The notes below the pieces were generated by a model. The model made no database searches and had not been told where the DNA came from. It worked only from the letters and a program-made list of their open reading frames with translations. Below are positions 1 through 35,736 of a DNA stretch of 35,736 bases, in pieces. Origin of the DNA: Spirochaetota bacterium (GTDB taxonomy: Bacteria > Spirochaetota > UBA4802 > JAFGDQ01); NCBI GenBank assembly GCA_034190085.1, contig JAXHTS010000004.1:1-35736 (forward strand), written 5' to 3'. How positions within the stretch are numbered: the stretch's first letter is position 1; each line of letters opens with the position of its first letter. A program made the translations under genes and the position numbers.

Positions 1-2
1 TA

Positions 3-731
3 CAACTGAAAGACGGCGCAGAAGTCAATATTATGAAATCCATCTATGTAAAAGATATTTTTACTGACGACATTGAAACAATTGATGAAAACTGCGCCTT
101 TAACATGATTGTTGATAAAATTATTTCAGGAAAATCACAAATATATCCTGTTATAAATAAAAAAAGGAGACTTTTGGGCGTGGTCTCAATAAATGGAATT
201 AAGGAATATTTATATGACAGAGAGGTTCTTAAAGATATTATTATTGCTGGCGATATTGCGGAAAAAGATTTTGAACCCGTCACTTTACAGGAGAATTGTC
301 AGCATGTAATGGATATAATGGGACCGAACAATCTTGAAGGTCTGCCAGTAATTGATGAGAAGTCTCATAAATTATTAGGCATGATATGGAGAAAGGATAT
401 TAGCGATGCATACAGTAAAGAAGTGGAGAGCCGAGATATTGTGTCATCATTTTCTAAAAGAATAAATATGGATAATATGGAACAGCTTGTGCACATTATG
501 GAAGGTTGCGCAATAACTGAAATGCCTGTTCCTCGAGCATTTATTGGGAAATCGATAAAAGAATTGGATATCCGCGCAAAATATGGGGTTGATATTATTC
601 TTATAAAGGCTAATATAGGAAATAGATCCATGATTAAAACATTGCCACAGCCTGATTATAAATTTTCCTATAGCGACTCTTTAGTAATATCGGGAGAGAT
701 AAGTAAAATTAATGTTATAAAAAATATTTGA
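3..731 (+). CDS. ClC-type chloride channel, C-terminal CBS-CBS-TrkA_C part (5' end outside window)
   Basis: The reading frame is open to the left edge, so the ATG at 33 is an internal Met and the gene begins upstream. What remains is cytoplasmic. The segment up to residue ~20 (LKDGAEVNIMKSIYVKDI) resembles the linker that joins the ClC channel core to its first CBS domain in bacterial ClC proteins. Two CBS domains follow (about residues 20-75 and 85-140 of the visible part; GVVSINGIKEYL and GMIWRKDI are the typical strand-helix ends). A TrkA_C/RCK_C-like domain comes last (about 170-240; GKSIKELDIRAKYGVDIILI, then a DSLVISG end). CBS pairs commonly bind adenine nucleotides and gate the attached transporter. 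Another CBS/TrkA_C protein is possible because the membrane part is not visible; the linker makes ClC the best reading. Confidence 0.75.
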   Translation, partial: QLKDGAEVNIMKSIYVKDIFTDDIETIDENCAFNMIVDKIISGKSQIYPVINKKRRLLGVVSINGIKEYLYDREVLKDIIIAGDIAEKDFEPVTLQENCQHVMDIMGPNNLEGLPVIDEKSHKLLGMIWRKDISDAYSKEVESRDIVSSFSKRINMDNMEQLVHIMEGCAITEMPVPRAFIGKSIKELDIRAKYGVDIILIKANIGNRSMIKTLPQPDYKFSYSDSLVISGEISKINVIKNI

Positions 732-887
732 AGTGATTTTATACATATATCATATTTATATGTTAAATCTAAATCAAAAATGTGCAATTTATTTATATAG
801 GGAAATTGGTGGTTGTACCCGATTAGCAGACTGTTATTAGCGTGAGATAGTCGGTATTAACCAAAAGGATACTAAGGAGATTATCTC

Positions 888-1268
888 ATGGGGGAAATAG
901 CAAAGAATTACACATCAGAATATACTTAACTGTGTTATTCTACTCCATAGCCAATGATTGATAGTGACGGGATATTCCATCTATTTTACGATGTTGTCAG
1001 TCATCCTGAGTTTGATCCTGCTGACTGGCGTTAGGTCGTGCTTGCTCATGTAATTTTTACTGACGGGAAGAACTTCCCTGAGATTGAGCATGATATATTC
1101 ACCTATGTAAACGATGATTGAAAGAAGTATGAGGTTCGCGTTCCATCTGTTCTTTAGGAAGGGGATATGTTTTAAATGTGGTTTGCAGGAAATGGGGATA
1201 TTTCACTCATCTTTCAACCTGAGTTTTTTATTGGAATAGGCTATGCAACATTTGGGGCAAATTGTTAA
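888..1268 (+). pseudogene. Decayed gene with several in-frame stops, possibly a GH43-like beta-propeller protein
   Basis: An AAGGAG site (874-879) precedes the ATG at 888, and one frame reads through to about 1268 but is broken by stops at 927, 948, 1032, 1119, 1155 and 1173 before the final pair at 1266/1269. Between stops the translation looks like real protein (PMIDSDGIFHLFYD, VLAHVIFTDGKNF, KKYEVRVPSVL, MWFAGNGD, GIGYAT). The pattern PxxI..DGxxHLFY ... VPSVL.EGDMFxMWFAG ... GIGYAT resembles five-bladed beta-propeller proteins of the GH43/GH32-like group. Several stops sit where one base change would restore Gln, Arg or Tyr. No frameshift is needed over about 370 bp. The family call is tentative; the pseudogene call is firmer. 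I see no gene in the flanks at 732-887 and 1269-1509. Confidence 0.6.
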
Positions 1269-1498
1269 TAGAAGTCATCTTGCCAGTAGAGCTGGTCGTA
1301 GGGTGACTGCAATGTTAATCAATATTTCATTTGTCAATGTTTGATATATTGAATTTATTATATATGGTGAGTTATTAATTTTTATAAAATGTGTTAGTAG
1401 TGGATAATTGTTTAATTTTTTCAATAGATTTCTTTTGGGGTTGACTTTTTACTGCTTTGATGCAAAATTTTTCCTATTATTATTATAGAATGGATTGC

Positions 1499-1504
1499 AA
1501 GGAG
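1499..1504 (+). promoter_or_regulatory. Shine-Dalgarno site deciding the start of the AAA+ ATPase gene
   Basis: AAGGAG lies 5 bases before the ATG at 1510. It would lie inside the coding sequence if the upstream TTG at 1495 were used, so the ATG at 1510 is the better start. Confidence 0.7.
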
Positions 1505-1509
1505 CCCTT

Positions 1510-2910
1510 ATGCCATCCCGAAAACCAGAAACCCTGGGTGAGCTTAAAAAAGAATTTTCATATCTACCAGATGTTCGTAATGAGATGCGAATAAACCTAA
1601 TTAGAAAACTAAAGAACAATGAAACGCTATTTCCCGGATTAATAGGATATGATGATACTGTTCTTCCAGGTTTAATAAACGCAATCCTTTGTGGGCATAA
1701 TATCATAATCTTAGGAGAGAGGGGACAGGGAAAGACTAGAATAATAAGGAGTATGATTAATTTTCTTGATGAGGAGATGCCGATTATATCCGGCTGTCCA
1801 ATAAATGATGATCCATTTAAACCAATATGCGTTGATTGTAAAAATAGTCTAATTAAAATGGGGGATAACCTTCCCATATCCTATGTTCCCAGGGATAGGA
1901 GACTGGTTGAAAAACTGGCTACCCCTGATGTTAGCACAGCAGATCTTATCGGGGAGGTCGATCCCATCAAGATTGCACAGGGAAGGACGTTGGATGATGA
2001 AACATCTATTCATTTTGGTCTGGTACCAAGAGCTCATCGAAGCATCTTTGCCATTAACGAACTCCCTGATCTAGCAGAAAAGATACAGGTGGCTTTCTTC
2101 AATATTATGGAGGAGAATGATTTTCAGATAAAGGGATTCCCGGTGCGCCTTCCTCTTGACATCTTGATAATAGCAACGGCCAATCCTGAGGACTATACAA
2201 ATAGGGGTCGAATAATAACCCCACTAAAGGATAGATTTGATGTCCAGCTAAGGACACACTTCCCACGTGAGAGGAGCTACGAGATTGAGATAATGGAGCA
2301 GGAGTCCAAGCTTCCTGATTTTGATGGCCTAATTTATTTTATCCCCCAATTCATTAAAGAGATTTTAGCTGAGATGACCTTTCAGGCAAGAAACAGCTTG
2401 GAAATCAATCAGAACTCTGGCGTTAGTTGTCGTGTATCCATCCGGAGTTATGAGTCTATTATAGGCAGCGCAGCCAGGCGCTGCTTTGAGGTGGGAGAAG
2501 ATACAGCAATACCCCGCATTACGGATATGACATCCACCTATCCTGCCATTATAGGAAAAGTGGAACTAGAGTATGAAGCGGTTGATAGTAGTGAGGTTGA
2601 GCTTATACAGGATCTTGCCAAACGAGCTATAAAGCTGGTATTTGATGAACATTTTAAGGTTGAAGAGCTATCCTCAATTGTTGAATCATTTAAAAAGGGA
2701 AAGACGATGGAGGTTTCTCAATCTATCCCTTCACAGGACTATATGGATGGACTTAAATCAATAGCTGGAATGGGAAAGGCAGTTAAGTCATTGATCAATA
2801 CTAATAATCCTCCTGAAGTATCCTCTGCCATTGAGTTTATTCTGGAAGGACTTCATTTATCCAATATGTTGAATCGGGAGGAAAAAGGGGAGGGTTTAAT
2901 CTATAAATGA
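1510..2910 (+). CDS. MoxR / magnesium-chelatase subunit I-like AAA+ ATPase
   Basis: 466 residues, cytoplasmic. Residues ~45-290 form an AAA+ module: Walker A GERGQGKT at 69-76, an IFAINELPDL Walker B-like strand near residue 180, and a sensor-1 strand IIATANPEDYTNRGRIITPLKDRFD near 220-245, as in BchI/ChlI and MoxR proteins. A cysteine-bearing insert (CPINDDPFKPICVDC, near residue 97-111) follows the first helix and might bind a metal; BchI itself does not need it. The ATG at 1510 was chosen over a TTG at 1495 because of the AAGGAG site. The stop overlaps the start of the VWA gene by 4 bp (ATGA), which is strong evidence for a shared operon. Pairs of this type act as ATP-driven chaperones or metal-insertion machines; no client gene is adjacent. 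Similar gene pairs occur in Actinobacteria (Rv0958/Rv0959 type). Confidence 0.88.
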   Translation: MPSRKPETLGELKKEFSYLPDVRNEMRINLIRKLKNNETLFPGLIGYDDTVLPGLINAILCGHNIIILGERGQGKTRIIRSMINFLDEEMPIISGCPINDDPFKPICVDCKNSLIKMGDNLPISYVPRDRRLVEKLATPDVSTADLIGEVDPIKIAQGRTLDDETSIHFGLVPRAHRSIFAINELPDLAEKIQVAFFNIMEENDFQIKGFPVRLPLDILIIATANPEDYTNRGRIITPLKDRFDVQLRTHFPRERSYEIEIMEQESKLPDFDGLIYFIPQFIKEILAEMTFQARNSLEINQNSGVSCRVSIRSYESIIGSAARRCFEVGEDTAIPRITDMTSTYPAIIGKVELEYEAVDSSEVELIQDLAKRAIKLVFDEHFKVEELSSIVESFKKGKTMEVSQSIPSQDYMDGLKSIAGMGKAVKSLINTNNPPEVSSAIEFILEGLHLSNMLNREEKGEGLIYK

Positions 2911-4499
2911 AATCCTACATCTATAAGCATTGGGATGGCACTCAGACGCCATTCAGTCTGAAAAAAAAGGATATTATAGATAAATTCATGGACAACATCC
3001 TGAAAGGGATGACCCCGGAGATGTCCTTGGCACAGATGTTATGGAAGGGTTTCCCACTTGGAGGAATGGATTTCAAGATTATGAGCCTGGAAGAGATGGT
3101 AAACGATCTTCAGCAAAAGATGTATGATCTATTTTCATCATATAGCCTTGAAAAGGCCTTTGATGATCCAATGAATGACATCAAAAATTTTCTTGCTGAC
3201 GAGGCATTGACCTGCTTAGATCATGGGGCTCAAATGCCGCCATCATATGAAGATCTACCAACTGGGTTATATGAAAAATTGAGATTTCTCGATGGTACTA
3301 ATTTTTTAAATGAGAATAGCAAGGAAACCTATACTTATTGGAAGACGCGGCAGAAAGATATACTCGACCTTTACGAATTTTACAGCAAGTATTACCATCA
3401 TTTTACAGGCAGTGATTATCTAAATTTCGATCAGGCAGTTGAACTGATGCGACAGTTTCAAGCAATAAAGGACCTGCAGCAACAAATCCTTAGTGGACAA
3501 CTTCGTAGCATTGATCTAAATACCCTAAAGGAGCTTTTGGGTGAGGATGCAGAAAAGTCTTTTATTGTTCTTTTACAGCTACCTGAACTCCTCTCTGACG
3601 ATAAAATCATTAAAATTGGTGCAAATAAGATCGATATGACCCCAAGGGGAATGCGAGCCTTGGGTGAAATGGCCTTTGGAAAACTCTATCATCAGATCAA
3701 GAAGGATAGACAGGGGGGGCATCATGGCAATGCTCCGGAAAGTGGTGAAATTGAGCCGGACTCATCCAGGCCTTATCAATTCGGAGATCGCTTTGACCTG
3801 GACATTACACGCACAATGCTTAAAGCAGTATCACAGACACTCAATACTGGTGGGGCAATTCGATTATCACCTGGTGATTTCTATGTTCGCCAGAGGGAGC
3901 AGCTTATTACCTCAACCACAGTTGTGCTTTTAGATCTATCCTGGTCCATGTCCTTTGGGGGTAGATTTGAGGCAGGGAAAAGGGTTGCAATAGCCCTGGA
4001 TCATTATATCAGAACAAGGTTCCCAAAAGACAAAATTCATATTATCGGTTTTTCCACTGTAGCAAGAGAACTCAAGGGGGATGGATTATCAAATGCAGTT
4101 TGGGATACAAAAAATCCGCACACCAATCTGCAGGATGGACTTAGATTAGCCATGAAGTTTATTAAGAAGAGCGGTAACAGAAACAATCGAGTCCTCGTAA
4201 TAACGGATGGTCAACCTACCGCATATTATGATGAAAGGGAATGCCTTCATGTTGAGATGCCATTCCATATGTTCGGATTGAGTCATAACGCCTCTAGGGC
4301 CACCCTTGCAGAGGTAAGAAAAGTAACTGCCAATGGTATGAATATTGAAATTTTTTTGTTGGATAACAGTCCGGTTCTAGTGGAGTTTACCAAGCAGATA
4401 TGCAGGATTAACAGAGGACGCTCAATGATTTGCCTTCCCAATGAATTAGGAAGATTGATCATGGTGGAGGAAATCAATAGAAGGGGTGGAAGAATTTAA
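2907..4499 (+). CDS. VWA domain protein, partner of the MoxR/ChlI-like ATPase
   Basis: 530 residues with no signal peptide or membrane segment, so probably cytoplasmic. The N-terminal ~330 residues are mostly helical and not recognised, with an acidic/polar stretch around 275-290. A von Willebrand factor A domain fills about 335-510 and has a complete metal-ion-dependent adhesion site: DLSWSMS (DxSxS) near residue 345, a Thr in NPHTNLQDG near 410, and Asp in ITDGQPTAY near 433. The arrangement matches the ATPase-plus-VWA logic of BchI/BchD and MoxR/CoxE-like pairs, in which the VWA protein recruits the target that the ATPase remodels. The start ATG overlaps the ATPase stop, indicating translational coupling. 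Calling it a chelatase subunit would be over-reading, since no tetrapyrrole genes are nearby. Confidence 0.85.
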   Translation: MKSYIYKHWDGTQTPFSLKKKDIIDKFMDNILKGMTPEMSLAQMLWKGFPLGGMDFKIMSLEEMVNDLQQKMYDLFSSYSLEKAFDDPMNDIKNFLADEALTCLDHGAQMPPSYEDLPTGLYEKLRFLDGTNFLNENSKETYTYWKTRQKDILDLYEFYSKYYHHFTGSDYLNFDQAVELMRQFQAIKDLQQQILSGQLRSIDLNTLKELLGEDAEKSFIVLLQLPELLSDDKIIKIGANKIDMTPRGMRALGEMAFGKLYHQIKKDRQGGHHGNAPESGEIEPDSSRPYQFGDRFDLDITRTMLKAVSQTLNTGGAIRLSPGDFYVRQREQLITSTTVVLLDLSWSMSFGGRFEAGKRVAIALDHYIRTRFPKDKIHIIGFSTVARELKGDGLSNAVWDTKNPHTNLQDGLRLAMKFIKKSGNRNNRVLVITDGQPTAYYDERECLHVEMPFHMFGLSHNASRATLAEVRKVTANGMNIEIFLLDNSPVLVEFTKQICRINRGRSMICLPNELGRLIMVEEINRRGGRI

Positions 4500-5159
4500 G
4501 TTCTCTATTTATCCTCATCTATCCTTTTCGAATAAATACCCACACTAGAAAATGTCCCAAGGGAGTAGAGTATTCATGCTAGAATGAAGTTTAACCTCCT
4601 ATTAACAACTCCATACTATTGGATTCCTAACAGGAATATATTAGTCAATTCCATCAATATGTAAAAAAAAAATAAAGTACTTGATAATATATTATTCTAA
4701 TTATATATTTTAATCAAAATAAACTAAAATATATTCTCCAAGGGTTCCAATTGTGAATATAATAAAATTAACGAATATAGCAAAAGGAGAGATAAATAAC
4801 TAAATTATCATTCAGTATGTTTTCTGCATCAGAATATTATTGGATATTTAATTGATTTAGTCAGAAGGATAATCCTCTTCGGGGTTAGCATTTTCAAAAT
4901 TTTAAATTATTGTTAACATCCTGTCCTTTGAAGGGATAAAATTTATATAATCGTTAGTCGAGTACCTATAGAATAGGTATTATATTTTAGTTGATTACTA
5001 AAGCATAAAAAATTAAATTCAAATATTTAACATCTTTAAAATTAACTGCCTATCGTTTTAACACCCGTAAATTTACATTTTACAAATTATTACATTTAAA
5101 CTGTCGATTAAGATAGTATGAGTCATGACCAACCGTTGATCATACATTAGCATTGCTAC
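4500..5159. other. 660-bp AT-rich intergenic region
   Basis: No convincing coding frame, RNA gene or strong terminator is visible. The only items seen are a perfect TATAAT at 4946-4951 with no convincing -35 box at the right distance, and a small inverted repeat at 4963-4979. The region probably carries the promoter of the giant sensor kinase gene. Confidence 0.5.
4963..4979. repeat. Small perfect inverted repeat (7-bp arms, 3-base loop)
   Basis: TACCTAT (4963-4969) and ATAGGTA (4973-4979) are perfect inverse complements around AGA. It lies just downstream of the TATAAT at 4946-4951 and about 180 bp before the giant kinase gene, so it could be an operator. Short AT-rich palindromes also arise by chance. 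Confidence 0.3.
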
Positions 5160-8100
5160 TTGGAAAAGGATTTCCTATTTTGTTATTCTATAAGGAGGTA
5201 TGTCACGATTATATTATCTGGTTATACAATAAAGGAAGTGGTCTCTAAAGGTTACTATTCTATTTTATACAGGGGTATAAGAGATAGTGATGGAATTTCA
5301 GTTTTAATTAGGGTTTATGTGACATATGATGTAACACCTATGCAGATAGCCCATTTTATTCAGGAGTTTTCGAATAGACAGAACCTAAAATCAGACTGTA
5401 TTGTTAAAGCCTTTAGTGTTGAGAATTTTAATGATGGTATTGCTATTATTTTAGAAGACTTTCAAGGAATACCCATAAAGGAATACTTTATGGATAAGGG
5501 AGATGATATCAGAGACTTCCTTAGGGTGGCAATTCAGCTGGCAAAAACGCTGTATGAAATACATCAGTCTAATATTATTCTAAAGGATATTAAACCCAAT
5601 AATATATTGATTAATCAAGAGACTGGCAAGCCTAAGATTATTGATTTAGGTCTTTCTTCTATACTGACAAAAGAAAATGAGAATATTAATGATCCTGAAA
5701 TAATATATAATACACTGCCATATATCTCACCAGAACTTACCTTTCGAATGAATAGAGATGTAGACTACCGCACTGATATTTATACATTGGGGACTATATT
5801 CTACCAAGCCTTGACAGGGGTTTTGCCTATTCATTCAGATAATCCCTTTGAATTCTTTCATGCTCATATCGCAAGAACACCTATTCCTCCAATAGAACGA
5901 AGAAGTGACCTCCCTGAGACAATATCTAAAATTATCATGATGATGTTGTCCAAGGATCCAGAAGACAGGTATCAGAGCGGATATGGAATAATGAAAGATT
6001 TTGAAACATGTTTATTCCAACTTGAGCGCACTGGCAGAGTTGAGCAATTTGAGCTTGGAAGGAATGATATATCAAATAAATTTGTTATTTCACAGAGAAT
6101 ATATGGAAGAGAATCGGAAATAGATATTTTGATGAGGGCCTTTGATCGTGTAATAAAAGGAACACGCGAACTAGTACTCATTACAGGTGCTTCTGGAATC
6201 GGGAAGACTGGTCTTGTAAAAGAGGTTCAAAAGCTGATGATTAAGCGGAAGGGGTATTTTATTTCAGGGAAATTCGATCAATTTCAATTAAATAAGCCCT
6301 ATAGCGCTTTAATCCAAGCATTTACCAAATTGATTAGACAGATATCATCGGAAAGTGAAGAGCAAATCTGTGAGTGGAGAAGCCGAATTCTAGAGGTACT
6401 TGGGAATAATGGCAAGATTATTACTGATATAATCCCAGATGTAGAATTGTTGATAGGAATGCAACCGGATATTAATGAGCTTGATCCTGAATATCCACAA
6501 GACAGGTTTAATCATATTTTACAGAATTTTATCAAGATCCTCGCAACAGAGGATCATCCACTTATACTATTTTGCGATAACCTTCAGTGGGTTGATTCAG
6601 CCAGCCTATCACTCATAAAGACCCTTATTACAGATCAATCTACAAAATATATCCTGCTTATTGGCGCCCTGTGCGATGAGGGGAATAATAAATCTCTCCC
6701 CATAGAATTATGGATAAATGAAATAAAGAGAACTGATGTTGTGTTCAATCAAATTTCTCTAAAACCCCTTGATATAACAAGTATAAGCCATATGATTGGT
6801 GACACATTTAAATGTCCTGTTGTGGTATCGGATGAACTCGCTGAACTGTTGTATCTGAAGGTGGGAGGAAATCCATTCTGTTTAAAACAGACCCTTAAGG
6901 AATTGTATGATAATCATATACTGATATTTTCAGGCGAATCAGGATGGCAATGGGATATAAATAAGATAGAGCAGATGAAGATGCCAGACAATATAATCAA
7001 CATTACGATATCGAAGATTCTACACCTTTCAGAAGGAGCAAAAGATTCCTTAAGGTTTGCATCTGCTATGGGTAACAGCTTCGATCTGGAGTCCCTTTCA
7101 GCGATTAATGGCAAATCAATTGATGAGACCTATACCAATTTGAATGAATCAGTGGATAATGGCCTTGTTTATTTAACCCGAAAGGGTTATCGATTTGTTC
7201 ATGATCGAATTCAGGCTGCAGCTTATGCCCTTGTTATGGAAGAAGAAAAGGAATTGTTGCACTATATCATAGGCAGTCAACTTTTAAAGACCACTAAGCC
7301 AGAGGAGATGTCTGAAAAGATATTTTGTATTGTTGATCAATTAAATCATGGTATCGAATTAGCTCTCAGTAATAAACAGCGGGTTGAATTGGCAGATTTA
7401 AATTTTAAGGCCGGAATAAGAGCAAAGGCGTCCTTAGCATATGAGGCAGCAAATCAATTCCTGCAAAATGGTATACATCTTCTCCCTTCAGATGCATGGG
7501 ATAGTGAGTATGATTTAACCCTATCACTATATACTGAAATTGGTGAAGTTAAATATCTTATTGGTGATCATAAACAGGGGGAGGGCTTTTTTGATATTGT
7601 TCTGGAAAAGGCCACAATGCCCTTGGATAAGATCAGAATCTATGAAATTAAGATCGCTTATTATACAGTCTTTCATCAGATGAAGAAGGCTTTGCGAATT
7701 GGGATCGAAGCGCTGAGGATGTTGGGAGTCAACATGCCCCGAAAGCCTAATAAATTTAACATCATTAGAGGTATCATCAAGGCAAGACTGAAGATGAGGA
7801 ATAAGAATGTTGAAGATCTGATTGATCTACCTGAGCTTACTGATCCTCATAAGTTGGCTGTTGCACGAATCCTTACATCATGTCTTTCTGCGAGTTATAT
7901 CTCATATATTGAATATTCCCCAATTATTATATTCAAGCTTCTTAATCTATCTTTACAATACGGGAACAGCGCCTATTCAGCATGCGCTTATGTTACCTAT
8001 GGTGGCTTGTTGTGTTCTATGTTTAGGGATATTGAAATGGGGTATAGGTATGGAAGATTGGCATTGGATGTAATCGAGAAGTATAATAATCCTAGAATAA

Positions 8101-11100
8101 TGTCAAAGGTTTACTACATTTATGGGACTATCATTAATCATTGGAAAAATCATCTCAGAGATAGCCTTATATATTTGTATAAAGCACATAATTTTGGTTT
8201 AGAGATAGGAGATTTTGAATTCGCATCATATGCCTTATTTACTTATATGACACATAGCTTTCTAATCGGAGAGTCGCTTGATAAGATAAATGAAGATTAT
8301 GCAATGAAATATATATCAATGAAGAATTATAATCAGTTAACATCCACTCAGTTATATGAATCTTGGTACCAGATGGTGTTGAATTTGAAAAATGTGCCAG
8401 AGAATAATGTTGATAGGCTTAGACTGACTGGAAAGATATTTAATGAAGAAGAGACAGTTCCTGAATGGACTCATGCAAGAAGTATGTTGGTTTTATTCAA
8501 GGTAGCCATGGAGATTCTTCTGTTTCATTATGATGATCCCCAGACAGCAATTACTTTATCAAAAGTAGTGGGGAAGGATATTGATAGTGTATCGGGGATG
8601 TTTATTGTTCCGGAATATTATTACTACTATTCCCTTTCATTATTAGCTCATTATCCACATGCTTGCAGGAGGAAGCAGAGGGTATATTTAAAACAAATAA
8701 TGACATATAAGAAGAAGATGCAGATATGGGCGGAGCATGCGCCGGATAATTTTATGCATAAGTATCTGCTCATAGAAGCGGAGATCCTAAGCCTAAAGGA
8801 TCAGGTTGCTAATGCAATAAAACAATATGATTGCGCCATCGCACTAGCTAGAGAGAACGGATTCATACAGGATGAAGCCATTGCCAACGAATTAGCTGCT
8901 AAGTTCTATCTATCTAAGGGCTTGGACAAGATAGCAGGAGTATATATTCAGCAGGCCTACTCATCCTTTAAGAGGTGGGGGATTGATGTTAAGGTTACTG
9001 AATTGAAAAAGAAGTATCCTCATCTTTTGCCAAAGCCTTTTGATATAAATGATTATCCAAATATTCATCATCGCCCAGTTAAGCATTTGCCAAGGTCCTC
9101 TTCAATAATTCAGGATTATACAAACATTGTTGATTCCTTGCAGGCAATTTCAAGTGAAATCGTGATTGATAAACTGCTGGAAAAAATAATGAGTATTGTA
9201 ACACAGAGTGCCGGGGCTTCAAGGGGTGTTTATTTATCAGTGAAGGATGGAAAACTCTTTGTTGAGGCTGAAATAATAGTATCAAATGATGAGGTTTCCA
9301 TTTTCAACTCCATACCCATTACCGATGGACCAAGTTTGTTGTCTCCGGTGATATACTATGTTAAACGAACAAAGAAGCTAATGGTATTGGATGATGCTAG
9401 ACAAGAGAGAGATTATTGCACAGATACTTATGTACTTGAGAATCAATCTAAATCTATCTTAGGGTTGCCTGTTGTCAGGCAATCAAGGCTAATTGGCATA
9501 CTCTATCTTGAAAATGCTATTGTTCCCGGTATTTTTACACCTGCTAGGGTAGAGGTCCTTCAATTGTTGGCCTCCCAGGCAGCCATTTCTCTGCAAAATG
9601 TGACATTGATTGATAATTTGAAAGGGCTTGGAGAGACGTTACAGAAGAGTGAGGCATGGCTGCGGCGAACCCAGGAATTTAGTCGAATGGTTGCATGGGA
9701 CTGGGATATTGATAAGGATACAATTCAATGCTCCGGTGATGTATTTTCCCTCTTTGGACGTAATCCAGAAGAATTGGCTTCTGGACAAGCCTTTTTATCC
9801 ACGGTTCATGTTGAGGATTTCGCAAGAGTTAACAAGATAATTCAAGATAGTCTTGCTAATGGAATGGAGTATATAAATGAGTATCGTATCTTTAAACCGG
9901 ATGGCACAATAAAATGGTTGATGGCACGGGGCAATACGCTTAGGGATGCAAATGGGAATGCAGTGAATCTGATCGGCCTTATTATGGATATCACTGATCG
10001 AAAACGGTCCGAGTATTTTGAACTCATTCAGCGCAATCTGGGTCAAAAGCTTAATGAAACTCATGGCTTATATGAGACTTTGAGTCTATGCCTCAAAGCC
10101 GCAATAGACGTCTCAGGTATGGACTGCGGTGGCATTTATCTTGTTGATGAGAGGACAGGGAATCTGGATTTAGTGTATCATATAGGATTGCCTGCTAATT
10201 TTATAGAAAATGTATCGCACTATGATCCAGATTCTGTTAATGCTCGTTTAGTTATGAGTGGCAAATCGATCTACACCAGGCATCATGAGTTAGGCGCTTC
10301 ATTAAGCGAGGTTGAGATTGATGAAAATATACGCGCTATTGCTGTTATTCCGGTTCATTATGAGGGAAAGGTTATTGCCTGTCTCAATATAGCTTCACAT
10401 ATCCTTAATGATGTGCCAGATATTGCTCAAATTGTGCTCGAAACCATTGCAACACAAATAGGGAGCGCTATTATTCGTTCAAAGATGGAGGAGGAATTGC
10501 GCTACTCGGAACTCCTATACCATACCCTTTTCGATACCTCGCCCCTTGGCATTGGCCTTGCCACTAAGGATGGCAGAATTCTGGAAATTAATAAAACGAT
10601 GTCTCAAAGGATTGGATTCTCACAAGAGGAATTCAATCAAATTAATCTGAAAGATATATATCATAATCCTGATGATCGTGATCTGCTAATGCAAAAGCTG
10701 CAATCCGATGGGATTGTCCGAGATTTTGAGGTTAAGATGAAACGTAAGGATGGCTCCACATACTTTGCCAGTCTGAATATAACACCCTTTAGACTAGGTG
10801 GTGAAGATGTGCATTTGACCGTATCACATGATATTACAGCTAGGAAGCTGGCAGAGGAAAAATTGCTTCAAAGCGAGGAGAAGTATCGTCTGCTCGCTGA
10901 AGGCGCAAAAGACTTTATTATAACGAACGATATTGATGGTCTTATTACCTATGTCAACAAATCTGCTTTACAAATAAGCGGTTATAGTGAGGATGAGGTT
11001 TTGGGTTTGAACATTCTAAATTTTCTTCCTCCCGGGCAACATGAGTGCTATAGAAGACGTCTCGCTAATCGTATAGCTAACGATAGAGCGATTATTTTTC

Positions 11101-12020
11101 ATGAGGCAGAGGTGATTACTAAGATGGGCAATCAGATACCAGTTGAATTTTGCTCATCTCTGATAAAGCGGAATGAGAGGCCTTCTGAAATATTGATTAT
11201 TGCTCGCGATATCACTGAGCGAAAACGGGATGAGGAGAAAAAGAACAAATACATGGCTGCAATAGAGGCATCCCGGAACATATTGGAGCAAAAAGTTGAG
11301 GACAGAACGATGAGATTGATCAAAGCTCAGGAGAGACTCATTACTGCTGAGCGTTTGGCAGTGCTTGGGCAGTTTTTTGGAAGTATATCCCATGAGATCA
11401 AGAATCCACTAGGGATAATAGACAGTTCAGTCTATTATCTAAGGCAGAGACTTGACAACAGCAGTCCGAAGGTCGTCCAACACCTCAATCGTATTCATGA
11501 ACAGGTTAAAAGATCAAATACCATTATTGAGAGTTTGCGGGAGCTAACTCAGATGAAGGAGCCAAACAAAAGGACGCTTGATCTATCAAAACTTTTGGAT
11601 AATGAAATATGTTCATCAAGGATGCCTCAGACAATAAATGTGGAAAAGTGTATTTCGGATGAGAAAATATTAATTGATGGAGATTATTCACAGGTTTCAA
11701 TGATTTTTAAGAACATAATAAAGAATGCAATAGAAGCGATGCATGGAGAGGGGACGCTATTTATTCGAATTGAGAGGCTGATGGAACAAGCCTTAGCTAT
11801 GATAAAATTTGAGGATACTGGCCCAGGAATTGAGGAAAAGGATATTACTAGAGTATTCCGACCGCTCTTCTCAACTAAGAACAGGGGTTTGGGATTTGGC
11901 CTATCCATATGCCAGAATGTAGTAGAGAGACATGGTGGCACCATAGAGGCGCAATCAAAACCTGGCGTAGGGGCGACATTCATCGTAAAGCTTCCATTGA
12001 TACATGAAACGATTCAGTAG
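5160..12020 (+). CDS. Giant sensor: Ser/Thr-kinase-like + AAA ATPase + GAF/PAS + histidine kinase
   Basis: Up to 2,286 residues and no membrane segment, so probably cytoplasmic. Domains in order: protein-kinase-like (about 20-285; catalytic loop LKDIKPNNIL with Asp143 and Asn148; DLG at 162-164); AAA/predicted ATPase (about 317-560; Walker A GASGIGKT at 343-350; Walker B around LFCDNLQWVD near 470); a long helical TPR-like region (about 690-1290); GAF (about 1330-1480); PAS (1500-1615); GAF (1620-1780); two PAS (1780-1900, 1903-2023); HisKA with SHEIKNP and His2078; HATPase with NAIEAM, DTGPGIEE and GLGFGLS. This order is known from cyanobacterial and myxobacterial multisensor kinases. The usual VAIK lysine appears as Arg51 (VLIRV), so the first domain may be catalytically impaired. 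The TTG at 5160 is the outermost usual start but has no ribosome site; see the entry at 5192. It has no receiver domain; the hybrid kinase 43 bp downstream may be its partner. Confidence 0.9.
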   Translation: MEKDFLFCYSIRRYVTIILSGYTIKEVVSKGYYSILYRGIRDSDGISVLIRVYVTYDVTPMQIAHFIQEFSNRQNLKSDCIVKAFSVENFNDGIAIILEDFQGIPIKEYFMDKGDDIRDFLRVAIQLAKTLYEIHQSNIILKDIKPNNILINQETGKPKIIDLGLSSILTKENENINDPEIIYNTLPYISPELTFRMNRDVDYRTDIYTLGTIFYQALTGVLPIHSDNPFEFFHAHIARTPIPPIERRSDLPETISKIIMMMLSKDPEDRYQSGYGIMKDFETCLFQLERTGRVEQFELGRNDISNKFVISQRIYGRESEIDILMRAFDRVIKGTRELVLITGASGIGKTGLVKEVQKLMIKRKGYFISGKFDQFQLNKPYSALIQAFTKLIRQISSESEEQICEWRSRILEVLGNNGKIITDIIPDVELLIGMQPDINELDPEYPQDRFNHILQNFIKILATEDHPLILFCDNLQWVDSASLSLIKTLITDQSTKYILLIGALCDEGNNKSLPIELWINEIKRTDVVFNQISLKPLDITSISHMIGDTFKCPVVVSDELAELLYLKVGGNPFCLKQTLKELYDNHILIFSGESGWQWDINKIEQMKMPDNIINITISKILHLSEGAKDSLRFASAMGNSFDLESLSAINGKSIDETYTNLNESVDNGLVYLTRKGYRFVHDRIQAAAYALVMEEEKELLHYIIGSQLLKTTKPEEMSEKIFCIVDQLNHGIELALSNKQRVELADLNFKAGIRAKASLAYEAANQFLQNGIHLLPSDAWDSEYDLTLSLYTEIGEVKYLIGDHKQGEGFFDIVLEKATMPLDKIRIYEIKIAYYTVFHQMKKALRIGIEALRMLGVNMPRKPNKFNIIRGIIKARLKMRNKNVEDLIDLPELTDPHKLAVARILTSCLSASYISYIEYSPIIIFKLLNLSLQYGNSAYSACAYVTYGGLLCSMFRDIEMGYRYGRLALDVIEKYNNPRIMSKVYYIYGTIINHWKNHLRDSLIYLYKAHNFGLEIGDFEFASYALFTYMTHSFLIGESLDKINEDYAMKYISMKNYNQLTSTQLYESWYQMVLNLKNVPENNVDRLRLTGKIFNEEETVPEWTHARSMLVLFKVAMEILLFHYDDPQTAITLSKVVGKDIDSVSGMFIVPEYYYYYSLSLLAHYPHACRRKQRVYLKQIMTYKKKMQIWAEHAPDNFMHKYLLIEAEILSLKDQVANAIKQYDCAIALARENGFIQDEAIANELAAKFYLSKGLDKIAGVYIQQAYSSFKRWGIDVKVTELKKKYPHLLPKPFDINDYPNIHHRPVKHLPRSSSIIQDYTNIVDSLQAISSEIVIDKLLEKIMSIVTQSAGASRGVYLSVKDGKLFVEAEIIVSNDEVSIFNSIPITDGPSLLSPVIYYVKRTKKLMVLDDARQERDYCTDTYVLENQSKSILGLPVVRQSRLIGILYLENAIVPGIFTPARVEVLQLLASQAAISLQNVTLIDNLKGLGETLQKSEAWLRRTQEFSRMVAWDWDIDKDTIQCSGDVFSLFGRNPEELASGQAFLSTVHVEDFARVNKIIQDSLANGMEYINEYRIFKPDGTIKWLMARGNTLRDANGNAVNLIGLIMDITDRKRSEYFELIQRNLGQKLNETHGLYETLSLCLKAAIDVSGMDCGGIYLVDERTGNLDLVYHIGLPANFIENVSHYDPDSVNARLVMSGKSIYTRHHELGASLSEVEIDENIRAIAVIPVHYEGKVIACLNIASHILNDVPDIAQIVLETIATQIGSAIIRSKMEEELRYSELLYHTLFDTSPLGIGLATKDGRILEINKTMSQRIGFSQEEFNQINLKDIYHNPDDRDLLMQKLQSDGIVRDFEVKMKRKDGSTYFASLNITPFRLGGEDVHLTVSHDITARKLAEEKLLQSEEKYRLLAEGAKDFIITNDIDGLITYVNKSALQISGYSEDEVLGLNILNFLPPGQHECYRRRLANRIANDRAIIFHEAEVITKMGNQIPVEFCSSLIKRNERPSEILIIARDITERKRDEEKKNKYMAAIEASRNILEQKVEDRTMRLIKAQERLITAERLAVLGQFFGSISHEIKNPLGIIDSSVYYLRQRLDNSSPKVVQHLNRIHEQVKRSNTIIESLRELTQMKEPNKRTLDLSKLLDNEICSSRMPQTINVEKCISDEKILIDGDYSQVSMIFKNIIKNAIEAMHGEGTLFIRIERLMEQALAMIKFEDTGPGIEEKDITRVFRPLFSTKNRGLGFGLSICQNVVERHGGTIEAQSKPGVGATFIVKLPLIHETIQ
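5192..5198 (+). promoter_or_regulatory. Strong Shine-Dalgarno inside the annotated giant-kinase start; possible ATT initiation at 5208
   Basis: A perfect AAGGAGG lies 16 codons inside the long frame. The nearest ATG (5200) is out of frame and ends after 10 codons. The in-frame codon at a good distance (9 bases) is ATT at 5208, which would start the protein as MILSGYTIKEVV. This fits the expected N-terminus of the family, where the kinase-like fold begins almost at once with a G-Y-x-I segment. ATT starts are rare but known. A one-base sequencing error near 5199-5207 would also explain it. Confidence 0.45.
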
Positions 12021-12063
12021 AATTATTCATAGAGATTAGAATATATATGGGTGATAATTTCAT

Positions 12064-14481
12064 ATGACAACAAGTGAGATTAGATGGAAGGTAGATATTA
12101 TGAAGGATAAACCACGCATCGTCATTATTGATGATGAGGTGGATATGATAGCTAACCTTAAGGATATTATGTGCGAGTATTATATTGTAGAGGCTGCTTA
12201 TGATGGCAAAAGCGGTCTTACTCTTTGTAGTGAGAACACCTTTGATGTGGCCATTATTGATATCAAGTTGCCGGATATAACAGGAGAAGAGATTGCAAAG
12301 AGAATAACTGAATTGTCGCCTAAGACTGATTGTATTCTCATCTCAGCTTATGCCTCTCTTGAAAGTGCCCTTGAGGCAGTTAAACTTGAAGGTGTTGTGG
12401 CATATGAGGTAAAACCACTCGATATGGATCATATCCTCTCGCTAATCAATGAGATCATCAAAAGGAGACGTGCTGAGGATGCATTGCGCGAGAGTGAGAT
12501 TCAATATTCAGCCCTATTTCAGAATAATCCTATTCAAACAGTAGTTGTAGATACTGAGGGAAGGGTGATAGCCTATAATAAGGCAAAAAGACAGTCTGGC
12601 GACAGATTGCCTATGCCGCGCGAAGTTATGTATAAAGACTATGCTTCGGGGCATAAGATAGATATGCATATGGAATTGATGAACTCCATCAAATCAGGGA
12701 AGTTGTGTGAATATCATGAATTAGAATATGGGGATAAGGTTTTATCTGTTAAAATATCTCCTTTTGAGAAAGGGGCTATAATAACATCACAGGATATTAC
12801 AGGACGTAAGAAAAATGAGGAAAAAATTAAGAACCTCAATGAACTACTCTTTGCTATCAGGTCAGTCAATCGGCTCATTACTCAGGAAAAGGATATTGAG
12901 AAATTACTCAAGGGTATTTGTACAGCAATTATTAGCACTCATGGATATTCTCAAGCCTGGATCATTATAACTGATGAATTCGGGAATATCATATCTTTTT
13001 TTCATGATGGCATGGCAAATAAACATCAAGTTTTTGAAGAAAGGCTAATGGAGGATACCCCATTATTATGTTTTGATAAGGCCATGAAGGATTCATCTGT
13101 TGTAATAATCAATGATCCCGCCTCCAAATGTATAGATTGCCCCTTGTCTCAAAAGTATGATAATAGTAAAAGGGTTCTATTCCGATTGGAATATAATAAC
13201 AGGATATTTGGCGTATTGGGAGTGGAGGTTCAATCATTTCTGCTCTTTGAAGATGCTGAGCAGTCATTATTAAAAGAGGTTGCTGATGATATAGCTTTTG
13301 CCCTCTATAGTTTACAATTGGAGGATGAACATAAAAAGCTTCAAGAACAACTCTATCAGTCAGCAAAATTATCTGCAGTTGGTCAGCTTGCGGCTGGAGT
13401 GGCTCATGAATTCAATAACATTCTTACAATTATTCTTGGTCATGCTCAAATCTCAATAGCTGAGGATTCAATTGATGAGATTAAGCAGTCACTTCATGAG
13501 ATTGAGAAAATGACGAAGCGTGGTAGTGATTTAGTTAAGGATCTCTCTACTTATGCAAAACCCACTGAACCAAGATTCAAGACTCAAGATATTACAGGGG
13601 TGATAGATGAAGTAATACAATTACAAAGAAAAAAATTGAGATTGGATAACATTGAGATTGAAAGGAATTATGCTAAGCACTCTAAAACATCCTTTGATCG
13701 CGGTCAAATGGAGCAGGTCTTTTTAAATCTGTTAATTAATGCTTCCCATGCTATTAAAGCCAAAAAGAAGGGTACAATATCAATCTCTGTTAGGGATTCA
13801 GAGGGCTTTTTAGTAATAGGGTTCACAGACACAGGCATTGGTATGGATGAAGACACAACTATGAAAATATTTGATCCATTCTTTACCACTAAGGGTGGCT
13901 GGGCTGAGGATAGAGAGGGTTTATCCGGAACAGGATTAGGCCTCTCTGTTACACATGCAATAATAGAACAACATAATGGCTCAATAGTAGTTGAAAGCAA
14001 GAAGGGTAAGGGTACTACATTCACAATAACCCTGCCAATTGTTGAATCAAATGAATCAATAGATAATTTGCCCCAAATAGAAAAGAATAGCAACGATGTG
14101 AATAGAGCTAAAAACCTACGAGTACTCATTGTGGATGATGAAGAAGACGTTATCGATTTAATGAAATTATTATTGAAAAGGGCTGGATTAAATAATGTGG
14201 CTGTTGAAAATAATGGAAGGAAGGCAATAGGTGTTTTTAAAAGTTATAATCCTGACATTGTTTTTCTTGATATACTCATGCCGGATATGAGCGGCACTCA
14301 GGTATTTCATCAAATTAAATCAATGAATCAACAAGTCCCGGTTGTATTTATGAGCGGAAGATTGGGTTTTGAGAAAGATAAATTAATTGATGAGGGTGCA
14401 TATGCATTTATTCAAAAACCCTTTGATTTTAATGAAATATTCAAAATTCTTAATAATGTTGCAAATGTCAGTAGTAAATAG
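12064..14481 (+). CDS. Hybrid histidine kinase: REC-PAS-GAF-HisKA-HATPase-REC
   Basis: 805 residues, cytoplasmic. The N-terminal receiver (about 15-135) has the acidic pair in VIIDDE and phospho-acceptor Asp66 in VAIIDIKLPD. A PAS domain (about 145-255) and a GAF domain (about 265-420) follow. The HisKA motif AAGVAHEFNNIL carries His448. The ATPase domain shows NLLINASHAI, DTGIGMDED and GTGLGLS. A C-terminal receiver (about 675-800) has LIVDDEED and Asp736 in VFLDILMPD. It lies 43 bp after the giant sensor, so the two are probably co-transcribed and may form a phosphorelay. ATG 12100 is an alternative start: it follows GGAAGG at 12086-12091 by 8 bases and begins the protein MKDKPRIVIIDDE, as expected for a receiver. 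The longer form is listed because neither ribosome site is decisive. No DNA-binding output domain is present. Confidence 0.9.
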   Translation: MTTSEIRWKVDIMKDKPRIVIIDDEVDMIANLKDIMCEYYIVEAAYDGKSGLTLCSENTFDVAIIDIKLPDITGEEIAKRITELSPKTDCILISAYASLESALEAVKLEGVVAYEVKPLDMDHILSLINEIIKRRRAEDALRESEIQYSALFQNNPIQTVVVDTEGRVIAYNKAKRQSGDRLPMPREVMYKDYASGHKIDMHMELMNSIKSGKLCEYHELEYGDKVLSVKISPFEKGAIITSQDITGRKKNEEKIKNLNELLFAIRSVNRLITQEKDIEKLLKGICTAIISTHGYSQAWIIITDEFGNIISFFHDGMANKHQVFEERLMEDTPLLCFDKAMKDSSVVIINDPASKCIDCPLSQKYDNSKRVLFRLEYNNRIFGVLGVEVQSFLLFEDAEQSLLKEVADDIAFALYSLQLEDEHKKLQEQLYQSAKLSAVGQLAAGVAHEFNNILTIILGHAQISIAEDSIDEIKQSLHEIEKMTKRGSDLVKDLSTYAKPTEPRFKTQDITGVIDEVIQLQRKKLRLDNIEIERNYAKHSKTSFDRGQMEQVFLNLLINASHAIKAKKKGTISISVRDSEGFLVIGFTDTGIGMDEDTTMKIFDPFFTTKGGWAEDREGLSGTGLGLSVTHAIIEQHNGSIVVESKKGKGTTFTITLPIVESNESIDNLPQIEKNSNDVNRAKNLRVLIVDDEEDVIDLMKLLLKRAGLNNVAVENNGRKAIGVFKSYNPDIVFLDILMPDMSGTQVFHQIKSMNQQVPVVFMSGRLGFEKDKLIDEGAYAFIQKPFDFNEIFKILNNVANVSSK

Positions 14482-14497
14482 AGGAGTTCATGTGTGA

Positions 14498-14558
14498 TAG
14501 TTCACCGTTATCCATTATAGGTTTATATATCGATGGCTATGCGAATAACGGTGAACTA
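14498..14558. terminator. 14-bp perfect inverted repeat between convergent genes
   Basis: The arms 14498-14511 (TAGTTCACCGTTAT) and 14545-14558 (ATAACGGTGAACTA) are perfect inverse complements around a 33-base spacer that can partly pair with itself (CCAT 14512-14515 with ATGG 14533-14536). The element fills the gap between the hybrid kinase (plus) and the giant secreted protein gene (minus), so a shared bidirectional terminator is the simplest role. No T-run follows on either strand, so it is not a classical intrinsic terminator. A protein-binding site is an alternative. Confidence 0.5.
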
Positions 14559-14566
14559 GGAAGATA

Positions 14567-17500
14567 TTATTCCCAACCCCATTCATCCAATACATTCTCA
14601 AGGAGATTTGTGAGGTCAGTCCATAATGCATATCCAGGATCACTAATATCTACAAGATAATCATAGAGATCTGAAAAAACCTCCCTTCCAGGACGGTCGG
14701 TTTGAATTGAATTCAATAGGTCTTCGATCAACCCCCCTTCTTCCAATAACTCATCAGCAACCATGAAGAGGTTCGAGTAATGTCCGCTGAAAATTTGGAG
14801 AATTGTGGGAAGCTCATCTGTAACTATATCTATAATCTCATCTGGATATTCCCAAACCCATAGGTCTGGAGAAGCTTCATAATATTTGGCAAAGACTGAA
14901 CCAAGCGTATGTCTTAGACCCATGATCTCAGTCTCAGTAGGATTAACTCCATTCATGAGCGTATCAGTAATAGCAGTGATATCATCCATAACATTATATG
15001 CGCTTCCATCTGCCATCATCTCACCAAGGGCGTTAAGAAGTCTATTAAAGTTATCCCAGTCATAACCCCTATAATCAGGATGCGCAGGTTCTCTATAATC
15101 CGGAAAAACAGCCAAACCCTTGCCAGATACATCAGATCCTATTAACTCATCAATAATGGTATCGAACATTATATCCTCGGGACGTATGCCATCATCCGCA
15201 AACATCCATGTAGGATAATCCAGATTTAAAATGTAATCCCTTGAGATAACATCCCCCCTTGTTGTTTTAATTGTGGAGATTATCTGCTCAAGGCCGTATA
15301 ATATTCTTCTTCGCGCTCCCCAAGTGGTGTAATCATCTGAGTCTGCTCCAATTGGATCATCGTATCTGCTATCTCCAAGTTCTTTTAATGCTGATAGAAT
15401 GCGTGTGAGCAGATTTGAATTTTGGAGCAATGAGATGAGTCCATCACACAACCTTGGCTCGCTCTCCGATAGCATGCTTAGTAGTGTTCGGTTTGCTTTT
15501 GGTTCATAGTATGTTACTATCTCTTCCAACCAATCAGCTTCAGGATCCTCATCAACTGTACATCCAGGTTTAAGAAAATAATGTTCCTCTACATTAAACC
15601 TCGGTTTCCAGCAATTGTGAGGAGTAGGGCCTGCATCCTTTTGGTAATAGATTAGTGGTTTTGCAAGAAGAGGGAAAAGGCCGTTTACTAGGGTTGTGAA
15701 TGGATATTTCCCAGTTTCTCTGCTTGAATAACCGTGAAACTCGCCCAGAAGCGCGGTAAATATCATCAATAATGGATTTCTCTGATCCCAATATGGTCCT
15801 TCAATACCTGCATCAGCAGAGGATATTACATCCTCGCTAAAAAATCCCAAGATCTTCAGCGCATTTATGTTGCTTCCAATTATTTCAGGTACTACACGAC
15901 CCTTACCTAAAACAGTATTGAAAAAGAGATCTGTATCTAGAACATCATTTAAACCATAGTGATTTATGAGCGTTATTATTAATTTCAAATTCATCCTAAA
16001 CTCATTCCCGCCTAACATGAAGGTAACCCTAAAATCACCGGGTTTAGTAGAATCCTGATAGTTATCTATACCATTTATCTCCTTCTCCAAAACCCATCGG
16101 CCATTGCCATCTATTGAAGTCCCACCCCCTGTGCTGATGCTCTTTCTTAAATTGATAAGCCCTATCAGGCCTTTGGCTTCAAGCACAATATATGCAGCGG
16201 CATTTCCCTTCATCCTTACTAAACCGAGTATAGGATTATCCCATTTATCCAATGCTACTCGTAGAGGAAGCACCATTATCATCTTTTTATCATACAAAAG
16301 CCACTGGAAATTCTTATATATAGCCTCCTCATAGGTTTGGCATTCTCGATCTTCATTGGATACAGAGGTTCCAGGCACACTCTCACTTATAGTTAAACAC
16401 CCAGCTTCTGTCCCATTCCAAAGTCCCATGGCCTTGTCAGAAGATCCATTATGATATGTACTATTATCGAGCGGGTAATATCTTGTAACAGGATCCCCCA
16501 TATCAACCATATCATCAAGCTCTATTAGGTAGTGATCTGTATTCCATACTGATTTGTAGTTACAGTCATTATATACCCAATTATCAGAAACAGTTTTATC
16601 AATATTCGCGTAAACATCGCCGTTAGGGCTTTTATATGTATATATATTACCATTAACCGTAACATCCTCAGTTGAGTAGTAGGGACCTTCACCCTCATAG
16701 CAGGCCCTTGCTATCCATCCCATCATCCAATTAGCAGTTCTAAGGTCACCCAATCCATCAGCTGAGTAGGGCATAAAATCCCCTGTTGGATTTGTATTAT
16801 TTACTCCACCATCAGGTGTTCCGATATCACCAATACACTGCCCCTGAAATATTGTTAGTACATCAACGTTAGGGTATAGATAGTAGTATCTTGGATCAGT
16901 TGTTAAATCTGAGGCTGTAAATGGATTTCGGTCTCTATGAACCATATCTGATCGATAATTATCTATGGCAAGGCCATAAGCATTCATCTCAACCCCAAAA
17001 AGCCCAACAAAATCACCCAGACTTATCCCTAACACACCAAGTAGTGTGTCTAAGAGCCCAAGGATTGACAATTTGCTTCCCAAAGCGCCGCTTATGGTAT
17101 CCACATCAGCGGTTGTCATATTGAATAAGCCGTCGTTAAGGCTTAATTTGCCGTTGTTCGGGTATAGATGTCCCCTTCCATGGTTATCCCCAGCGTCGTC
17201 TGACTGTGGATTTTTGGGATCAGGGTCTGTTTGATAGCCCAAGGTTCCAGCAAAACTCATTAAAAAGATTAATTTTTCAAGCGATGATAGAGCAGAAGCA
17301 TCGGGGTCTGAAAGTCGATCCCTCATCTTATCATCATATTTAATCATCTTATAAATGGCATCCTCTAAATTTAGTGATTCTAAATCAAGTTTCATCTTGT
17401 TAAAACCTTGTGCAAGAACCTCTATTGGGTAAGCATCACCATTGATTATGGAATCCTCTTTATCCCCCCTCATCAAAAGGGTTGAAAGTATCGGCATAAT

Positions 17501-18493
17501 TTCTGAAAGGGTATTCCCTAATTCAACATTCACATATTCCTCTGCATTATCTCTATTATAATCATTATCTCCGCCATTGCTTTCATAAATATCTCCACCT
17601 ACAGTAAAATAATCTTCAATTCTACATATCAAATCTCTCATCATATCATTGGGAACCTCTGCTGTTACCGCTTCTATATCGCTATTATTTGCATAATCCT
17701 TTATACCTGAAAGAAGCGCATCCATTCCCCTTGTAGAATTTCCGAGCATAGTATTGATATCATTCTCAAGATCAATATCTCCACGATTGATGCGAAGATT
17801 CCCAAGAGCATCCACCCACATATCCTCGTTCGCAGCAGCCAATAGTTTACCGAGTCCTTCAAAGACAAGATCCAAAACAGATCCTAAGTTTTGACCATTA
17901 TTTTCAGCTAAAAATGATATAATATCATTCATCACATTGTCGAGGTCAGGACCAATATATGTATCCTCAATATAATCGAGTAGCTTTCTAATGATATTGA
18001 TTACATTGTCAGTGATCCCAAATTCTTCAGACATAATTGACTCAAATAAAAGATAGAAATCATTTTCATAATCATTGGAATAATTTACATAGGGGAAAAC
18101 AGGTTCCTGATCAATCTCATCCTGATGAATTATCCGATCTATGATGTACTGCAACCTTCCCATAATATCAGCTACAGGATGATCGCCATCTGGATCAAGC
18201 AAATATATTGCTTGAGCAAGGATATCCAATGTTTCATTGTCAGGATTGTCGCTTACAAATTCTTCCATGTTATCCACAAATCCATGTTCAAACTCGCTAC
18301 CGAAGGCATCTGTAAGTTCAGAATAATTATCCTGAATCATATTATCAAAGGTATTATCCTCTTCAGAAATATCTGAATAACCTGAGTCCACATCAATATT
18401 CCCAAAGCTATTGATATCATCGCTGGAACAGTAAATATTGAATGACATAAACATTATTGATAGAATTAGTGTCCCCAAAAGTGATCGTATCAT
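14567..18493 (-). CDS. Giant secreted protein, probable lipoprotein, paralogue 1 (unknown function)
   Basis: 1,308 residues from the ATG at 18493. That start has AAGGAGG 7 bases upstream; a longer frame from TTG 18511 would bury this site. The N-terminus is a signal peptide (MIRSLLGTLILSIMF) with Cys22 in FNIYC followed by SSDD. The lipobox is poor at -3 and -1, so lipidation is less certain than for its neighbour. The rest is acidic and largely helical, with no domain I recognise. It is a clear paralogue of the upstream gene: shared segments include NATRGM near 245, YFTxGGDIY, ELGNT, TA(N/R)WMMGWIARAC, YKNFQWLL, RRILYGLEQIISTIKTTRG and the C-terminal FSGHYSNLF. A short His/Gly stretch (NHGRGH) replaces NHGHGHGE of the paralogue. 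Only 20 bp separate the genes, so they form an operon. Surface-exposed or periplasmic location is inferred. Confidence 0.8.
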   Translation of the reverse strand: MIRSLLGTLILSIMFMSFNIYCSSDDINSFGNIDVDSGYSDISEEDNTFDNMIQDNYSELTDAFGSEFEHGFVDNMEEFVSDNPDNETLDILAQAIYLLDPDGDHPVADIMGRLQYIIDRIIHQDEIDQEPVFPYVNYSNDYENDFYLLFESIMSEEFGITDNVINIIRKLLDYIEDTYIGPDLDNVMNDIISFLAENNGQNLGSVLDLVFEGLGKLLAAANEDMWVDALGNLRINRGDIDLENDINTMLGNSTRGMDALLSGIKDYANNSDIEAVTAEVPNDMMRDLICRIEDYFTVGGDIYESNGGDNDYNRDNAEEYVNVELGNTLSEIMPILSTLLMRGDKEDSIINGDAYPIEVLAQGFNKMKLDLESLNLEDAIYKMIKYDDKMRDRLSDPDASALSSLEKLIFLMSFAGTLGYQTDPDPKNPQSDDAGDNHGRGHLYPNNGKLSLNDGLFNMTTADVDTISGALGSKLSILGLLDTLLGVLGISLGDFVGLFGVEMNAYGLAIDNYRSDMVHRDRNPFTASDLTTDPRYYYLYPNVDVLTIFQGQCIGDIGTPDGGVNNTNPTGDFMPYSADGLGDLRTANWMMGWIARACYEGEGPYYSTEDVTVNGNIYTYKSPNGDVYANIDKTVSDNWVYNDCNYKSVWNTDHYLIELDDMVDMGDPVTRYYPLDNSTYHNGSSDKAMGLWNGTEAGCLTISESVPGTSVSNEDRECQTYEEAIYKNFQWLLYDKKMIMVLPLRVALDKWDNPILGLVRMKGNAAAYIVLEAKGLIGLINLRKSISTGGGTSIDGNGRWVLEKEINGIDNYQDSTKPGDFRVTFMLGGNEFRMNLKLIITLINHYGLNDVLDTDLFFNTVLGKGRVVPEIIGSNINALKILGFFSEDVISSADAGIEGPYWDQRNPLLMIFTALLGEFHGYSSRETGKYPFTTLVNGLFPLLAKPLIYYQKDAGPTPHNCWKPRFNVEEHYFLKPGCTVDEDPEADWLEEIVTYYEPKANRTLLSMLSESEPRLCDGLISLLQNSNLLTRILSALKELGDSRYDDPIGADSDDYTTWGARRRILYGLEQIISTIKTTRGDVISRDYILNLDYPTWMFADDGIRPEDIMFDTIIDELIGSDVSGKGLAVFPDYREPAHPDYRGYDWDNFNRLLNALGEMMADGSAYNVMDDITAITDTLMNGVNPTETEIMGLRHTLGSVFAKYYEASPDLWVWEYPDEIIDIVTDELPTILQIFSGHYSNLFMVADELLEEGGLIEDLLNSIQTDRPGREVFSDLYDYLVDISDPGYALWTDLTNLLENVLDEWGWE

Positions 18494-18513
18494 ATCTCTA
18501 CCTCCTTGCAAAT

Positions 18514-21500
18514 TTAATTTGATAATAATTCGCCCAAGGCTTTAAAAGGATTTGATATATTCAATATATCATAATTATTAGAGCGCTCATTTTGCTGTTT
18601 GCCGGACAATATAGCAAAATCCTTCAGCAATTCTGCCAGGTCTCTCCATAGTGGTGAATCATATCGTGCAACGAGGTCTGTCCCAATAAATGCTGAGAGT
18701 TCGCTAAATACCTGTGATGAGGGATAAGGGGAATGAAGCGCTTTCAAAAAGTATTCCAGGAAGCCGTCATCATTCATCATAGCATTGCAAAGGGTGAATA
18801 GATTTGAATAGTGACCCTGAAAAACTTCCAGCAATTCAGGTAATTCCTTTGTAAGGATATCCATCAATTCTCCAGGATATTCCCAATCTCCCTTGCTGTT
18901 ATTGTATATAGTAAATACTGATCCCATTGTATGGCAAAGACCCCTTATTTCCTCATGAGTAATGTCTACACCCCTAAAAATCTTATCGATTAATCCTATT
19001 ATCTCTTCGGTTATGTTATAACTGCCAGTCGAAATTCCATTATCGCTTAGCATCTCAACAGGTGCCTCCATAATTTTATTAAAGGTATCCCAATCTTCAG
19101 GATTCGGACGATTATCAGGAAATACTGCGATTCCCTTTCCACTTGAGTCTGAACCTACCAGTTCCTCTATAAAGGTAGCTAATCTTAAATCCTCTTGACG
19201 CAATTCGTTATCATCAACATAGAACATCCAATCTGGATAACCTATATTCATATAACCTTTGGCAAGGGCTTCCCCCTTTGTGGTCTTGATTGTTGAAAAG
19301 ACCTGTTCAAGCCCGTAGAAAACCTTCCTCCTCGCACCCCAGTTAGCAAAGTTGTTATCAAAGTTATCATCATATATCGATCCCTCAGGATCGTCAAATT
19401 CAGGATCTCCAAGCTTCATAATCACTGCCAGAAGGGATGTTATCAATCTGGTTTTGGATAGTAGAGGTATTATGCCGTCACATTTCTTATAGTCACTCTC
19501 TGAAAGTATAGTCAAAAGCGTAGGATTGTCCTTTGGCATATAATAGGTTTCAATATCCGCTTCAGGATCAAGATGAACCGCTGGCTTGAGATAATTGTGC
19601 CCGTCCTCTAATCTTGGTTTCCAACAGTTATAGGGATTATTACCGCTATCCTTCTGATAATAGACCATCGGCTTAGCAAGCAATAGGAGTAGACCATCGG
19701 TTAGTGTTTTGAGAGGATATCTCTCGTTGCGTGATGTATACTCATGCAATCCTCCGACTAAAGCCACAAGAATGGGAAGAATACCGTTCCTTTTTTCCCA
19801 TACTAGTACATTATCCGGATCAGCATTATTCGAGGCCACCACCTCTTGAGTAAAGAATCCAAGATATTCGACAGGCGAAAGGTTGGCGGCAAACACATCA
19901 GGCATCACATTGCCATCACCAATAACCTCATTCATAATGAGGTCCATGTTTGCAACCCCTTCTGCTCCACCAAGGAGAATTGACATACGCGCATCGCCCA
20001 GTTCAGTAGAATTTCCATATCCTCCATTAACAAGCCACTGTCCATTGTTATCATTCTTTTTAGCCTTTGTGACTCCAATAATGCCATTTGCTTCCACCTT
20101 TAAATAAACGGCTGCCCTTCCAACCACATCCATGTCGATCCTCAAGGGTATCACAAAAACGAATTTCTTTTCAAATAAAAGCCACTGAAAATTCTTATAG
20201 ATAGCCTCTACCCATGTGTCACATTCACGGTTGTCCTCCGATTTTATCATCTCATGAACGGTTATACATCCCGCCTCATCAGTATCTACAAGCTTTTTGT
20301 CATCTGAAAGATCTACAACATTGGGGGCATAATGACGAGTTGTACCAGAGAGCCCTTCCGGAAGCTGAATCAGATAATAGTCTGTATTCCACTCATCCTT
20401 ATATTTGCAATTCTCTTCTTCTCCCTTGAAATAATAGGGGCCTTCTCCCTCCCAGCATGCACGGGCAATCCATCCCATTATCCATCTAGCAGTGTTGGAC
20501 TCCTCAATCCCATCCTTACAGTAAGCCTTGAAGGAATTCCAATCAGAAGTTCCTGAACCACCATCTGGAGAACCTGCATCCCCAACCGTCTCGCCGCTCA
20601 TTAATTGTAATGCTGGAAAGTTGGAATCCATAAAGAATTTTTTATCGCTTGTTTCATTCTCATTAAAAGCATCTGTACTTCTGTAAACATAATCTCCGTG
20701 TGGCCCACCAGGTGCAAAATGATCTAAGCATAGATTATATGCTCCTAACACATCGAGTATATAGCCGCTAGTTAAATTAAAAAGACAATCATTGAGTGTA
20801 AGGATTCCACCTGTGGACTCTCCATGACCATGACCATGATTTCCTTCTCCTGTATCTCCGCCATCCAGATATCCGAAATTACTAGCAGTTGTCAGAATAA
20901 AGATGAGTTGATCCAGATAGGAAACATTAGCCGCCATGGAATCAGTTAGTCTATCCCTTCCCTTGCCATCAACGCGTATCATTTTATAAAGCGTATCTTC
21001 AATATTAAGCGACTCCACATCAATATCAGCCCTTTTCAAATTTCTAGCAAGCAGTTCCAGAGGATAAACCCATTGCCCGTCATCGGTAATTATTGAATTA
21101 ATTCTATCCCCCCTGATGAAAAGACTTGATAAAGCTGGAAAGAATTCCTTCACAGTATTCCCAAGCTCTGCATTTATATACACATCCCCATCCTGGTTGT
21201 AATCGTTATTTGATGAGCTATAAATATCTCCACCCTGGGTAAAATAATCCTCCATATTGCATAGGAGATGTTGTAGTATGACATTTAAACCTTTGTCCTC
21301 AACTGTTGAGCCAAGAAAGTTGCCAACTTGACGGAGTAGATTATATATATCATCCCTAACCGAGTTATTCTTCAGCACATTATATAATCCGGTCAGAAGT
21401 GACTCCATTCCCCTTGTTGCATTTCCAAGTCCTGTATCCTTTTCCCCAATTCCCATTATTTTACTGCGATCTGTTATCAGCCTATCTATGCTATCAAGCC

Positions 21501-22146
21501 ACATATTTTCATTTGCCTGTAAGAATAGTTTTCCCATACCGTCGAATGTATGCTTTATAATGGTGTCAATAGACTCTCCTGCGTCCTCTCTTAGATAATT
21601 TGTCACATCTGCAATCATATCCTCAAGTTGATCGCCTTTATATCTGGCCTTAATATATCCAATCACCTTTTTCATTATTGCTACCAGATTATCCGAGAGT
21701 TCCAAATTGCTATCTGAGATGAGATCATAGAAACGAAAAAAATCGTTAGAATAATTGTTTGAGGAATCTTCATATTTTTTTACAGAGGTAAAATAGAGCT
21801 TATCCTGCTCTATTATTCTATCTACAATATTTCTTGAGTACGATATAAGATCAGTGACAGGGTGCCCTGGATTATTCATAAGATCATCAACGAGTGGAAG
21901 AATATCATTAGTCTCCTGAAGATTAGCATTAACCGCCATGGCGAGTAACGAGTTAAAACGACGCTGATCAACAGAGTTGAAGGCACTCCTTAATGCCGGA
22001 TAATTATCCAAAATATTGAATAGCTTAAATTCAGGCTCAGGATCATTCTGTTGAAAATTGCTAATATCGTCATTTGAACATGAAATAGCAAAAATCAGCA
22101 ATACTGTTAATGATGTTATCCTAAATAAACCTGTTAGACTTTTCAT
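18514..22146 (-). CDS. Giant lipoprotein, paralogue 2 (unknown function)
   Basis: 1,210 residues. The ATG at 22146 follows AGGAGG by 8 bases. The signal peptide has a good lipobox: hydrophobic LTVLLIF then AISC (Cys23), followed by SNDD. Asp after the first Ser/Asn residues does not clearly predict inner- or outer-membrane retention. The body is acidic and mostly helical with scattered cysteines that recur in the downstream paralogue (for example WIARACWEGEGPYY and a following NCKYKDEWNTDYYLI region). It has a His-rich NHGHGHGE stretch near residue 430 that could bind metal. I do not recognise the family. It is first in a two-gene minus-strand operon and diverges from the beta-barrel gene across 270 bp. 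Possible roles in surface structure or adhesion are guesses. Confidence 0.82.
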   Translation of the reverse strand: MKSLTGLFRITSLTVLLIFAISCSNDDISNFQQNDPEPEFKLFNILDNYPALRSAFNSVDQRRFNSLLAMAVNANLQETNDILPLVDDLMNNPGHPVTDLISYSRNIVDRIIEQDKLYFTSVKKYEDSSNNYSNDFFRFYDLISDSNLELSDNLVAIMKKVIGYIKARYKGDQLEDMIADVTNYLREDAGESIDTIIKHTFDGMGKLFLQANENMWLDSIDRLITDRSKIMGIGEKDTGLGNATRGMESLLTGLYNVLKNNSVRDDIYNLLRQVGNFLGSTVEDKGLNVILQHLLCNMEDYFTQGGDIYSSSNNDYNQDGDVYINAELGNTVKEFFPALSSLFIRGDRINSIITDDGQWVYPLELLARNLKRADIDVESLNIEDTLYKMIRVDGKGRDRLTDSMAANVSYLDQLIFILTTASNFGYLDGGDTGEGNHGHGHGESTGGILTLNDCLFNLTSGYILDVLGAYNLCLDHFAPGGPHGDYVYRSTDAFNENETSDKKFFMDSNFPALQLMSGETVGDAGSPDGGSGTSDWNSFKAYCKDGIEESNTARWIMGWIARACWEGEGPYYFKGEEENCKYKDEWNTDYYLIQLPEGLSGTTRHYAPNVVDLSDDKKLVDTDEAGCITVHEMIKSEDNRECDTWVEAIYKNFQWLLFEKKFVFVIPLRIDMDVVGRAAVYLKVEANGIIGVTKAKKNDNNGQWLVNGGYGNSTELGDARMSILLGGAEGVANMDLIMNEVIGDGNVMPDVFAANLSPVEYLGFFTQEVVASNNADPDNVLVWEKRNGILPILVALVGGLHEYTSRNERYPLKTLTDGLLLLLAKPMVYYQKDSGNNPYNCWKPRLEDGHNYLKPAVHLDPEADIETYYMPKDNPTLLTILSESDYKKCDGIIPLLSKTRLITSLLAVIMKLGDPEFDDPEGSIYDDNFDNNFANWGARRKVFYGLEQVFSTIKTTKGEALAKGYMNIGYPDWMFYVDDNELRQEDLRLATFIEELVGSDSSGKGIAVFPDNRPNPEDWDTFNKIMEAPVEMLSDNGISTGSYNITEEIIGLIDKIFRGVDITHEEIRGLCHTMGSVFTIYNNSKGDWEYPGELMDILTKELPELLEVFQGHYSNLFTLCNAMMNDDGFLEYFLKALHSPYPSSQVFSELSAFIGTDLVARYDSPLWRDLAELLKDFAILSGKQQNERSNNYDILNISNPFKALGELLSN

Positions 22147-22358
22147 GTTATATGCCTCCTAATTAACAATTGGTTTAATATATTAGTAAATAACATTCAG
22201 TTTCACTCTCCTTAATGTTCTCCCTAACCATTGATTTAATTAAATTGCCAAAATCCTCTATGAGAAAAATACAATGTCAATATACTCAAACCATAAGAAT
22301 ATAATAAAATTGAGGGGGAGAGTCAAAATAAAGTTATATAAACATGAAAGAGTAGTTG

Positions 22359-22386
22359 TTGACATTATTAAGTAAGCGATTATACC
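22359..22386 (+). promoter_or_regulatory. Candidate sigma-70 promoter of the beta-barrel gene
   Basis: A perfect TTGACA (22359-22364), a 16-bp spacer and TATACC (22381-22386, four of six matches). Transcription would start near 22393, about 25 bases before the ATG at 22417. The wider 270-bp gap also holds the divergent start region of the giant lipoprotein operon. Confidence 0.4.
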
Positions 22387-22416
22387 TTACTAATAAAAGG
22401 GATAGTAATATATTGA

Positions 22417-22902
22417 ATGGGATCGTATCATATGATAAAAACAATGACCATAGTAACTGTAATTATAATTATTTATAGTAATCCTCTTAAGGCTGGCGAT
22501 AATAGGATTGGTGTTGGATTCTTGATTGGTAGTTTTAGCGGTTTGACGGGGAAGTTTTTTATAGATGAAGGCAATTCCATTGATGTTGGGATTGGAGACC
22601 CTTCAGATGAAGGGTATTATATATATGGGGATTATCTTTCGCATTTCAGCGAGATCTTTCCTATAAACAGACTCTTAAATTATTTGGGTGTTGGGGTGGG
22701 ATTTCATCATTTTAAGAAGGATCATAAATGGAAGTTGGATGAGGAGGAGAATAGGCTTGAATTGAGAATTCCCTTTGGAATGGAGTATTTAACTCCTAAG
22801 ATACCACTGGGGATTTTTATAGAATTAGTCCCAACACTTCGTTTTATACACGATATTGATTTCAACCTTAGGGGAGGACTGGGTATGCGTTATTACTTTT
22901 AA
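22417..22902 (+). CDS. Small outer-membrane beta-barrel protein
   Basis: 161 residues. A signal peptide (MIKTMTIVTVIIIIYSNPLKA) with likely cleavage after LKA leads into a short protein of alternating hydrophobic strands rich in Gly and aromatics, ending in RYYF; a C-terminal Phe is typical of outer-membrane barrels. The opening IGVGFLIGSFSGLTGKFFI resembles the GxGxxxGxPtGLtgK start of small eight-stranded barrel proteins of unknown role found in many Gram-negatives. The ATG at 22417 is the outermost start; ATG 22432 (MIKTMTIV) gives a cleaner signal peptide. Neither has a strong ribosome site. It stands alone: divergent from the lipoproteins and convergent with the DctP gene at 23061. No enzyme or ligand can be suggested. 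Confidence 0.7.
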   Translation: MGSYHMIKTMTIVTVIIIIYSNPLKAGDNRIGVGFLIGSFSGLTGKFFIDEGNSIDVGIGDPSDEGYYIYGDYLSHFSEIFPINRLLNYLGVGVGFHHFKKDHKWKLDEEENRLELRIPFGMEYLTPKIPLGIFIELVPTLRFIHDIDFNLRGGLGMRYYF

Positions 22903-23060
22903 CATTGGTGTGGATTGTACATTGATAAAAAAAATCTAAATTTGAGAACCTATTGTAATAGCAACCCTATAATCAGTTAATTCAAAATTTTTTTGATATT
23001 TGATCATAGATGTGAAGCTACTAAAATAGGATCTTGTAATATGCATCTATCAAGGTTGAT

Positions 23061-24131
23061 TTATAGGTCCCAATATGATGACAACTGATCCTTGCCCTTC
23101 CTCGCATACTTTGAGCGGTATATCTTTAAATGTTTTACTATTTCGTCCAATAGTTCCTTTGGATACAGCTTGCCTGCCAGGTTATTCCACATCGGTTTCG
23201 TTTTCTTTTTCAAAAACTTGATTTCCTCATGGTTTAGTTTAACCTCTTTAACTCCATAATCTATCATCGCCTTAAGGCATTTCTTGTTATCAACATGAAT
23301 TTTTTTGTTTAATTTCTTTTCAATTAGAGGTATTTCTTTATCAATAGCTCTCTTGTGCTTCTCAGGGAGTTTCTCCCATGCTTTTATTGCTAATACAAAA
23401 GAGGCAGGAGAATATCTAAAGGGATATGTGTTTACGTATTTTGTAATAGTATAGAGTTGAGATCCCATCCACCATAAGGGCGGCGAAATACAAGCGTTAC
23501 ATACACCAGTTCTTATAGAAGGAACGACCTCTGGAACACCAACTGGGATGGGACTCGCACCCAGTGCCTTTATTAACTCTGCCTCAAGCTTCCCAGCATG
23601 TGTTAAAAATCTGCACTTCCGAAAGTCATCAGGGGTTCTCATCTCATATTTCGTTGAATATATCTGGTCAAAATCCTGGTCTCCCCAAAATAACATTTTA
23701 TAACCATTGTTTCTATAAATGTCGGTAAATCGTTTTATTAGCTTCTTCCTAATATATTCAATTTCATCATAATTATAAAACAGGAATGGAAGCTGCAGTA
23801 CAGCCATCTCAGGACAGGCCATTAGAACGCCGCCTACTGATAATATACAACCATGAAGTTGGCCGATCCTCATTTTGGTTATATAATCTTCCTCATCTCC
23901 CATTACCCCACCCCAATACATATCTATAGTGACCTCGCCATTAGTAATTTCTTCAATTATCGTTAGTAAATGATTTTTTAAAAAGTCAGAATAACCAGCA
24001 TCGGGCGCAATTGTTGCCATTTTCCATACATATTTTGCGTTCTTCTTAGCTATAGCTCCTGAAAATCCTATCACTCCAATAGAAAAACCCAATAATACTA
24101 TAAATATAATATATAATCTAATTTTCTTCAT
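23061..24131 (-). CDS. TRAP transporter periplasmic binding protein, DctP family (copy 1)
   Basis: 356 residues; ATG at 24131 with GGAGG 6 bases upstream. A signal peptide (IIFIVLLGFSIGVIGFSGAIA) is followed by KYVWKMATIAPDAG, the first strand of a DctP solute-binding fold. Family hallmarks include YWGGVMGDEEDYITKMRIGQ, LQLPFLF and FRKCRFLTHAG; the Arg in the last motif is at the position of the carboxylate-binding Arg of TRAP binding proteins, so an organic acid ligand is likely. This is the last gene of the minus-strand array, 192 bp after copy 2, and is its closest relative by eye. It lacks the membrane partners DctQ and DctM, which are nowhere in the window. Convergent with the beta-barrel gene. 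Confidence 0.88.
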   Translation of the reverse strand: MKKIRLYIIFIVLLGFSIGVIGFSGAIAKKNAKYVWKMATIAPDAGYSDFLKNHLLTIIEEITNGEVTIDMYWGGVMGDEEDYITKMRIGQLHGCILSVGGVLMACPEMAVLQLPFLFYNYDEIEYIRKKLIKRFTDIYRNNGYKMLFWGDQDFDQIYSTKYEMRTPDDFRKCRFLTHAGKLEAELIKALGASPIPVGVPEVVPSIRTGVCNACISPPLWWMGSQLYTITKYVNTYPFRYSPASFVLAIKAWEKLPEKHKRAIDKEIPLIEKKLNKKIHVDNKKCLKAMIDYGVKEVKLNHEEIKFLKKKTKPMWNNLAGKLYPKELLDEIVKHLKIYRSKYARKGKDQLSSYWDL

Positions 24132-24323
24132 AATTTTCCTCCAATTAATCCCTGCATATTTAGCACGTTCATCAATTCAGTACAATAATATATCACTTAT
24201 ATACTCGTCAGGTTATATTCTTCAAAGTGGAGAATGGAGTACTCTGTGTTACATGTGTTTATAAGTGACATGCTCTCCCAAATTCTCTAATTTAATCAGG
24301 TCATCATTATTCATAAGAGCGAT

Positions 24324-25400
24324 CTATAACTCCCAATATGATAATCCTTGATCTTTGTCCTTCTTGGCATATTTTGAACGGTATATTTTTAAATGATACA
24401 ATATCTCATCCAAGAGTTTTTTGGGATACAGCTTGCCAGCCAGTTTATCCCACATCGGTTTCGTTTTCTTCTTAATATATTCGATCTCCTCATTGTTCAT
24501 TTTGACCTCTTTCACTCCATAATCTATCATCGCCTTAAGACATTTTCTATTGATCTCATGAATTTTTTTATTCAGGTTTTTTTCCAATTGAGGTAATTCC
24601 TTATTAATGGCATTCCTGTGCTTCTTAGGCAATGCATCCCATGATTTTATTGCAACAACTAGTGTAGCTGGTGAATATCTAAATGGATAGGCATTTACAT
24701 ACTTAGTTATTGTATATAGCTGTGATCCCAGCCACCATAGGGCAGGGGATATAGCCGTGTCACATACACCAGCCCGCACAGAAGGCACAACCTCAGGCAC
24801 ACCAACTGGTATTGGACTACCTCCAAGGGCTTTTATTAACTCCTGTTCCAGAAGACCGGCATGTGTTAAAAACCTGCATTTCCTGAATTCTTCAGCAGTT
24901 TTCATCTCATATTTTGTTGAATATATCTGGTCAAAATCCTGATCTCCCCAACCTATTAATTTGTAACCATTTTTCCTGTATATATCATTAAATCTTTTTC
25001 CCAACTTTTTTCTAATATAAGCAATTTCCGCATAATTATTAAAGAGGAATGGAAGTTGCAATACACCCATTTCTGGACAGGCCATAAGAACACCGCCCAC
25101 TGATAATACACAACCATGAAGTTGGCCGATCCTCATTTTGGTAATATAATCCTCCTCATCTCCCATTATCCCTCCCCAATACATATCAACAGTAACCTCG
25201 TTGTTAGTAACCTTTTCGAATTTAGTTACTAATGAATCTCTCAAAAATTCTGAAAGGTAGGCTGCATCTGGCGCGACTGTTGCCATCTTCCATACATATT
25301 TTGCATTCTTCTTTTTCTTTGCCTCAGATAGTCCAATCATCCCACATAAAAGACACAATAGTATACAAATTGAAACATAAAATTTATTACTTCTTCTCAT
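24324..25400 (-). CDS. TRAP transporter periplasmic binding protein, DctP family (copy 2)
   Basis: 358 residues from the ATG at 25400, which has GGAGG 7 bases upstream; a longer frame from 25448 adds 16 unlikely residues before the signal peptide. The signal peptide (YVSICILLCLLCGMIGLSEA) precedes KYVWKMATVAPDAAYLSEF. It keeps the YWGGIMGDEEDYITKMRIGQ and FRKCRFLTHAG motifs, including the presumed carboxylate-binding Arg. It follows GRE1 across a 329-bp spacer with a strong hairpin. Sequence and order suggest that copies 1 and 2 are a local tandem duplication. Ligand unknown; an aromatic or aliphatic acid related to the GRE substrate or product is a context-based guess. Confidence 0.88.
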   Translation of the reverse strand: MRRSNKFYVSICILLCLLCGMIGLSEAKKKKNAKYVWKMATVAPDAAYLSEFLRDSLVTKFEKVTNNEVTVDMYWGGIMGDEEDYITKMRIGQLHGCVLSVGGVLMACPEMGVLQLPFLFNNYAEIAYIRKKLGKRFNDIYRKNGYKLIGWGDQDFDQIYSTKYEMKTAEEFRKCRFLTHAGLLEQELIKALGGSPIPVGVPEVVPSVRAGVCDTAISPALWWLGSQLYTITKYVNAYPFRYSPATLVVAIKSWDALPKKHRNAINKELPQLEKNLNKKIHEINRKCLKAMIDYGVKEVKMNNEEIEYIKKKTKPMWDKLAGKLYPKKLLDEILYHLKIYRSKYAKKDKDQGLSYWEL

Positions 25401-25729
25401 AAATATTCCTCCAAATATAATAAACTTGGAAATCCTTGATAAAACCAATTGGGGAGAAATAAATATTCACTATGCTTAATACAATAATCAATAATAATTA
25501 TACTTCATATTAAACTAAGTTCGTTATTTACTCATGTAGTTATATATAAAATTTTTCATCCTAAATATATAAAATCCCCATTAGCCTTCATGATGGATGG
25601 TAAATTCCTATTTTGATTTCCTCTTCTCTCATAGCTTATAATTGTTCCTCCTTGTCTCCTCTCATAGAGGTGAGAGGAGACAAAAAGTTAAAAATAGTCA
25701 ATTAAATAAATTGGGGAAAAATTGTTAAA
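25401..25729. other. 329-bp spacer between GRE1 and DctP copy 2
   Basis: AT-rich, no coding frame. It contains the strong hairpin at 25652-25683 close to the GRE1 stop. Nothing else recognisable. Confidence 0.5.
25652..25683 (-). repeat. Strong hairpin in the GRE1-DctP2 spacer
   Basis: Perfect 13-bp arms (25652-25664 and 25671-25683; core GTCTCCTCTCA / TGAGAGGAGAC) around a 6-base loop. It starts about 46 bp after the GRE1 stop in transcription order. No T-run follows in the direction of transcription, so a role in mRNA processing, stability or partial termination is more likely than full termination. Comparable hairpins sit in the other two GRE-DctP spacers. Confidence 0.65.
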
Positions 25730-28216
25730 CTACATTTCCTGAACATTACGCGCTATTATCGCATCCTGTGTTATCTTATTCATCTCCACAAAATGTGCGC
25801 TATATCCAGCAATTCTTACCAGCAACTCGCTATACTTCTCTGGATCCTTTTGGGCAGCATATAGCGTCTCATTATCAACCATGTTAAACTGAACATGACC
25901 AATACCCAGTTCATGCCAGGTCTTCATATAATCCCGCCATAATCTGAAGCCCTTCTCCCCCTGCAACTGAGCTGGCGACAGCCTTTGATTTAAGAGCGTT
26001 GCCCTGCATGAACCAATATGATCCAGCTTACCTACAGATTTTAGCACTGCAGTTGGCCCCTTTTTATCTAGACCAGCGCCTGGAGAACATCCTCCATCAT
26101 ATATTGGATCTCCCATTCTTCGTCCGTTTGGCAGCGCACTAATCATTGAGGCCGCAGCTATATGAGTATTTACACTCTCAGGTAGGGTAGGCCATGGTGA
26201 ACCATTGATATCACGCGCTGACCATGACATCTTGCCAAGATCATCATACATTTTCACCCATACCTGGTCTACATAATCATCATCATTTCCCCATTTAGGA
26301 GCTTTTACAAAGTCCATTCTCATATTTTCATAACCCACCCAATTTGCATCCAGCGCTGTTACTAATTCAGCCATTGTATACTTTTTCTCATCATACACGA
26401 GCTTCTTTACTGCAGCCAGGCAATCACCGGTGTCACCAAAAGCAAAAAGTGTAAACCATAAACTACTCCTTTCCTTGCATCTAGCGCTATTATCACCGGA
26501 CTCTATACATCGCTCATATAGAGATGAGGTCATGGGTTTAGGAAATAATTTAGCCTCTGTCTCCCTGTTTTTATGCTCCATTGTTGTGGCAGTCTTAAAA
26601 CCGAACTTCATCTGCTCATACCAGGCATTATAGAAATCATCAAAGGTCTCAAAAGTGGCTGGATTACCTGTCTTGATGCCAGTCTGCATCCCAGTCATGG
26701 GATCTAGTCCATCATGGAGAGCCAGAACTATGCCCATGGATCCACCACCGATTGCAGCTGATGGGTATCTTAAGGCTGGGGCTCCCATTTTCGTATCAGG
26801 AGCTGGTGCCATGCAAGCCTGATGAACCCAACGCCTTGCCTCCTTCAACGGATGGCCGAACCACTGCATAATATTTGGAATCAATACATCATCATTCCTT
26901 AAGGACGGATAACCCAGACCATGACGGATACAATCAAATACCCTTTTAAGCGTTTCTGTTCGGGCCTGAGAGTGATATCGAAAACTAAAGGTGGGATCGC
27001 TCACCCTGCTTATCATGGCTGCATCAAGATAACAGTCAGTTAAATCGTTGCATGCATCATGTCCTTTCTCATCAACTCCTCCAATAGTCCATACATAGGG
27101 GCCCGGACTTCCTTGTAGAACTTCACGACCAGCCCTGAGCCATGATTTTCCAATAGAATAAGCAGTAATCATCCACTCAGAGCAATAATCTATTACATCT
27201 TCCCTTGATAGGTTTTTTTCCTCAAGAACATCCTTTTTGTAGAATTCCCAATGCCAGAAATCTTGTCTCCATGGCCATGCAGCATTATGCCACTCTAATC
27301 TGTAGGCTATCTGCACAAAGTGATCAAATTGGATTGCCTCCCATATATGCTCTGGTGGTTGTGCGGGTACCTTGTCGCATGTTTCGCTTATCTGTAGAAG
27401 TTCCTGTCTTCTATCAGGATCAGTCTCAAAATTATCTGCGATTACTTTAGCCAATTGACTAAATCTCCTTGCATATCTGATCGTAGCCTCCAGACATATC
27501 TTCATAGCTCTCCAGTTACTCATCTTCTCCATATATGAAGTCTGTTCCTCTGCGGTGCTAGCCTCACGAACTGCCTTCTCAGCTTCAGCCATATTTTCAT
27601 CAATGCTTGCTATTATTGAATCAAATCCTTGATACATCCAATCAGGTTGCGGTGTGACATAATCAAATCCCATCATATCTCTTCCAGGTTGAACAAAACT
27701 CGGTGTCAGCGCGATTACCTTTTCTCTACGATTAAAATATTGCTTACATATATCCTCATAAGTTCTACCCTTCCAGAACTCGACCATCTCTTTAACCTCT
27801 TCCAGATCCTCCTCATCAATAATGTCTGTTCTATCATTATATAAATCATCATTTATCATAGTCGAGGCTGTGGGTATCCAGGTGACGAGATGTGGAGCGC
27901 CGCCGGGATAACCCTGAATCCGTGAATGATCAGTAATAAAAATGGGCATATTATCTAGCACAGAAGCCAGTGCTCTAGCTCTAGTCAGCATAGCTGGTTC
28001 TGAGGGAGGTGCCTCTTTAAATATCTTTGTTTGCCAACGAATATTATCAAGGCATAATTTAATCCCAGGTAGCCATGCTGATCCTTTGGTCGCCTTAGAC
28101 CATACTGCTTTTCTGAGATAATTAATCCTTGGTGATCTTTTTTTCTCCGCCCACCACCAATATTCACGAGCATCATATAATTCTTTTTCACTCTTCTCTT
28201 GTACTTCAGTTGACAT
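25730..28216 (-). CDS. Glycyl radical enzyme, X-succinate synthase-like large subunit (GRE1)
   Basis: 828 residues from the ATG at 28216 (GGAGG 5 bases upstream; MEEDM of the longer frame is excluded). The pyruvate-formate-lyase-like fold ends in the glycyl radical motif VRIAGYSAHFVEM with Gly804, Gln817 and the IIAR tail. The active-site loop is HQACMAPAP with Cys468. CM(A/S)P is typical of fumarate-adding synthases, whereas diol dehydratase- and decarboxylase-type GREs have GCVE-like loops. Cys-to-Gly spacing is 336, identical to benzylsuccinate synthase (493/829), and Arg483 matches its fumarate-binding Arg508 in spacing. Such enzymes add a hydrocarbon or methyl-aromatic to fumarate in anaerobes. 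Its own small subunit upstream is reduced to a relic (28339-28365). No activase is in the window. The substrate cannot be read from sequence; a non-hydrocarbon substrate remains possible. Confidence 0.85.
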   Translation of the reverse strand: MSTEVQEKSEKELYDAREYWWWAEKKRSPRINYLRKAVWSKATKGSAWLPGIKLCLDNIRWQTKIFKEAPPSEPAMLTRARALASVLDNMPIFITDHSRIQGYPGGAPHLVTWIPTASTMINDDLYNDRTDIIDEEDLEEVKEMVEFWKGRTYEDICKQYFNRREKVIALTPSFVQPGRDMMGFDYVTPQPDWMYQGFDSIIASIDENMAEAEKAVREASTAEEQTSYMEKMSNWRAMKICLEATIRYARRFSQLAKVIADNFETDPDRRQELLQISETCDKVPAQPPEHIWEAIQFDHFVQIAYRLEWHNAAWPWRQDFWHWEFYKKDVLEEKNLSREDVIDYCSEWMITAYSIGKSWLRAGREVLQGSPGPYVWTIGGVDEKGHDACNDLTDCYLDAAMISRVSDPTFSFRYHSQARTETLKRVFDCIRHGLGYPSLRNDDVLIPNIMQWFGHPLKEARRWVHQACMAPAPDTKMGAPALRYPSAAIGGGSMGIVLALHDGLDPMTGMQTGIKTGNPATFETFDDFYNAWYEQMKFGFKTATTMEHKNRETEAKLFPKPMTSSLYERCIESGDNSARCKERSSLWFTLFAFGDTGDCLAAVKKLVYDEKKYTMAELVTALDANWVGYENMRMDFVKAPKWGNDDDYVDQVWVKMYDDLGKMSWSARDINGSPWPTLPESVNTHIAAASMISALPNGRRMGDPIYDGGCSPGAGLDKKGPTAVLKSVGKLDHIGSCRATLLNQRLSPAQLQGEKGFRLWRDYMKTWHELGIGHVQFNMVDNETLYAAQKDPEKYSELLVRIAGYSAHFVEMNKITQDAIIARNVQEM

Positions 28217-28338
28217 ATCTTCCTCCATAAATGAATTAATTATATTTTATTATTATGGTAATAAGATTTTCTTATATCATATTAAAACCTTGCTTTTCTT
28301 TATATCTACTATTCATACTAATAGCCAAATTATAATGA

Positions 28339-28365
28339 TTACGGCCATGCGCCATATCTTGGCAT
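28339..28365 (-). pseudogene. Relic of a four-cysteine small-subunit gene upstream of GRE1
   Basis: A perfect AAGGAGG with normal spacing precedes an ATG at 28365 that encodes only MPRYGAWP before a stop. The intact small subunits begin MPRCGDCTNF and MARCGDCRNF. The first three codons (ATG CCA AGA) equal those of the 29761-29994 gene; the two first cysteines are Tyr and Trp here, and the frame then stops repeatedly. The position directly before a GRE is the same as for the intact copy before GRE2. Best read as a decayed small subunit. A short leader peptide is an alternative. The rest of the 290-bp gap (28217-28506) shows nothing else. Confidence 0.45.
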
Positions 28366-28506
28366 CTCTATCACCTCCTTCTATGTTTATAAAAAATTTA
28401 CATCCATGATTATTGATATTTTTAATAATTATTATATTTGTTTAAAATATGCAAAAAACCTTGTTATTACATGCAGATAAATAAAGAAATACCATTATCC
28501 GTAATC

Positions 28507-29550
28507 TTAACCCTTCTTAGTATGTTTGTCTCGATATATCCTTAAATGATATTTTATCTCCTCCAAAAGTTTCTTTGGATACAATTTACCTGCCAAATTA
28601 TCCCACATAGGCTTAGTCCTCTCCCTAAAAACATCAATCTCCTCAGGAGTCATCTTTACCTCGATTAGTCCATAATTTATCATCGCCCTGAGACAATCTC
28701 TATTCATTTTGTGTGCCATATTGTTCATGAATTTCTCTAGTCTTGGTAGTTCTCTATCAATAGCCACCCTATACTTATCCGGAAGCCTGCTCCATGCTTT
28801 ATTTGAAACTACTAAAGTAGCTGGTGAATATCTAAATGGATAGGGGTTTACATATTTTGTCATTGTATAGAGCTGGGAACCCATCCACCACAATGCTGGA
28901 GAGATAACCGAATTGCAAACACCTGCCCTAAAAGAGGGCACAACCTCAGGCACACCCACCGGTATGGGACTGCCTCCAAGGGCTTTAATTAACTCAATCT
29001 CAATTGTACCAGCATGTGTTAAAAATCTGCTCCTTTTAAAATCTTCAGGTTTTCTCATCTCATACTTCGTTGAATATATCTGATCAAAATCCTGATCTAT
29101 CCATATCAACATCTTCAAACCGCTGTTCTTATAAATTTCAACAAATCTTGAGTACAACTTTCTCCTAATATACTCAACCTCATTATAATTATTAAATAGA
29201 AAGGGAAGTTGTACAACACCCATCTCAGGGCAGGCCATTAATACACCACCAACTGATAGAGAACATCCTTGAAGTTGATCAATTCTCATCTTTGTAATGT
29301 AATCCTCCTCATCCCCCATAATACCGCCCCAGTAAATATCCATAGTAAGTTCGCCATTAGTCGCTTTTTCGAAGCATGCAATTAAATCATTTTTCATATA
29401 TTCTGAAAGAAAAGCCGCATCTGGCATAACTGTACCAAATTTCCATAAATACTTTGTCTTCTTCCTCGCTATAACATCAGTTAAATCTATAGATCCAATG
29501 ATGAAACATAAAATAACAATATCTATAATAATAATTTTCCCCCTCTTCAT
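28507..29550 (-). CDS. TRAP transporter periplasmic binding protein, DctP family (copy 3)
   Basis: 347 residues; ATG at 29550 with AGGAGG 8 bases upstream. Signal peptide IIIIDIVILCFIIGSIDLTDVIA, then KYLWKFGTVMPDAAFLSEY. It keeps YWGGIMGDEEDYITKMRIDQ and a variant FKRSRFLTHAG (Cys replaced by Ser, Arg kept). It is the only DctP in the array that follows a small-subunit gene directly (210-bp spacer) with no GRE between, which suggests a lost GRE gene. It shares MRIDQLQ and the GTVMPDA-type start with copy 5, so these two may form a subgroup. Ligand unknown. Confidence 0.87.
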   Translation of the reverse strand: MKRGKIIIIDIVILCFIIGSIDLTDVIARKKTKYLWKFGTVMPDAAFLSEYMKNDLIACFEKATNGELTMDIYWGGIMGDEEDYITKMRIDQLQGCSLSVGGVLMACPEMGVVQLPFLFNNYNEVEYIRRKLYSRFVEIYKNSGLKMLIWIDQDFDQIYSTKYEMRKPEDFKRSRFLTHAGTIEIELIKALGGSPIPVGVPEVVPSFRAGVCNSVISPALWWMGSQLYTMTKYVNPYPFRYSPATLVVSNKAWSRLPDKYRVAIDRELPRLEKFMNNMAHKMNRDCLRAMINYGLIEVKMTPEEIDVFRERTKPMWDNLAGKLYPKKLLEEIKYHLRIYRDKHTKKG

Positions 29551-29679
29551 ATCGCATACCTCCTGTATTTATTTATAAATGATCAATCATAATAGAGGGC
29601 AATAGGGAGGGGACAATAGGGGAATAGAAATATCTGCTGTACCTAATGAGGTAATATATCTCATCAAATAGATAATAAT

Positions 29680-29751
29680 TTATTTATTGAAAACCTTGAA
29701 TTTTTCTTCCTCAATATCCAACTCCCAGCCCTCAATCAAGAAATTGATCAT
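29680..29751 (-). other. Possible 23-codon reading frame between small subunit and DctP copy 3
   Basis: ATG at 29751 opens a frame reading MINFLIEGWELDIEEEKFK and ends at TAA 29680. It is in frame with the preceding small-subunit gene, three codons after its stop. There is no ribosome site, so it may be only a relic of a longer C-terminus or chance. No similarity recognised. Confidence 0.15.
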
Positions 29752-29760
29752 AAGCGATAT

Positions 29761-29994
29761 TTACTTTTCATCAAATCCCCGTCCCATGCGCAGATTCGGG
29801 CTATTAGTAAATTCGGTTACATTAGTCCTTATTCGTTCCTGTTCTTCAAATTTAGGACAGTCTTCAATATCTGCATACATGTTAACCTCCTTACCAAGCC
29901 CATCCTCATCTAAAATCCCCTTGCACATTCCAATACTAGCAGCTGAATTTGCCACTTGGGGTATAAAATTTGTACAATCACCACATCTTGGCAT
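29761..29994 (-). CDS. Four-cysteine Fe-S small subunit of a glycyl radical enzyme (copy A)
   Basis: 77 residues; ATG at 29994 with AAGGAGG 7 bases upstream. Cysteines at 4, 7, 24 and 46 (RCGDCTNF ... GMCKG ... DCPKF) form a CxxC-x16-C-x21-C pattern like the HiPIP-like [4Fe-4S] small subunits of benzylsuccinate synthase (BssB/BssC) and hydroxyphenylacetate decarboxylase. In those enzymes the small subunits bind the large subunit and influence its activation. It lies 27 bp after DctP copy 4 but is followed by DctP copy 3, not by a GRE, so its partner is unclear: GRE1, whose own small-subunit gene appears lost, is a good candidate. Nearly identical to the copy at 33824-34057. Confidence 0.75.
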   Translation of the reverse strand: MPRCGDCTNFIPQVANSAASIGMCKGILDEDGLGKEVNMYADIEDCPKFEEQERIRTNVTEFTNSPNLRMGRGFDEK

Positions 29995-30021
29995 CTTAAA
30001 ACCTCCTTATACAATTAATTA

Positions 30022-31065
30022 CTATCCCTTCTTAGCATGCGTTGAGCGATATATATTTAAATGATATAAAATCTCATCCAAAAGTTCTTTGGGATATAAT
30101 TTGCCAGCTAAATTACTCCATAAAGGCATTGTCCTCTTCTTAAAATCCTCGATCTCTTCAGGTGTCATTTTTACCTCCCTAACACCATAATCAATCATCG
30201 CTTTAAGACACTTTCTGTTAATATCATGCGCTTCTTTATTTGCAATCTTCTCCAAATCTGGTAATATTTTATTAATAGACTTTCTATGCTTCTTGGGCAG
30301 TTTCACCCATACCTTAGATGAAATTACCAATGTCGCAGGAGAATACCTAAATGGATATGGATTTACATATTTAGTTATTGTATAGAGTTGAGTGCCCATC
30401 CACCACAAAGCCGGAGATATAGCCACATTACAAACACCAGCTCTCATTGATGGAACAACCTCAGGCACTCCTACTGGTATTGGACTCGCACCAAGCGCCT
30501 TTATTAACTCTTGTTCAAGAAGACCAGCATGAGTTAAAAACCTACACTTCTTAAATTCATCAGCTTTTTTCATCTCATATTTCGTTGAATATATCTGATC
30601 AAAATCCTGATCAATCCAGGCGACTAATTTATACCCATTTTTCTTATATATGTTGTTAAATCTCTTACCCAACTTTTTCCTTATATAATCCACTTCCTTA
30701 TAATTATTAAAGAGGAAAGGAAGCTGCAGCACACCCATCTCAGGACAGGCCATTAGGACACCACCTACTGATAATATACATCCCTGTAGCTGCCCGATTC
30801 TCATCTTTGTAATATAATCTTCCTCATCCCCCATTATTCCTCCCCAGTACATATCAATAGTAACCTCTCCATTGGTTACCTTTTCAAAGCGATCAACCAA
30901 ATATTTTCTCATTAAATCAGAAAGATATGCTGCATCAGGCGCAACCGTCGCCATTTTTAGCAGATACTTTGGCTTTTTTTTTGCTAAAGCGCCCTGGAAT
31001 CCAATCAATGAAATAGTGAATCCCAATAAAACCAGATATGTAATACAAAATCTACTTTTCTTCAT
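30022..31065 (-). CDS. TRAP transporter periplasmic binding protein, DctP family (copy 4)
   Basis: 347 residues; ATG at 31065 with GGAGG 7 bases upstream. Signal peptide ITYLVLLGFTISLIGFQGALA, then KYLLKMATVAPDAAYLSDL. Contains YWGGIMGDEEDYITKMRIGQ, LQLPFLFNNY and FKKCRFLTHAG with the presumed carboxylate-binding Arg. It follows GRE2 across a 208-bp spacer that has a hairpin, so the order GRE-hairpin-DctP matches GRE1-DctP2 and GRE3-DctP5. By eye it is closest to copy 2, which occupies the equivalent position after GRE1. No DctQ/DctM genes are nearby. Confidence 0.88.
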   Translation of the reverse strand: MKKSRFCITYLVLLGFTISLIGFQGALAKKKPKYLLKMATVAPDAAYLSDLMRKYLVDRFEKVTNGEVTIDMYWGGIMGDEEDYITKMRIGQLQGCILSVGGVLMACPEMGVLQLPFLFNNYKEVDYIRKKLGKRFNNIYKKNGYKLVAWIDQDFDQIYSTKYEMKKADEFKKCRFLTHAGLLEQELIKALGASPIPVGVPEVVPSMRAGVCNVAISPALWWMGTQLYTITKYVNPYPFRYSPATLVISSKVWVKLPKKHRKSINKILPDLEKIANKEAHDINRKCLKAMIDYGVREVKMTPEEIEDFKKRTMPLWSNLAGKLYPKELLDEILYHLNIYRSTHAKKG

Positions 31066-31226
31066 ACAATCCCCTCCAATTGTTCCCTTCTGTATTGTGT
31101 AGCTATAATATATGATTGTATTTCTGTCTTATGCATTCATACATCTGTTTTAGATATATAATGTGCAACTAAAGATTATACTCAAGATTAAGAAGAGTAC
31201 CCTTTGGTTTCCCTATTGTTTTAGTC

Positions 31227-31262
31227 TTTCCCTATCTACTAAATACAAGGAAGAGAGGGAAA
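31227..31262 (-). repeat. Hairpin in the GRE2-DctP4 spacer
   Basis: Arms 31227-31237 (TTTCCCTATCT) and 31252-31262 (AGAGAGGGAAA) pair over 11 bp with one mismatch, loop 14 bases. It begins within about 12 bp of the GRE2 stop in transcription order. A T-run is found only on the opposite strand (31263-31267), so it is not an intrinsic terminator for these genes. Confidence 0.5.
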
Positions 31263-31273
31263 TTTTTATAAAG

Positions 31274-33763
31274 CTACATCTCCTGAACATTGCGGGCTAT
31301 TATTGCATCCTGTGTCATCTTATTCATCTCAACAAAATGCGCGCTATATCCGGCAATCCTAACCAGCAACTCGCTATACTTCTCAGGATCCTTCTGGGCA
31401 GCGTATAGCGTCTCATTGTCAACCATATTAAATTGAACATGACCAATGCCCAATTCATGCCAGGTTTTTATGTAATCCCGCCATAACCTGAATCCCTTCT
31501 CCCCTTGTAGCTGGGAAGGTGATAGCCTTTGATTCAAGAGCGTGGCTCTGCATGAGCCAATATGATCCAGCTTGCCTACAGATTTCAGCACAGCAGTAGG
31601 TCCCTTCTTATCAAGACCAGGACCAGGTGAGCATCCGCCATCATATATTGGATCCCCCAATCTTCTTCCGTTGGGTAAGGCTCCGATCTGATTGGCAAGG
31701 GCTATATGAGTGTTAACACTCTCAGGCAGGGTTGGCCATGGAGAGCCACAGATATCCCGCACAGACCATGACATTTTTCCTAGGTCCTCATACATCCTAA
31801 CCCATATCTGATCCACATAGTCATCATCATTGCCCCACTTTGGCGCTTTTACAAAGTCCATCCTCATATCCTCATAACCAACCCAGTTCGCTTGTAATGC
31901 TGCTTTTAACTCACCCATGGTATACTTCTTTTCTTCATATACAAGCTTCTTAACCGCTGCTAAAGAGTCACCAGTATCCCCAAAGGCAAAGAGGGTAAAC
32001 CATAAACTACTCCGTTCCTTAGATCGTGCGCTATTCTCGCCTGTCTCTATACAGCGTTCATAAAGGGATGATGTCATCGGTTTTGGATAATATTTTGCTT
32101 CTACCTCCCTATTCTTATGCTCCAACGTTGTGGATCTCTTAAAACCCGTTTTAAGTTGCTCATACCATGCATTATAAAAATCATCAAAGGTATCATATTT
32201 ATCGCAATCCCCTGTCTTAGCGCCTATCTGCATCCCAGTGACAACATCAATACCATCAAAAATTGCTAAAGATACTGCCTTGGATCCTGCTGGTAAGGAG
32301 GCTTGGGGATATCTTAATGCCGGCGCCCCCATCTTTGTATCCGGAGCAGGAGCCATGCAGGCCTGATGTACCCAACGTCTAGCATCCCTTAATGGATGAC
32401 CAAACCATTGTATGAGATTTGGGATAAGCACATCATCATTTCTTATGGATGGATAACCCAGTCCATGACGAATACAATCAAACACCTTTCTTAGGGTTTC
32501 TATACGGGCCTTAGAGTGATATCGAAAACTAAAGGTGGGATCGCTTACCCTGCTTATCATGGCTGCGTCAAGATAACAATCTGTGAGATCGTTGCACGCA
32601 TCATGCCCCTCCTCATCCATTCCACCGATAGTCCATACGTAAGGCCCCGGACTACCCTGCAAAACCTCTCTGCCCACCCTGAGCCATGACTTGCCTATCG
32701 TATAACCAGCGATCATCCATTCAGCGCAATATTCAACCACCTCATCCCTTGTAAGGTTCTTTTCCTGAATCACGTCCTTCTGGTAAAAGGGCCAGTGCCA
32801 ATAGTCCTGACGCCATGGCCATGCAGCGTTATGCCACTCTAACCTGTAGGCTATCTGCACAAAATGATCAAACTGTATGGCCTCCCATATGTGCTCCGGC
32901 GGACGTGCAGGCACCTTCTCGCAAGTCTCGCTTATACGTAGGAGTTCCTGCCTTCTGTCCGGATCCGTTTCAAAGTTATCCGCTATTATCTTAGCCAATT
33001 GGCTAAACCGCCTGGCGTACCTTATCGTTGCCTCCAGACAAATCTTCATTGCTCTCCAATTAGTTATCTTTTCCATATATGAGATCTGTTCCTCTGCGGT
33101 GCTTGCTTCACGCACCGCTTTCTCCGCATCAGACATCTTCTCATCAATTGACTCTATTATTGAGTCAAAACCCTGATACATCCACTCAGGTTGAGGGGTT
33201 ACATAGTCAAAAGCAGAAATGTCTCTTCCACCACCCCCGAAATCTGCCGCCATACGGGACATTACTTTTTCCTTACGGCTAAAATTTTGTAAACATACAT
33301 CCTCGTAGGTCCTTCCCTTCCAGAACTCCACCATCTCTTTCGCTTCCTCAATATCCTCATCATCAATAATATCAGTTCTATCGTTTATTAGATCATCATT
33401 GATCATTGATGAGGCTGTTGGTATCCAGGTAATAAGATGTGGAGCGCCTCCTGGATATCCCTGAATCCTTGAATAATCTGTGATAAAAATGGGCATATTG
33501 TCTAAGACTTCAGCCAAGGCTCTTGCTCTGGCTAGCATCATAGGTTCTGATGGAGGTGCCTCTTTGAATATCTTAGTATGGTAACGGATGTTATCAAGAC
33601 ATAACTTGACTCCCGGCAGCCATGCAGAACCCTTGGTCGCTTTAGACCAGACAGCTTTTCTCAAATAGTTGAGCCTTGGGGATCTCTTCTTCTCAGCCCA
33701 CCACCAGTATTCTCGGGCATCGTAAAGTTCTTTCTCGCTCTTCTCCTTTACACTCTGTACCAT
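31274..33763 (-). CDS. Glycyl radical enzyme, X-succinate synthase-like large subunit (GRE2)
   Basis: 829 residues from the ATG at 33763; GGGGAGG lies 7 bases before it but only 1 base before the in-frame ATG at 33769, so the inner start is preferred. Active-site loop HQACMAPAP with Cys469, Arg 15 residues later, and radical motif VRIAGYSAHFVEM with Gly805; Cys-Gly spacing is 336 as in benzylsuccinate synthase. It is very similar to GRE1 throughout, except around residues 168-184 (SRMAADFGGGGRDIS against ALTPSFVQPGRDMM) and 487-520 (after the active-site loop). It follows its small subunit by 60 bp, forming the complete unit small subunit - GRE - DctP. Fumarate addition to a hydrocarbon-like substrate is inferred; a radical-SAM activase must be encoded elsewhere. 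Confidence 0.86.
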   Translation of the reverse strand: MVQSVKEKSEKELYDAREYWWWAEKKRSPRLNYLRKAVWSKATKGSAWLPGVKLCLDNIRYHTKIFKEAPPSEPMMLARARALAEVLDNMPIFITDYSRIQGYPGGAPHLITWIPTASSMINDDLINDRTDIIDDEDIEEAKEMVEFWKGRTYEDVCLQNFSRKEKVMSRMAADFGGGGRDISAFDYVTPQPEWMYQGFDSIIESIDEKMSDAEKAVREASTAEEQISYMEKITNWRAMKICLEATIRYARRFSQLAKIIADNFETDPDRRQELLRISETCEKVPARPPEHIWEAIQFDHFVQIAYRLEWHNAAWPWRQDYWHWPFYQKDVIQEKNLTRDEVVEYCAEWMIAGYTIGKSWLRVGREVLQGSPGPYVWTIGGMDEEGHDACNDLTDCYLDAAMISRVSDPTFSFRYHSKARIETLRKVFDCIRHGLGYPSIRNDDVLIPNLIQWFGHPLRDARRWVHQACMAPAPDTKMGAPALRYPQASLPAGSKAVSLAIFDGIDVVTGMQIGAKTGDCDKYDTFDDFYNAWYEQLKTGFKRSTTLEHKNREVEAKYYPKPMTSSLYERCIETGENSARSKERSSLWFTLFAFGDTGDSLAAVKKLVYEEKKYTMGELKAALQANWVGYEDMRMDFVKAPKWGNDDDYVDQIWVRMYEDLGKMSWSVRDICGSPWPTLPESVNTHIALANQIGALPNGRRLGDPIYDGGCSPGPGLDKKGPTAVLKSVGKLDHIGSCRATLLNQRLSPSQLQGEKGFRLWRDYIKTWHELGIGHVQFNMVDNETLYAAQKDPEKYSELLVRIAGYSAHFVEMNKMTQDAIIARNVQEM

Positions 33764-33823
33764 GCTCATACCTCCCCTTTTTATTTCTATCTCAAAATAC
33801 GATATTGCTGATTACACTAAAAC

Positions 33824-34057
33824 TTACTTTTCATCAAACCCCCTAGCCATACGTAGATTTTGACTGGTACCAAATTCAGAAACATTAGTCCTTATTCGGT
33901 CCTGCTCCTCAAATTTGGGACATCCATCAGTGTCTGCATATAGGTTAACCTCTTTACCCAATCCATCCTCATCTAAAATCCCTTTACACATTCCCATACT
34001 AGCTGCAGAATTTAGCAGTGGGGGAATAAAATTTCTACAATCACCACATCTTGCCAT
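33824..34057 (-). CDS. Four-cysteine Fe-S small subunit of a glycyl radical enzyme (copy B)
   Basis: 77 residues; ATG at 34057 with AAGGAGG 7 bases upstream. Cysteines 4, 7, 24 and 46 (ARCGDCRNF, GMCKG, GCPKF) as in copy A. It lies 60 bp upstream of GRE2 in the same direction, matching the place of small subunits in benzylsuccinate synthase operons and supporting a complex with GRE2. Most differences from copy A are in residues 11-20 and 55-70; the cysteine environment and the GILDEDGLGKEVN stretch are conserved. A stand-alone ferredoxin-like role is less likely given the position. Confidence 0.78.
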   Translation of the reverse strand: MARCGDCRNFIPPLLNSAASMGMCKGILDEDGLGKEVNLYADTDGCPKFEEQDRIRTNVSEFGTSQNLRMARGFDEK

Positions 34058-34155
34058 TTCCCTACCTCCTTCAATGTTATCTTAAATAAATTATTTAATA
34101 CTAATAACTCCATTGTATTGTTGCTTTATACAAGATTATATTGCATTTATATATT

Positions 34156-35196
34156 TTATCCCTTAGTAACATGCCTAGCGCGATATATCCTTAAATGATA
34201 TACTATCTCATCCAAAAGCTTCCTTGGGTATAATTTACCAGCTAACTTATCCCATAAAGGCATTGTCCTTTTTCTGAATTCCTCAATCTCCTCTGAAGTC
34301 AACTTGACCTCCTTTATCCCATAATCTATCATTGCTCTTAGACACTTTTTGTTCATATCTTTCATCATATCGTTGAACTTTTTCCCCATCATTGGCAATT
34401 CTCTATTAACAGCCTTCCTGTGTTTTGCAGGGAGACTCTTCCAAGCCTTCATTGATACTACCATTGAGGCCGGGGAATATCTTAAAGGGTATGTATTAAC
34501 ATATTTTGTTATTGTATAGAGTTGAGCTCCCATCCACCAGACAGCAGGAGAAATACAAGCATTACATACACCGGTTCTCATTGAAGGAACAACCTCTGGC
34601 ACACCTACAGGTATTGGACTTGCTCCAAGCGCCTTAATTAACTCCTCCTCAAGTTTGCCAGCATGTGTTAAAAATCTACACTTCTTAAAGTCCTCATGAT
34701 TCCTCATCTCAAATCTTGTTGAATATATCTGATCAAAATCCTGATCAAACCATACTAACATTTTGTAACCATTTTTTTTATAAATATCAGTAAATAATGT
34801 TCCCAATTTATTCCTAATATAACCGACCTCCTCAAAATCATTAAACAGAAAAGGAAGTTGCAGTACACCCATCTCAGGGCAAGCCATAAGAACACCACCC
34901 ACTGATAAACCTGCAGCCTGAAGTTGATCAATCCTCATCTTGGCTATATAATCCTCCTCATCTCCCATTGTGCCGCCCCAATATAGATCCATCGTGAGTT
35001 CACCATTAGTCACCCTCTCTATGCTAGCTAATATTTCATCTCTAAAATATTCCGAAGCAAAAGCTGCATCTGGCATGACTAACCCCATTTTCCATACATA
35101 TTTTGCATCCTTTTTCGCAATAGCATTAGTGAGTAGTATTACACTTACAAAGAAGCTTAATAAAACAAAGACTGAAATATATATATTCCTCCTCAT
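34156..35196 (-). CDS. TRAP transporter periplasmic binding protein, DctP family (copy 5)
   Basis: 346 residues from the ATG at 35196, which starts MRRNIYISVFVLLSFF, a normal signal peptide, with a GGGAGG site 11 bases upstream. The longer frame to 35364 would add 56 residues that run across a hairpin, so it is rejected. After the signal peptide comes KYVWKMGLVMPDAAF, then YWGGTMGDEEDYIAKMRIDQ and FKKCRFLTHAG with the presumed carboxylate-binding Arg. It follows GRE3 across a 217-bp spacer and precedes small subunit copy B by 98 bp. The MRIDQLQ variant links it to copy 3. Ligand unknown. Confidence 0.87.
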   Translation of the reverse strand: MRRNIYISVFVLLSFFVSVILLTNAIAKKDAKYVWKMGLVMPDAAFASEYFRDEILASIERVTNGELTMDLYWGGTMGDEEDYIAKMRIDQLQAAGLSVGGVLMACPEMGVLQLPFLFNDFEEVGYIRNKLGTLFTDIYKKNGYKMLVWFDQDFDQIYSTRFEMRNHEDFKKCRFLTHAGKLEEELIKALGASPIPVGVPEVVPSMRTGVCNACISPAVWWMGAQLYTITKYVNTYPLRYSPASMVVSMKAWKSLPAKHRKAVNRELPMMGKKFNDMMKDMNKKCLRAMIDYGIKEVKLTSEEIEEFRKRTMPLWDKLAGKLYPRKLLDEIVYHLRIYRARHVTKG

Positions 35197-35327
35197 CTTA
35201 GAACATACCTCCCAATTGTATATATTTCTATTATAGATCAATACTTCACAATATAACTTATCTCCTGTACTACGTAATTCCACTTTACTAATATCCAGTC
35301 CCAAGATAATAAAAGAGTTAATGCCTT

Positions 35328-35367
35328 CATATGTTTCCTCTTCCCTCAGGGGTAGAGGAAACATATG
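35328..35367 (-). repeat. Strong hairpin in the GRE3-DctP5 spacer
   Basis: Perfect 14-bp arms (35328-35341 CATATGTTTCCTCT; 35354-35367) enclose a further CCC/GGG pairing, giving a near-continuous stem of 17 bp. It lies about 46 bp after the GRE3 stop, the same distance as the hairpin after GRE1. No T-run follows in the direction of transcription. Confidence 0.65.
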
Positions 35368-35413
35368 TATAATTAATGGTTATAAAATGGGATAGGAGAT
35401 AAGTTATTGTAGG

Positions 35414-35736
35414 CTACATCTCCTGAACATTGCGGGCTATTATCGCATCCTGTGTCATCTTATTCATCTCAACAAAATGCGCGCTATATCCGGCAATCCT
35501 AACCAGCAATTCGCTATATTTCTCAGGATCCTTCTGGGCAGCGTATAGCGTCTCATTATCAACCATATTAAACTGCACATGACCAATGCCCAATTCATGC
35601 CAGGTCTTCATGTAGTCTCTCCATAACCTGAAACCCTTCTCTCCCTGCAGTTGAGCTGGAGAAAGCCTCTGGTTCAATAGTGTCGCCCTGCATGAACCAA
35701 CATGATCCAATTTGCCAACAGATTTTAATACAGCAG
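35414..35736 (-). CDS. Glycyl radical enzyme, X-succinate synthase-like (GRE3), C-terminal part only
   Basis: The frame is open to the right edge, so only the last 107 residues are seen; the apparent TTG start at 35710 is internal (GKLDHVGSC). The fragment has the radical motif VRIAGYSAHFVEM, a Gln eight residues later and IIARNVQEM. It differs from GRE1 and GRE2 at only a few residues. At DNA level the last ~220 bp differ from GRE2 at about a dozen positions by eye, many fewer than from GRE1. The active-site Cys is outside the window. It heads the visible part of the array, followed by a hairpin and DctP copy 5. Confidence 0.85.
   Translation of the reverse strand, partial: AVLKSVGKLDHVGSCRATLLNQRLSPAQLQGEKGFRLWRDYMKTWHELGIGHVQFNMVDNETLYAAQKDPEKYSELLVRIAGYSAHFVEMNKMTQDAIIARNVQEM

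Follow-up and report, generated by a model that had tools for sequence, protein, structure and literature searches.

Organization of the array

The window analysed here is a complete contig (C4) of 35,736 bp from a spirochaete MAG of 4.27 Mb. Two intact glycyl radical enzyme (GRE) genes, the end of a third, two genes for 77-aa proteins with four cysteines and five genes for DctP, a TRAP solute-binding protein, are located on its minus strand, in agreement with the inventory of the first-pass annotation. In the direction of transcription, the array begins with the C-terminal 106 aa of the third GRE, a type-1 X-succinate synthase (XSS) alpha (35414–35736; ORF 35414–35734), which is open-ended because the contig end cuts the gene and which gave 223 bits against a window GRE in phmmer. 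It is followed by a DctP gene (34156–35364; NCBIfam TRAP_S1, 5e-58) whose listed start lies too far upstream, homology beginning at ∼35184, where the true start is probably situated, by a small-subunit gene encoding a CX2CXnCXnC protein (33824–34057) and by an intact type-1 GRE gene (31274–33769; 831 aa). Further downstream are a 347-aa DctP with a signal peptide-like N terminus (30022–31065; PF03480, 9.7e-43), predicted by AlphaFold to adopt the TRAP SBP fold (pLDDT 90.5), the second small-subunit gene (29761–29994; 79% identity to the first), another 347-aa DctP (28507–29550; TRAP_S1, 9.5e-56), the second intact type-1 GRE (25730–28228; 832 aa, 85% identity to the former) and two DctP genes at 24324–25448 (PF03480, 4.4e-38; the TTG listed as start is probably too far upstream) and 23061–24131 (356 aa; TRAP_S1, 4e-61).

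GRE, small-subunit and DctP genes thus recur as had been proposed, but the order small subunit–GRE–DctP was not borne out: judged by gap lengths, the tight unit reads DctP–small subunit–GRE in transcription order, with gaps of 99 and 55 bp in the window and of 110 and 61 bp on contig C45. The array is irregular, as one small-subunit gene precedes a DctP gene and one GRE has no small-subunit gene directly before it. A relic small-subunit gene had been placed at 28229–28506; this stretch starts with ATGCCAAGATATGG like the small-subunit genes, but the match is confined to these first bases and the local alignment score is no better than that of shuffled DNA, and the relic was rejected. A promoter and terminator scan revealed no excess over shuffled sequence. 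Very large sensor-kinase-like ORFs are also present on the window contig.

Identity and catalytic residues of the GREs

Both intact GREs carry PF02901 (2e-120 for 31274–33769 and 5e-115 for 25730–28228) together with PF01228. The nearest solved protein is MasD (9o8u, 3e-247), followed by TutD (1.6e-147) and CutC (1e-101). In the tree, for which a placement among decarboxylases or dehydratases had been named as the refuting outcome, the window GREs fell inside the AssA/MasD clade, with TutD as nearest neighbour and at a distance from PFL/CutC-like GREs. A role as decarboxylases or dehydratases was ruled out by the MasD match and the tree, and the NCBIfam equivalog matches were all far below cut-off. 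Judged by sequence, the window GREs represent the alpha subunit of X-succinate (alkylsuccinate) synthase, with which anaerobes attack the alkanes of oil, as the earlier assignment to the fumarate-adding type implied, and they are predicted to add hydrocarbons to fumarate.

Residue alignment of the 831-aa enzyme located the active-site Cys471 (codon 32357–32359; Cys477 of MASS, Cys493 of BSS), the glycyl-radical Gly807 (31349–31351, in PF01228) and Arg486 (32312–32314), which corresponds to the fumarate-binding Arg492 of MASS and Arg508 of BSS; the assignment of this Arg and of channel and pocket residues follows the MASS structure (PMC12358834). The Cys and the Gly motif are present in 28/28 intact alphas of the genome, and Cys, fumarate Arg, Trp590, Thr592 and Phe594 are essentially invariant across the intact copies, whereas outgroup GREs lack the Arg. 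Equivalents of MASS Glu690, Thr598 and Phe600 are all present, so that in alpha sequence, Cys/Gly, fumarate Arg and these three residues the enzymes resemble Mas of Azoarcus HxN1 and AssA of Desulfatibacillum and Smithella. Benzylsuccinate synthase (TutD/BssA) is likewise a fumarate-adding GRE with the shared Cys and Arg, but represents a more distant sister lineage (496 versus 826 bits) with Gln707 instead of Glu.

In contrast to MASS, type 1 lacks the channel-gate Trp185, which is replaced by G, P or A and is W in all type-2 copies. As this Trp is missing also from type-1 relatives and some other AssA, it is a feature of MASS, not a family-defining one. Its absence from type 1 and its relatives would fit an action of type-1 enzymes, and perhaps of others, on bulky hydrocarbons such as iso- or cycloalkanes or terpenes instead of n-alkanes. 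The source culture of the type-1 relative Peptococcaceae SCADC depleted 2-methylpentane and methylcyclopentane (PMC4161757), but it depleted n-alkanes as well and its activity cannot be assigned to a particular enzyme, and this reading is tentative.

Expansion of the alpha genes in a spirochaete host

The genome yielded 33 PFL-like matches and has 28 intact and about five broken or contig-cut alpha genes, which form three genome-private radiations; the window shows the type-1 branch. The 32 other holders mostly possess one to six alphas each, with a maximum of 11. Where this organism is present in a sample, degrader numbers estimated from assA counts would be seriously wrong. Among 393 sampled spirochaetes, an XSS alpha was found in this genome only (0/392 others).

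Several contigs terminate within GRE genes, the GRE fragments on contigs C79 and C56 are identical and MAG contamination amounts to 1.9%, as might be expected of chimerised repeats or of Desulfobacterota contigs wrongly assigned to the bin of a spirochaete. Against this, 13 GREs with 74–91% DNA identity share one 121-kb contig with a spirochaete ValS, and GC is similar between GRE contigs and other contigs. The ValS on GRE contig C64 showed 68–72% identity to members of the order and at most 55% to others, and the spirochaete FlaA, detected in 19/19 order members and 0/14 controls, is encoded on the GRE contigs C52 and C45 also. An artefact of assembly or binning was rejected on these grounds and is very improbable. 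The occurrence of spirochaetes at oil-polluted sites has been put down to fermentation of necromass (PMC6052044); the present genome suggests that a spirochaete can itself activate hydrocarbons, probably of many kinds.

The alpha genes are under strong purifying selection where tested (dN/dS 0.04–0.08 for GRE pairs, with synonymous sites mostly saturated), while their DNA differs by up to ∼25%. Homogenisation of the type-1 C termini by gene conversion was ruled out; synonymous divergence remains high up to the last windows, and conservation of the C terminus seems to reflect selection. In type 2, the most variable 20-residue window is MasD 360–379, where the counterpart of a toluene-pocket residue of BSS is located (PMC12358834). 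As not all pocket positions named with the structure vary to a similar degree, MasD 185 and 600 being invariant in type 2, these alignments are suggestive only of substrate diversification among the copies. Every copy might instead act on the same alkanes, the expansion serving gene dosage or regulatory specialisation; the invariant fumarate and radical residues and the strongly purifying selection agree with this, but the copies are old, given the saturation, they differ in DNA to the extent stated, and their variability is concentrated at MasD 360–379, 192 and 488, which makes such a role unlikely. A natural series of about 30 paralogues in which the radical chemistry is constant while the pocket varies would offer a ready set for studying the determinants of XSS hydrocarbon specificity, a question that has outlasted the first alkane-type structure, of 2025.

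MasB-, MasC- and MasE-like small subunits and AssD-type activases all occur in this genome, as in MASS/AssA systems, but here with ∼30 alphas instead of one to six, with activases and gamma at a locus distinct from those of the alphas, with interleaved DctP genes and in a spirochaete host. Five beta (MasB) genes were detected (MasB homologue, 4e-21). Delta (MasE homologue, 6.6e-10) is encoded once on contig C35, with a further MasE-like delta on C45. Gamma was assigned by the Cys motif and a weak match: the 77-aa window proteins resemble MasC, an assignment resting on weak matches (9o8u_C as top PDB match of 33824–34057, E 0.63; for 29761–29994, an NCBIfam HPA decarboxylase small-subunit match of 7.5e-4, below the cut-off of that model). 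An extension to the right had been advised for finding the activase, DctQM and further units, yet the contig ends at 35,736 and the canonical activases lie on C35, in an operon delta–AE1–AE2–gamma with two activases, one MasC-like gamma, a MasE-like delta and no alpha gene. These two AssD-like genes, supported by Pfam, are 61% and 42% identical to the radical-SAM gene beside AssA in D. alkenivorans. A 402-aa radical SAM protein beside the array on C79 was considered as activase and rejected, as it is a member of a distinct Fer4-Fer2-radical-SAM family. From these gene counts, in a MAG that may miss genes, the alphas would appear to share activases and subunits.

Co-amplified DctP receptors and a proposed system

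The DctPs belong to PF03480 and/or TRAP_S1, and the predicted structure of 30022–31065 matched TRAP SBPs in Foldseek (TM 0.8–0.9). A clade of 18 copies, found in this genome alone among 59 relatives, has been amplified along with the alpha genes and is enriched beside them; about half of its copies do not adjoin a GRE. That each unit couples a receptor with its enzyme, as had been inferred earlier, is conjectural: DctQM is absent from the window, the genome encodes 23 DctP versus 5 DctM, and the suggested search for conserved GRE–DctP adjacency found it in 1/79 XSS loci fetched from other genomes, Smithella D17 being the exception. One DctQM (contig C66) adjoins DctPs of the amplified clade, and no other was found beside that clade. 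The carboxylate column, located via alignment to 4p8b and placed by SiaP Arg147, which we take to be the canonical ligand-carboxylate position, is R in 6/6 type-1-linked DctPs and K in the 11/11 others examined in the genome, the type-2-linked clade. DctP pairs showed dN/dS of 0.09–0.19 (pairs computed; synonymous sites mostly saturated).

The DctPs could be passengers: the incoming DNA would have carried them beside an XSS gene, and recombination would have duplicated them together with it although nothing connects them to the enzymes in function. The type-1 GREs of CSMAG_2901 and DeMMO5_3 have no adjoining DctP, which, like the clade members away from GREs, would fit; yet the window DctPs are under purifying selection, the two GRE types are paralleled by two separate DctP radiations, cleanly divided into R and K, and 3/11 type-2-linked DctPs lie within ∼310 bp of a same-strand GRE (chance ∼3e-6 in a simple model that ignores shared duplication). 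Moreover, the order DctP–small subunit–GRE is found again in the ass locus of Smithella sp. D17 (L091/L179), where a DctP of the same subfamily lies upstream of small subunit and GRE, although as a single unit with a MasB-type small subunit and a GRE of the mainstream clade. TRAP genes are present too in the fumarate-addition operons of JS1 Atribacteria, all of which contain DctP/Q/M genes (PMC6776118). On balance, we consider the passenger explanation doubtful.

Pairing of GREs with TRAP receptors had been taken as new, which the JS1 operons contradict in part; what is new are the repeated receptor–enzyme units that lack a permease, and the size of the alpha expansion. In JS1, DctP–DctQ–DctM is inserted in full and faeA forms its own deep cluster, bssA being the top match, whereas here DctP alone is repeated beside alphas of the alkylsuccinate branch.

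A role of the DctPs in sensing or chemotaxis instead of transport might account for 18 clade members facing a single adjoining DctQM, and the sensor-kinase-like ORFs of the window contig would be in line with it. No sensor gene is interleaved with the DctP–small subunit–GRE units, a matching DctQM is present on C66 and clade DctPs adjoin DctQM-like genes in CSMAG_2901 and Smithella D17, all of which render sensing improbable.

We regard as probable, with moderate confidence, a horizontally acquired alkylsuccinate synthase set, amplified ∼30-fold, with shared accessory parts and co-amplified DctPs. An anaerobic spirochaete would have taken up the alkylsuccinate (X-succinate) synthase toolkit by horizontal transfer, and the catalytic alpha would then have been amplified in three separate radiations to ∼30 genes, each with its radical and fumarate machinery unchanged; the type-1 branch of the window carries its own gamma-like small subunit. 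The alphas would share a few accessory parts, namely the activases, gamma and delta of C35, the delta of C45, five MasB and the small subunits of the type-1 array. They probably differ in the hydrocarbon added to fumarate, which would make the organism a broad-range oil degrader. The co-acquired and co-amplified DctPs would most likely act in the periplasm as receptors that bind carboxylates linked to hydrocarbons (fumarate/succinate or alkylsuccinate-type acids) and feed the one shared DctQM permease on C66; they point to a periplasmic partner of fumarate addition that has gone unrecognised. A stricter modular version, in which ∼30 interchangeable alphas of different hydrocarbon specificity are served by a few betas and a single activation module (two activases with gamma and delta) while ∼18 co-evolving receptors match the resulting carboxylates to one TRAP permease, is conceivable but speculative. 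In Desulfatibacillum and DeMMO6_21, DctPs of the same subfamily have expanded too, for the most part at a distance from GREs.

Organization of the array and identity of its enzymes

The window covers the whole of contig C4 (35,736 bp) of a 4.27 Mb genome in 86 contigs (completeness 96%, contamination 1.9%). ORFs and profile matches confirmed, with small corrections, the tandem array of the first-pass annotation. The minus strand carries, from position 23061 to the end of the contig, two intact glycyl radical enzymes (GREs), the C-terminal 106 aa of a further GRE truncated by the contig end, two 77-aa four-Cys proteins and five genes for DctP, the TRAP solute-binding protein. A supposed relic small-subunit gene at 28229–28506 was rejected, its similarity not being significant. 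In transcription order the array reads GRE(end)-DctP-small subunit-GRE-DctP-small subunit-DctP-GRE-DctP-DctP. The unit is indeed repeated, in the window and again on contig C45 (GRE-DctP-small subunit-GRE start), but the order first proposed, small subunit-GRE-DctP, is better read as DctP-small subunit-GRE, because the genes lie closest together between DctP and small subunit (gaps of 99 and 28 bp) and between small subunit and GRE (55 bp). Contig C76 terminates in a broken copy with in-frame stops.

The best solved relative of the window GRE was MasD, the alpha subunit of (1-methylalkyl)succinate synthase (MASS; PDB 9o8u; 826 bits, E 3e-247), followed by the benzylsuccinate synthase (BSS) TutD (496 bits) and choline lyase (344 bits). 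A 122-row tree placed every GRE of the genome inside the AssA/MasD clade; TutD was its sister, PFL/CutC-like GREs branched outside, and a 53-row mixture-model tree gave the same placement. The window GREs keep the catalytic Cys of the active site, the Gly that bears the radical and an Arg that is missing from the outgroup GREs and that binds fumarate in the two synthases of known structure (Arg508 in BSS, Arg492 in MASS; PMC12358834); equivalents of the MASS-type Glu690, Thr598 and Phe600 were also found in the genome's GREs. Clade placement, catalytic residues and the matching fumarate Arg thus show that the call of fumarate-adding enzymes was right. Judged from their sequences, these GREs are narrowed to the alkylsuccinate branch.

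Elsewhere in the window, two adjoining giant lipoprotein-like ORFs (14567–18511 and 18514–22146, minus strand; 1314 and 1210 aa) are 37% identical, and the one scanned had no Pfam match. On the plus strand, a 2286-aa ORF (5160–12020), by eye a kinase/ATPase/GAF/PAS/histidine-kinase sensor, is followed by a receiver-histidine-kinase hybrid (12064–14481).

Expansion of the enzymes and their host

The genome holds 33 PFL-like matches, of which 28, on fetched contigs, are intact full-length GREs with Cys and Gly motifs; the others carry frameshifts, are pseudogenes or run off a contig end. The GREs fall into three groups private to this genome, namely type 1 (window, C45 and C76), type 2a (8) and type 2b (20), and 13 type-2 copies lie in head-to-tail runs on a single 121-kb contig. 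The copies are old, with dS of 1.6–2.6 among type-1 GREs (dN/dS 0.04–0.05); three type-2 pairs gave dN/dS of 0.05–0.08. The 32 other genomes with such enzymes have one to six copies each, save CSMAG_2994, a 2.8 Mb Deltaproteobacteria MAG in which 11 alkylsuccinate-type matches represent a second, smaller expansion.

The flagellar sheath protein FlaA (PF04620) was present in 19/19 order members tested, this genome included, and in 0/14 control genomes; this family is not known outside spirochaetes. As flaA also occurs on the GRE contigs C52 and C45, and ValS of GRE contig C64 shows 68–72% identity to genomes of the same family and order and at most 55% to others, we regard the host as a spirochaete and the GREs as its own. 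In a set of 393 spirochaete genomes, no other carries an enzyme of this kind. The nearest relatives are found in MAGs named as Deltaproteobacteria, Syntrophaceae and Dehalococcoidia, and CSMAG_2901 carries both types: one type-1 gene, 74% identical, and two type-2 genes in tandem at 79–81%. The simplest reading is horizontal acquisition followed by local amplification.

Accessory subunits, activases and the substrate pocket

Small proteins adjoining type-2 genes, five on the fetched contigs, are homologues of the beta subunit MasB (9o8u_B, 4e-21). The 77-aa type-1 proteins match the gamma subunit MasC weakly but have the CX2CXnCXnC pattern, and a homologue of the rubredoxin-like delta subunit MasE lies upstream of the C45 type-1 GRE (6.6e-10). 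A compact minus-strand operon on contig C35 (43145–45826) has the order delta-AE1-AE2-gamma, with a delta of rubredoxin type, AE1 and AE2 as AssD-like activases, a gamma of 54 aa and no alpha gene. It is apparently the activation module for all GREs of the genome; gene counts suggest that some 30 alphas share it.

Proteins of 402–414 aa, from a family distinct from AssD, combine Fer4, Fer2 and radical SAM domains (checked with Pfam on the C79 copy). Three are encoded in this genome (C79:9974–11182, C35:110678–111904, C22:32252–33478) and one in a Dehalococcoidia MAG, where its gene adjoins a type-1 GRE (L057:6191–7435). In two lineages, small proteins also separate the small subunits from the GRE at type-1 loci: a C45 pair with weak PNPOx-like flavoprotein matches (L036:4715–5563) and one in genome G061 (C90:10574–11038), likened to the pair by eye.

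Across the 25 intact type-2 copies the fumarate and radical residues do not change, apart from one exception each at 598 and 690. Variation peaks in the 20-residue window MasD 360–379, which includes the equivalent of BSS Phe385, a residue lining the toluene site (PMC12358834). MasD 488 also varies, as does 192, at the distal end of the alkane cavity (PMC12358834). As two further named pocket residues, 185 and 600, are invariant in type 2, this variation is suggestive and not proof. The channel-gate Trp185 is missing from type 1 and its relatives, as would fit a different or bulkier substrate. Peptococcaceae SCADC falls in the same deep branch as type 1; its culture used 2-methylpentane and methylcyclopentane besides n-alkanes (PMC4161757).

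Radiation of DctP receptors

Eighteen of the genome's 22–23 DctPs grouped with DctPs from CSMAG_2901 and Smithella D17, apart from generic DctPs. Within this group, six type-1-linked DctPs and 11 others make up two genome-private clades. At the threshold used, the subfamily was found in 0/58 relatives searched and so has the same phyletic pattern as the enzymes. The predicted fold is that of a normal TRAP receptor, the canonical carboxylate-Arg column holds R in the type-1-linked clade and K in the other, and the type-1-linked genes are under purifying selection (dN/dS 0.09–0.19). Among the 11 others, three have a GRE on the same strand no more than ~310 bp away; a simple model, in which shared duplication is ignored, puts the chance of this at ~3e-6. 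In other genomes the pairing was seen in 1/79 fetched loci (Smithella D17, order DctP-small subunit-GRE); of 77 loci whose GRE is full-length, 46 offered flanks of at least 1.5 kb on both sides. Desulfatibacillum alkenivorans and DeMMO6_21 also have expansions of this subfamily (14 and 21 copies), mostly not beside GREs. That the DctPs are passenger genes beside the GREs is a serious rival explanation. The original interpretation is supported in part: the fumarate-adding enzymes hold, the coupling of receptor and enzyme in each unit stays a hypothesis, and adjacency is nearly absent elsewhere.

TRAP genes adjoining fumarate-addition enzymes, like the enzyme family, were already known. As far as our searches show, the novelty lies in how many paralogues there are, in an accessory operon separate from the alphas, in the host being a spirochaete and in the receptors having radiated in parallel; no paper joining Spirochaetota and alkylsuccinate synthase was found in a literature search of incomplete coverage.

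Five DctM genes are present. The only permease found beside DctPs of the expanded clade is the DctQM of contig C66 (26313–33510), where three tandem DctPs precede an MmgE/PrpD-family enzyme, DctQ and DctM. Our preferred reading is that many DctP receptors feed one permease for hydrocarbon-linked carboxylates. In JS1 Atribacteria, operons containing DctP, DctQ and DctM were read as succinate/fumarate transport (PMC6776118). In D. alkenivorans and DeMMO6_21 the expanded DctPs (loci L143–L175) mostly lack DctQM, and one copy per genome (L153 and L173, respectively) is flanked by a pair of homologous large genes that are RND/MMPL-like by eye.
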